From Aradus depressus (lineage: Eukaryota; Arthropoda; Insecta; Hemiptera; Aradidae), in the NCBI GenBank assembly GCA_963662175.1, contig OY759222.1:14828222-14892221 (forward strand): DNA of 64,000 nt, read 5' to 3'. The notes beneath the pieces were generated by a model. That model ran no database searches, was not told the origin of the DNA, and saw nothing but the letters and a program-made list of their open reading frames with translations. Shown one piece after another: positions 1 through 64,000 of this stretch. The translations under genes and the position numbers were made by a program. Numbering within the stretch: the first letter of the stretch is position 1; the number at the start of each line of letters is the position of its first letter.

Positions 1-1078
1 AGAACAAAGGATATAGAGGAAAGAAAGGAAGCAAGATAATTGTTTATTTCCGGAGTTGTATGAACGACCAGGGAGGGCTGAGCTCCCCTATTCTTAGAAG
101 AAACTGATGCAACCGGTGATAGGTGATTGGCTGGAGGTGGATTTGGCGGGAACCCCGAGTTGTGCCCGGGAAGAGGTCAGTCCTTCTTCAGTCTACGTTG
201 AGAGTTGGGACGCTTAGGTCGAGTTATTTATGTCTTTCTGTTTTATGTTTGGCAGTGCAGTATGTGATTTCTGTCAACGTTCTTTTCTCCTTCAGTGTTG
301 GGGCCGCTAAGACCACGTCAGTTCATATTTTACAGTTTCAAATATGTGATACAAGTCAACGTTGAGAGTTGGGGCCAGACAGACCACGTCAATTAGGTAT
401 ATCTTCTTTTAGATTTTACAGTTGAGTTTTAAATATGTGAGTAAATCAACTCCTTCTTCATGCTTGGGGCCGTTCAGGCCACATCGAACTAGTTAGTGAG
501 ATACAGTGTATTTCGGACGGTGTGAAGCCAGTGAAAAATGTAACTTCTAGTGTGGCCTCGAAACCAGACAGATCTTCAAAAACTATGTGATTGGATGATT
601 TCTGCGGGATGTCCAAATAAAGCTGATCACACCGCCATCGCCAGGGATATCATTATCGAGGTACCTCGTAGTTAAGTTATAATTAAGTCCTTCAGACATA
701 CGGCAAAAATTATATATTAAATTGTGTTTATTTTTAAATATAATATGTTCCCATTTAAAATATATGTTCTTTTTAAAATAAATATGTTACAGTTCTAGGT
801 TTGATTCATTCCATTCCCCCCCACTCATGCTTCTTCTAGTTGGCAACAGTAATTAATTATTATTAATTACTGGTGACAACTACACATTAGGAACTTGTAA
901 CCGTTCTTCCCGTGAGGAGTGTACTCAGCTATCAAAGGCAATTTTTCATTTAAAGTCGCGATTTTAATAATTTTCGATTTTAATAATTTTTCGATTAATT
1001 TTATTTTTCCTAATTAAATTCACTCACACACTCTCTCAAGAAGCAGAAATGGTTACAATATATCCATTATATATTTGG
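1..1078. repeat. Gene-free flank with about four degenerate tandem units
   Basis: Units beginning near 204, 298, 371 and 464 share a GTTGGGGCC-like word, a CCACGTC word, TTTACAGTT and AAATATGTGA, each followed by CAAC. Unit length varies from about 73 to 95 bp. The arrangement resembles the repeated part of a retroelement terminus, but no coding region is attached. From about 660 to 1078 the sequence is AT-rich and I see nothing else in it. Confidence 0.4.
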
Positions 1079-1080
1079 TA

Positions 1081-1569
1081 CAGTAGAACCCCTTTTCTCG
1101 GTCGGAACCGAGACCATGGCCGGTTAATCCGTTAATCACTCATTTTTATTTAACAGGTCATAACCAGTCAAAGGCAACAACAAAACTGAAAAAAAAGTTA
1201 ACTTTCTCCTCTTCCTTTCCTAATTTTCAAGAAATTCGCTCCCACAAAATTCGGAGAAAAGCTCCGAAAAAGCAACAGGCGAAGAAAACAGAAGCACAGG
1301 AGCCCCGCTATGTTAATTGATTCATAGAAAAATAGACTCAGAAGCAAGAAGGGGAATGAAACTGGCGAACTGCCTCCCCCTCGCCCGTTCTGTCCGCCAC
1401 AACACAAACACATTGAAGACCTGAACATCAAGTCACCTCGTTTCATTTTCCATTTCCAGGAAAGGCCCGTCAAACAATCAATGTTTGAGTCACTTGCCAG
1501 CTATTATACGCTGAAAGAGACAAAAAAAAACTGTTCCATAGGATGAGCCGGTTAAGATGGGTTCTACTG
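1081..1569. mobile_element. pogo/Tigger-like MITE (489 bp)
   Basis: The element starts CAGTAGAACCCC and ends GGGTTCTACTG, and both sides are flanked by TA (1079-1080 and 1570-1571). TA duplication and a CAGT terminus are the signature of pogo-type Tc1/mariner elements. There is no transposase, so it is non-autonomous. The GGTTAA/GGTTAATCCG words just inside the ends are further inverted matches. Confidence 0.7.
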
Positions 1570-1621
1570 TATATGCCAAAAAAAAATATAACTGAAAAAT
1601 AATAATTATTGATATATTCAA

Positions 1622-1860
1622 TTGTTATACGTGACGTTTCGCCCAAATTCAGGCATCATCAAAATGAATAGGAATTTTAATTGCCTTACTATTTATTGTA
1701 ATGTAGTATTTATTGTAATAATGTATTTATTAAGTAGTATTTATTGTAATAATGTATTTATTAAGTAGTATTTATTGTATTTATCTTTTATATGTTTTTA
1801 GTTTGATAATCCCTGAATTTGGGCGAAACGTCACGTCACATATATAATAGTACAATAATT
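1622..1860. repeat. Inverted-repeat element with degenerate hammerhead-like ends
   Basis: Both arms carry CCTGAATTTGGGCGAAACGTC pieces in opposite orientation (minus near 1630-1665, plus near 1805-1835). The minus copy reads TTGATGA, a GCC/GGC hairpin, then GAAACGTC, one base away from a hammerhead core. The plus copy reads TTGATAA and is more decayed. Between the arms is a short array of GTAGTATTTATTGTAATAAT units. Confidence 0.45.
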
Positions 1861-2045
1861 AATAAGTTAAATACACGTAAACATTGAAGGGAGAAAATAA
1901 CAAGCCCAAATAATAACGTAACAAAAATATATTTATATATATTACCAGATTTTAAAGAATAATTCTTTAATGAATTCCCAATGAATGTCAAAATAGACAC
2001 AATAAAAAAAGCTTTAAGCAAAAAAAAAAATATATATATATATAA

Positions 2046-2537
2046 GCAAAAAAGTTCACATTTCTACCATTATCTGTATTTTTTATTATCTAGTAATGAA
2101 TTGAGGAGTTTGGAGCCAGAGCGGACCAACCCACAATTTTTCGGAAAATGAGTTATTACCATCCTGATGTTGGTATAAGTTCCCTTTTTTCAAAACCAGT
2201 GTGGATCACTTAGTTTCTTCACTTCAGTGATAGATAGCAGCACTTTAAGTTTAGTCCACAAATATTTTGTGCATATATTTTCAAAGTCACAATGGATCAT
2301 ACGGCCTTCAAAAACTTTATAGAACATAAAAAGGGATCACTCATTCAATACTATTCTAAAATTTCAAATATAAATAAATATTTGGGGCCCATTTATGGAG
2401 ATAAACAAAATGTACTCAATTTTCAATTGCCATTTTCTTCCTGTTCAGTTTCAACCAGTTGGTCCGCTCTGGCTCCAAACTCCTCAATTATAGATAATAA
2501 AAAATACAGATAATGGTATAAATGTGAAGTTTTTTGC
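2046..2537. mobile_element. Foldback MITE-like element
   Basis: Arms 2046-2130 and 2459-2537 are inverted copies. GGAGCCAGAGCGGACCAA on the left is matched by TTGGTCCGCTCTGGCTCC on the right, and the outer ends share the sequence around CATTATCTGTATTTTTTATT. The interior has no recognisable coding content. I do not assign a superfamily. Confidence 0.6.
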
Positions 2538-3080
2538 CTATAGTTTTTTTTTTTTCCATGAAGTTTTTTTTAATTGTGTTTATTTTGACATATTGATTGC
2601 TCACATAAGCTACCTAATACCTTTAGATCTAGACTCCTTGATAGAGTACGGTCCAAGTCTGTCTGGGGTTTGTTTGGCCATTGTGTCCAACAGAGGTTTC
2701 AGTTTCACCGTCTCTAGAATGATCAGTCCTTCCAGCTGAGAGATCTTCTTACTCTCTCTGTTTCTCAGTTCTTGTCTCTCTGTCAGTTTTGCCTCGTGGA
2801 TCGGGGATATATTTTCTGTTAAGGCCCTACAATAAACGTTTTCTTAGTAAATAAAAAAAAACCAAAAAAAAAAAAACTAATTGAAATATTCGAAAAGCAA
2901 CGATAAAACATTCATTAAACACGAAATCTTACATTAAATAATTATTATATTCGCAATGTGTTCTTTTTAAAGAATTGCGTAAATGTAGCGAGATAGTATT
3001 AAATAATATAAAGAAACAAAGAACCGAACTATTCTATATAAACTGAGATCTCTAATTTTTATTTGACAATAAAATATTAT
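2538..3080. other. Gene-free AT-rich stretch
   Basis: No exon, tRNA or clear transposon end is visible. A segment near 2730-2845 with a CTCTCTGT-rich run and an AATAAA-type signal followed by A-runs could be the 3' end of a retroelement, but it is unassigned. Confidence 0.3.
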
Positions 3081-3332
3081 AGGTTAGGTTTTTGACTCAT
3101 GCCCGGGCTTTAACTACGAGGTTATATCGTCTACTACCAGAGCACTCTTTCGTCTATGTGGTGGACATGAGCCCGACTCTACTGTGGGAGTCCTAAATTT
3201 TGCCTATCCTAGACTTTTACTTACCTAGGTCAAGGGTCTTTAACGAGTACCTGACATCGTACAGGCTCGGGACCATCGCTTATCGTCCCATCCGAAGGAC
3301 GGCGTGCTTAAGTTTATTTTACCTCCCAGATA
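3081..3332 (-). repeat. tRNA-derived SINE family A, 3' part
   Basis: The sequence matches the body of the complete copy at 27579-27926, from the AGGTTAGG tail to TTTTACCTCCCAGA. The tRNA-like head is missing. It abuts a different SINE head at 3362-3506, so the two form a composite. Confidence 0.8.
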
Positions 3333-3361
3333 ATTATTATATAGCTGTGTTATATATAGTT

Positions 3362-3506
3362 ATTTACAGCCATGGCACCAGGAGGGAGTTCTATCTACGA
3401 AAATAATAAAACTCTCCCGATTCGAACCCGCAAACCATGGGAGATCATGCGACCAAAGCCCTACTCTATAGCCCGCACGGCCATCATGGCTCCCGGAGGG
3501 GTTAGC
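3362..3506 (-). repeat. tRNA-like SINE family B
   Basis: Read on the minus strand this contains an A-box-like GATGGCCGTGCGGGC and a B-box GGGTTCGAATCGGG, followed by a conserved tail including GTAGATAGAACTCCCTCC. A related copy lies at 27340-27460 and a partial one near 11505-11580. Confidence 0.6.
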
Positions 3507-3588
3507 ATGTAACAAAGTATTCATTAGTGTTACAAATAACTTTTTAAAAATTGTATCATCTAATTCAATATATATTAAATTACATTAC

Positions 3589-6500
3589 CTGTACACTTCC
3601 ATACTAGAATTATCAGAGGTTGGGTAATCTGAATCTCCTTTTTCCATTTCTGATTTTAATTTCATCAAAATATAAACCAGCTGTTGTCCACATTCTGCAG
3701 CTCTTATTTGGGCTACTATCTGAAACAGGCAAAAATATATATTATTAACTAAAAAATATACTATTATTAAATACAATAAATAAGTGAAGTAGGACAAACC
3801 TGAAGTATTTTAGTCAAAGTGAGATTTCTCATAGGGTGAAGCATAGAAGGGCATGTATTGCGCACAACTGTGATGTATTCAGTCTCAGACCCCACTCCAA
3901 GAGATAGAAGAACATCAAAAAATATAATCAATCTAAAAAAAATGTATATTTATTGAAATAAGTTCTATGGAAAATATTTTTTGATATAGAATGTATCAAG
4001 ACGAAATATAGTATGAAGATTCAAAAGTCTCTGAGTAAAACATTTTTTTTCTTAAAATTTTAACTATAAATTCGGTAGATTGGTTAATGAGAAAAATCGG
4101 AAAATTGGAAGGAAGATTGAAGTTTTAGTTAAAACATCGAAATCGCTCTACACTCTTAAATTCGTAATTTTTTGTTAGAAATATATTTAAGGTAGGTAGT
4201 GTTTTCATTAATTTGAGCCTTATATTATTTACTTATCCCATTTTTTCTTTATTTCTTTTTGTTATTCTCCATTTTTATTATATTCTTTTTAATCATATTT
4301 CCCAAATTATTCGATCATAATCAATATTATTCCTTTTTGGTCCATTTTACACAGTTACATATTTTTATCATGCATTTATCTATTTTTTATCTTATCTTAT
4401 TTTATTTTGACTATTTTTATTTTTCTTCTTTCTCCCCACACTTCTCTATCTAGCCTCTACTCTCTAAAATTAATTTTATTTCAAACCTTATCTGGACATC
4501 CTCTTTTATTATCAACCATCATAGTATTATGCTCTGTCGATTTTTATTAATCTATTTTATTTTTTTCTTAATTATATAGATTTTTTTATATTTTTTACAT
4601 ATCGTCGGTCTAAACGTGATACCTCATAACATACGTCCTATCCGAAGGACGGCGTGCTCAAGGCTTTTTCACCTCCCAAATAAAAAAAACCTATGGCCTC
4701 GGCCGGGTTTCGAACCCGCGATCTTGAGCTCAGTATGCTAACTCTGAACTACCAGCGCCCTTTTTTTTTTTAAATATATGTACTCTAATTCATTTTTTTT
4801 TTTAATTACTTAATATGTCCTTAATAGTCTGTAATACTGAAATCTGGCAATGTACTTTCTTTGTTCTTACATATTATGTGCAAAAAGCCAACTTTATAGG
4901 AGAGACAAAAAAACTGATAAAAAAAAAAATTCTTTATAAGAATCCTCAATTTTTTCGACATTTGTATTAAGTGAGATGCATATGCATGGCATGAATTGTT
5001 TTTAAGCTAGTTTGCAAATCCAAGTAAAGAATTAACGTACTTGACAGAGTTACGAGGTTTCACCACAATTTCATTCCCATTTCTTTTGCAAGGTATCACT
5101 TCAAACCGTATTTCATGTTTTTTTTCGTTTTATGTCATATACGAGGCCCCACTATATCAATGTTTTTTTTTGTTGTTTTTTTCGTTAAAAAAACGATTTT
5201 CGGAAAAATGTCGCTTACGAGGTATCACGTTTAGGCCGACGATATTCTCTTTTATTTATATAGATTCATTAATTTTTTTCTTCTTCATAATTAAGCTCTT
5301 ATTTTTATGTTTTTTCCTGTTAATCTTCTGTTTATCTATATTTATAATTGTCCAATTTTTTTCCAATGTAGCACTAATTTATTTATCTATCTATTTATTT
5401 ATTTGTACGTCATACTGATACTATATTTCATTGTTTCCTGTCCTTTAATCTGTATGTATAGCGTAGTGAAATAATGAGACATGTTTTTTTTTTTGCCTAT
5501 ATTAGTTTTCCAATAAAGCAACAAAAATTAGTTTAAACTTCGGTACCTTAAAATATACACAAGATGTTCAGGAGAATTTAAAAATTTCGTTAAGGCATGT
5601 ACAATAACTTGTTTCAATAGATAGATTACGGAGAGTCTTTTAGTTTTGACAACCTTTCTCCAATAGATACATCTATAGTTGGAGACTATGGCGACCCGAT
5701 GATCTCCGGACACTTTGACAAACAGCTTACCTAGGCTTTCTAGGCCGGCTGAAATCACTTGCAATTCCTAGAGATATTACAAAAAAAAAAAATGTTAATT
5801 AGTTAAAGTTAATCTTGGCATTGAAATAAATTTTGACAAATAAAATAAATAAATAAAATATATATATATATATATATATTATTTAGAGTAACAATAAACA
5901 TTTCTTGAGTCTCTTCGTGAAGCGGCTGGTCAAAACCATCGCCTCCTCAGGTGGCAGGTCACAAGACCAACGACGATTCAGTCGTCGAGGAGGGCTGCCC
6001 GGCAATTTGTATATAATTTTTGTTGTATGTGCAGGCAATATGCGACTTGCAAAAAGTGTTTTAAAAATTTGAAATATTGTGGGAATACGAATAGTCTCCA
6101 GTATTTTATATCCTTGGTAAAAATAAATTGTATGCTTAATTTTATAAGGCTTTTTATTATTTTCAGTATGTTTTTAATAATATAATTTTATCTTATTCGA
6201 TTTGATTTATTTGTTTCTTATGCCCACTACAATATCTCATTTATATCTTTCAAATGTTATTGTGTTTTTTATTATTCTTATATAGGTATATATATTATAC
6301 ATGGTTTAAAACTAATTATAACGAAGTACTCGATGCAATACGATTTTTATTTGAATCTATATAGATTTATAAAAATTAATTATAACGAACTACTAGATTC
6401 AATCGATACGAGTAGGTATCGATACGTTGTATGCGTAGTATCGAAAGTTTTATACGATACAACTCATGAGTAAAAGTATCGATAATTTGTGGTATCGATT

Positions 6501-7187
6501 GAACCCTAGTTCTGAAAGAAGTTTCTCTGCAGTGAGGCGAATAAAAACGTGGCTTAGAAGCACAATGCTTCAGGAACGATTCTCTCATGTGTCGCTGCTG
6601 CACGTAGAGAATGGGATAGTAAAAAATAAAATTTCAGCTGAAAAAGTGTTGGACCGATTTGCTGAAAATAAAAGAAAATTAAGGCTTATTTAATTGTGCA
6701 TACTTACTACTACTTTTGTATAAGACTGGATGACTAAACTGATGAAAATTTTAATTGTTGATTTTTCTGTTTATTATTTTGTTATAACACTTATATTTTG
6801 TGTATGGTACCTGATTGTTAATTATTAAGTTTAATTAAACTTAAACTAAAAATAAGATTGTGAAATGTAAACTATTGTTTTATTATCTCGGTCGTGTTGA
6901 CCGGCTGCCCCCCTGAGAATAATGCTAGCTACGCCAATGAATATTAATAGCGTTGTTTTCTATAAAATCTGCTTACAAATACAAATATTTATATATTAAA
7001 ACAAATACCTTGAAAGCTCCAACGTCATCGTAAAGCATGCTTGCTAACTTTTCTTCTAATGCAATAGAAAAATAATTTAATTTTTTACAGTTGTGAACAA
7101 ATTCTTGAATGGCGGTATCTTCGAGAGGTATCCATCTCAGAATGCTCATATTACACTCAAGAAACTCTCTACTTTGCAGGAAAAAAC
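3589..7187 (-). CDS. Unrecognised multi-exon gene, partial
   Basis: Four exons follow one another in compatible phases on the minus strand: 7009-7187, 5547-5767, 3800-3932 and 3589-3719. Each visible acceptor ends in AG (CAG, CTAG, TTAG, CAG) and each donor starts GT. The translation begins FFLQSREFLECNMSILRWIP and continues with ELQVISAGLESLGKLFVKV, an LIIFFDVLLSLGVGSETEY exon and IVAQIRAAECGQQLVYILMK. It looks alpha-helical and soluble. The methionine before SILRW could be the start, but the exon is open to an acceptor upstream, so an earlier exon is likely. The gene continues past the donor at 3588, probably beyond the window's left edge. Introns hold a SINE piece, a hAT remnant and AT-rich filler. 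I do not recognise the family and assign no function. Confidence 0.65.
3933..4630. other. Intronic AT-rich sequence
   Basis: This lies between exons 2 and 3 of the unrecognised minus-strand gene. It is strongly T-rich on the plus strand from about 4200. No coding exon or transposon end is evident. Confidence 0.4.
4631..4760 (-). repeat. SINE family A, tRNA-like head fragment
   Basis: It contains the CCGAAGGACGGCGTGCT segment and the tRNA-like head (B-box complement GGGTTTCGAACCCG, then CTGAACTACCAGCGCCC), followed by a T-run. The 3' half of the SINE is absent. Confidence 0.75.
4761..5546. other. Intronic AT-rich sequence
   Basis: T-rich filler with GAGGTATCAC/GAGGCCCCAC repeats around 5053, 5090, 5150 and 5219, suggesting a degenerate short repeat. 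No gene is visible. Confidence 0.3.
6509..6941 (+). pseudogene. hAT transposase C-terminal fragment with 3' terminus
   Basis: The reading frame to 6692 gives SERSFSAVRRIKTWLRSTM followed by QERFSHVSLLHVE, which matches the C-terminal dimerisation region of hAT transposases (ZMYM1/Charlie-like proteins carry the same block). The frame ends at a TAA at 6693. The downstream end GCTAGCTACGCCAATG is the complement of the CA-x-TGGCGTAGCTAGC end typical of these elements. No catalytic core or 5' end is present, so this is a dead remnant. It sits in an intron of the minus-strand gene. Confidence 0.75.
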
Positions 7188-7394
7188 CTGAATTTTGAAT
7201 TTTTCATTTTGTTGACTAACAAGAGAAAACATCTTCTTCCCATTATGTCTGAAAAAAAAAAAAAAAAAAAAAAAACAGATTTTTATTACAAAATAAGTTT
7301 ATTTTTAGAATTTGAGAAACTGGATAGAATTTCAACATATTTCGTGGATAAAAGGCAGTCAACATTCGAAGTCAAAGCTAAATAGAGAGAAGAT

Positions 7395-7560
7395 ATCAAA
7401 AGGTGAATCACTGACAATGTACTTCGCCAGAACGAATTAATCAATTAACTTTTCTCCCCAACCTCCAAAACCAGGCGACCGTTGGCTCTAATATTCAACA
7501 GTTGACTTACGTAGGGGCTCCAAAATCCTCATACTAAATTTTTATGGTTAATTCTTAATA
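7395..7560 (+). repeat. Dispersed repeat family C, end fragment
   Basis: The run AATGTACTTCGCCAGAACGA through AATCCTCATACTAAATTT recurs at 10360, 19345, 33780 (reversed) and 37405. It is one end of a longer dispersed element whose body consists of 110-150-bp units. Confidence 0.6.
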
Positions 7561-7633
7561 ATTAATTATAATTATTATAAGCGGTGTATTGTAAAATGTA
7601 CTTAGGCCCCGGAGTAATGTGGTCTTAATTTTC

Positions 7634-7945
7634 GGCAGATTTTGACAAAAATCTAATCAGATCTGAGTTAGCACATGTGACTCCTTCATTCCTACTTTCA
7701 CGTTCATAACTACTATTGTTTTTGAGGTAGATCGCTCACAACTTTCCAATCAAATAAACACAGACAGACAACATCACGAAAATTGTCAAAACGTACTCAG
7801 GAGACCTTGAAACATAGAAATCAGTTGAAAATTCTATCTCGGATTTTCAGACGATTACAATACTTTTTTATACTATAAGTAGTATTTATACAGTCAGGCA
7901 TCAATGACCCTCATGGTTGATATGCCTTAATAAAAATAAATAAAT
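7634..7945 (+). mobile_element. Retroelement 3' end (copy 1)
   Basis: The sequence from TTCGGCAGATTTTGAC to CAGTCAGGCATCAATGACCC ends in an AATAAATAAATAAAAAAA tail. A close copy lies at 12079-12356. The tail suggests a LINE 3' UTR, but no reverse transcriptase is attached. Confidence 0.6.
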
Positions 7946-7971
7946 AAAAAAAAAATTATATAAATATTTAC

Positions 7972-8313
7972 TAGGTTAGGTTTTATGACTCATGCCCGGG
8001 CTTTAACTACGAGGTCAAATCGCCTATTACCAGAGCGCTCTCTCGTCACTCTGGTGGACATGAGCCCGACTCTACTATGGGAGTCCTAAATTTTGTCTAT
8101 CCTAGATTTTTTTTCACCTAGGATAGGGGTCTTTAACGAGTTCCTGACATCCTACAGGGTCGGGACCATCGCTTAACGTCCCATCAGAAGGACTGCGTGC
8201 TTAAGTTTATTTTACTTTCCAGATAAAATAAACTAAAGGCCTCGGTCGGTTTTCGAACCCAGTTCTTGAGGTCAGAAGACAAGCACGCATACCACTGAGC
8301 TACCGGCGCCCTC
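7972..8313 (-). repeat. SINE family A, near full length
   Basis: It runs from the AGGTTAGG tail through GACTCATGCCCGGGC to the tRNA-like head, with the complement of TAGCTCAGTGGTATGCG near 8291-8304. It lies between Nup42's 3' end and the LINE tail at 7945. Confidence 0.85.
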
Positions 8314-8393
8314 TATATATATACTATAAGTAAAAATAAATGAGAAATGTAATTCATAAATATTTGTATTAGGATTATTTGCTAATTATTTTC

Positions 8394-9707
8394 TTATACA
8401 CAAAGAACTTTCGGAGGAGGTTTAGTTGGGACAAAACCAAAAGTAAAATGTGGGGCGGCATACTCGCTGTAGTCTTCTTCGGACAAATCAGTAAGTTCAG
8501 AAAATATTCCATTCCTTTTTAAGCTCTTACTGCCAGAAGTCCATCTGTATCTTGAATTATACAAATTACCATTTCCACGAGAAAAGTCGATAAGATCTGA
8601 GTACATTTTGGTTCTACTTGAAGCCCAACTAGATTTGAGTTGACTGCTTATATTGGACAATGTTAATTCATCATGTGACAAGTCAAAATCCGAGTAAATC
8701 TCACTTCGACTTGTAAAATCTAGTTCAGATTGTAAATTTTTTTTATTTGAATACCAGTCAGAGTTCAATCGATTTGACTTCAAATTATGATCTTCGTGTG
8801 ACAAGGCAGTAAGATCTGAATATAATTTATTTCTAGTCCAGTTAGAGTTGTCTATATTTGACTTGGGAGAAGTATGAATGTCTCTGGACAAGTCAATAAG
8901 ATCAGATTCTTTGTTTCTGTCCATATTACAACCAGTTGTAAACCAACTTTTTGACTTTGAAAAAGTACTATCTTCATCAGTATTTTTCTTGGCTACTTTA
9001 CCAAATAAATTTTTATAAAAAGTATTCTCCTGACATAGAAAAGATGAGTTACAAATTTCATGTTGAGGTTGCAGCGCTCGCTGTTCCAAGTTTGGGTTTC
9101 CAATATTCCATTGCTCCACTCTTGAGATCCAGGTTATATTGCCGTTATAGCTTGTAAAATAAGGCGAAGAAGGTGGAATCAAAGAGAATATACTACTAAA
9201 AATATTTTTTATACAAGGCCCTTGTGAGTTTTTGAAATATTCTTTTAAAACAGTTTCCGTCACTCGACCTGGATTTAAGTAAAATGATTTTACCTTTTCT
9301 ACTCTGCAGTGAATATTTTTAAACTCTAATATATATGTTTCGTACGAATTGAAAGACATAGCTTCATAGGCTTTCAAACGTACTTCTTCAGGAGACATAT
9401 CTTCAAAGCCAGGAACATTTCCAAATTGTGTATTATATGAAAAGGTACTCAGAGTCCATAATCCACGATTTTCAACTATTTTCAAATGTTTCACTATATC
9501 ATATTTAATTTTTGAAATATTCAAATCATCCTTGGCCACTTTAGATTGAATATATTCGTTATTGCGATGGAATATTGAAACGCCTGATATTTTAGACGAA
9601 ACGTACGGATCATAGAGTTCATGAGCGTCGTCTTCGATTATATGTACATTTTTACACTTTGTTCCAAAACGACAACTGTTGGTTTGAAAAAATCTGCAAA
9701 TGGACAT
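8394..9707 (-). CDS. Nup42: Nucleoporin Nup42 (NUPL2/hCG1) homologue, CCCH zinc finger
   Basis: 437 codons. Residues 1-22 read MSICRFFQTNSCRFGTKC followed by KNVH, a CX7CX5CX3H zinc finger with the spacing of vertebrate NUPL2. Near residues 95-140 is GLWTLSTFSYN followed by GFEDMSPEEVRLKAYEAM, the conserved block after the finger in that family. Nup42 sits on the cytoplasmic face of the nuclear pore and, with Gle1, helps release exported mRNPs (family knowledge). The start at 9707 is preferred because family members begin M-x-I-C. An in-frame ATG at 9812 would add a poly-Asn/Lys leader made from a TTA microsatellite. The usual FG-repeat middle is absent. In its place are five or six degenerate segments of the type YSDLIDFS/FSELTDLSEED. 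The tail F-T-F-G-F-V-P-x-x-P-P-P may be the Gle1-binding end. No intron is seen. Confidence 0.87.
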   Translation of the reverse strand: MSICRFFQTNSCRFGTKCKNVHIIEDDAHELYDPYVSSKISGVSIFHRNNEYIQSKVAKDDLNISKIKYDIVKHLKIVENRGLWTLSTFSYNTQFGNVPGFEDMSPEEVRLKAYEAMSFNSYETYILEFKNIHCRVEKVKSFYLNPGRVTETVLKEYFKNSQGPCIKNIFSSIFSLIPPSSPYFTSYNGNITWISRVEQWNIGNPNLEQRALQPQHEICNSSFLCQENTFYKNLFGKVAKKNTDEDSTFSKSKSWFTTGCNMDRNKESDLIDLSRDIHTSPKSNIDNSNWTRNKLYSDLTALSHEDHNLKSNRLNSDWYSNKKNLQSELDFTSRSEIYSDFDLSHDELTLSNISSQLKSSWASSRTKMYSDLIDFSRGNGNLYNSRYRWTSGSKSLKRNGIFSELTDLSEEDYSEYAAPHFTFGFVPTKPPPKVLCV

Positions 9708-9894
9708 ATTCAAGTTTTTTTTTTTCTTATTATTATTATTATTATTATTATTCAGAAAAGAACTTAACAATGAACACAACTTTTCAACATAAATATGGAA
9801 AAACATTAACAAAGTTATGAATAAACATGTGTTTATTTACTCACATGGAACCAGGTTATTATGAATGAAATTAATTACAACAAATGTTTTTTTT

Positions 9895-10230
9895 TTTATG
9901 ACTCATGCCCGGGCTTTAACTACGAGTTCATATCGCCTACTACCAGAGCGCTCTTTCGTCACACTGGTGGACATGAGCCCGACTCTACTATGAGAGTCCT
10001 AAATTTTGCCCACCCTAAATTTGTATTCACTTAGGGCAGGTCTTTAACGAGTACGTACCTGATATCGTACAGGCTCGGGGATCATCGCTTAACGTCCCAT
10101 CCGAAGGACGGCATGCTTACGTTTATTTTACCTTCCAGATAAAATAAACTAAGGGCCTCGGTCGGGTTACGAACCCACGTTCTTGAGCTCAGAAGTCAAG
10201 CACGTATATCACTGAGGTACCGGCACCCTC
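9895..10230 (-). repeat. SINE family A, near full length
   Basis: Tail to head match to the reference copy at 27579, with a few substitutions in the B-box (GGTTACGAACCC complement). It lies immediately upstream of Nup42, within about 190 bp of its start codon. Confidence 0.85.
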
Positions 10231-10359
10231 TAAAACAAATATTCATTGACAACAAACACTGACAAAATGCTAAGGTAGAGATTCTGGGTTCGATTTCCAA
10301 GGCAGGTTAAGTTTATTTTAAATATAAATAAGATTTAAAATATATATTTAAATAGAAAA

Positions 10360-11060
10360 AAGTCGACCGTTTGCGCTAATATTCAATAGTTGAATTACTT
10401 AGGGGCTCCTAAATCCTCATACTAAATGTTGTATCGATAAATTCTTTACATTAGCAGTTATTAGGATTTTTGTATTAAGCCCCCTCCCCTGAATCCCTCC
10501 TTCCCTTCGGCCGATATCACTGAAATTTGACTTCATATATGAAATTTCATGTCGATATTTCCATTACATCCTCCCTTCCCTTCGGCCGATATCACTGAAA
10601 TTTGACTTCATATATGAAATTTCATGTCGATACTTCCATTACATCCTCCCTTCAGCCGATTCCGCTGAAAATGAATCGTCGTCCTTATGGGGTTTTGAAT
10701 TCACATATGAAATTTTGTATCGATAAAATATAACGACAGTTATTAGAGTTTTTGTGACAAGCCTTCTCCACTAATCTTCTCTTTCCCTTTGACCGATTTC
10801 GCTGAAAACCGATGGGTGTTGTTGTTAGAGGGTTCTGCAATCACATTTCGGGTTGATACATTAATTTTTTTTTTATAATTGGAACTTGGAGGTCAAAAAA
10901 CATGAAATTCCGTTGAAAACTCCGCATCGAATTTTTGAACGATTCTCCTGTACTTCGTATAGCTGGGGGTGTAAAAAGTCATCCCTTCGTAGTCAAAGAA
11001 GTGGAGCAATAGAGTTGAGATATTGCAGGTGGGGGCCTTGGCCCTAATTCGATGTTTGTA
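10360..11060 (+). repeat. Dispersed repeat family C
   Basis: Contains several copies of a 110-150-bp unit: CGATATCACTGAAATTTGAC, then ATATGAAATTTCATGTCGAT, ATTACA and a CCTCCCTTCCCTTCGG run. Two adjacent units near 10495 and 10565 are nearly identical. The far end reads GGAGGTCAAAAAACATGAAATTC, as in the other loci. Confidence 0.6.
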
Positions 11061-11246
11061 TCAGATCGATGTTTGGTACCTGTCGGCAACCTCAACCAAC
11101 ACTGCACTGCGTTACTATATTTTACTATATTCACAACGACTTCATTCTTTCCCACCTATCGTTATTATGTTTAACAAATAATTGCTGAGAGATATGATGA
11201 GGCCGCAACAGAAAGAAAATATTCAAGTTTTTTAATTGATTATTGT

Positions 11247-11506
11247 AACTCATGCCCGGGCTATAAGTACAAGGTCACATCGCCTACTACCACATCGCCC
11301 TTTCATCACTCTGGTGGACATGAGCGCGACTGTACGATAGTATGACTATGTCTCACACAGTATTATGGGAGTCCTGACATTGTACAGGGTCGGCACCATC
11401 GCTTAACGTCCCATATGAAAGACAGCATGTGGGCCTCGGCCTGGTTTCGAACCCGCAATCTTGAGCTCAGTAAGCAACACGCAAACCACTGAGCTACCGG
11501 CGCCCT
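11247..11506 (-). repeat. SINE family A with internal deletion
   Basis: It has the tail-side CATGCCCGGGCTATAAGTAC segment and the complete tRNA-like head, ending CTGAGCTACCGGCGCCC. About 80 bp of the middle is missing. The adjoining 11507-11580 (TTGCGGGTTCGAATCTCATC) resembles the head of SINE family B on the plus strand. Confidence 0.75.
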
Positions 11507-11939
11507 TCTCACAATGGTTGCGGGTTCGAATCTCATCAGAGATACAACTCCCTCTCGGGACCATGGATTTTTCGTTAATAACTAAATATAGCCCAGTAAA
11601 ATTAGGATTTTGTTTTCAAATAAATACTGAAGAAGTAATTTTTTGCATGCACCTTTATTTTGAAAAAACAAACAACGTGGAAAAAGCCCATTTCCAAAAA
11701 CTTCTTTGCATTGGGAATTATTCAAGGTCAAAGGTTAAAAAAAATTGGTTTTCGCGAATATCTCGCTTTCTATTGGTTGTAGGCTCGTCCCTTGATCCCT
11801 GGCCTCTTTGCATGGCTCAATGGGTCGGTCCCTCACTGGTTCTTCTTGGCCCATATCGGCCGGGGAAAGGAAATTATTTTTTTAATTTAATTTAATTAGA
11901 CAATATACACAGTACATCAAACCAATGAAAAAAAAAAAT

Positions 11940-12621
11940 ATAGGTTAGGTTTTATGACTCATGCCCGGGCTTTAACTACGAGGTCATATCGCCTACTACC
12001 AGACCGCTCTTTCGTCACTCTGGTGGACATGAGCCCGACTCTACTATGGGAGTTCTATATTTTGCCTACCCTAAATTTTTTCGGCTGATTTTGGCAAAAA
12101 AACTAATCAGATCTAAGCTAGCTCATGTTACTCCTTCATTCCAAACTTCAAGTTCATAATTACAATAGTTTTCGAGGTAGAGCGCTCACAACTTTCCAAT
12201 CAAATACACACAGACAGACATCATCATGAAAATTGTTAAAACGTATTCAGGAGACCTTGAAATATAAAAATCAGTTGAAAATTCGATCTCGGATTTTCAG
12301 ACGATTACAATACTTTTTTATATGTAGGTACTATAAATAGTATTTATACAGTCAGGCAGAGCGCTCTTTCGTCACTCTGGTGGACATGAGCCCGACTCTA
12401 TTATGGGAGTCCTAAATTTTGCCTACCCTAAATTTTTATTCACCTAGGGCAGGGGTCTTTAACGAGTACCTGACATCGTACAGGCTTGAGACCATCGCTT
12501 AACGTCCCATCCGAAGAACGGCGTGCTTAAGTTTATTTTACCTCCCAGATAAAATAAACTAAGGGCCAAGTTCTTGAGCTCAGAAGACAAGCACGCATAC
12601 CACTGAGCTGCCGGCACCCTC
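11940..12621 (-). repeat. SINE family A interrupted by retroelement 3' end
   Basis: SINE tail part 11940-12077 is followed by a second copy of the retroelement end seen at 7634 (12079-12356), then by SINE sequence from GAGCGCTCTTTCGTC to the head at 12621. The segment GCTCTTTCGTCACTCTGGTG to GCCTACCCTAAATTTTT occurs on both sides of the insert, so this is either two SINE copies or an insertion with a large duplication. Confidence 0.75.
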
Positions 12622-12959
12622 AAAAAAAATATATATATGTATGTCATACAAACATGTGTTGTACAATTGGTCAGTAATGTTGCTAAGGTTCTTTCTGAAG
12701 GTTATTAACCGGTACAAGGTTAAATTTATGTATAATTGTAGCAAGCACGTTTTGAGGTCAATCAATTGAGTAATATCCAAAGTTCTGTAATAAAATTATT
12801 TATTTCAACTGTTCATTGAGCTTAAATTAGCTTAACATTTCATAACACATTGAGCTTCATGCCACAAGATTGAGCTATGTAAAGAAAGGTAAGAGCTTAA
12901 TGGTTTTAATTTTCTCTTTCTTTAATTAAGTAATTTCTTATATTTATTCGCTTTATTCA

Positions 12960-13340
12960 ACTTCATGTGGTAGGCTTTCATTATGTTTTGTTGAAGTCGA
13001 TGTACCAACTAACATTGCTGTATTGAAGGGTGAACCTAGATCTGACCTAGAAACCTAAAATGTTTCTTCATATCCTTTTGTGGTAGGCTTTCTTTACATA
13101 TGGTTGAAGCCAATGTACCAACATCGCCGTTTTCAAGTGTTTTTTTTGTCAGAAAATATATGGGAAATCGTGCCACAAGATCGATGTACATTTTATATTC
13201 CTTCCACGATTATTTTAGTGGAGACATATCCGATAATGTTTCTTCATCTCGTTTGTGGTAGGCTTTCCTTACATATGGTTGAAGGCAATGTACCAACATC
13301 ACTGTATTCAAGTGTTTTTTCCAGAAAATATACAGAAATT
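12960..13340 (+). repeat. Three tandem degenerate units
   Basis: TGTGGTAGGCTTTC recurs at 12966, 13080 and 13253, each followed by ATGGTTGAAG-like and CAATGTACCAAC words. Spacing is 114 and 173 bp. An open frame across it (13080-13424) follows the repeat and shows no protein family. Confidence 0.6.
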
Positions 13341-13496
13341 CCTACCACAAGGTGTCTTATTTTCAAGACCTCTGGTACCAACCAGGACCCCACTAAGTAT
13401 CCTCGACAGGACCTAACTTTTTGACTTCTTGAAATCACATAAAATTGCTCTAATAATAATATATATAAATGTACACTCTCGCGTTGTTAGTGAATG

Positions 13497-13821
13497 TTAA
13501 AAAATAGGGAAAAACGATGGGATGAAAGAATTGTTTATCGATGAGATGAGCTGATGAGCAGTATGAACGAGCCAAAACTCCCGCTCATGGCGGGAAAGAG
13601 GAAGGGGTTTCAGATGTTCGCCACCGCACGCGCTACCGTCAACTTTCACATCAGATTTCAGTTCCACACCACCATCGCCATTTTTCCCGAGCGCTACTTT
13701 CGCAGAACCGCCTCTTAAATCCCCAAATATCTCTTCTCGCATATTCCTGTCCAGGACTTGCAAAGCCACATCTGGATAAATGAAGTCATCAGATGGGAGA
13801 CCACATAAAATAAAACTTAAT
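13497..13821 (-). CDS. Unrecognised terminal exon
   Basis: A TGCAG acceptor (13822-13826) precedes an open frame of 108 codons reading LSFILCGLPSDDFIYPDVAL, then a NMREEIFGDLRGG segment, and ending before a TAA at 13497. Codon use and the acidic/basic balance look like real coding sequence, and the GC content is higher than that of the surroundings. The upstream exon was not found. A signal-peptide-like frame at 15737-15881 on the same strand does not join in phase directly. I do not recognise the family. Confidence 0.5.
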
Positions 13822-14033
13822 CTGCAAACAAATATAATATAATTCTAAATATCTACAACTAAATACATAAAGGTATTTATAATATATAAAAAATATTCTT
13901 GATGTGACTAAATTAAAAACAAGCAAGAACTTGATCGGTGGAAGGTCAAAGGTCATCAAAGATTGCTAGGGGAGGAGGGGGGTGTTAAAGATGACTGAGG
14001 TGGTGGTTAAGGGTGCGAGTAACGTAACCTGAC

Positions 14034-14400
14034 ATGGATAACCATAAGGGGAGGTTGCCAGGATCAGCCTATTTACACTACTCACGAATTATATATATTG
14101 TTGGTTACACAAAATGTTGGTTACACCCTTTATATTCGGAGCTTCAACCTACTACAGCAGGCGAACGCCCTACATTTATCCCTAGCTCTCTCGGCGCGCC
14201 AAGAAAATTAAGGTGGGCTGGGAGTGACCTCTGACCGTCTCAGACGATTGGCAGCGGTCGCTCCGAGCCTACCACAGCAACAGGAAATGTTTTTATTTTT
14301 TTGAATGACAAATAAAATTGTTAGGCCTCACTTCCCCGACGATTCGGGGATGGGTGTCGTGGCCTCCACCGGAGGTCGGCCACCAAAAAAAAAAAAAAAA
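14034..14400 (+). mobile_element. LINE 3' UTR fragment (same family as 37697-38313)
   Basis: CGAACGCCCTACATTTATCC, AATTAAGGTGGGCTGGGAGT, CTACCACAGCAACAG and a GCGATTCGG-like region are shared with the LINE end at 38085-38313. It terminates in a run of A residues at 14383-14400. Confidence 0.75.
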
Positions 14401-15450
14401 CGTTGCACCTTTTATACTGAAAGAATGGTGCTTGGCTTGGTATAATGTGAAGATGGTATCTCTAGGTTGGGACATGCTTCGTCTGGCAGATGAGCGGCCT
14501 GGACTGCAGGAGCTGTCTGGCCGGACCTGCCCGTCTCTGGCGACGGATGGTCACCTCAGTCAGAAGACGGTTCACCACCGGACCCCAGTCTCGCCAACAG
14601 AGGATCCATTCCAATCAGCCTCCAGGTTCGGCACTTTTTCACAATTTACCCACAACAGTTATTGTTTTACTTTTTTAACGTAATTTTTAATTTTTTTGAC
14701 GTAAAACTACTGCTGGCGGTACGGTGGTTAAAGTCACGAAAATGTGTCACACTTTGGGAGCTTATATCTCCTAGAATCATAATAATCGTAGAATAATGAA
14801 CGAAACGCCGATAGAAAGCTTGTGTAATACGATTTATTATAAAAGCCCTTAAATACGGTAGCATAAAAACAAACAATTAGGCCTAATCTCGAATGATTGG
14901 GTCTCAAAGTTAGTAGAAGAGTCGCGAACCGCCATCTATCCATAATATACCAAACTTTTTACCGTCAGGCATCCTTCTCTTGAAACAGAAGGATGAGTTA
15001 TGTATTTATTTTATTTGTAATATGTATTATTTATGAAAGATGAAGGGTTGAAACGTTTCTTATAATAAATCGTAATACAAAATTGACAACAATAATACAG
15101 CTCATTATACTTCTAGTGAAATTGATAAATAATCGATTATGATAGTTACCATGAATTGTATGTAGCATAAATTTATATGAAATAAATAAAATAAGAAAGA
15201 TTTCTTTTATTTGAATTTGAAAAACTGAATATACTAAACGTACTTCCACGTGCCCCGTTGCTTTCTTTTTGTTCACAAAACAAGCAAAATTAAATGTCGG
15301 ATAAGCATAATTAGGCCTTAAATGTCAATAACTTTCAATAGGTATTTGTACTTTTGTAATCATTTTTGTATTTTCTTTATTTTATTTTATTATTGACTGT
15401 ATATGTTATTGTTAAGTTAAGCCTAGCAAACTTAAATGTCACTTTTGAAC
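14401..15450. other. Stretch without a recognised gene
   Basis: A GC-richer patch at 14490-14640 is open in two frames but matches nothing I know. From 14700 the sequence is AT-rich. No splice-consistent exon model could be built. Confidence 0.3.
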
Positions 15451-15451
15451 T

Positions 15452-15488
15452 TTGTGCTGACGATGGCGTAAGCCGAAACCGGTACACT
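15452..15488 (+). ncRNA. Hammerhead ribozyme-like motif
   Basis: CTGACGA (15457-15463) is followed by a hairpin GGC-GTAA-GCC with a GNRA-type loop, then GAAACCGGTA. The stem III strand ACCGGT is self-complementary. GTG before the core can pair with CAC after the expected cleavage position. A single arm, without an inverted partner here. Confidence 0.55.
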
Positions 15489-15736
15489 TTATGTATATAT
15501 TTTTATAGAATTAGACAATATAAAAGTTAAACATATTTTTTTTTTATTTATTTTATTAAATTTTCACTATATCACAGATCGCAGACGTTTATTCGGAATA
15601 AATTGTCTGAGATATCCAAATCAAACTCGAAAAAATTGTAATTTATGATTTTTTTAAAAATATTTGTTCATTTATTTTTGATAATAGTGACTGGTAGGGG
15701 GAGGGGGGGGGGGATAAATTTCACAATTTTCCATTA

Positions 15737-15881
15737 CTGGTAACACAACGTACTTTGGATGAGACAGTGATGCTGCTACGGACGAGGTCTGCGGTGGAAG
15801 GTGAGGTAGGCTACTGGCAGCCGAGGACAGGAGGAAAGCAAGAAAAGCGCATGCGGTTCCAGCCACCCACCCACGAAACAT
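15737..15881 (-). CDS. Possible signal-peptide exon
   Basis: From an ATG at 15881 the frame reads MFRGWVAGTACAFLAFLLSS, a good secretory signal with an AAS-S type cleavage region, then LPHLPPQTSSVAASLSHPKY. A GTAATG donor-like site lies near 15737. It could begin the gene whose last exon is at 13497-13821, but the phases do not match directly, so a middle exon would be needed. Weak evidence. Confidence 0.25.
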
Positions 15882-16165
15882 TACTTCAGATCAAGAAGGC
15901 ACTCGATGAACAGGTACTGTTTGACCTTCCCAGATCGATTATAATGTACTGTCTCAAATATAAAACATAAAATCAAAAATTGACCCTTGTATACACAAGC
16001 GGTGAAAGTTTTATTTCATCTATTTTTCAGGAACAAAATTTAAGCTTTCAGAGTTTACAAAAATTAAGTTAATTTATATTAAAGTCAAAGTTAAGAAAAA
16101 AAATGTTTTCGGTGAAGAATAGCAATATACCTCCATAGCATATACCAATTATTACAGTTAACTTA

Positions 16166-17782
16166 CTGTGGCGTTCAAAAGTATTTGCACAAGCAATATT
16201 TTACTCATAATTATAGTAAGGGATAATTTAAAAAATCATATAACTAGGTACACAAAAACGTTATTTATTTATGCATATATTTACGTAAAAACCGTTAATG
16301 CGACATAAGAATACATATTTTTACAACAATTTTTCTTGAAAAAGCTCCGTTCAAAAGTATTTGCACAAATTATACTGTTTATTTTAATTAGTACAGTAAT
16401 TCTAAACCTAAGTGTGTTTACTCTGTTTGTTTACATTTCCTTTCTCACTCAATTAGGGATTAACATTCTTCAGAATAGTCTACTATTTTAATCCAGTCTC
16501 AGTCAACATGGCACCGAGAACGTAAGTTATCCCAGGCAGTAAGGGGAAATATTATTTTTTTGAGAAACCAAGGCAAAACCTACCGTGGAATTGGGAATAT
16601 TTAAAATTTTCTACAGTCCGTTATGCCATAAAAAGGTTGGAGGAGGCAGGAAATACGTTAAATAAGCAACGAACAGGACGACCAAGGGCTCGGACACAAC
16701 GGGAGTGCAGGGATATCGTACGGGAAGTAAAGGCACACCCATCCACAAGTGGTTGGCAATTAGTCAATAAGGTCGAATTGACTTCTGAAAAACGTGTGAG
16801 TGAATCAACAGTAAAAAGAGCGCTCTATAAAGCTGATTTTCACGGAAGAGTTCCAAGGAAAAAGCCCTTCATTTCTGAGGTCAACAGGAAAGTAGTTTGG
16901 AATTTGCAAAAACCCATCTCAGCAAGCCAATGGAATTTTGGCAAAGCGTCCTCTTTAGTGATGAGAGCAAAAACGTTTGTAGAAGTGACGGGAAAAAATA
17001 TATCTGGCGAAAACCAAATAAAGAGCTTAAACGCCTTAACGTCACACCTACGGTAAAACATGGTGGAGGACATGTGATGGTCTGGGGGTGTGTGGCTCAC
17101 AATGGGGTAGGCAATCTTGTCCCAATTGAATCTGTCATGACTGCTGATACCTACGACAACATTTTGCGCCATAATCTCCGAGCTAGTGCCATCAAATTGA
17201 ATATGGAAAATATTTTTATATTCCAACAGGACAATGATCCAAAACACAAGGCCAATAAAACCAGAGAATGGCTTCTTTATAATGCGCCCAGGATGCTACA
17301 AACCCCTCCACAATCTCCAGATTTAAATATTATAGAACATGTTTGGAACTATTTAGACCTTAAAATTCGAAAACATAAAATTAAGGGAAAAAATAATTCA
17401 AAAGGAATTTTATTGGACGTGTGGAATAAAGTTGACGTTAACTTCATAAAAAATGTAGTTAATTCCATGCCAAGGAGGCTTCAGGCTGTGGTAGACGCCA
17501 ATGGACTTTATACCAAGTATTAAATATATTATAGGTTGTTTTATTGATTTTATAATAATTTTTATTTCAAGTTTTATATTATGTGCAAATATTTTTGAAC
17601 GGAGCTTTTTCAAACAAAATTGTTGTAAAAATATGTTTTCATATTTCGCATTAACGGGTTTTACGTAAATATATGCTTAAATAAATAAAGTTTTTGTGTA
17701 TTTAGTTATATGATTTTTTTAGTTGTCCCTTACTATGATTATGAGTAAAATATTGCTTGTGCAAATACTTATGAACGCCACG
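16166..17782 (+). mobile_element. Tc1-like transposon with IR/DR ends
   Basis: TA flanks at 16164-16165 and 17783-17784. The terminal inverted repeats are about 200 bp. Each contains two copies of a GTTCAAAAGTATTTGCACAA word, an outer one at the tip (16172, and its complement near 17757-17777) and an inner one (16347, and its complement near 17582-17602). This inverted-repeat/direct-repeat layout is that of Sleeping Beauty-type Tc1 elements. Confidence 0.9.
16508..17523 (+). pseudogene. Tc1-family transposase, frameshifted
   Basis: The N-terminal helix-turn-helix half (frame through 16637-16900, with RTGRPRARTQRE and VSESTVKRALYKADFHGR) and the catalytic half (16900-17523) are in different frames, with a shift near 16905. 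A shift and in-frame stops also occur between 16520 and 16630. The DDE triad is visible: D in LFSDESKNV, D in QQDNDPKH and E in SPDLNIIEHVW, the last two 34 residues apart (DD34E, Tc1 family). The WRKPNKEL and VWGCV motifs are typical. Breaks make it non-functional. The intact catalytic residues suggest fairly recent loss. Confidence 0.92.
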
Positions 17783-17789
17783 TACATAG

Positions 17790-18085
17790 GGACACAGTCC
17801 CCATACTAAATTTTGTGTCGATACATTCATTAAATCACGAGTTATTATAGTTTTTGAGTTGAGCCCCCTTGTCTATGCTCAATTTTTCGGAAGATATAGT
17901 TGTTATTGGGGTTTTGAATTTACATATGAAATTTCGTATCGATACATTCATTACAATGGCAGTTTTTAGATTTTATGTATTAAGCCTCCCCTCTTCTTTT
18001 TGACAGATTTGGTTGAAAATTAACAGGTGTTGATAACATAAAAACATTTGTGCCGTTACACTCATTCCATCGGGAGTTTATGGTG
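17790..18085 (+). repeat. Dispersed repeat family C, two units
   Basis: ATTTTGTGTCGATACATTCA and TTTACATATGAAATTTCGTA mark two units with the shared CCCC-rich linker. It abuts the right end of the Tc1 element. Confidence 0.55.
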
Positions 18086-18096
18086 TCCACAGACTA

Positions 18097-19321
18097 CAGT
18101 AGACTCTCCCTTATCCGGCGTTCTGTTAACCGGCGCGCTCCCTTATCCGGCGGTCGCAAAATAATATCAAATTTGTTAAACTAAAATTAACATTCAATTA
18201 TATTATATGAGCCACGTATATTTACGAGCACATAATAATTCCGTAACTCGCGAATCTTTAATGTACTTTTAGTGTACATACATACATATGTATATTGTAT
18301 TTATAATGAAGGGAACGCCGATTTTTTACCGATTACGATTTTTTTAACAAATAATATTTTTAGAATTTTATAATTACATCGATAGTAATTTGACTTTTTG
18401 AGTTAACCCCTCCAAATTTAGATAAGACCCGAGTTTGTATGATGTCAGGTCTTAACAAGTACCTGACAGACTCGGGACCGTCTCTTAACGCTCCGTTTTC
18501 ACGGTTTTTCCACCTCCTCAATAAAGAACCTAAGGGCTTGGGCTGGGTTTCGAACCAGCGATCTTGAGCTCAATAGGCAAACACGCTACTTCTGAGCTAC
18601 CGTCTCACTGCAGTAATTTTGGGTTTGATTAAATATATGGAACAAATATGAAGAGGATTCGACTATTTTTACCTGCGCAAGACGAACACATATGAATGTC
18701 GGAAAGTTACGGAACATTAAACATTCATTTAATGTTGGGCTCACGAATTTCGCCCAATCATTACAATGTAAATTAGGTAGATTATTTAAATTTTTTTTTA
18801 CCAAATAGTGCTTTGCGTGCGAAATCCGTATTCCATATACCAGTCCGTATCTGGTAACTCAGCAAAGGATAGAGGATTCCAGTGGATACTTAGTATTCTG
18901 TTATTGTTAACCACTATTAATTGTTCCCGCCTCATTAGTCCTGATTGCCTTAGTGAGACCGCTAGATCGTGATCTGCCTGCAAGTTGTGGGACCTGTGAT
19001 TTGTCGATTGTCCTACTAAGTGCCTCTGTGCTGGTGTTTTAAATATGTATGTAATTAAACGCAGATTTCAAAATATCTCTTTAATGCTTGGATAAATATA
19101 TGTATGTACATATAATAAATCAATGTTCAGTATGTACATATTTGTCAATTTAATTATTGTTATCAACAAAGTACATGGTACCTACATGTTTTATTCCTTA
19201 GCTCACCTAAAAACACTTTTTTTAATGCTTTAATTAATATATTTTTTCTCATTAATTGATGACTTCCGTTATCCGGAGTTTTCTGTTATCCGGCGTCACG
19301 TCGATAAGGGAGAGTCTACTG
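18097..19321. mobile_element. pogo-like non-autonomous element (1.2 kb)
   Basis: The 19-bp terminal inverted repeats read CAGTAGACTCTCCCTTATC at both ends, flanked by TA (18095-18096 and 19322-19323). TTATCCGGCG words are repeated inside both termini. The interior contains a diverged SINE A piece (18436-18606) and no transposase. Confidence 0.85.
18436..18606 (-). repeat. Diverged SINE family A fragment
   Basis: GTACCTGACAGACTCGGGACC and the tRNA-like head GGGTTTCGAACCAGCGATC are recognisable. It is older than the other copies, judging from substitutions and short indels. Confidence 0.65.
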
Positions 19322-19344
19322 TATTTCTATTCATGTCCATCTGA

Positions 19345-19905
19345 ACAAAAAAAAAAATGTCATCGATGAATCACCGGAAATGTACTTCCCCACAACGAAT
19401 TAATCAATTAACTTTTCGCTTCCTCTCCAAAATCAGTGGGGTTAATGTGTTGAGCCCCTTCTGATCCCCCTCCCCTTCTTCTGATTCCGCTGAAAATTGA
19501 CAAGTGTCGTCCTTATGGGTTTTTGAATTCACGTATGAAATTTTGTGTCGATACATTCATTACAACGGCAGTTATTGGAGTTTTTGAGTTAAGCCTCCCC
19601 CCTAACCCTCTCCTCCCCTTTGGCCGTTTTGGATGTAAATCGATAGATGTTGTCCTTATGCGGTTTTGGTCACTCATTTATAATTTCATATCGATACATT
19701 CCTTCTCTCTGCTATTAATAATTTTATGTTAAGCTTCCCCCCTAATTATCCCGTTCCCTTCGGTCGATTTGGCTGAAAAACAATCGGTGTCGTCGTCAGA
19801 GGGTTCATTCTATTGAGAGTTTTGGTATTCAGAGACACAGATACGACTTTTTTTTTTTTCATATTTGGAGTCTAGAGGTCGGAAAACTTAACTTTCCTAC
19901 CCTTT
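19345..19905 (+). repeat. Dispersed repeat family C, multi-unit copy
   Basis: Begins GAATCACCGGAAATGTACTT, has three to four 110-150-bp units (GGTGTCGTCCTTATGG, ATGAAATTTTGTGTCGATAC, TTGAGTTAAGCCTCCCCC) and ends GAGTCTAGAGGTCGGAAAAC. Open frames across it come from the repeat. Confidence 0.65.
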
Positions 19906-21539
19906 GTTGTCAGGGTTGGCAATTCACGCAACAGAAGAAAGGTATCTCCATATCAAATCCGGATTTTGGTCATCCTGAGAAATCGGACAGTCTTCCATTC
20001 ACAGGAGGCCATCTGGAAGAAGGAGAGTACAGGGATATACCTCAGTAAGACGTACGCACACACCCCTACCAATCAGTGGAATAAATGTCGATCTCAGAGA
20101 AAAATAAATTGTCTTGTCATTTTTGTATATTTTTTTTATTATTTTACGAGTTAATTATTGTTTATTATTGTTATTGTTACGGTACCCGTTTCTCAGTTCC
20201 TGAAATGCACCCTGGTCCATGGTTCTTAACCAGACTTGTGTTCACTAAACAGAAATCGATCGACCCTTTATTTCTGTTAATGAATGTAAACCTGCAGCAC
20301 TCTGCATTTCTCCACTTTATCTAACATAATATGTTATTATCTTCCTCTCCCCCTTCATCTCTTAAGAAATAATAATCATAGTAAAACATATAATAATATG
20401 ACATTTAAAATGCAATACAAGTTCTAAAAAAAAAAAAAATTAAACATTATTATTAACATTAAAAAAAACTTAACTTTTAACAGTTTTTTAAAATGTTGAC
20501 TAAATCACGAATGTAATAATTTTATTCATAATGATCTACGTTCATTGTGGTAGTTAACATTTTTCAAGACCCCCTCTCCTGTTCTAAAAAAAAATTAGAA
20601 ACTTCCCTCGACGCTTTATTTATTTCAATTATGTTACTTAATTAAAATAAAATAATTGTATTAAAATTTATGGATGACACCATTTGAGCTCAACATTTAT
20701 TATTGGAACTCGGCCGGAGCTTTGTCATCACATTGTATAACCTACGAGCTGTTAGGTTATACTTAAATCATATATGGACCGGCGCTTTGTTGATTGTCAA
20801 CAATATCTTATAGTTCATAGACTTCTATTTATTGCTTCGATGATCAGATGCGCCAGTGCTCAGGTAAAATATTATTAGTTATATTTGTGTAATTGTAATT
20901 GAATTATTATTTGTCCTATAATGGCTTCATGAAGTTTGTATTAGTTGAAATTTTATGCAAGTGCATTAATAAACCTATTTATAGTCAGTTTTGCGAGAAG
21001 TTAGTAAATCTTTCGGTTATGTTTTTTTTTTTTTTTTTTATAAAGATACTCAGTATAAAGGGGAGTTCACACTTTCAGTTTTGCCCATACTATTTCTCCA
21101 TTCACACTCGGTTTTGCTCCCGGATTTCTACCTCTCTCTCCCATTAAATTCCAACGTTTCATAGTATTTAACTTCCACCACCTTCCCTCAACTTATACTG
21201 CGTTTAGTCGCTTTCGTCTTGTTCCGAAAATCTACGGAGTTCACTTTCTACATGTCAGACTTGTAGAGTTCTATATTAGGTTAAGAATCCTTTTTTTGTA
21301 ATTTCTAATGTTATCAGTCATGATAAAGCAGAACGAATTGCATTCTTCTTGGTGATAACAGCTGAGTGATAAAATATCTAATATTTCGGGACAGATATTT
21401 CACACCTAAGGAACTGGAGCCTGAAGGTAGAAATGCGTTTTACTCGAATATATAAGATGACTGAAAATATCACCGCGACCAGAGTGGGGCTATTGTGTGA
21501 CGTGAACAGCTTTTTATCGTTAATAAAGTCCAGCGTAAT
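19906..21539. other. Stretch without a recognised gene
   Basis: AT-rich with short open frames of up to 82 codons that show no family motif. A T-run at 21021-21039 and an adjacent composition change suggest a retroposed piece, but no ends were identified. Confidence 0.3.
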
Positions 21540-22090
21540 GGTACGGTTTCCTCCATAGCCTGCCTTGGTTCTGTTATGGCAGACCCGAACCAGTAAAATC
21601 TCTTGCTTTCAAGAGTTTTCCCCTGCTTAGAATATGAACCGGAGTCTCATTTTCCTCCCCACATTTCCTGCACAGAGGGCTTCTAGTAATTCTCATATTG
21701 TGTAAATATTTGTTCATATTACAGTGTCTTGTGATTCTACTCATGTTCAGAAGCTTTCGGCTTATTTTCTCTGAGGGTCCCGCAACAAAGTGTTTTGAAT
21801 GTCTCTGCTTAGAGACTCTTCTCCAGATATGTCTTTTAGTTAGCCAGCTTTTTACCCTTGCGGTGCTCTTGAAGATCCCGCAGAAGAGTTCCGATCCTAT
21901 GGGTACCCCGAACTTGAACAGCCCTTTCGTTGCCTTTCTCGTCTCCTAGCACCCATCTCAACAGTACTCCACCAGGGTCTTCTGTGTTTGAAGCCATTCC
22001 AGGACAACTTTGGAGTCTATGTTGACACCTTTTAGCGCTTCTTCGCTGTCAGATTATATTAGGATCCGCCCTCCCCTCATTTTCCGACTC
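21540..22090 (-). pseudogene. LINE fragment: RNase H and C-terminal CX2C...H region
   Basis: On the minus strand, around 22060-21960, a frame reads SDSEEALKGVNIDSKVVLEW, which is RNase H-like (the conserved serine-aspartate-x-x-A-L block of LINE RNase H). After a stop near 21955 the frame continues through SWLTKRHIWRR and GPSEKISRKLLNMSRITRH to SPLCRKCGEENETPVHIL, the C-terminal Cys/His motif that follows RNase H in I/Jockey/R1-like elements. Stops and missing upstream RT mark it as dead. Confidence 0.75.
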
Positions 22091-22900
22091 GCGACCCGCG
22101 CGAAAGCGTTCCTGGCAATCCGTTACTGCTCTTTCCTGTCGCTATAGGGCTCCTGGGGTAAAGGAGCTAAGAACTTGTTCCATTGACAGATAAATGTTCG
22201 TCTAATAATAGGGCTGCCCGAGCACATGCGCAGTAGAGGAAAACCGACGCGCAAAGTCAAAATATCTAGCAGCTCTTGATATATACGTGCAAGACCATTT
22301 GTCATAAAATATCTCGGTTTTATCGTTTACAATATAGTTCTGTTATTCCGGTTTAAATTCAGAAAAAGGCACATTGATTTCAGTTATAAAAAGGAGTTTT
22401 ATTCGTTGGCTAGTTATTTTAATTTTACTTTTTATGGAATATTAAAATTGTGTAATTATATTGAATTTGTTTCAGATAACAACATTTTTGACTGAATGGA
22501 GATAATTATTGGATTAGATATACCTACCTCAGTCGTTTTGGGCAGGCTTTGATGACTACATATTGTTGATTGGAACGGTTTCTGCTCTGTGTTTGATACG
22601 TAGAGCAGAAATCGTTCCGATGTACAAAACGTAGTTCATGCATTTCGACAATCTGATAATTTGAAGGTACATAATATCATGGAGGTAAGCGAGAAACCAA
22701 AATGGACTTAGGACAGTGAACCGGAAGAGGGCTCCGCATCACATCGAAGGACTAACAGGCAATAACACAATAAACCAGTGTTGAACACCGCTAATATGGT
22801 TTTTCTTGTTTGGGTCATAATTAAACTGTGCTATTAGTCAATAATTTAATTGTCCTAAATCAAGAAACAAAATTATTTTTATTGACTTTATAAAACATAT
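22091..22900. other. Stretch without a recognised gene
   Basis: A short inverted pair, GGAACGGTTTCTGCTCT near 22573 and AGAGCAGAAATCGTTCC near 22602, forms a local hairpin. Otherwise nothing is identifiable. Confidence 0.35.
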
Positions 22901-23189
22901 ACAGTAAAACCCCTCTGCAACGGATAGTCACGGGACCAAGAAAATTGTCCATTGCAGAAGGGTCTCCGTTGAGGAGAGTAAAAAAAACATTATATGTATG
23001 TAGGTGCTTGACTTGTAAACGTTTAATTTGCTTTTTATGTTTAATACTACACATATAGGTAACAAACCATATATAATTACATAAAACATACATAATAATA
23101 GTTATTATGGATTTTAGGTTAATAAACCAAACAGTAGGTATGTATGATACTTGACATTTTTGCAGAGATATTGTGAAACACAATAAAAA

Positions 23190-23400
23190 ATATAAAGAAA
23201 ACGAATGTTTTTTTTGAAAATATTGTCTATTTCACAAAATATATACAATATATGAAAATACTGTTGGTATAGCTACTATCTTCAGCCACGACCGTACTGT
23301 ATTTGTTAAGTTGTGACTGAAGATGGTAGCAATACCGAAAGTACTCTCATATATTTTATATACCTTGTGAAATAGACAATATTTCTAAAAAAACATTCAT
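23190..23400. repeat. Inverted-repeat element with hammerhead-like arms
   Basis: ATATTGTCTATTTCACAA near 23220 is mirrored by TTGTGAAATAGACAATAT near 23366. The right arm holds a good hammerhead-like motif (23312-23351). The left arm holds its decayed counterpart, in which GAAA has become AACA. Confidence 0.65.
23312..23351 (+). ncRNA. Hammerhead ribozyme-like motif
   Basis: CTGAAGA (23317-23323), then hairpin GGTA-GCAA-TACC with a GNRA loop, GAAAGTACTC with self-complementary AGTACT as stem III, and predicted cleavage after C23346. Stem I pairs GTGA with TCAT (one G-T wobble). All conserved core positions of CUGANGA...GAAA are present. Confidence 0.65.
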
Positions 23401-24047
23401 TTTTCTTTATATTTTTTAGTACTTATGTATGCCTGTTTCACAAGCAGCGAATTTTACATAAACAACATTCAAAATTACATTTTCCAAATGAATTCTTTTG
23501 TAAGTGTCCGCTTAGGAGAGGTGAATGTATCTCTTGTCGCAAAATTGCTTTTCCTTGTCTGTTGCGAGGGGGGTAAAAATACATTGTTTTTCTATACTTC
23601 AGCCTGGGACATCGCAAAGAGGGGTTTTACTTTATTTATTTTATAATACTTTTGGATTTCGTAAATGAGCTTCTGAAATCATTTATAATATAATATATTA
23701 AAAAATAGCTATCATAGACGTTTCGGGAAGCACTCCCATCATGTCTATCTATAATTTATTCAATTAAGGAAGGATTGACCAACAATGAAGTATGAATGAG
23801 GAGAGATCAGGTTTGTGGTCGATAAAAACAAACTTGTATGTAATATTCTGTGGTATTTATTTTTAAATTTTGATTCAATATACGTTTTTATTTATTTGTA
23901 ATTGTTTGTGTTTAGTTAACATATTTTAGTTTTGGTATAAATAATTTAAATGTTATTTTGTTGGTTTAGTTACATTTACTTTTAATGTCGTATCTTCACT
24001 CAAATCTAGCATATTTTATACTCACTAATAATGTATAATGTCAATAC

Positions 24048-24087
24048 AAGCCCTGAAGAAAGTACTCAGTGCTGAAAGTTTGGCAGA
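24048..24087 (+). ncRNA. Hammerhead ribozyme-like motif
   Basis: CTGAAGA (24053-24059), hairpin AGTAC-TCA-GTGCT, GAAAGTTT, then GGC pairing with the GCC before the core. Stem III (AGTT) is weak. It shares the flank ACAAGTTTGTTTTTAT with the minus-strand copy at 28459. Confidence 0.5.
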
Positions 24088-24371
24088 CATTCTACAAGTT
24101 TGTTTTTATTGACCACAAGTTTTATCTCTCCTTTCTATAATGTATTTGTTTTTATATTAGCTGTTGTAATAAGTGTTAACAAAATATTTATATTCATTGT
24201 CGCTTTCAATATTACGTCAGTGAACTTGATAACCCAATTTAGGTATTTTTTGTAAGTAGATAAATACATTAGTATCTGAAATCCAATAGTTTTTATTTTA
24301 TTTTTCCCCTATTGCTGATATGTATTCAAATTTCGCTAGATATGTTACATTACCTGTAACAATATGCTCCC

Positions 24372-27300
24372 ATGTTGCTGTGCACAGTTCTTATTTTTTG
24401 TACTTTTCATTTCAGGTAATGTTATTTCCTCAAGTTTTTTTTTTTTTTTTTTGGAAGCAATCCGTAAGAGGATCATAACTTCATATCAGAGACATCTGGT
24501 TCCCTATTATTTATCTAATATAACTCATTATCAAACTATAATTTTATAGTTGGTCGGATCCAGTGATAACACCGATCACTAGACCCTTCGAATTAGCTGA
24601 GGGCCCCCATTGGGACGAGAAGAAGCAGGTTTTGTATTTCGTTGACGTATTTGGACATGGAGTAAACAGCTACAATCCCAGAACGAAACGAACGAACTCC
24701 ATTACACTTGGTGAGTTTAGTTTCGAATATTACTTATATGGCCAGTTTTAATTATATTCAGTGGAGTAGCCAATGAACCTAGTAAATATATTTTGTGTAA
24801 AATCAGCGTTTACGCTTATTGAAAATCACTAATATCAATTCTGTTAGTTTTAAATGTTCAAAAAAATATTTCTGTTACTGATTTCTTATAGTTTATTCAG
24901 TAATTTGAAGATGATCCAAATTCAGCTTGAAGACAATAATATACAACAGTAATTCGAATTTCCGATGCGCTATATTTGATTATAAAAGAATGACATAACA
25001 GTTTATTGGCTACCGTTAGACGAGAGATTCTTCTATCATCACAACAGTAGTTTAGTTGGTCACCCTTTTTGTGGATACGTCAAATCACTGTTGTGCCCCA
25101 GGGATTGGGTAGATTCTCTTCTGTCCATACCTTGTAGGAGCTCTTGACCACAGTTTAAATAGTTGAGCTGGGAGTTATCTATGTCAAGTGCTTTTTCAGT
25201 TTTTGATATTATTTATTCTTAGAAATTTGTTTATTTCAAGATTTTTCCGTTCACTTTTTAAATACCAAACACTGTTTGAATACCAAACAATTGGTATTCT
25301 TGTAATCGAGACGTGTTTTCAGTTATTATTGATCATTTCTCTAATTTTTCTTTAACAATGATAAAAAGAAAAATTAAAAGAGAAATGATCAATAATAACT
25401 GAAAACTAACAATGATAAAGTTTCCTTCCTTTTTTTTCCGATGTTTGAAGTCTTCATTTATGATGAACTGAAAGAGATTTATGATTATTTCTATGCGATT
25501 TGAAGGATTCATCTCTGTTTTTTTTGTTCTTTGTGGATTATTTATAATCATTTGGATTTTCTACACTCATTCATTTTCCAGGTAATAACTTATTGCTTCA
25601 TTTTCTTTTAAATCCTGATGTTTTTCATTAAGAATTTATTGAAAAATTACATTATAAAAATATTTCTGTCAAATAAGCCTTGTTTTGATTGATTAACCTC
25701 TGCCTTAATTGTGATTATTTCGGCTTAATTTGCTGAATTTATTCTCTTCGTGGTGTTTTATTCACATATAAATTGTGTATTTACTTTTTTTTTTCTTATA
25801 TCACAGTAGAAACTTCAAGATTAACACGTGAATATAGTGCGGTAGCCCAGTCTCAGGAAAAATATGTACAAGTTTCTGCAAAATTAAATATTTTTCGGAA
25901 AATACAAATGGGTATAAAATGAATGCTATTTAAATCATATTTACTTATTTTATTATTTATTCATGCTGCCAAGTCCCTCGCAATAACATGCTGCAGATCT
26001 GGCGGACAGTGTCTTGAGGGCATTAAGTAGGGTGAGAGTCTCGATCAATCTTAGTGAAATGAAACTTGAAATATAATTTAAAATATATATGTTTCAGAGG
26101 ATACAGTGGGTGCTGTGATCCCGGTAAGGGGCCAGGATAACAAGTTCGTCATTGGATTGGGTAGAAATATATCTCTCCTTACCTGGGACGGACAATCAAC
26201 AAATTACAGAGTTGAAAATATATTCTCAGTGGACAAAGGCAAGGAGAATAATCAATTGAATGATGCCAAAGCTGACGAGAAAGGACGTCTCTGGACGGGT
26301 AAGTTCAACGCTCCGGTACACTGTTTGTCTGCGATTGGAAGGCGCGGGATGAGTTAAGTATGGGAACGAAGGGTGAGGGTTGTTCTATTGTCTTCCTTAA
26401 TGAGGTTATTGATGTCACGTTCAAAATAGTGAAATTTTCACTTAATATGAACGTAGGAAAATTGACAAATGGGAACAGATAATCATGATGCACAGCAAAG
26501 CCAGTGCAGTGTTCTGGATAAACTAGGTGAGTTTCTCTGTAGAGTAATTGTGACTGACTCTAGCTCTGACGGCGTCTTTACTTCGTTGTCGTGTTACATT
26601 ACTGATGCCACAAAAAATATGTTGTGAACATTCATTCTGAATTATTGTCAACAATTTTTTAGTAATAAGTAAGCCATAAAATATTTTGATATTTCCAAAA
26701 TTATTACTGATTTTCGATGTGGATTATCTTGTACACAACTATCGTATGTATTGCCTAAAATTTAATAATAACAAATGAATAAACCTCGATTTACATGAAG
26801 AATAAACCTCTGCAACGGACAGTCACGGGACCAAGAAAATTGTCCGTTGCAGAAGGGTGTCCGTTGAGGAGGGTATATATACAAAACGTTTAATTTGATT
26901 TTATGTTTAATATAAAATAGGTAACGAACCATAGAAAATTAGATAAAACACACATAATAATAGTTATTATGGATTTTAGGTTAATAAACCAAACAGTAGG
27001 TATGTATGCCTGTTTCACAAACTGCGAATTCTACGAATAATAAAAAACGTTAAAAATTACATTTTTCAAATTAATTATTTTCTAAGTGTCAGGTTAGGAG
27101 AGGTAAATCTCTTGATAACGAAAAATTGGTTGTCTGCATCCGTTAGAGGGGTGTCCGTTGCGAGGGGGGGTTAAAAATACATTGTTTTCCTATACTTCGG
27201 GCCGGGACATCCCAAAATTGTCCGTCGGACAGGGGTACCCGTAAAGAGGGGTTTTACTGTATATATATTATTATTATTTTTTTTTATTGCCCTTATGTGC

Positions 27301-30300
27301 GATGAATATTAACCATGGTCTTTATAACAGTGTTATTTAGTTATTTACAAACATCTATGGCCCCGGGAGGGAGTTCTATCTACGAAATAAAACTCACTCC
27401 CAATGGTGAGACCATGCGACCAAAGCCCTGCGCTCTAGCCCGCACGGCCACCATGGGCCCCATATTCATATTTAACAGAACACAAAATTACCCAACATGC
27501 TATTATCAGATTATATATATGTTAACATGGGGGTACATGGTATAAGTTACTTATCAAGATAATTTACATATCAAATTTCGAGGGCGCCGGTAGCTCAGTG
27601 GTATGCGTGCTTGACTTCTGAGCTCAAGGTCGTGGGTTCGTAGCCCGACCGAGGCCCTTAGTTTATTTTATCTGGGAGGTAAAATAAACTTAAGCACGCC
27701 GTCCTTCGGATGGGACGTTAAGCGATGGTCCCGAGCCTGTACGATGTCAGGTACTCGTTAAAGACCCCTGCCCTAGATGAATAAAAAATTTAGGGTAGGC
27801 AAAATTTAGGACTCCCACAGTAGAGTCGGGCTCATGTCCACCAGAGTGACGAAAGAGCGCTCTGGTAGTAGGCGATATGACCTCGTAGTTAAAGCCCGGG
27901 CATGAGTCATAAAACCTAACCTAACCCATATCAAATTTTCAGCTACTTAAAATCCAGTGATTGTTCTTATTTTTGAAAATTACCTTTTTACTTCTTGCAG
28001 GAACTATAGCTTTTGAGGGGGTGGAGGTAATCTTGAATCAGTGTTCTCTCTACAGGGTCTGTCTCAACTGTCGTCTGGACAAGGTGCTGTCTCCAGTCTC
28101 CGTCTCCAATGGGATCGCCTACAATAGTAGAAACGACATTATGTATTACGCCGATAGTGCAACCCGAAGAATCGATGCCTTCGACTACGATCTTGAGACT
28201 GGTCAAATCCGTAAGTTTATTATTTACAACTATCAAATTATTTTACCTATTATTTTTGTAAAATTAATTTTTTTTTTTTTGAAAATATAATATATTTTTA
28301 TTGTGTTTGAATGCTTGGGTGAATATTTATATTGTGAAGACTGGGTACATTGATGTGACCAGTTGGTTTCTTCTTCAATAACAATCTGAATCGAACTATA
28401 ACGTACATAGAAAGAGAGATGAGGCTTGTGGTCGATAAAAACAAACTTGTAAAATTTCTGGCAATCTTTCGGCACCGAGTGTGCCTTCTTCAGTGCCTAT
28501 ATTGACATATATACATTATTAATGAGTTGATGTATCCTAGATTTTAGTAAATGATATGACATTATAACTAATTGTGACTAAACCAACAAAATATATTTTA
28601 AATTATTTGCACTATGTTTAAATTATTTGTATAAAAACAGCTGTTAGGAGTGAAGTGATTTAAATAGTGAATTTCTTCAATATTGTGTAAGGAGCATATA
28701 TGTGATAATAGGTTTTTTGGTCAATGAATGAATAGTGAATAAATATAGAACTAGGTGTGCAATACATTCTGCTGTTTGCAAAAACTGAGCTGAGTCAGGC
28801 ATATCTGTATAAAAAACTCAATGTTTTAATAATTATCAGTAACTTCTCACCTTGTATGTTCTTTATGAATATATTAATACTTTAAATAGATATAATATGG
28901 GAGTTTTCGGCATTGCTACCATCATGGAAGTTCAACAAGTTTATAATCCTAACTGACCCTTTTCCCAGCCCCAAGGGTTTTTTCACTGTCCTTTCTGTAC
29001 AGTAACGTCTTAAAAACACGGAAAACATGAAAAATAAATTAAAATCTTAATAATTATTGATTTTTTTATTTAAAAAAAAAAAATAGTACACGCTGATTAA
29101 AACACAAATGTATATGCATGTATGAAATAAATCAAAGATAACAATAATAAATATATAAATAAAAATTCACAGTTTTTTGAGGAAGTAAGTACGTATTCAA
29201 AAAGACTGGAGGATTAAATTATTGGCGATAAAAGGGGTGAATATTTGAGATTGGTCTGATCGTTCGCACTATTACCTGTTTGTAATGCTCTATTTATTTC
29301 CAGTTGTTCTAGTGCGTTGAGTAATGTACCTTTGTCACAAAAATGTAGGTATTGTATGCCTGTATTTATATCAAAATGGTGTTTGTTTTCGTTGATGTAT
29401 TGTGCGAAAGTTGATTTTATTGAGTTGTATGTTGTGTCAGTGTTTAACCTTATATCTGATTTTGTTATTTTACTCTTTTCTTAAATTGTACAGGAGGGAC
29501 AGAGAAAAAAAACCTTGAGAGCTGGAAAAAGGGTCAGTTAGGAATATAAATTTGTTGAACTTCCATTTAGTATTTGTTAAGTTGTGGCTGAAGATCGTAG
29601 CAATACCGCAAGTTCTCCCATATTATATTATATTTTGTGAAATAGACAATATTTGTAAAAAAACACGTTTTTCTTTATTTTTTATAAAGTGTTTCACAAT
29701 ATCTCTGCAAAAAATGTTAAGTATCTTTAATGCATAGGAACATTTAGGAGCAAATTTCGAGAATGTTCTGCCCTTTTTCGGTGAAGCTCAAACAAACGTA
29801 CGCACATACATTCAGGGAGACATACATAAACATACGTTTTTCTCTATTTTCTTTGCATTGAAGTTGAAATTCAAATTGAAATATTTTTCATGCACTTTCT
29901 ATCGATAGCATCTGAACATTCAATCATTTTAACTGATTTTTAAAATTAAGTAAAGCGCTGAAATTGGTTTTAATAATTTAATTTGAGGCTTTTGTAATAC
30001 ACTAGAATAGTTTAAATTGCGCTTAAATATCTTTCTCTTGTCGGAATTATTCCAGGGAATCGTAGAACTCACTTCCACTTTGATTGGTACAACGTTACTG
30101 GATATCCTGATGGGATGACCATAGATATAGATGACAACTTGTGGATTGCAGCTGTCGACGGGTATAGAGTACGTATGTGTATAGTATAACATACTTTGTA
30201 TGCAGCGTGTTTTGTTATATCTTGTCTAAACATTCAGAAATTAAAAATAATTTAAATATACTGCTTTATTTTTAGATTATCCAAGTTTCACGAACTGGTA

Positions 30301-31881
30301 AATTGATTCGATCCGTCTGGTTTCCCACTAAATTAATCAACTCGTGCACTTTCGGTGGGAAAGGACTGCGCACTCTTTACGTGACTAGCGACAGTGTTAG
30401 ACTGACCAAGCAGGAGCTGGCCCACCAACCTCTCGCCGGAGTTGTCTTTGAGGTCGAAGGGCTTGGTGTTACTGGTTATTATTTTTAATACCTTTAATAT
30501 AAGAAACTATTGTAATCTTCGGAAAATCTGAAATCGAGTTTTCAACAAAATTTAACTTTTAAAGGTCTTTTGAACACGTTTTGATCATTTTCACGATGGT
30601 GTATGTGATTGGAACTTTTTGAGTTATTATTATTCTCACGATTTTATATTTTCTAAGGTTTTTTTTACTTTCTTTGGGGTAATTCAACGTCAAATGTACG
30701 ACGAATTAAGGATCACTATCTTGGATTTAATTCAAATTTGGCAAGCAGTTCTCTTGGCACATAATTGACCGTTTTGAAAATTTTTTTTCATTCGAAATCA
30801 CATTTTGTATTGCAGAAATGAATTTTCTATTTTTCAATTTGGATAATTGAAAAAATCAGAAGAATTGCTCTGTACGGCGCAATTGTTTACATAATGGCTC
30901 CAAATTTTCAGAAACTTCATATTTTCAGACAAGAAAACTGCTTGCCAAATTTGAATTAAATCCAAGATGGTGACCCTTAATTCGTCGTACATTTAACGTG
31001 GAATTACCCTTTTATAAACGCGAGAATTTTCTCAATCTTTGTATATTGAAGGATTTTAAAATAAAATATTTAGTGATGCCAGATCGCCTATCACATAGAA
31101 AGATTATTTAATTAGGTACTGATTTTATTATATTATTATATTCCTCTAATCAAATCAATCTGTCCGATCAGCTAAGAAATTTTTGAAAAATTAAACTTAA
31201 ATCAATATTGATTAGGGTTGAGCATAGGAAACATACTACTAAAATTTAAAAACTCATTATGAACAAAATATTATTTTCTTTAATAATGTTGAATATATAG
31301 CATACGTATTTCTAAAGTGACACAAGTCAAAAATAAACGTTTTGAGAAAATCGCTTAGCAACAAAACAATTACACAACTAATCATTTTTTCAAAATTTAT
31401 AGACACAGTTTTCAACTAAGTTTATAATACTCATACATGACAAGATTCGATACTCAACTGATATGTCAGTGGGGGGAGCTTCTAAACATGAAGAGCGACC
31501 CAAGTGCTCTCTGGCTGGCGGAATTCGAAGCTAAGTTGGTACACTTTTGATATTTCATAGAGGACGTTTTCCAAATTCTTATTGTCATAACTCAAAAATA
31601 CAAATTTTTGACTTGTGTCACTTTAGAAATACGTGTGCGATAATATTTTGACTTTTTAACTTCTATTTTTATTTATTGTTTGTCTATCGATCGCTCTTTG
31701 GTTACATGTCATTCTATTTTTCATAAGGGTTATTAAGGAAACTTATACAATTTTTGACATATTTTTTTTTTAACTGTACTTAATAATTTTCTCTCTTCTT
31801 TTGGCATTTTCAGGTACTCGTGGAAAGGAGGTTACACCCTGTCTTCTCAATCCTCAGGATTCTGTCAACAAGTCATGCTAG
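24372..31881 (+). CDS. Secreted SMP-30/regucalcin-like protein, copy A (complete, 7 exons)
   Basis: Exons 24372-24415, 24550-24710, 26098-26298, 28001-28210, 30056-30168, 30276-30474 and 31814-31881 join in phase to 331 codons plus TAG. Exon 1 ([14 protein letters not shown]) is a signal peptide, so the protein is predicted to be secreted. SMP-30 family landmarks follow: [19 protein letters not shown] (metal-ligand Glu), [27 protein letters not shown] (metal-ligand Asn), MYYADSATRRIDAFDYD (metal-ligand Asp), PDGMTIDIDDNLWIA, and [16 protein letters not shown] near the end. The family binds Ca2+/Zn2+ and often hydrolyses lactones, and includes the luciferin-regenerating enzyme. The substrate Arg of vertebrate SMP-30 (NRFND) is Gln here. 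Many Cys residues fit an extracellular location. Exon 6 has a weak donor, GTTATT. The start was chosen because copy B has the same 44-bp exon; an ATG 9 bp upstream at 24363 would be out of phase. Confidence 0.9.
25315..25406. repeat. Long hairpin in intron 2 of copy A
   Basis: CAGTTATTATTGATCATTTC is mirrored by GAAATGATCAATAATAACTG with a short loop, giving arms of about 36 bp. No target duplication was identified. Confidence 0.7.
26798..27259. mobile_element. pogo-like MITE, second copy
   Basis: The left end is worn (AATAAACCTCTGCAACGG) and the right end is intact (GAGGGGTTTTACTG followed by TA). Internal CGGGACCAAGAAAATTGTCC and the GTTGAGGAGGGTAT motif match the copy at 22902. It lies in intron 3 of regucalcin copy A. 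Confidence 0.75.
27340..27460 (-). repeat. SINE family B fragment
   Basis: Shares GGGAGGGAGTTCTATCTACG, GACCATGCGACCAAAGCCC and GCCCGCACGGCCA with the copy at 3362-3506. In intron 3 of regucalcin copy A. Confidence 0.6.
27579..27926 (+). repeat. SINE family A, complete reference copy with target duplication
   Basis: A 12-bp direct repeat, CATATCAAATTT, flanks the element (27567-27578 and 27927-27938). The head is tRNA-like: A-box TAGCTCAGTGGTATGCG near 27591 and B-box GGGTTCGTAGCCC near 27632. The body has CCGTCCTTCGGATGGGACG and AGCCCGGGCATGAGTCAT, and the tail is ACCTAACCTAAC. About 348 bp; it inserted in intron 3 of regucalcin copy A. Confidence 0.92.
28459..28499 (-). ncRNA. Hammerhead ribozyme-like motif (degenerate)
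   Basis: Minus strand CTGAAGA, hairpin GGCAC...GTGCC, then GAAAGATTGCC. GGCA before the core can pair with TGCC after it. Stem III is not self-complementary, so activity is doubtful. Confidence 0.4.
28500..30055. other. Intron 4 of copy A: AT-rich with inverted-repeat pieces
   Basis: TTCAACAAGTTTATAATCC (28932) and GGAATATAAATTTGTTGAAC (29540) flank about 600 bp in inverted orientation together with GGGTCAGTTAGGA/TAACTGACCC, so this is a foldback-type element of about 28900-29660. Nothing coding is recognised within it. Confidence 0.4.
29583..29622 (+). ncRNA. Hammerhead-like motif, core mutated
   Basis: CTGAAGA and the hairpin GTA-GCAA-TAC are kept, but GAAA is GCAA, which should abolish cleavage. 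Stem I is GTGG/CCAT, against GTGA/TCAT at 23312: the pairing is preserved by paired changes. Confidence 0.45.
30677..31009. mobile_element. MITE with long terminal inverted repeats
   Basis: GGGTAATTCAACGTCAAATG at the left is matched by CATTTAACGTGGAATTACCC at the right, and GTACGACGAATTAAGG continues the pairing for about 90 bp. No coding content. In intron 6 of regucalcin copy A. Confidence 0.75.
31304..31634. mobile_element. MITE with terminal inverted repeats
   Basis: ACGTATTTCTAAAGTGACAC and AAGTCAAAAAT at the left are mirrored by GTGTCACTTTAGAAATACGT at the right. Length is about 330 bp. No coding content. In intron 6 of regucalcin copy A. Confidence 0.75.
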
Positions 31882-33084
31882 TTGTAAGATTGGAAGAATT
31901 AACGGAATTTTCGCCTGCCCCAAAGGGAAAGAGATAAATTGTTCACATTTATTGCTGGATGCTGCAACTGGAACGCTGAGTCCAATTTTTTAAACGCTTT
32001 AATTGTTATTCTTTATTCTATTTTATTTGGTTCCGCCAAGATTACCAACAGTTTTGAAAAACCAAGATGACATGAGGTTGCAAAATACACAAAAGGAACT
32101 TGATTGTTTATTTTATTAAATATATTTGATGAAAACATTATTGATATTTATAGTTATTTATCAAAATCCTTTTCTATACTACTATCCTAGAATATATTTC
32201 TATATTAGCAAATCTACAGGTAACTTGCTGCATGACCGCGATTCTGCTGGGCTTCGGATTTCTTCAATATTCTACAGACTCTACGTTAAACTTGATAAAC
32301 TTTTTCACTTCTTTCCTTATTTTAGGATCGTTTCATATAATAAAAATTGTTCTAAAACTCACATCTCAAACAGTTGAGACCTCTTCCAACACATCCATCC
32401 TCCTCGAAGATGACTGGGCAAGACAATCCTCCCTCTACGAAGGTGACTTTAGAAGTGAAGCTAGCTGGGTGGGTTTCTAGCTTTCCAACATTCTCTCGCC
32501 ATTCTTCCGCCGGGCTTCTCTGTAAACCGATTGGCTGCCATGTCAGGTGACCCACACCCTTCCTTACGTGATATTGCTGCTGACATCATCGTTCTTCTCC
32601 CTTTTGGGTTCATTACATCCTCCCCTCTGCATTGTCATTTTTACTTACATATTAATAAATTTAATGTTCATATATTTTTGATACAGGGCTTAAAGGGAGA
32701 GCGGAAACTTGTTTTATTACCACCTGTGATTTGTTCCTGTATCCTGTATTAAGAGGAATATAAATGGAGATATAAAATTTGAAGTGGGCTATAAATAGGT
32801 TTAAAGAGGGATTGTATGTTGCCTTTAGGCACCCAACTTGAAGTCGTCACGCCTTGTGTTATAAAGCACATTTGTACTGAATTTTGGCTGAAACATCTGA
32901 TTTTCTGTCTGTAGATTATATACTTGAGGCAAACTACTCGTACTTTACGAAGCTGTAACTAGTGAACCAACGTTTTAAAATAAGAAAAGGATCGAGGCTT
33001 CTTCATAGTTCCTCATTACGTCTTGAGCGCTAAAAACAATATAATTTTATTTCCCCAGTTATACGAAGTATAGGGGAAGTTATG
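31882..33084. other. 3' flank of copy A without a recognised gene
   Basis: Includes the 3' UTR of regucalcin copy A. A GC-richer patch at 32370-32610 is open in more than one frame but shows no family motif or paired splice sites. Confidence 0.3.
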
Positions 33085-33920
33085 TAACCGATCAAAAATT
33101 AGTTGCTTAGTTTTCAACAGAACTTCATGTTTTCCGACCTCTAGACTCTAATTATGAAAAAAAAAAAAATCAATTCTGTCTGTATAGGTGATATACGACA
33201 ACTCTCGATAGAACGATCGACTCGAAATCTTATGTGTATCCAGAACCCTCTACCAACGACATCTATTTTTTTTTAGTCAAATCGACCAATGGGAAGGGGG
33301 GGATAGGCTTAACATGAAAACTTTAATAACGTCTAATAGTATGAATGTAACGACACAAAATTTCATATGTGAGTTCAAAAGCCCATAAGGCCCATCTATC
33401 GATTTTCAGCCAAAGGGGAGCAGAGGATTAGGGGAGAGGCTTAACTCAAAAACTCTAATAACTGCCGTTGTAGTGAATATATCGACATAAAATTTCATAT
33501 ATGAATAAATCAAAAAAAAAAATCAAAATATCATAAGGACTTCACTCATTAGTTTTCAGCGGAATCAGTAGAAGGGAAGGGGGGATCAGAGGAGGCTTAA
33601 CTCAAAAACCCTAATTGTCGATGTAATGAATTTATCGACATGAAATATCATATTTAAATTCAAAACCCAATGACGACAACACCTGTCAAAGGTTCAGGGG
33701 AGGGGGCTCAACTGAAAAACACTAATAACTGCCAATTTAATGAATTTATCGACACATTTAATATGGTGATTTAGGAGCCTCTATGCAAGTCATCTGTTGA
33801 AAATTAGAGCAAACGGTCGACTGGTTTTGGAGGAGGAGCACAAAGTTAAGTTAATTGATTAATTAATATTAATCTTTCTGGGGAAGTACATTTCTGGTGA
33901 ATCACCGCCGACTTTTTTTC
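33085..33920 (-). repeat. Dispersed repeat family C, longest copy
   Basis: Reverse orientation. CGACATAAAATTTCATATAT-type words recur near 33350, 33484, 33636 and 33748, at intervals of about 112-152 bp. The ends match GAGTCTAGAGGTCGGAAAAC (33140) and the GAATCACCGGAAATGTACTT end (33890). Confidence 0.65.
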
Positions 33921-34599
33921 TTGTCTTAATGCCGATACAAACAAAATACTTGTATTGTTCTTAAGGAAAATATCATTTTAGGGAAGAAACTTCAGAGAGG
34001 AACTCTATGGCCCTGATCTGGCTCTGATGGACAGAAAGAAGTTATACTGGTGCGCGACTAACAAATAAATCACTCTTTATTTTTCCATTAATTCTCTCAC
34101 ACCAAGATTTCTTGTTTTTGGCTATAAAAAAACTAATTCAAATCTTAGGCACGAAACTTTTCTATTAAGATTTGTTTCGGCATTAATTCTAAATTTTAAC
34201 ATTCAAATTTAACTATTATTTAATTTTAGTATTTGTGGATTAGACTAAAGTCAGATTAGTTTAGACTCCTCCCTACTACACCTTCTAATGTTTACTTAAG
34301 TAGGTTCTAACCAAGCCAGTCAGTAGCCCTCTGTGAGTAGTCAAGATCGTAACGTGTTTTATGTTCTTGCTCAGCCCGGCCATGAGCACACCGTCCTTCA
34401 CCAGACGTTTCATCCCATCACCGAGCAACCATCATCTCATTGAATAAGAACTTTATTATTTTACCTCATTTATGAACTGAAACGTTATATTTTTCATTTC
34501 TAATATAAAGTACAATTTTATTTTAATTTATCCTATGTTGTGTCATCTTTTGTTTTTTTGTTTCAGTTGACCAGCTACATATTAGGTTTTTTTTCTTTT

Positions 34600-35585
34600 T
34601 TTTTTTTAAATTAAATATCTTCTTTAATCATTTTAAATTTAATCAATCTTATTAATTACACCTTATTTCATCCTCCAATAAATTGGAGTGGTCCTCCAGA
34701 GGAACCATAGCCTGGCTAATTGGCAAATCCATTTCCGGTCTGAACAAGATTATTATTATTCCAAAATTGTAGAAAATGAATTTAATAATTTAATCACTTC
34801 ATTCCAAAATAATCTCATCAGTAAAGATGTTGAAAAAACCCTCAACTCCAAGTATAACTTATATTATAGAAATATGTGCTCTTTTGGTTCTGTGAGTTGC
34901 CATATGTTATTTAATTGTCATATTAATAAAATTAGAGCAGTAGGCCAGTTACGTTTGGCTTCTAAACACCATATCAGTTTGTATATAAATAAAGAAAAAA
35001 TTATTTTTGAAAAGGATCAATATAGATGTTGTTCTAGAGAACTCAAAGAAGATATTGTTCAGTTTTTATTAAACTGTCCTTTGTATAATAATATTAGAGA
35101 AAGATATTTATCTAAATATATTAAAAACTCTGATGAAGACGAAAGTAATATTATTAGAATATTAGAGATTGTTTCTATGGAGCAAATTAATGATGTCTAT
35201 TACTATATTCTAAATGCTATTAATTTAAAAAAGCAAACATTATAAAGAAAAAATAAAAAAAAATCTAACTTACAATAAAAAAAATAAAAAATAAATAAGA
35301 AAAAAAAAAGATAATGGGAAATGAATTTTAAAGTTGGATTTTTTTTTTTTTTTTTTTTATGTTATTATCATATGTATATGTGTATGTATGTATAAAATAG
35401 AGTATATTTTTCTGTTTTGCATATATAAGTAAATGTGCGCATTTATTTTTTAATATTTAGAAAATTTATTAAGTGTGAAATTCTTACTTTATTATAATAT
35501 AAAATGTATACCTATTCAAATTGTAACCCAACTCTCTACAATAAGCCTTAATAGGCTTCAATGTAGTAATAAATAAAAAAAAAAG
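34600..35585 (+). pseudogene. Non-LTR retrotransposon C-terminal end and 3' UTR
   Basis: The frame 34688-35245 ends with RAVGQLRLASKHH, ELKEDIVQFLLNCPLYNNIR and RERYLSKYI, the LINE C-terminal block in which a C-x-x-C...H...C domain follows the reverse transcriptase. Here the first Cys pair is YRCCSREL. The downstream AT-rich UTR ends in an A-rich tail at about 35570-35585. The upstream RT is missing (5' truncation, the usual outcome of LINE insertion). It lies between regucalcin copies A and B. Confidence 0.75.
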
Positions 35586-36275
35586 AAAAAAAAAATATTA
35601 TTATTATTTAGCTGAGTTTACGAAGCTCTTTCTTAGGCGACTCATGTATTTCGTTGTACTCGTACTCCTCCTAAACCCCTTTACCGATCACATTGAAATT
35701 TGCACCGATGGTAGTGGACACGGTGACGATGGTTTAGTACTAAAAAAAATATGAAATCGAACATACCACGGAGGAATAATCACCGAAAAACGAAATCCCC
35801 ATTGAAATCAATTGAGAGACAAAATTCTCGCGCAAAATAGAATTTTTCTATTTCAAATGTAAAAATCCGGGCGAAGAAAAAAAAAAAAAACCTACGGTTC
35901 CATCCAGTGATCACAAACCGGTTCATATGACCCATTTCAAATGTCACTACTTGTATGTTAACCGACCACATTAACAGTATGATTCAATAAATTTAGACTG
36001 ACTCAGCTCAGTTTTTGCAAACAGCAGAATGCATTGCACACCTAGTTTATTATATTGTAACATATTTTGGATAAAATGTTCAGACGTTGAAAAAAGGTGA
36101 GAGTTTCGTCGATCACATTTCATTTATAAGTAAATGGAAAAATATTTGTTATATTCATTCTTCCTAACTATCAATGCACTTGATAACCCAATTTATGTAT
36201 TATTTTGTCTATAGATTAAAACATTTTAAAACCTAATGAGCCATTGTTTGTTCCCCCCTCCCCTATTATTGATAT

Positions 36276-36317
<42 letters not shown>

Positions 36318-36344
36318 GTTTAGATTATATGTTACTGCGCTGAG

Positions 36345-37608
36345 ATGTTGCTGAAAACAATCCTTATTTTTTGTACTTTTCATTTCAGGTAAGGTTATTA
36401 GTCTTCTGTTTTTTCTTCGTGTAAGCCGTTTAAGATAAACTTTACACTGTTCAATTAGGTCTATACAGTGGCATTTTACTATCTGTTGAAAAAAAAATCA
36501 TTATTAATTGTACGGTTTGTGATACAATTATAAATGTTTTTTTTTTAGAAATGATAGTACTCTCTTCACTGACCCAGCTCAAGGATGACGTTTTACTTTA
36601 CGAACTTAGCAGGGTGACACTGAAACTAACGCATGCACTTCAAGATTCGTATTAGATCGTGTTTTTCAGACCAAATAATAGAAAAATAAACATGAGGAAT
36701 GCCTCGCTCAGATGTTCATACCAAAAACTACCCTTCATTTTCTTATATTTTCGAGTTCGTCCAAACTAAAATTGTGGATGAAAGAACTCCACACTGAGAA
36801 AACTAATCTGTCTCAGGATTAAATAACATGACGTAAAATAAAATGATAGATAAAACACTTTTTTGAACATTTATATTGTCTAATTCCACAAACATGTACT
36901 TAAATGTGTACCGGTTTCGGCTTAGCTCAACAATGAACCTTGTGCTGACGATGGCGTAAGCCGAAACCGGTACACATTTAAGTATATGTTTGTGGAATTA
37001 GACAATATAAGTTTTCAAAAAAGTGTTTTATCTATAATTTTATTTTATTTATTAGTATTTCCACTATATCAACACAGAACGCAAAAAATGTATTCGGACA
37101 ATAACATGACGGCATAGTATTTAAAAAAAAAAAAATTTTCTTCATTATTTGTAGGGGTTGAATAATTTCATGTTAATTGAAAATTATGAGTATTTATTTG
37201 AACAAAAATTAACATTAATAATAGATTTAGTCTATCACCTTTTGTGGTTTGTTAATTTGTACTCAATTCACTTGTTCCGGGGGAACTCGGGGATTGCATA
37301 TGGTCTCCATGTCTTTCATGTGCGGCCAGTAACCGTGCTCTAGAACTGTTTCTTTTAAAATAATTATAAAATATAAATTAAAATAAGAATAATCTGGAAA
37401 AAAAATGTCGGTGAATTACCGGCAATGTATACTGCCCCAGAACAATTAAATTTTCGCTCCCCCTCTAAAACCAGTCGACAGTTTGCTCTAATATTCAACA
37501 GTTGCCTTACGTAGGGGTCCTTAATCCTCACACTAAATTTTATAGGGAGGCCTGTACTGCTTCACTAAAAGGACCAATGGGAGTGCCAATGTTATTTTTT
37601 GGATACAT

Positions 37609-37700
<92 letters not shown>

Positions 37701-40700
37701 AATGGCCGAACGACTTATGCTTATTTTCCGGAAATCCGGGTATGTCTGGACTTTACGTGGATACTGCCTGACCACTGTATGTCCCAGATACATATATATA
37801 GGTCATGGAGATTTCAACTCCAAGCTTTTCTTCTTTAAAAGGAAGAACAACCCGAGCTGTTCGTGCGGCGGAGTCGAGACTGCAGATCAGGTAGTCCTCG
37901 AATGTCCGCTGTACGACGGGCTTAGGGTGAAGTTGATACGCAGGACAGGATCGTACCTGGGACTCGACCTAGGGCAGGTGGTGACGGAAACCGACTACCC
38001 AATGTTCAGCCCATTTGTCGGAGAAAAACAAAAAGCACTATTACCCTTCTTCGGGGGCGACCATCGGCGTGCCTGCCCCTACAGCTAGCGAACGCCCCAC
38101 ATTTATCCCCAGCTCTCTTAGCACGCCAAGGAAATTAAGGTGGGCTGGGAGTGACCGCTTATCGTCGCAGATGGTCGCTCTTAGCCTACCACAGCAACAG
38201 AGAAATAATTATTTATGTTTGTGTTTTATTTTGAATGATAAATAAAAGAGTTAGGCCCTCATTTCCCCGGCGATTCGGCGATGGGTCTCCTGGCCTCCGC
38301 CGGAAAAAAAGATACATGATATATGATTTGTATTTGTGAAGATTCTTAATAATAACAATAATGAACATCTGTAAGGAGATTCGGAGACATATTCATGTTA
38401 GAGGACGATCACCGAAAATCAGAGACGTCTGGGGTTACCCTGAACGCCTTAAAATACATTATTATAGTTGCATATTATTTATCTGAAATAACTCTTTACC
38501 AAAATATAATTCTATAGTTGGTCGGATCCAGTGATAACCCCAATCACTAAACGCTTCAGAATAAGTGAGGGCCCTCATTGGGACGAGAAGAAGCAAATTT
38601 TGTATTTCGTCGACACAGTTGGAGGTAGAGTGAACACTTACAATCCCAGAACGAAACGAACGAACTCCATTAAATTTGGTGAGTTTTGATATTCAGTTTT
38701 ATTATAGCTTTAATGATATACTTGTTATTACCTAATGCAAATAAATAATATAAATGATAGAAGGTAATTGAAAAAAAATATAATAAGTGAACTGTATAAA
38801 GGTTAACAAAAAAATTATAATAATGGAAAAAAATACTAAACTAATGGAAACAAAACAAAAAAACAATTAATTAAATTGAAGAAATTGAAAAATAAATGAT
38901 ACTATGAATGTCCGGGGTAGGTGGGCGGTCGTGATGTGGAGACGCCAAGGTGATGTCTCGTCAGTGCGGCTGGGCTGAGGGCCCGGGGTAGGTGGGCGGT
39001 CGTGATGTGGAGACGCCAAGGTGATGTCTCGTCAGTGCGGCTGGGCTGAGGGTCCGGGGTAGGTGGGCGGTCGTGATGTGGAGACGCCAAGGTGGTCTCG
39101 TCAGTGCGGCTGGGCTGAGGGTCCGGGGTAGGTGGGCGGTCGTGATGTGGAGACGCCAAGGTGATGTCTCGTCAGTGCGGCTGGGCTGAGGGTCCGGGGT
39201 AGGTGGGCGGTCGTGATGTGGAGACGCCAAGGTGATGTCTCGTCAGTGCGGCTGGGCTGAGGGTCCGGGGTAGGTGGGCGGTCGTGATGTGGAGACGCCA
39301 AGGTGATGTCTCGTCAGTGCGGCTGGGCTGAGGGTCCGGGGTAGGTGGGCGGTCGTGATGTGGAGACGCCAAGGTGATGTCTCGTCAGTGCGGCTGGGCT
39401 GAGGGTCCGGGGTAGGTGGGCGGTCGTGATGTGGAGACGCCAAGGTGATGTCTCGTCAGTGCGGCTGGGCTGAGGGTCCGGGGTAGGTGGGCGGTCGTGA
39501 TGTGGAGACGCCAAGGTGATGTCTCGTCAGTGCGGCTGGGCTGAGGGTCCGGGGTAGGTGGGCGGTCGTGATGTGGAGACGCCAAGGTGATGTCTCGTCA
39601 GTGCGGCTGGGCTGAGGGTCCGGGGTAGGTGGGCGGTCGTGATGTGGAGACGCCAAGGTGATGTCTCGTCAGTGCGGCTGGGCTGAGGGTCCGGGGTAGG
39701 TGGGCGGTCGTGATGTGGAGACGCCAAGGTGATGTCTCGTCAGTGCGGCTGGGCTGAGGGTCCGGGGTAGGTGGGCGGTCGTGATGTGGAGACGCCAAGG
39801 TGATGTCTCGTCAGTGCGGCTGGGCTGAGGGTCCGGGGTAGGTGGGCGGTCGTGATGTGGAGACGCCAAGGTGATGTCTCGTCAGTGCGGCTGGGCTGAG
39901 GGTCCGGGGTAGGTGGGCGGTCGTGATGTGGAGACGCCAAGGTGATGTCTCGTCAGTGCGGCTGGGCTGAGGGTCCGGGGTAGGTGGGCGGTCGTGATGT
40001 GGAGACGCCAAGGTGATGTCTCGTCAGTGCGGCTGGGCTGAGGGTCCGGGGTAGGTGGGCGGTCGTGATGTGGAGACGCCAAGGTGATGTCTCGTCAGTG
40101 CGGCTGGGCTGAGGGTCCGGGGTAGGTGGGCGGTCGTGATGTGGAGACGCCAAGGTGATGTCTCGTCAGTGCGGCTGGGCTGAGGGTCCGTCTTCTAAAA
40201 CAAATTTTAATTAAAATCAGTGTACTGATCTTAATTAAAATTTGTTTTATAATGTTACAATAAGAGAAGTAGTATGAGGAATTAAACTTTCAAATTTATT
40301 GTTCTTCAATTTCTTTTATACATGAAATTATAGTGATTTATAAAGTCGACAGTATCTTTTCAATGTTAATGGAAATCGAGGTTCTGTCGTGTGAAAGAAA
40401 ATGCAAAATTTGGCCAACGTTTCGAAAACTATTTATTTTCTTCTTCAGGGCCTACAGAATATAAACAAACAAATTAGACATTATGGACAATGATACAGAC
40501 AGAGACTTCATAATAACTTGAAAAAGAGATGGGAAAACTATTTTATATATATATGAAAGAGAGAAAAATAATAATAATCACTAAATAACAAAAAATAAAT
40601 ACAAGTTTATGAAAGTAGTAGTAAACTCTATAAAACAATATATATATATATATATATAGATATATCTAAATAACTAAAAAATATAATAATTACCTTATAA

Positions 40701-43700
40701 TGACTTGAGTGGATGTGTGTGGTGACGGTGTTGTGAGTTTGTGTCCAGTGTAGTGAGTGCTATGATGTGTACGTAACGGTCGAGGGCTACCTAAGTTTAC
40801 CTATGTGACCCTCGGTGGAGGGGGTGTGGCGTGGAATGTAACCATCTCAAGTCAAAAATAAAATATATAATAAATTAAAAAACAATTTTTTAAGACAAAG
40901 CACAACCACCTAATAAATAAATATATATATATATGTATAATTTTTTCCCTTTCCTATTAAATAAACATGGAGCAATAATCATAATAACATTTTGTATAAA
41001 ATTTGTTTGAAAAACACATTGCAGCTGTTGTGTGTTACGTGTATGGTGGAGCTAACTTCTTTTTTTGTTTATAATGTTGCAGTAACTACTTTCATAAACT
41101 TGTATTTATTTTTTGTTATTTAGTGATTATTATTATTTTTCTCTCTTTCATATATATATAAAATAGTTTTCCCATCTCTTTTTCAAATTATTATGAAGTC
41201 TCTGTCTGTATCATTGTCCATAATGTCTAATTTGTTTGTTTATATTCTGTAGGCCCTGAAGAAGAAAATAAATAGTTTTCGAAACGTTTGCCAAATTTTG
41301 CATTTTCTTTCACACGACAGAACCTCGATTTCCATTAACAATGAAATTATAGGTTCGTGATAGCTAAAATAAGATATATACAACTGTGATTGTAGTGTCT
41401 CTAAATACCACGAGAGAATACAGCATCGATGGTAGTTTTCGAATTTGTTGTTAAAATGCTTCGATTCGTATTCCTTTGTTGATTAAGTTTGTCAATTGAA
41501 AATAAAATAAGCTGTGCGGTATCTTCTGAAATATGTAAAAACATTATATTATTTGTTGTGACAATATGACAACAAATATATTACTTATTGATCGATATTT
41601 TCAGCAGTTATTATTATTATATACCTACTAATAAAAATATTATATAATATCATATAATAATATATTTTATATATATTTAAAACCCGACCGAGGCCCTTAG
41701 TTCATTTTATCTGGGAGGTAAAATAAACTTAAGCACGCCGTCCTTCGGCTGGGACGTTAAGCAATGGTCCCGAGCCTGTACGATGTCAGGTACTCGTTAG
41801 AGATCCGTGACCTAGGTTAATAAAAATTTAGGGTAGGCAAAATTTAGGACTCCCACAGTAGAGTCGGGCTCATGTCCACCAGAGTAACGAAAGAGCGCTC
41901 TGTTAGTAGGCTATATGACCTCGTAGTTAAAGCCCGGGCATGAGTCATAAAACCTAACCTATATATATTTAATATCATATAATAATATATTTTATAATTT
42001 TTTTAGATTTACACTGCTATATTATTTTCTTTTACCACAAATTTTATTAATAATTAATTAACAATTATTGTGACACATTTTAAGCTATCGAAACATCTTA
42101 ACCTAAACGTTTCTTGCCGAAAGATCATTTTATAGTTCCTACCTACGCAATATTGATATTTTAGTTAAATTCATTACTTCGGTAAATATGTTCAGTAATC
42201 TTGTACAAATACAATGTTATATCTAATCATTGTTACATGTATACATCTATGTTATTTCTAATCATTCCATGAACGTAGAAATGCTCAAAAACAGCTGACA
42301 TCACAGAGAAATAAGTGCCTAGTTGTGTCTGCGCTGCGCGCGCAATCGTCCGAGACACACACTCTTAAGCAAGCACATCAAAGAGACTGACGGTTTGACT
42401 CAGATGTTTACACATCAAAAACTCTTTTTATTTACTTTTTAATTTTATTCATTCGGAGAACCGTGTCCTGATGGCATTAGGTATGGTGGTCACTCCTCGG
42501 CGAGTCTCTGCAAATGTTCAAAGCACATAGCTCGCTGAAGGTCTCGCGGCCAATTCCTCATAAGGACTTGAAACTTGAAATATAGTATAGAATACTTATT
42601 TTTCAGAGTACTCAGTGGGTTCTGTGATCCCGGTAAGGGGCCAGGATAACAAGTTCGTCATTGGATTGGGCAGAAATATATCTCTCCTTACCTGGGACGG
42701 ACAATCACCAAAATACAGAGTTAACAGTTTATTCCCAGTGGACAAAGGCCTGGAGAATAATCAATTGAATGATGGCAAAGCTGACGAGAAAGGACGTCTC
42801 TGGACGGGTAAGTTCAACACTACTATAGGCAGGGCCGGCGGAACATGAAAATGGCGCCCGGGCAATACTGAAATTGGCGCCTTCAAAGATAATTTTTTTA
42901 GAGTAACATTTTTTCAAGTATTAAATTTGACATATAATGTAGATGTTGATTAGCGACAGTAGATTCTAATTGTAGGAATACTGAGGGTCAGTCAAAGATG
43001 GAAGATAACAGGCAACACTATTCAAACGCCAAAGTTTCGATATATTTTATATCATCATCAGAGCCTAAAAACATGGGGGAATCAAGATTAGAATCACAAT
43101 TAAAACAAAATTAGTGTGTTGATAAACATTACTGAACGTTAAAATAGACATTGTAACAAGTTAAAAAATTTGAACCTGACTTACTATGAACACATTAGGT
43201 ACTAAACATTAAAATTAAATATAGATACATTGCTTACCATAAACATGAACGCACACTAATACAAATTAAAATTAATTATGAATACATTACTAAACATTAA
43301 AATGAAATGTATCTATATTTAATTTTAATGTTTAGTAATGTATTCATAGTAAGTCAGGTTCAAATTTTTTAACTTGTTACAATGTCTATTTTAACGTTCA
43401 GTAATGTTTATTAACACACTAATTTTGTTTAATTGTGATTCTAATCTTGATTCCTCCCCATGTTTGTAGGCCCTGATGATGATATAAAATATATCGAAAC
43501 GTTGGTGTTTGAATAGTGTTGCCTGTTTTCTTCCATCTTTGACTGATCCTCAATATTCCTAAAATTTACATATAATGTAATATGTAATTATTAATTTTAA
43601 TAATAGCTTTTTTGAACAATTGTTTATGAATTTTGATGCTTGTGCGAATAAAGATTAATTATGTTCACACTTTTTGAACGATTAGAGTCTTTTCTACACA

Positions 43701-46700
43701 TTATACATTTTTTTAGAGCACATATGTTTTTCATCTTCGGTCGAGAAATGAGCTTTTCTTTTCCGGTAGTCGGAACCAGACTGTTTTTTTTTTTGTTTTT
43801 TCTCCAATACCATGATGAAACTCAAGTCACACTCGCACGTAATTTTTAAAAAATTTAAATTAATTCTTACTTTTAAAAACGTATTCCCGTGTCGAAGGTT
43901 CAAAAGAAAATGACAAATTATGATGAGGCATGATTACCTGACAGGGGGGGGGGAGGGGATTCTGGACGGCTACCAGCATCTGTTAACATCTTACCTGCTC
44001 AAAGTTTATGGCTTCAGTCTTGGGTTTTCCAACAAATTGTTCCAATTCCTATTGTTAACATTGGTACATATAATTTAAAACTTGTGGATTTTCAAATTCA
44101 TAAAAATAATGGAATTCCCATTTATTTTTTAATTTTTATAACACGAAAAAATCCACTATTTTATGAAATGATTTTATGTCAATATCACTTCTCACTTATA
44201 CAAATTATCTATTTTTTTTATACATAATCGGCGCCCCGGACTGCCGCCGACTCCGATTATAAGTATACTGTATGTGTGTGATTATTTTCGTATAAAGTGT
44301 GGGAGGTGTTCTATTATCTTTCCTAAAGAAGTTAACTTATAATTGACGCCACAATGTTATCACATTCAAAATAAATTATAATATTTAAAACAGTACATTC
44401 ACTCTTAATATTAACCTAGAAAATTGACATAAGAATTTTCACATATTTTCTGAAAAACACAGACAGCAAGCAACGTTGGTAGATAGGCAGCAACCAGAAA
44501 CGGTCAACCACAGACAGAGTCAGATATATCGGGAAAGTCCCATCCGAAGGACGACGTGCTCAAGGTTATTTTCAACCTAAGTGAAATTTCACCTACCCAG
44601 GTTTATTTACATAACATAGGTACGTCTCATTATCGAGTACCTCACATTCGAAAAAGCCCTGGATCATCGCTGTTAATCTTAAATAAATAAAAATATAAAT
44701 AATAATTAAAGAAATAACTGAATTAATAATAATGAAATAAACAATAAACAATAAATTACCACATTTCCTGTAGAAATTTTATAACTGGTCTTTTACTAAA
44801 TTTTGATTTCTACAGTACCTAGTTTTCGAAAAGGGTCCTAAAAATATCAAAAGTTCAAGACGTGCAATTGTTAAGAAAGTGCACGTATTAAAAAAAAAAT
44901 GCAATTAACCATATTTTCATTTGGATTTCTAAAGAGATGCCATTTTTAATCATTTTAAATAATATTAAATCCAATCCGAGGGTTTTCAAATAATCTTACT
45001 GGGTCAACAGGGAAAATGAATAGAATATAATTTTCGTGAACAAATATTGGGTTTATTTTCTTGAATCTACATTATTAAAATAAAAAAACTAAACATGGAA
45101 ACAAACAAAAATCAAAAGAAAAATCTTAAAAACTAAATTCTTAACACTAATTCAATCTTTTTTGTTTTATTTTTTGACCATTTTTTAAATTTAAGTTATC
45201 TATATATTTCTGGGCATATATCCTGTACATATAAACAAACAACAGTACCTTCTTTGCGGATCAATTTCACTGTCAATTCACTTCTATTTCGTTCATTTCA
45301 AATTAAGCCTAAACACCACTTTCCACATACTCAGACCGTCGCCATTCCCAGGCCTCGACTCGTCTCTCCACACACTGATTAAAACAGCTGATGGCCGTGT
45401 TTTTTTTTTTTTACTCATTTGTTTTAAAGGAAAGCTTTTTATATAAATATAATTAATTTTTTAATGTTTAAAATTAAGGTTGAGTTTCAGCAGCATCGAT
45501 TTAATGAAATTTACATATCAAATTATTCAAATATTCAGCTATCTGAAATCCAGTGATTGTGCTAACATTATTTTTTGCAGGAACTATAGCTTTAGAGGGA
45601 AAGGAGATAATCTTGAATCAGTGTTCTCTCTACAGGGTCTGTCTCAACTGTCGTCTGGACAAAGTGCTATCTCCAGTCTCCGTTTCCAATGGGATCGCCT
45701 ACAATAGTAGAAACGACATTATGTATTACGCCGACACTCCAACCCGCAAAATCGATGCCTTTAACTACGATCTCGAGACTGGTCAAATTCGTAAGTTTAT
45801 TATTTATAAACATCAAATAATTATGTCCTGTTATGTTAGTTTTAGTTTGTAATGTTAGTTGTTCTGGCGCTAATGTTCTCTGCAGTCGATGCGCCTGATA
45901 AAAAAAAATAAATATAAAAAAAAATTAATTTCTATGATTATTTTTATAAAATTTTTTATTTTTAATTAATTCGATTATTGTAAAAAAAAATATTCCATTA
46001 TTAATTTTTAGAAAAATTCAATATTTTATCGATATTGTGTACGTCTAGATAAATCACAAGATATCAACTACAACAGAATTATGTCTATTGTTTACACCTC
46101 ATAGTAATAAATAACTTCTTTGTTTCAGTTCGGTTTACATTTTATTTGCTTTTAAAAAAAATAAATAAATTTTGTGTAAAATATTGATTCTTTGTTACAC
46201 AACACTCATTTTAATTTAATCTATGTTTATTTCTTTGTGCATCAAAGTGTTTTTAAATTCTCAAAACCATAAAAAATTGACATTTTCAAACAAAACTTTT
46301 CCTACAAAAGATACGTATTTTTTTACGTAGAATACAAGTAGGGTAAGAATGTATGTTTTGGCGCAGCCACATGTGGCACCAGTGGTGGCTCCCTTGTGGC
46401 ACCTCCCCCCACCCCTGTGTGGCACCCGTCTGAGGCTCCCCTGTGAGGCTCCCACCGCACAACATCTATTCCCATGGCTCGCGCAGCTCCCTCCGATGTA
46501 CTTCCCCAGCTCAACCCCTGAGCACCCCCACCTTAGGACCCACCCTTTTTTTTCTATAAAGTGTATGGAGAAAATATAGTCCATGACGTCACACCGACAT
46601 GTCCAGACCTGCTTTTCCTAAGAGGTACTTCCCCAGCTCAACCTGGTGAGCACCCTCACCTTCGGACCCACACAATCCTTTGATTTTTTTAAATTTAAAT

Positions 46701-49700
46701 ATTAGTAAATTATAATAAGCATACTAGCGCTCCCAAGCGTCTAGAATGTAAATTAATATTTATATAAGTAGCTAGGTGCGGCTTCTTAATAAAAAAAATA
46801 ATAACTTGTACTTACGGTATCGAACCCATCTACTTTGACTTGAGAGGCCGATACGCTAACCACGCGACCATTGTGACATGGTTGCTGAAGGTGGTGATAA
46901 TCTAGGTATATAAATCTCCGGGGAGTATTAGCAGCACCAAGGTTCAGCGGTTTCTAGCCTTTTCACATATTTTGATCACCCCTCACCCCAAATTTCTTTC
47001 AAGTCATCCTTACTATATATTTTTTTTAATTCACATTACCCTCTCCTAATTTTCCGCGATCGTATAGCAATGTGGTTCCACTGAGGTATGGAGGACGTAT
47101 AGCAATGCGGTTTCTCTGAGGTATGGAGGTCGTATAGCAATGTGGTTCCTCTGAGGTATGAAGTAAGTAGTAATAACATAGTGGTTCCTCTGAGGTATGG
47201 AGTAAGTAAAACAATGTACCTCCCCAGCTACATCCTATGCATAGACAAAGTATAGTCCTTTCCCCTCCCCTCCCATTCCCCGCCCCTTTTCCAGAAAAAT
47301 CCTTGAGGGCGCTCAACTGGGTTGAAGGAGACCTAACCAGAGAGCCCCCACTCGACCAAATTTTGTCATCCTTCTTAACCCAAAGAAGTTTCCGCTCTCC
47401 CCAACACAACAACAGTCACTTCTTAGGAACATTTCTTCTAATTTTTTATTTCTATCTAGTCTTACACACCACATCAATGATGTCCTTTAAACCTTTTTTT
47501 TCTCAAGTTGGCGTAACCAATCGCCCTTCCCAAAACTTTTGCATCTCTCAGACCCCCTCATCACATTACAGAAGCCACTATGAGGTCAACCTATACTAGA
47601 GTTGTTCACTTTGAATCACATTCAATGTACCATCCCACATCAACTCTTCACCCAATGTACCTCCCCAGCTCAACCCCTATAAGTCATCTCTCGCTTGAAT
47701 CACTTACCCAGCGCTCAACAACCACGCCACTATTTTCTTACTTTGCCCACTAGAGCTCCCAAGCTTCTAGAATTTATAGATTGCTAGATGCGACTTAAGG
47801 AAAAAAATAACTTGCCCTAACGGGGATTGAACGCGGTCCCGGCACCTTTGGCATGGGAGACAAGCAGCTAACCCCGAGACCTACCCTGTTGAAGCAGGCG
47901 AAAATCTAGGTATACAAGTCAACAGATATCTCAAGAGGCATTGTAATCCGACTAAAGATTATTTTTCTGATCACTCATACAGACCCATCTCACACTATAT
48001 TTTTCATTACAGTCCTACTTCCACACATCAATCATTATAAAATCATAATTCGTAAATCCTACTTCCCCAGATCAATTTTACTTCTCCTTCTAAACCTGAA
48101 CAACATCAATAGGAACCCTTACACTCCATCCAAAATATTTTTTCAAGACCGGCATACATTCACTTTTACTTCCTCATACTAATTCTCCGTCAACCATCAG
48201 AACAGCGTCATAGTCAGTCCATCTCAATTTTCTCACTTATACTTCCCCACATAAATTAGATAATTTTTTACTCCAGCTTGTCTACACCCGAGCAATTTTC
48301 TTAAGATTTCATAATAGCCCATTACTTTTGACCTTAGCACCATCCTTCTTTGCCCAACTCATACAACCTCTCCTCTAGATCGTCTGACATTTTTTTCGGT
48401 CTATTCATACATTCTACGCCCACGAACCTTCCCCTATGAATCAGTCGTACTTACCCACCACAAATCACCTTCAATGTACATACCAACGCCAACACTTCCT
48501 TTAAAATCATAATTTCTCATTACAATCCTACTTCCACACATCAATCATTCTAAAATTATAATCTTTAATTATAGTTCGACTTCCTCAGACCAATTGTACT
48601 TCTTCCACTACTACAGATCCGCCTACACCTAGTTCTCGGGTCTTTCTCATATTTTATACTTAACAACATGAATTTTTTTAATTTTTTCTCGTTTTGTCCT
48701 AACCAATTTTTGACTCTCACCTCTAACCCTTCTACTCACACACTATTCTGCTTCCACTACTACAGACCCACCCACACCACTACCCTAAGGATTTTCTTTA
48801 GATTTCGTCATAGTCTAATCGGTACTCTTAACCTTTTCCTTAGCACCATCCTTCTTCACACGTTTTCTTCGCCCAACTCCCACAATCTCTCTAGACATGA
48901 TTCGTTTAACATTTTTTCATCATAACCGGGTTTACCCATACATACACCGGTATCATCCTACAGACCCATTCAACTTAGACTTTTTTATCCCTTAATTCTA
49001 GTAACCAATCTTTAGCATCATTACTCTACATACCAATTTCCTAGTACACATTAAAATGTTATTTTTGAATTAATGCCAGGGCGGTAACCTCCTTTGACCC
49101 TACTCAATATAAACTATCAACCCAAAAACAAAGTAAATAGGTATTCCCTCCCAGCTAAATTCTCGTTCCCTCTCCTGTATAGTATACCTTAAGCTCTACA
49201 GTGAACCATCCCGACCCTAACACAATGTCTATCGCCTTATACATATTATTGTATTTATCATGGTAAGTTATATCACAAAACATTTTCCTACAACTAACAT
49301 TCAACAGTACCCAAATTAAGATCAGCACACTACTCTGGATGTAGAACACATTCCCGTACATACGACATTTTCATCATACCCATTAGGATACTTGAATCTA
49401 CAACACACCTCTCCCTTGCTCTATAATACTCTTTAGGACTAGATGTACCTTTTCCGCGGTCTCATGGAGACATTCTTCGATCAACATGTGGTATATTTAA
49501 CTTAAATTATTTTACATGCTGCTTTTTGTATACCTTAATTTCACTTGGACTGCTTTTCATCTCCAGCCATCGCTTGGGCTGCTTCTCGCCAACCTCTCTA
49601 CATTCACCTCATACTGAAACATACTTTATGAGGGGTACATCTCTACCAATCTTCGGTTTTACTGGTTAAACACTTGTTTTCTCCTGCCACCAACAGTCTA

Positions 49701-52700
49701 CAGTAATTGCTCTCATAGCCTTAGAGACCTCGCCCAATCCATACCAATTTGCCGCTCTTCAATTCTACTTACCATACATTATACCGAGATAGGCTTCTAC
49801 AAGTATAGACCACACCTCCGTCAACATTTGATTCAAACCACTTCTATCCCAATAAACCTTTCACTGAGACATACATACATACTAGCATACAACATCAGCC
49901 AAGGGATTTTCTTCAGAATTCATCATAACCTAACCGGCACTCTTAGCCTATTCTTTAACATGTACCAAAAAACCTCGTGATTCACACATTTCTTCAACCA
50001 ACTTATACAACCTCATCGATATTCTTACTTCAAATCCTATGATCCTAGCACCCCAGGTCTTCATTTACACCCTGTTTTATATGTATTTAAATATTTTCAC
50101 ATACCTAATCCGGCAATGACAACATCCACAGTTCTCGTCGATATTTAGATTCGCATTTCCAATGTTACTTTAGCCTCACTATATTTTTCGACTAAAACCT
50201 AAAGTAGGAATACATTTCAGTTACATCGATAGCTTTAATTCATACTTCATCACCAACTTCCTACCACCAATAGACCTCACCTACTGTATTACGGACATCT
50301 CATCTAGGACTTCATACTCTTTCCTCTACAACCTATTACACACATACAACATTATATATACTAAAAACCTTTTCAGCCTATACGCATTTATTTAATTAAT
50401 TAGCTTATTCCCTACCATCCTTTGACATCGCCCTAGTATGCAACAATACCATTGTAAATGTTTCATTAGGTTTTACATTTCACATTTTCATATATATCAC
50501 AGACCACAATCATTATTGAACCCTCCCTACTACTTCACTACCTATGGATTCTGTCAATTAAACACGTACAGCACAGCCGAGTAATTCAGACCGACCTCAC
50601 ACCCTCATGTGCCCTTTGCATTTTCTAATACTCTTGTATACAATACCCATAATTCCAACATCTTCCATTTATCATCTTCATACCTAACACCTATGATCTA
50701 TTCTTTTCTTTAGAACCATCTATACCCTAAAACCCCTGCTTCACACTTCACTCAACTCCCAGCACCACAACCTCTCCGAAATTTTTGTAATGTCTACTGC
50801 TGGGGAGCAGTACATCATAGTTCTCCAAAGACTTGTACTATCTTAACATAAATCATATATATCCATTTTCAACAGAATTACTAACATATATTTTACAAGA
50901 TTAGATTCATAATCGTAAATCTCCGGTATTTTTCAGAGTTCTCAGAGTTATTTGACCCCAATTCGATGTCACAAGAAGCTTCAAAACAGTCTGTGTACTA
51001 TTCGTTTTTCCTTGTGTATTTAATACAATAAATTCATGTATATACCTTACCGCCTCTGAAGCAGTCCTACACAAACTCCCCAATACTTGGTACATTCGGA
51101 CCTGATTTCATGCTGGAAGTCTTATAAGAGTATATTAATACGTCTTCATACATCTGACAAACTACATTTTCAGAACCATCAACATTCTCCCAACATATAA
51201 ATTTCTTACCAGAACTTTCAAGAAGACCGGACCATATTCATTCGAAGCTCAACCTTATAGGATGTGTATTCACAGTATTATCATGAATAAACTGAAAACA
51301 AATCCACTCCTTGTATGATGTACAACTCAATGGGGATACCTAAATACCATTCCTATCAATCCTTGGCTTAACATCTTTAAACTTCAAGTTTCACAGAATG
51401 TAACTTAGACACAGTATTTGTGTGCTCATGGGACTGTGGAGCGGGCATTTCTCAAGTTTTAAAGTGTTTAACACAAAATCCATCTTTTGTTTTAAATTAC
51501 ATACTTTATCATCAGCTGTACCCAATATACCTCTTTTCATAAAGTATCCAGTGTTTTATTAGACATGTAGCATATTTCGATTAGTATCCTTGTAGGTCAC
51601 CCATTTTTCGACAATTGAAACTCTTATAATAACACCCTGACGTAGGTATTCATTCCAGTCACACAGCTGCAAAATTGTTTTATTCCTTTAAAAATTAACC
51701 AACAAAACCATCCTATGCGAAGAAGTCATTGAACAATTTACCCACTTAGCTGGATAAATATTTTTTAAATGGTAAAATCTAGGCCTTGTAGGCCCCAAAA
51801 CGCATCAGATCTTTACATTTATAATAAAGTAGCACAGATCCCGATAACCAAAGTAGGAACCATTATAACATCCAACTAATGCTAGAATAGTATAGGCTAG
51901 GATAAAATATATATTTTACATACTTTGCAACACATCATTCGAGAACGTAACCTACCGCCATACACCATTTAAATTTTTTTTTACACAAACAACACATTAT
52001 AGAGGTATACAACCTTATTGCTACGAAACCACCGGTTCAAAATTTCAAACACATTGATACTCATCGCACTAAAACTATACATTTTTTTAGTACAACCCAT
52101 ATCATACCTTGACATAACCTTTGGCAACAACAATACTTCAAAACCCAGGTTTTGCGTTTTTCTTTAGGTCCTTTACATTACGCATTTTTCATATACATCA
52201 CAGACCCCATCATTATTGAACCCTATACTCATAAAATCATTCATTAAAACTACTTCACTACCTAACTACTTTTTTCATCTAAGCACGTACAGCACAGTCG
52301 GTAGGTTATAGTTCACACCGACCTTACTCATACAACACACATACTTACATACATTTACATACACTTCAATTTTAATTCATACCCTATAAAATTATAACCG
52401 TCAGCCCCTGTATTATTCTCAAACTATGTCAAAAGCGCTACAAACCCACTGACTTTTTTGTTCACATGTGACACCTATTATAGTCTTATAGGCCTGCATC
52501 AAACACCATCCACACCTTACAGCGAACTCTATCACAAGTAGCTCCATCTCTTTGGCATGTGTCATATTTCGATTCGTATCCTTTTTTAAGTCATTTTTCA
52601 TATATGTGACTTTTTATCGCCCACATACATGTGAAACAATTCTTTAAACATAATTTAAGTACATCAACTAATATTCTTAATATATTTTACTTATTTCATA

Positions 52701-55700
52701 CATTCATTTCCTTTATGTCACTTAGGATGCTCCTCACCAACATCAGAGCTTTACACCAGGAGTCCCCTCAGACCTGTATCATACTGAAAATATACTTTTT
52801 ACCCCCTCAAATAATTTTTCTGGTTCTGATCAGTCTTACCTACCAACAGCAATTGTTAGCTCTCTCAGGAACCTTATAATTTCTCACACCATCACACACC
52901 AATTACCCCACTTATTCCAATCCTACATGTCGAAACAGAGAATATTTCCGGAGAGTCTTAACCCCAATAGGAGCCCTTGTACCGAACCTCCCATCCCTCC
53001 TTTCTAGATGTCAGACACTTAAAATTTCTTTGACATCTACCCACTTTTTACCCCAAACCAACCTACATCCTAGTCCATCATGCATCATAACTTTAGCATA
53101 GACCACCTAATCCTTAACGCGAACTCCGGCATTTACTTTATGTCACTTCGGGTGCTTTTCACCACCCTCGACACAGATCACGCCTGAAGTGAGCCGATTA
53201 TAGTCGAACACACCCCGATTATAGACGAGTCAAACGACCGGAGGACACCTGTTAACAACGTATACCAAGTTAAACTAGATAAAAATCCAATATTTATATA
53301 AAAATGTGGAATTATACATAAATCGGACCAAAAAGTGTATAATTATTGAAAAATGTGGTGTTTTTACATAACTCAGTCAAGAAAACGTGGTAATGAGACA
53401 AATTAGACATTATAAACTGGATAATGTTGTTACATCAACACAGCCGGCAGAAGACCTCTCCGAGATACAGTGTGCTCGGATGTATATAGTTTAAACTCTC
53501 CTCACATCTACATTTTCTAAGGAGTTTCATAGAACTTGAAGTAAATTTTGTAACATCTACTGACTGACGATTACGAGAGATGTGTGCTGCAAAGCCGGGT
53601 TGGGGTCTCTAAACGGAGTAACTACTACAGCCGGGTTTGGGGGTCTGTATATAATATAGCCGGTGTGAGGGTCTGTACATAATATAGTCGAGGCTTCTAC
53701 TTACTGACTTTTGGCAAGAGATGGGGGCTGTATAGCCGAGCCGTGTGAGGGCCTGTATGCATTTCTCTATGCGGAGTCAGAGGGATCGGGAAGGAGACAC
53801 TGCTAGAATCATACCGATATCAAATTTCATAAAAACATGAGGAAAATTAGTCGAGATAGGGAGAAATTGAAACACCTCTGGCTGAGTGGTTAGCAGTGCT
53901 GGTGACCATGAAGGGAGAGCTGAATCATTCTAAGTGGAGAAGTACATTGGTAATGATTCAAAGAACAAAAATTTATATGAAAAATCTAGTTGGAGTGGAA
54001 ACCTCAGGATGGTTAGCAGTGGTTAGGGCTGGGTTTAAGTGGTTTGAGGTGGTTGGGGCTAGGTTCAAGAGGTTTGAGGTGGTTAGGGCTGGGTTTCAAT
54101 GGTTAAAGGTGATTAAGGTTGTGTTTTCAACTGGGGAGGGATTACTACCATACGACCTGAGGCGCAAGATTGGTGGTCACCCCTCCCCAGTTGAAAACAC
54201 AACCTTAATCACCTTTAACCATTGAAACCCAGCCCTAACCACCTCAAACCTCTTGAACCCAGCCCCAACCACCTCAAACCACTTAAACCCAGCCCTAACC
54301 ACTGCTAACCATCCTGAGGTTTCCACTCCAACTAGATTTTTCATATAAATTTTTGTTCTTTGAATCATTACCAATGTACTTCTCCACTTAGAATGATTCA
54401 GCTCTCCCTTCATGGTCACCAGCACTGCTAACCACTCAGCCAGAGGTGTTTCAATTTCTCCCTATCTCGACTAATTTTCCTCATGTTTTTATGAAATTTG
54501 ATATCGGTATGATTCTAGCAGTGTCTCCTTCCCGATCCCTCTGACTCCGCATAGAGAAATGCATACAGGCCCTCACACGGCTCGGCTATACAGCCCCCAT
54601 CTCTTGCCAAAAGTCAGTAAGTAGAAGCCTCGACTATATTATGTACAGACCCTCACACCGGCTATATTATATACAGACCCCCAAACCCGGCTGTAGTAGT
54701 TACTCCGTTTAGAGACCCCAACCCGGCTTTGCAGCACACATCTCTCGTAATCGTCAGTCAGTAGATGTTACAAAATTTACTTCAAGTTCTATGAAACTCC
54801 TTAGAAAATGTAGATGTGAGGAGAGTTTAAACTATATACGTCCGAGCACACTGTATCTCGGAGAGGTCTTCTGCCGGCTGTGTTGATGTAACAACATTAT
54901 CCAGTTTATAATGTCTAATTTGTCTCATTACCACGTTTTCTTGACTGAGTTATGTAAAAACACCACATTTTTCAATAATTATACACTTTTTGGTCCGATT
55001 TATGTATAATTCCACATTTTTATATAAATATTGGATTTTTATCTAGTTTAACTTGGTATACGTTGTTAACAGGTGTCCTCCGGTCGTTTGACTCGTCTAT
55101 AATCGGGGTGTGTTCGACTATAATCGGCTCACTTCAGGCGTGATCTGTGTCGAGGGTGGTGAAAAGCACCCGAAGTGACATAAAGTAAATGCCGGAGTTC
55201 GCGTTAAGGATTAGGTGGTCTATGCTAAAGTTATGATGCATGATGGACTAGGATGTAGGTTGGTTTGGGGTAAAAAGTGGGTAGATGTCAAAGAAATTTT
55301 AAGTGTCTGACATCTAGAAAGGAGGGATGGGAGGTTCGGTACAAGGGCTCCTATTGGGGTTAAGACTCTCCGGAAATATTCTCTGTTTCGACATGTAGGA
55401 TTGGAATAAGTGGGGTAATTGGTGTGTGATGGTGTGAGAAATTATAAGGTTCCTGAGAGAGCTAACAATTGCTGTTGGTAGGTAAGACTGATCAGAACCA
55501 GAAAAATTATTTGAGGGGGTAAAAAGTATATTTTCAGTATGATACAGGTCTGAGGGGACTCCTGGTGTAAAGCTCTGATGTTGGTGAGGAGCATCCTAAG
55601 TGACATAAAGGAAATGAATGTATGAAATAAGTAAAATATATTAAGAATATTAGTTGATGTACTTAAATTATGTTTAAAGAATTGTTTCACATGTATGTGG

Positions 55701-58700
55701 GCGATAAAAAGTCACATATATGAAAAATGACTTAAAAAAGGATACGAATCGAAATATGACACATGCCAAAGAGATGGAGCTACTTGTGATAGAGTTCGCT
55801 GTAAGGTGTGGATGGTGTTTGATGCAGGCCTATAAGACTATAATAGGTGTCACATGTGAACAAAAAAGTCAGTGGGTTTGTAGCGCTTTTGACATAGTTT
55901 GAGAATAATACAGGGGCTGACGGTTATAATTTTATAGGGTATGAATTAAAATTGAAGTGTATGTAAATGTATGTAAGTATGTGTGTTGTATGAGTAAGGT
56001 CGGTGTGAACTATAACCTACCGACTGTGCTGTACGTGCTTAGATGAAAAAAGTAGTTAGGTAGTGAAGTAGTTTTAATGAATGATTTTATGAGTATAGGG
56101 TTCAATAATGATGGGGTCTGTGATGTATATGAAAAATGCGTAATGTAAAGGACCTAAAGAAAAACGCAAAACCTGGGTTTTGAAGTATTGTTGTTGCCAA
56201 AGGTTATGTCAAGGTATGATATGGGTTGTACTAAAAAAATGTATAGTTTTAGTGCGATGAGTATCAATGTGTTTGAAATTTTGAACCGGTGGTTTCGTAG
56301 CAATAAGGTTGTATACCTCTATAATGTGTTGTTTGTGTAAAAAAAAATTTAAATGGTGTATGGCGGTAGGTTACGTTCTCGAATGATGTGTTGCAAAGTA
56401 TGTAAAATATATATTTTATCCTAGCCTATACTATTCTAGCATTAGTTGGATGTTATAATGGTTCCTACTTTGGTTATCGGGATCTGTGCTACTTTATTAT
56501 AAATGTAAAGATCTGATGCGTTTTGGGGCCTACAAGGCCTAGATTTTACCATTTAAAAAATATTTATCCAGCTAAGTGGGTAAATTGTTCAATGACTTCT
56601 TCGCATAGGATGGTTTTGTTGGTTAATTTTTAAAGGAATAAAACAATTTTGCAGCTGTGTGACTGGAATGAATACCTACGTCAGGGTGTTATTATAAGAG
56701 TTTCAATTGTCGAAAAATGGGTGACCTACAAGGATACTAATCGAAATATGCTACATGTCTAATAAAACACTGGATACTTTATGAAAAGAGGTATATTGGG
56801 TACAGCTGATGATAAAGTATGTAATTTAAAACAAAAGATGGATTTTGTGTTAAACACTTTAAAACTTGAGAAATGCCCGCTCCACAGTCCCATGAGCACA
56901 CAAATACTGTGTCTAAGTTACATTCTGTGAAACTTGAAGTTTAAAGATGTTAAGCCAAGGATTGATAGGAATGGTATTTAGGTATCCCCATTGAGTTGTA
57001 CATCATACAAGGAGTGGATTTGTTTTCAGTTTATTCATGATAATACTGTGAATACACATCCTATAAGGTTGAGCTTCGAATGAATATGGTCCGGTCTTCT
57101 TGAAAGTTCTGGTAAGAAATTTATATGTTGGGAGAATGTTGATGGTTCTGAAAATGTAGTTTGTCAGATGTATGAAGACGTATTAATATACTCTTATAAG
57201 ACTTCCAGCATGAAATCAGGTCCGAATGTACCAAGTATTGGGGAGTTTGTGTAGGACTGCTTCAGAGGCGGTAAGGTATATACATGAATTTATTGTATTA
57301 AATACACAAGGAAAAACGAATAGTACACAGACTGTTTTGAAGCTTCTTGTGACATCGAATTGGGGTCAAATAACTCTGAGAACTCTGAAAAATACCGGAG
57401 ATTTACGATTATGAATCTAATCTTGTAAAATATATGTTAGTAATTCTGTTGAAAATGGATATATATGATTTATGTTAAGATAGTACAAGTCTTTGGAGAA
57501 CTATGATGTACTGCTCCCCAGCAGTAGACATTACAAAAATTTCGGAGAGGTTGTGGTGCTGGGAGTTGAGTGAAGTGTGAAGCAGGGGTTTTAGGGTATA
57601 GATGGTTCTAAAGAAAAGAATAGATCATAGGTGTTAGGTATGAAGATGATAAATGGAAGATGTTGGAATTATGGGTATTGTATAAAAGAGTATTAGAAAA
57701 TGCAAAGGGCACATGAGGGTGTGAGGTCGGTCTGAATTACTCGGCTGTGCTGTACGTGTTTAATTGACAGAATCCATAGGTAGTGAAGTAGTAGGGAGGG
57801 TTCAATAATGATTGTGGTCTGTGATATATATGAAAATGTGAAATGTAAAACCTAATGAAACATTTACAATGGTATTGTTGCATACTAGGGCGATGTCAAA
57901 GGATGGTAGGGAATAAGCTAATTAATTAAATAAATGCGTATAGGCTGAAAAGGTTTTTAGTATATATAATGTTGTATGTGTGTAATAGGTTGTAGAGGAA
58001 AGAGTATGAAGTCCTAGATGAGATGTCCGTAATACAGTAGGTGAGGTCTATTGGTGGTAGGAAGTTGGTGATGAAGTATGAATTAAAGCTATCGATGTAA
58101 CTGAAATGTATTCCTACTTTAGGTTTTAGTCGAAAAATATAGTGAGGCTAAAGTAACATTGGAAATGCGAATCTAAATATCGACGAGAACTGTGGATGTT
58201 GTCATTGCCGGATTAGGTATGTGAAAATATTTAAATACATATAAAACAGGGTGTAAATGAAGACCTGGGGTGCTAGGATCATAGGATTTGAAGTAAGAAT
58301 ATCGATGAGGTTGTATAAGTTGGTTGAAGAAATGTGTGAATCACGAGGTTTTTTGGTACATGTTAAAGAATAGGCTAAGAGTGCCGGTTAGGTTATGATG
58401 AATTCTGAAGAAAATCCCTTGGCTGATGTTGTATGCTAGTATGTATGTATGTCTCAGTGAAAGGTTTATTGGGATAGAAGTGGTTTGAATCAAATGTTGA
58501 CGGAGGTGTGGTCTATACTTGTAGAAGCCTATCTCGGTATAATGTATGGTAAGTAGAATTGAAGAGCGGCAAATTGGTATGGATTGGGCGAGGTCTCTAA
58601 GGCTATGAGAGCAATTACTGTAGACTGTTGGTGGCAGGATAAAACAAGTGTTTAACCAGTAAAACCGAAGATTGGTAGAGATGTACCCCTCATAAAGTAT

Positions 58701-61700
58701 GTTTCAGTATGAGGTGAATGTAGAGAGGTTGGCGAGAAGCAGCCCAAGCGATGGCTGGAGATGAAAAGCAGTCCAAGTGAAATTAAGGTATACAAAAAGC
58801 AGCATGTAAAATAATTTAAGTTAAATATACCACATGTTGATCGAAGAATGTCTCCATGAGACCGCGGAAAAGGTACATCTAGTCCTAAAGAGTATTATAG
58901 AGCAAGGGAGAGGTGTGTTGTAGATTCAAGTATCCTAATGGGTATGATGAAAATGTCGTATGTACGGGAATGTGTTCTACATCCAGAGTAGTGTGCTGAT
59001 CTTAATTTGGGTACTGTTGAATGTTAGTTGTAGGAAAATGTTTTGTGATATAACTTACCATGATAAATACAATAATATGTATAAGGCGATAGACATTGTG
59101 TTAGGGTCGGGATGGTTCACTGTAGAGCTTAAGGTATACTATACAGGAGAGGGAACGAGAATTTAGCTGGGAGGGAATACCTATTTACTTTGTTTTTGGG
59201 TTGATAGTTTATATTGAGTAGGGTCAAAGGAGGTTACCGCCCTGGCATTAATTCAAAAATAACATTTTAATGTGTACTAGGAAATTGGTATGTAGAGTAA
59301 TGATGCTAAAGATTGGTTACTAGAATTAAGGGATAAAAAAGTCTAAGTTGAATGGGTCTGTAGGATGATACCGGTGTATGTATGGGTAAACCCGGTTATG
59401 ATGAAAAAATGTTAAACGAATCATGTCTAGAGAGATTGTGGGAGTTGGGCGAAGAAAACGTGTGAAGAAGGATGGTGCTTAGGAAAAGGTTAAGAGTACC
59501 GATTAGACTATGACGAAATCTAAAGAAAATCCTTAGGGTAGTGGTGTGGGTGGGTCTGTAGTAGTGGAAGCAGAATAGTGTGTGAGTAGAAGGGTTAGAG
59601 GTGAGAGTCAAAAATTGGTTAGGACAAAACGAGAAAAAATTAAAAAAATTCATGTTGTTAAGTATAAAATATGAGAAAGACCCGAGAACTAGGTGTAGGC
59701 GGATCTGTAGTAGTGGAAGAAGTACAATTGGTCTGAGGAAGTCGAACTATAATTAAAGATTATAATTTTAGAATGATTGATGTGTGGAAGTAGGATTGTA
59801 ATGAGAAATTATGATTTTAAAGGAAGTGTTGGCGTTGGTATGTACATTGAAGGTGATTTGTGGTGGGTAAGTACGACTGATTCATAGGGGAAGGTTCGTG
59901 GGCGTAGAATGTATGAATAGACCGAAAAAAATGTCAGACGATCTAGAGGAGAGGTTGTATGAGTTGGGCAAAGAAGGATGGTGCTAAGGTCAAAAGTAAT
60001 GGGCTATTATGAAATCTTAAGAAAATTGCTCGGGTGTAGACAAGCTGGAGTAAAAAATTATCTAATTTATGTGGGGAAGTATAAGTGAGAAAATTGAGAT
60101 GGACTGACTATGACGCTGTTCTGATGGTTGACGGAGAATTAGTATGAGGAAGTAAAAGTGAATGTATGCCGGTCTTGAAAAAATATTTTGGATGGAGTGT
60201 AAGGGTTCCTATTGATGTTGTTCAGGTTTAGAAGGAGAAGTAAAATTGATCTGGGGAAGTAGGATTTACGAATTATGATTTTATAATGATTGATGTGTGG
60301 AAGTAGGACTGTAATGAAAAATATAGTGTGAGATGGGTCTGTATGAGTGATCAGAAAAATAATCTTTAGTCGGATTACAATGCCTCTTGAGATATCTGTT
60401 GACTTGTATACCTAGATTTTCGCCTGCTTCAACAGGGTAGGTCTCGGGGTTAGCTGCTTGTCTCCCATGCCAAAGGTGCCGGGACCGCGTTCAATCCCCG
60501 TTAGGGCAAGTTATTTTTTTCCTTAAGTCGCATCTAGCAATCTATAAATTCTAGAAGCTTGGGAGCTCTAGTGGGCAAAGTAAGAAAATAGTGGCGTGGT
60601 TGTTGAGCGCTGGGTAAGTGATTCAAGCGAGAGATGACTTATAGGGGTTGAGCTGGGGAGGTACATTGGGTGAAGAGTTGATGTGGGATGGTACATTGAA
60701 TGTGATTCAAAGTGAACAACTCTAGTATAGGTTGACCTCATAGTGGCTTCTGTAATGTGATGAGGGGGTCTGAGAGATGCAAAAGTTTTGGGAAGGGCGA
60801 TTGGTTACGCCAACTTGAGAAAAAAAAGGTTTAAAGGACATCATTGATGTGGTGTGTAAGACTAGATAGAAATAAAAAATTAGAAGAAATGTTCCTAAGA
60901 AGTGACTGTTGTTGTGTTGGGGAGAGCGGAAACTTCTTTGGGTTAAGAAGGATGACAAAATTTGGTCGAGTGGGGGCTCTCTGGTTAGGTCTCCTTCAAC
61001 CCAGTTGAGCGCCCTCAAGGATTTTTCTGGAAAAGGGGCGGGGAATGGGAGGGGAGGGGAAAGGACTATACTTTGTCTATGCATAGGATGTAGCTGGGGA
61101 GGTACATTGTTTTACTTACTCCATACCTCAGAGGAACCACTATGTTATTACTACTTACTTCATACCTCAGAGGAACCACATTGCTATACGACCTCCATAC
61201 CTCAGAGAAACCGCATTGCTATACGTCCTCCATACCTCAGTGGAACCACATTGCTATACGATCGCGGAAAATTAGGAGAGGGTAATGTGAATTAAAAAAA
61301 TATATAGTAAGGATGACTTGAAAGAAATTTGGGGTGAGGGGTGATCAAAATATGTGAAAAGGCTAGAAACCGCTGAACCTTGGTGCTGCTAATACTCCCC
61401 GGAGATTTATATACCTAGATTATCACCACCTTCAGCAACCATGTCACAATGGTCGCGTGGTTAGCGTATCGGCCTCTCAAGTCAAAGTAGATGGGTTCGA
61501 TACCGTAAGTACAAGTTATTATTTTTTTTATTAAGAAGCCGCACCTAGCTACTTATATAAATATTAATTTACATTCTAGACGCTTGGGAGCGCTAGTATG
61601 CTTATTATAATTTACTAATATTTAAATTTAAAAAAATCAAAGGATTGTGTGGGTCCGAAGGTGAGGGTGCTCACCAGGTTGAGCTGGGGAAGTACCTCTT

Positions 61701-62598
61701 AGGAAAAGCAGGTCTGGACATGTCGGTGTGACGTCATGGACTATATTTTCTCCATACACTTTATAGAAAAAAAAGGGTGGGTCCTAAGGTGGGGGTGCAC
61801 AGGGGTTGAGCTGGGGAAGTACATCGGAGGGAGCTGCGCGAGCCATGGGAATAGATGTTGTGCGGTGGGAGCCTCACAGGGGAGCCTCAGACGGGTGCCA
61901 CACAGGGGTGGGGGGAGGTGCCACAAGGGAGCCACCACTGGTGCCACATGTGGCTGCGCCAAAACATACATTCTTACCCTACTAATACAAGTATGCAATT
62001 AAAACTATGGGTTTTCCATTGAAAAAATCGAAGTTCCCCTCGATTTGACACTGAAAACGGCACTCAAGGTTAATTTTCGTATTACCATTATATCGCACCC
62101 TTGCTTCAAAAGTGCCACAACTCAAAAAACTCAGTTTTTCAGGAAATGCGAAAAACAGCTTCCAGCTAGGTAAGGTAAATTTTAGTTGATCTAGTGACGT
62201 CACCAAGCAAAACTTAGCGTATAATTTACGATAGATTGTGGTCCTGCAGATTTTCCAAGTTTTCAACTATAAATCTCGGTTTTTTGAGTTGTGGTCCTTT
62301 TGTTGCCTAACAAAGACTAATGAGTGCAAACATAAAAAAACTACACAACTGCTACCTAGCGGCTGAATTTTCAGTGCATTATCTGGCGCTTTAGGTGATT
62401 GGTATAAACTTAAAAACCAAGTCGAATGGCAGTCTTAACTAAAAAACCCGAATTTTTGAGTTGTGGCACTTTTGAAGCAAGGGTGCGATATGTCCCCCTT
62501 TAAACCCTGTAACTTTGGTTTGAACAATTTTTTTTCGATAAAGCTTGTTTTTCGATTTATTCTTGTTTTTCAGGTTAAATAAATCACCCTCATATCAT

Positions 62599-62665
<67 letters not shown>

Positions 62666-63411
62666 ATAAAATGAATGTATCAACATGAAATTTTATATGT
62701 AAATCCAGAACCCTCTAAGGACGACACCGTCAGCCAAATGGGAGGGGGGAAGGCTTAACGAAAACACTTTAATAACTGCCATTGTAATTAATGTGTTGAC
62801 ACAAAATTTTATTTGTAAATTCAAAACCCTATAAAAGGACGAAATCAGAATATATGTATTCCATAGATTATAATTTGTATATTCGATATATATAATTTAT
62901 ATGTATGATATATTGTACCAAAAGAACAACAAATCATACAATAATTTAAGGAATACCAAAATGTAGGGCTTAAATGTTGGAATTATTCCAGGGAACCGTA
63001 GAACTCACTTCCATTTAGACTGGTACAACATTACTGGATCTCCCGATGGGATGACCATAGATGCAGATGACAACTTGTGGATTGCACTTTTCGAAGGACA
63101 TAGAGTAAGTGTGTATATAGTGCAATATACTATGTATCATGTTTTGTCAACTCTTGTCTAAACATTTTGGATTTTAAAATAATTTTAAATGTTTTACTCC
63201 ATTATTTTTTAGATTATCCAAGTTTCACGAACTGGTAAATTGATTCGATCCGTCTGGTTTCCTGTTAAATCGATCACCTCTTGCACTTTTGGCGGGAAAG
63301 GACTGCGCACTCTTTACGTGACTAGCGACAGTGAGACTCTCACTGAAGAGGAGCTGGCCAACCAACCTCTTGCTGGTGTTGTCTTTCAAGTCGATGGCCT
63401 TGGAGTTACAG
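36345..63411 (+). CDS. Secreted SMP-30/regucalcin-like protein, copy B (last exon outside window)
   Basis: Exons 36345-36388, 38518-38678, 42607-42807, 45581-45790, 62992-63104 and 63213-63411 match copy A exactly in length and phase. Exon 1 encodes [14 protein letters not shown], a signal peptide. Key blocks are kept: [77 protein letters not shown] and [16 protein letters not shown]. No stop or frameshift was found, and the exon 6 donor (GTTAGT) is better than in copy A. A terminal exon of about 70 bp is expected beyond 64000. Intron 2 contains the 71-bp satellite and a hammerhead-bearing element; intron 4 contains the 15.6-kb palindrome. Tandem duplication is the simplest origin. The exons have stayed similar while the introns have filled with unrelated repeats. 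Confidence 0.87.
36840..37040. repeat. Inverted-repeat element with hammerhead-like arm
   Basis: TATTGTCTAATTCCACAAAC (36877) is mirrored by GTTTGTGGAATTAGACAATA (36988), and the arms continue through ACCGGTTTCGGCTTA/TAAGCCGAAACCGGT. The right arm carries the complete motif at 36939. The left arm has lost the CTGANGA part. It lies in intron 1 of regucalcin copy B. Confidence 0.7.
36939..36978 (+). ncRNA. Hammerhead ribozyme-like motif
   Basis: CTGACGA (36945-36951), hairpin GGC-GTAA-GCC, GAAACCGGTA with self-complementary ACCGGT, predicted cleavage after A36972, and stem I TGTG/CACA (4 bp). It is a near-identical relative of the motif at 15452. Confidence 0.65.
37405..37545 (+). repeat. Dispersed repeat family C, end fragment
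   Basis: GAATTACCGGCAATGTATAC to ATCCTCACACTAAATTTT; same end as at 7395 and 10360. Confidence 0.55.
37601..37696. repeat. (TA)n microsatellite
   Basis: Uninterrupted AT dinucleotide run of about 95 bp. Others lie at 36277-36314, 5857-5880 and 62606-62662. Confidence 0.95.
37697..38313 (+). pseudogene. R1-like LINE C-terminus and 3' UTR
   Basis: The first part reads [20 protein letters not shown] and PDHCMSQ in one frame, then a frameshift near 37795 leads into [20 protein letters not shown] followed by [20 protein letters not shown], the C-terminal Cys-rich block typical of R1-clade LINEs. After the stop at 38088 the 3' UTR matches 14130-14400 and ends in an A-run. The 5' side is cut off at the (TA)n tract. 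It sits in intron 1 of copy B. Confidence 0.8.
38909..40189. repeat. GC-rich 71-bp tandem satellite, about 18 units
   Basis: A unit containing GGGGTAGGTGGGCGGTCGTG, ATGTGGAGACGCCAAGG and CGTCAGTGCGGCTGGGCTGA repeats every 71 bp. Units are nearly identical. The exceptions are a 3-bp deletion in the third unit (near 39091) and GGGCCCGGGG instead of GGGTCCGGGG near 38982. GC content is far above the surroundings. The array lies in intron 2 of regucalcin copy B. Repeated 66-codon open frames on the minus strand are a by-product of the periodicity. Confidence 0.95.
40191..40252. repeat. Palindrome at satellite edge
   Basis: AAAACAAATTTTAATTAA on the left is mirrored by TTAATTAAAATTTGTTTT on the right around TCAGTGTACTGA. 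It begins immediately after the last 71-bp unit. Confidence 0.75.
40411..40453 (-). ncRNA. Hammerhead ribozyme-like motif
   Basis: Minus strand GGCC, CTGAAGA, hairpin GAAAA-TAAATAG-TTTTC, GAAACGTT, GGCC. Stem I GGCC/GGCC is perfect, and stem III ACGT is self-complementary. One of the best candidates in the window. Confidence 0.7.
41251..41294 (+). ncRNA. Hammerhead ribozyme-like motif
   Basis: Partner of 40411 in the opposite arm. The core and stems II and III are the same, but the bases after the predicted cleavage site read TGCC rather than GGCC, which costs one stem I pair. Confidence 0.6.
41690..41961 (+). repeat. SINE family A, 5'-truncated
   Basis: Starts within the tRNA-like head (ACCCGACCGAGGCCC) and runs to the AAACCTAACCT tail. 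ATATATTTAA occurs on both sides and may be the target duplication. In intron 2 of regucalcin copy B. Confidence 0.8.
41962..42606. other. Intron 2 of copy B, remaining part
   Basis: AT-rich, with a GC-richer patch at 42300-42370. No further feature identified. Confidence 0.3.
43026..43066 (-). ncRNA. Hammerhead ribozyme-like motif
   Basis: Minus strand CTGATGA, hairpin GATATA-AAA-TATATC, GAAACTTTGG. Stem I GCT/GGC allows a wobble. Stem III ACTT has lost self-complementarity, so this arm is probably inactive. Confidence 0.5.
43467..43510 (+). ncRNA. Hammerhead ribozyme-like motif
   Basis: CTGATGA (43473-43479), hairpin GATATA-AAA-TATATC, GAAACGTT with self-complementary ACGT, stem I GCC/GGT. 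Intact partner of 43026. Confidence 0.6.
43546..45580. other. Intron 3 of copy B, remaining part
   Basis: AT-rich. A piece at 44535-44670 shares CATCCGAAGGACGACGTGCT with SINE family A but is strongly diverged. No other gene or element ends seen. Confidence 0.35.
45791..46330. other. Intron 4 of copy B, left of the palindrome
   Basis: AT-rich. TGTTCTGGCGCTAATGTTCT to GCGCCTGATAAAAAAAA (45858-45909) looks like the extreme 3' end of a LINE. Nothing else. Confidence 0.35.
46331..46336. repeat. Target-site duplication AATACA (left)
   Basis: AATACA abuts the first base of the palindrome and is repeated at 61984-61989 directly after its last base. Confidence 0.7.
46723..46916 (-). repeat. tRNA-like module 1, left arm
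   Basis: Minus strand: A-box-like TGGTCGCGTGGTTAGCG and B-box GGGTTCGATACC about 35 bp apart, followed by AAGTTATT, a T-run and CTAGACGCTTGGGAGCGCTA. The flanks do not form an acceptor stem, so it is a tRNA-derived (SINE-like) module and not a working tRNA gene. Confidence 0.65.
47744..47918 (-). repeat. tRNA-like module 2, left arm
   Basis: Homologous to module 1: ATACCTAGATTTTCGCC, then A-box-like TAGGTCTCGGGGTTAGCTGC, B-box GCGTTCAATCCCC, AAGTTATTTTTTTCC and TTCTAGAAGCTTGGGAGCTC. More diverged in the anticodon-loop region. Confidence 0.6.
53895..54139 (+). repeat. Degenerate tandem block at the palindrome centre
   Basis: GGTTAGGGCTGGGTTTAAGT, GTTTGAGGTGGTTGGGGCT, AGGTTCAAGAGGTTTGAGG and similar units of about 36 bp alternate up to the spacer. 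Just before it, GGCTGAGTGGTTAGCAGTGC (53880) resembles a tRNA A-box. The open frame here is probably repeat-driven. Confidence 0.6.
54141..54180. other. 40-bp spacer (hairpin loop) of the palindrome
   Basis: ATTACTACCATACGACCTGA plus GGCGCAAGATTGGTGGTCAC separates the arms and is not self-complementary. If the arms paired as a cruciform this would be the loop. Confidence 0.9.
60403..60577 (+). repeat. tRNA-like module 2, right arm
   Basis: Mirror copy of 47744-47918, on the plus strand. Confidence 0.6.
61405..61597 (+). repeat. tRNA-like module 1, right arm
   Basis: Mirror copy of 46723-46916. Here the A-box lies at 61451 and the B-box at 61493 on the plus strand. Confidence 0.65.
61984..61989. 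repeat. Target-site duplication AATACA (right)
   Basis: Second copy of the direct repeat. It is followed by AGTATGC, so the presumed empty site reads ACGTAGAATACAAGTATGC. The AGTA after it happens to equal the first four bases of the element, which leaves the duplication length formally between 6 and 10 bp; arm symmetry favours 6. Confidence 0.7.
62091..62490. mobile_element. MITE with terminal inverted repeats
   Basis: TATCGCACCCTTGCTTCAAA and AGTGCCACAACTCAAAAA at the left are mirrored by GTTGTGGCACTTTTGAAGCA and AGGGTGCGATA at the right. Length is about 400 bp. It lies in the same intron as the palindrome. Confidence 0.75.
62606..62850. repeat. (TA)n tract and family C fragment
   Basis: A TA run to 62662, then ATGTATCAACATGAAATTTT and TAATTAATGTGTTGACACAA, two reversed family C units. 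Confidence 0.6.
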
Positions 63412-64000
63412 GTTAGTACTTTTTCTACTTTTAATATAAAAAAAGTATTGTAATTTTGCGGAAATCCGAAATTGAGTTTTCAATAGAATTCTACGTCTCA
63501 ATGTCTGTTTTGATCATTTTCGCGATGATGCCTGTTTATATGTATTTTCAAATTACTCTAAATCGATTGTAGCAGTGAACTTGAACATGTGCCAACATAG
63601 ACTTGATTTTGGACGAAATCGGATGAAAATTAAGATCATTTTACTTCGAGAATCCCCCCTACGCAGAGGCTCATAAGTCAGTTTCGTTAAGGATAAAGAA
63701 ATATGCAAGTTAAATTGAGAAAGACGTCTTAGTGATGCGCGAAGGTCCTCTTTCGGTCTTGCTGACGTCATTCGTTTACAGACTATGACTGTTACTATTA
63801 TAATAATATTTATTGATTATTAATTCATGCGCTTCGTCAAACCACCCAAAATATTAGCACCCTTCTCCTTCATCCTTCCAAATCTTGAGAATAGGGTATA
63901 ACATCCAAATCTTGAAACAATTAAATTTTACCCCCCAGGACAAAGATTCTCTACAAAATTAATTCTCTCTATTAAATTAAATCTCTATTTTTCGTAAGGG
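63412..64000. other. Intron 6 of copy B (5' part)
   Basis: Begins with the GTTAGT donor; the first 110 bp resemble the same intron in copy A (GAAATC-GAGTTTTCAA, TTTTGATCATTTTC). The terminal exon is not reached before the window ends. Confidence 0.5.

Follow-up and report, generated by a model that had tools for sequence, protein, structure and literature searches.

The locus described here raises the question of what kind of DNA can be inverted repeat from one tip to the other over nearly 16 kb, how it came to lie within a gene, and what keeps its two halves alike. Palindromes of 16 kb that make up the length of a whole genome are expected to be unstable.

A palindrome with the signature of insertion in a regucalcin intron

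The window, i.e. the whole stretch of 64,000 nucleotides analysed from Aradus depressus, corresponds to C8:14828222-14892221 (contig OY759222.1) in a 697.7-Mb assembly of 74 contigs. It contains two tandem regucalcin (SMP-30) genes, and the element sits in an intron of the second, between an exon just 5' of it (45568..45822, + strand) and the next exons of the same gene beyond it (62975..63490, + strand). The exon pieces of the first copy at 24499, 26060, 27988 and 30039 match those of the second at 38467, 42569, 45568 and 62975, and the hand-joined exons of the first copy had their best protein match in the regucalcin of the bug Panstrongylus lignarius (51%), followed by that of Nilaparvata lugens (48%). 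The paralogous intron was also compared as an empty site, where the two introns proved strongly diverged, too far for a conclusion. The host intron thereby holds a potential 7.8-kb hairpin.

Self-comparison of the element (46337-61983, 15,647 bp, in one assembly) gave a single inverted match, that of the whole element with itself, which bears out the description of a palindrome from tip to centre in the first-pass annotation. Its estimate of two arms of about 7.8 kb, roughly 99.9% alike around a 40-bp spacer, was likewise accurate. Self-comparison and arm alignment place the left arm (7,804 bp, + strand) at 46337..54140 and the right arm (7,803 bp, - strand), which is the left arm inverted, at 54181..61983; outside the centre they differ by six substitutions and one one-base indel. 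The 40-bp centre (54141..54180) is formed of imperfect 10-bp stem tips around a 20-nt loop (54151-54170), with mismatches at 54141/54180, 54143/54178 and 54146/54175. As the palindrome may insert in either orientation, the orientation of the loop is uninformative as a flip-flop test. The centre has a telomere-like appearance, a post-hoc remark since permuted 10-mers peak there too (60/60; top 65 vs 70-71 of 100).

The element begins with AGTAGGGTAAG, mirrored at the opposite end, so that its termini read AGTAGG...CCTACT. Comparison of the flanks identified an exact 6-bp target-site duplication of host sequence, AATACA, at 46331..46336 and 61984..61989 (both + strand), which starts precisely at the limits of the palindrome, and the outer flanks are unlike each other. 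As the palindrome stops exactly at this duplication between unlike flanks, the element carries the signature of an insertion, which is hard to obtain by a sequencing or assembly artefact. A hAT-type reading, with a TAGGG start and an 8-bp duplication, was discarded, as the 8-bp flanks mismatch in register by eye.

Sequence content of the arms

The arms contain short direct repeats and tandem arrays. GC-rich subterminal 13-bp repeats lie at 46412..46453 (mirrored at 61867-61908), a 35-bp tandem array at 47061..47217 (mirrored at 61119-61261) and a 30-bp G-rich array with a 10-bp sub-period at 54019..54126 (mirrored at 54195-54302), next to the centre. Between them extends a G-poor, C-rich stretch on the + strand (47337..53336; G 10.6%, C 26.6%), with its mirror image in the right arm. 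The GC skew in 6-kb windows was -0.33 to -0.43 in the arm vs -0.07 to +0.19 in positions 1-46336, a bias that also raised the idea of a parvovirus- or mitochondrial-type origin.

The longest open frame of the left arm has 129 amino acids. A comparison of 76 arm frames of at least 40 amino acids with Pfam yielded nothing convincing (nine families, E 0.0076-0.075, one frame each), and neither a transposase nor a family-B DNA polymerase (PolB) was found among them. The 3-base periodicity of codons was sought in the arm and was absent, so the earlier statement that the unit has no recognisable protein holds. Two arm frames had no match among 5.8 billion proteins, the RNA-family search returned none, ARAGORN reported no tRNA in the 64-kb window, and pattern scans of viral_contigs and genome_contigs gave 0 matches. 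Compared with the other repeats within the window, the arm showed no clear relation (best E 0.035).

Further palindromic copies in the same genome

The outermost kilobase of the arm had at least 42 matches in the genome, 34 of which fall into 17 inverted pairs less than 25 kb apart; the best 40 of 771 candidates were scored and these counts are lower bounds. A kilobase from the middle of the arm gave at least 40 matches, with 32 in 16 pairs (best of 603 candidates). From ten further copies stretches were taken from both ends, and the arm recurred inverted in all ten. Eight more pairs (E11-E18) are known from their ends alone. The copies vary in structure: E1 and E7 have altered centres, for which the loops of both were left out of the loop comparison, E7 having lost its centre and measuring ~11.2 kb; E6, 24 kb long, contains two centres; part of E9 is duplicated internally, and the tips of E4 are rearranged. 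Eight further copies that were read share the loop of the window element, with a mismatched stem tip one base off that of the window.

Exact 6-bp duplications flank 19 of the 20 elements with comparable flanks, 18 of them distinct: the window element, 15 of 16 further copies found through the arm, and three of three palindromes with a polymerase gene described below. The first-pass annotation had asked for additional copies that share these ends but differ in their 6-bp flanks, and the 15 of 16 evaluable copies with exact duplications supply them. E18, with unlike flanks, is the sole exception among the 17 non-coding elements tested; E6, whose palindrome overruns the stretch taken, and E12, whose ends lie outside it, were left out of this comparison. 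The duplications show a target preference for a central TA (T at position 3 in 14/19, A at position 4 in 15/19). The copies end in AGTAGG or AGTAGAG, and some have a different first 50-70 bp that is alike at both ends. Over 7.4 kb of arm, E5 (contig C5) and E8 (contig C2) are free of substitutions relative to each other, and their duplications differ; identical arms at different duplications on different contigs indicate that the family has moved recently.

Palindromes with a polymerase gene in each arm

A genome search for the viral and organellar family-B DNA polymerase domain (PF03175) gave at least 103 matches (91 of 608 candidates scored), of which the 79 with a full domain were used for counting and 24 weaker partial ones were left out. 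Among the 79, 36 stand in 18 divergent pairs, 6-10 kb apart. Similarly, 108 of 150 matches to Endonuclease VII (PF02945; best 150 of 406 candidates) form 54 divergent pairs, 2.7-9.3 kb apart. Among the matches listed, the class of 1219-1252 amino acids was paired in 33 of 37 cases (PF03175) and 74 of 78 (PF02945), compared with none of 24 for the class of 1214-1216 amino acids (PF03175) and none of 12 for that of 1357-1360 amino acids (PF02945). Inverted pairing thus tracks the class of the polymerase protein. Endonuclease VII was considered as a resolvase specific to palindromes, an idea weakened by the unpaired 1360-aa polymerases, which have Endonuclease VII too.

Three of these coding palindromes were checked, the remaining pairs being known from the positions of the polymerase and endonuclease matches alone. 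In all three, the 4.4-kb stretches that surround the polymerase domain match each other at 99.96-100% when one is inverted, and all three have 6-bp duplications and AGTAG ends. The one on contig C6 (C6:46490805-46507363; 16,559 bp), which was examined piecewise with one arm in three pieces, has the end AGTAGAGTAGA and the duplication TACGCT, and its two polymerase stretches of 4.4 kb are 99.98% alike; the other two have the duplications CCTACC and AATGTT and measure ~17.0 and 17.2 kb from their coordinates. In each arm of the C6 element the polymerase reads outward and the Endonuclease VII domain adjoins the polymerase domain. Ten frames of one C6 arm were scanned, in which the polymerase alone passed the cut-off and no integrase was seen; a 93-aa frame beside the polymerase had weak zinc-ribbon matches below the cut-off. 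The polymerase had no relative in viral_contigs, and its stretch had no match in PDB and NCBIfam.

Parts of the C6 arm can be matched to the window arm, with 73-97% identity. They occur in the same order at window-arm positions 348, 590, 2141, 5622, 6548, 6594 and 6858 and out of order at 1933, 2529, 3466 and 2453, and further inward in the C6 arm the window-arm stretches 1332-946 and 308-160 are inverted. The centre of the C6 element contains an element end, AGTAGAGAATATATGG, as found at the tips of E13 and E14. The shared pieces indicate that the window element belongs with the coding palindromes as a heavily rearranged form that lacks the gene. The suggestion of the first-pass annotation that it stands outside the known transposon classes therefore gives way, as polymerase-bearing palindromes of the same genome share sequence pieces with it.

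Conventional Mavericks in the same genome

The packaging ATPase (PF04665) was represented by 78 matches in the genome search. It lies less than 20 kb from all 12 polymerases of the 1357-1360-aa class and from all eight tested of the 1356-aa type (frames of 1288-1356 amino acids, four loci with other frame lengths of 730-1165 amino acids being left out). Within the same distance it accompanies none of 54 palindromic pairs, comprising 52 of the 54 Endonuclease VII pairs and two pairs known from PF03175 only, and none of the 24 polymerases of the 1214-1216-aa class. For the two remaining Endonuclease VII pairs, which lie on contig C14 and have short frames, inspection by eye found none of the listed ATPase matches within 20 kb. 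Conventional Mavericks, with polymerase and packaging ATPase, thus share the genome with the palindromes and are not themselves paired in inverted fashion. The co-occurrence of ordinary Mavericks and gene-poor palindromes suggests a helper-satellite relation. A search for the rve integrase domain (best 150 of 2360 candidates) was swamped by long frames that resemble LTR-retroelement polyproteins.

Agreement of the two arms within copies

Substitutions between the two arms of one copy amounted to 0-3.2 per kb, compared with 3.8-20.7 per kb between copies, the sister groups E5/E7/E8 and E9/E10 being the exceptions (0-0.6); these values refer to collinear blocks only (3,868 bp in E4). Over the first 5.2 kb, with gapped columns removed, both arms agree in every one of 11 copies at 231 of 250 variable columns and disagree in some copy at the other 19. 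The arms of E3 and E7 are not both mutually nearest, likely owing to an internal deletion and a shortened centre. As the arms are mostly alike within copies while the copies differ, one arm must have been copied onto the other, and a change in one arm on the whole spreads to its partner. The very young copies E5, E8 and E9 have no substitution between arms in the stretches compared.

Two parts of the elements depart from this pattern. One is the outer tips, where identity between the arms is 90.6% across 445 bp in E14, 97.8% across 369 bp in the coding palindrome on C2 and 98.2% across 164 bp in that on C6, and where 11 gapped bases occur within ~1.3 kb in E15, E17 and E18. Beside the loop, the mismatched tip stays uneven in the eight further copies read.

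A proposed route of replication and its alternatives

We consider it likely that the window element is a non-autonomous member of a wholly palindromic family of Polinton/Maverick type, maintained by snap-back replication and integrated in trans. Protein-primed strand displacement, starting at either end, would replicate the linear palindrome. Having passed the loop, the nascent strand would stop near the centre and pair with itself at the perfect GC-rich clamp that borders the tip on its outer side; the folded strand could then copy its own first arm, by which both arms would be newly made from one and the size of 16-17 kb restored. Such a route would even out the arms and yet keep the mismatched tip, perhaps at each replication. 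Insertion would be performed by a Polinton-type integrase, supplied in trans by the conventional Mavericks of the same genome or by an unseen partner, and the palindromes are probably integrated in this manner. The PolB-bearing palindromes could provide the polymerase, whereas copies like that in the window would provide nothing.

The main rival accepts the same palindromic Polinton-type family and holds that gene conversion or cruciform repair after insertion, rather than snap-back copying, keeps the arms alike. Long inverted repeats convert readily, so that gene conversion could likewise homogenise the arms; the agreement at 231 of 250 columns is as expected from it, and the differences persisting at some outer tips would suit patchy conversion. 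On the other hand, the stem-tip mismatches by the loop are uncorrected in eight further copies though kilobases of arm share their changes, and E5, E8 and E9, very young as they are, already lack substitutions between arms in the stretches compared. Neither point is decisive, and we regard this account as possible while inclining against it. The palindromes may instead have arisen as inverted dimers, from a closed hairpin end or from end-to-end fusion of a smaller unit with terminal inverted repeats (TIRs), and then been propagated as palindromes. Dimer bridges in the replication of parvoviruses and poxviruses offer an analogy. The element end AGTAGAGAATATATGG in the centre of the C6 element speaks for such an origin, as does the part of its inner arm that is an inverted copy of the outer part of the window arm, and ODIRA, as outlined in PMC4689423, is a general route to inverted dimers. 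The centre of the window family, however, is not an element end and its loop is shared by eight further copies, and dimerisation accounts for an origin more than for the ongoing homogenisation of the arms. We judge this account unlikely.

Two further alternatives depart from the Polinton-type reading altogether. A conventional cut-and-paste foldback transposon (of the P/Galileo, Mutator or a similar type) with repeats enlarged by interrupted gap repair would agree with the small palindromes present in the window and with the TIRs of Galileo, which reach ~1.26 kb in copies without transposase (PMC3573991). The AGTAG ends with 6-bp duplications, the sizes of mostly 14-17 kb and the polymerase-bearing relatives speak against it, as do the 7-bp flanks with which Galileo is described in the same source, and we find it highly improbable. 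An assembly artefact, through a missed adapter or a false inverted join, would be expected to let the palindrome run on into its flanks; with exact 6-bp duplications between unlike flanks at 19 of 20 elements, one shared loop and many copies, its probability appears close to negligible.

Novelty and implications

The first-pass annotation had also proposed a new class of giant foldback element. A giant, gene-less palindrome in multiple copies was indeed found, but it is not an isolated class, as its ends, duplications and size fit Polinton/Maverick. In the open-licence literature, searched by titles and abstract openings with subscription papers outside the search, no description of mobile palindromic elements of such kind was found. 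The element is best filed as a wholly palindromic, gene-poor Polinton/Maverick variant that appears new within that literature.

Here one class of polymerase gene occurs almost solely as inverted pairs (74 of 78 among the matches listed), mostly with long open frames, and in a recently mobile family. The palindromes offer a natural system for the replication and insertion of long palindromes, for the homogenisation of genomes through arm-to-arm copying and for how Mavericks may acquire satellites. More tentatively, and at somewhat less than an even chance in our estimate, they could represent an integrating virus-like lineage with an obligate palindromic genome, which folds back on a single arm at each replication, is a satellite of conventional Mavericks and is the source of the gene-less palindromes. 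If such a lineage exists, its two gene copies would evolve as one; if it is a satellite, its integrase would be borrowed from Mavericks, perhaps along with the capsid, and packaging would set its size.

Comparison with known systems

The palindromic rDNA minichromosomes of Dictyostelium and Tetrahymena are giant palindromes with a short unlike centre and consist of extrachromosomal host DNA. The window element shares the giant palindrome and the unlike centre with them but is inserted mobile DNA (cf. PMC6759168 and PMC5182062). Palindromic MITEs have an inverted repeat over their whole length and no gene, as here, but are usually shorter than 600 bp (PMC3573991), the window element being ~26 times longer. 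The Foldback/Galileo and Mutator-type elements have long inverted repeats, internal tandem repeats and non-autonomous copies in common with the palindromes; as portrayed in PMC3573991 (cf. PMC3169594), their repeats are far shorter, their duplications of other lengths and a polymerase relative is not among their features. The palindromes lack the 7-bp flanks of Foldback/Galileo (P superfamily), and no P-type transposase turned up among the frames of the window arm. IS3EU and GingerRoot have 6-bp duplications, but with TA..TA or TG..CA ends where the palindromes have AGTAG..CTACT, and Ginger has duplications of 4-5 bp instead of 6 bp, going by the accounts in PMC10045372 and PMC2836005.

The closest likeness is to Polintons/Mavericks. 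Those of vertebrates are 12.7-24.6 kb long according to PMC8097293, with 6-bp duplications, (AGT)2 or (AG)3 end motifs and TIRs that measure 46-1,447 bp. The palindromes agree in the 6-bp target duplication (19 of 20 elements), in the ends AGTAGG, AGTAGAG and AGTAGAGTAGA, the AGTAGG of the window being one base off (AGT)2, and in the family-B polymerase (PF03175) of the related palindromes. The window element (15.6 kb), the C6 element (16.6 kb) and the other two coding palindromes (~17.0 and 17.2 kb) fall inside the size range, as do most elements measured, and E7 (~11.2 kb) below it. They differ in being wholly inverted repeat, with arms many times longer than the vertebrate TIRs, and in having one recognised gene per arm or none. 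As the packaging ATPase is lacking near the palindromic pairs (0/54), the palindromes are derived relatives of Polintons/Mavericks and not complete Polintons.

Strand composition and centres of the palindromes

In the giant palindrome of the window (46337-61983), each arm was extremely depleted in G on one strand and showed no codon periodicity. A similar skew was found in the outer non-coding part of the coding palindrome on contig C6, which bears a polymerase gene in each arm. The centre of this coding palindrome (G000:C6:46499000-46499170) holds on one side the tip sequence of another subfamily, that of the further palindrome copies E13 and E14, and the first 16 bases of this tip recur inverted on the opposite side.

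Packaging ATPases, polymerases and integrase frames in the assembly

Contig C14 (16.4 Mb) held 28 of the 78 listed packaging-ATPase matches as against its 2.3% share of the assembly, and may represent a chromosome, or the arm of one, that is rich in Mavericks. At two loci, G000:C4:51714686/51724602 and G000:C7:46484295/46495286, packaging-ATPase frames formed a divergent pair with members ~10-11 kb apart; both are perhaps palindromes bearing another half of a Maverick. Among the matches listed in the PF03175 search, the assembly also encoded at least 24 single and unpaired polymerase frames of 1214-1216 aa, and none of the 24 listed had a packaging ATPase within 20 kb. These single polymerases without a nearby ATPase are a third arrangement, besides the conventional Mavericks and the palindromic class with polymerases in inverted pairs. 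An integrase-domain (rve) frame of 274/305 aa was repeated approximately every 50-90 kb near many contig ends (for example of C1, C2, C4, C6 and C46) among the matches listed, on the plus strand at low ends and mostly on the minus strand at high ends, which looks like giant subtelomeric tandem units.

Other repeats and frames of the window

Four small wholly palindromic sequences of 0.2-0.6 kb (23184-23418, 30677-31009, 36834-37047 and 42968-43566), 77-88% alike, are probably palindromic MITEs. A GC-rich tandem array with 18 copies of a 71-bp unit, 99% alike (38910-40190), sits between exon pieces 1 and 2 of the second regucalcin gene. The minus strand encodes a 480-aa frame (8394-9836) with a CCCH zinc finger match just below the cut-off, resembling a NUP42-like nucleoporin, and the plus strand a broken-looking Tc1-type transposase (16526-17520).

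Telomere-like array at the palindrome centre

A 30-bp G-rich array (54019-54126, mirrored at 54195-54302) adjoins the centre of the giant palindrome. Its 10-bp sub-period resembles TTAGGGGTGG, given as the bug telomere motif in PMC12287714; permuted 10-mers likewise peaked at this array. The telomere-like sub-period heads centreward on both sides, and the arrangement, in a likeness drawn post hoc, appears like a head-to-head telomere fusion.
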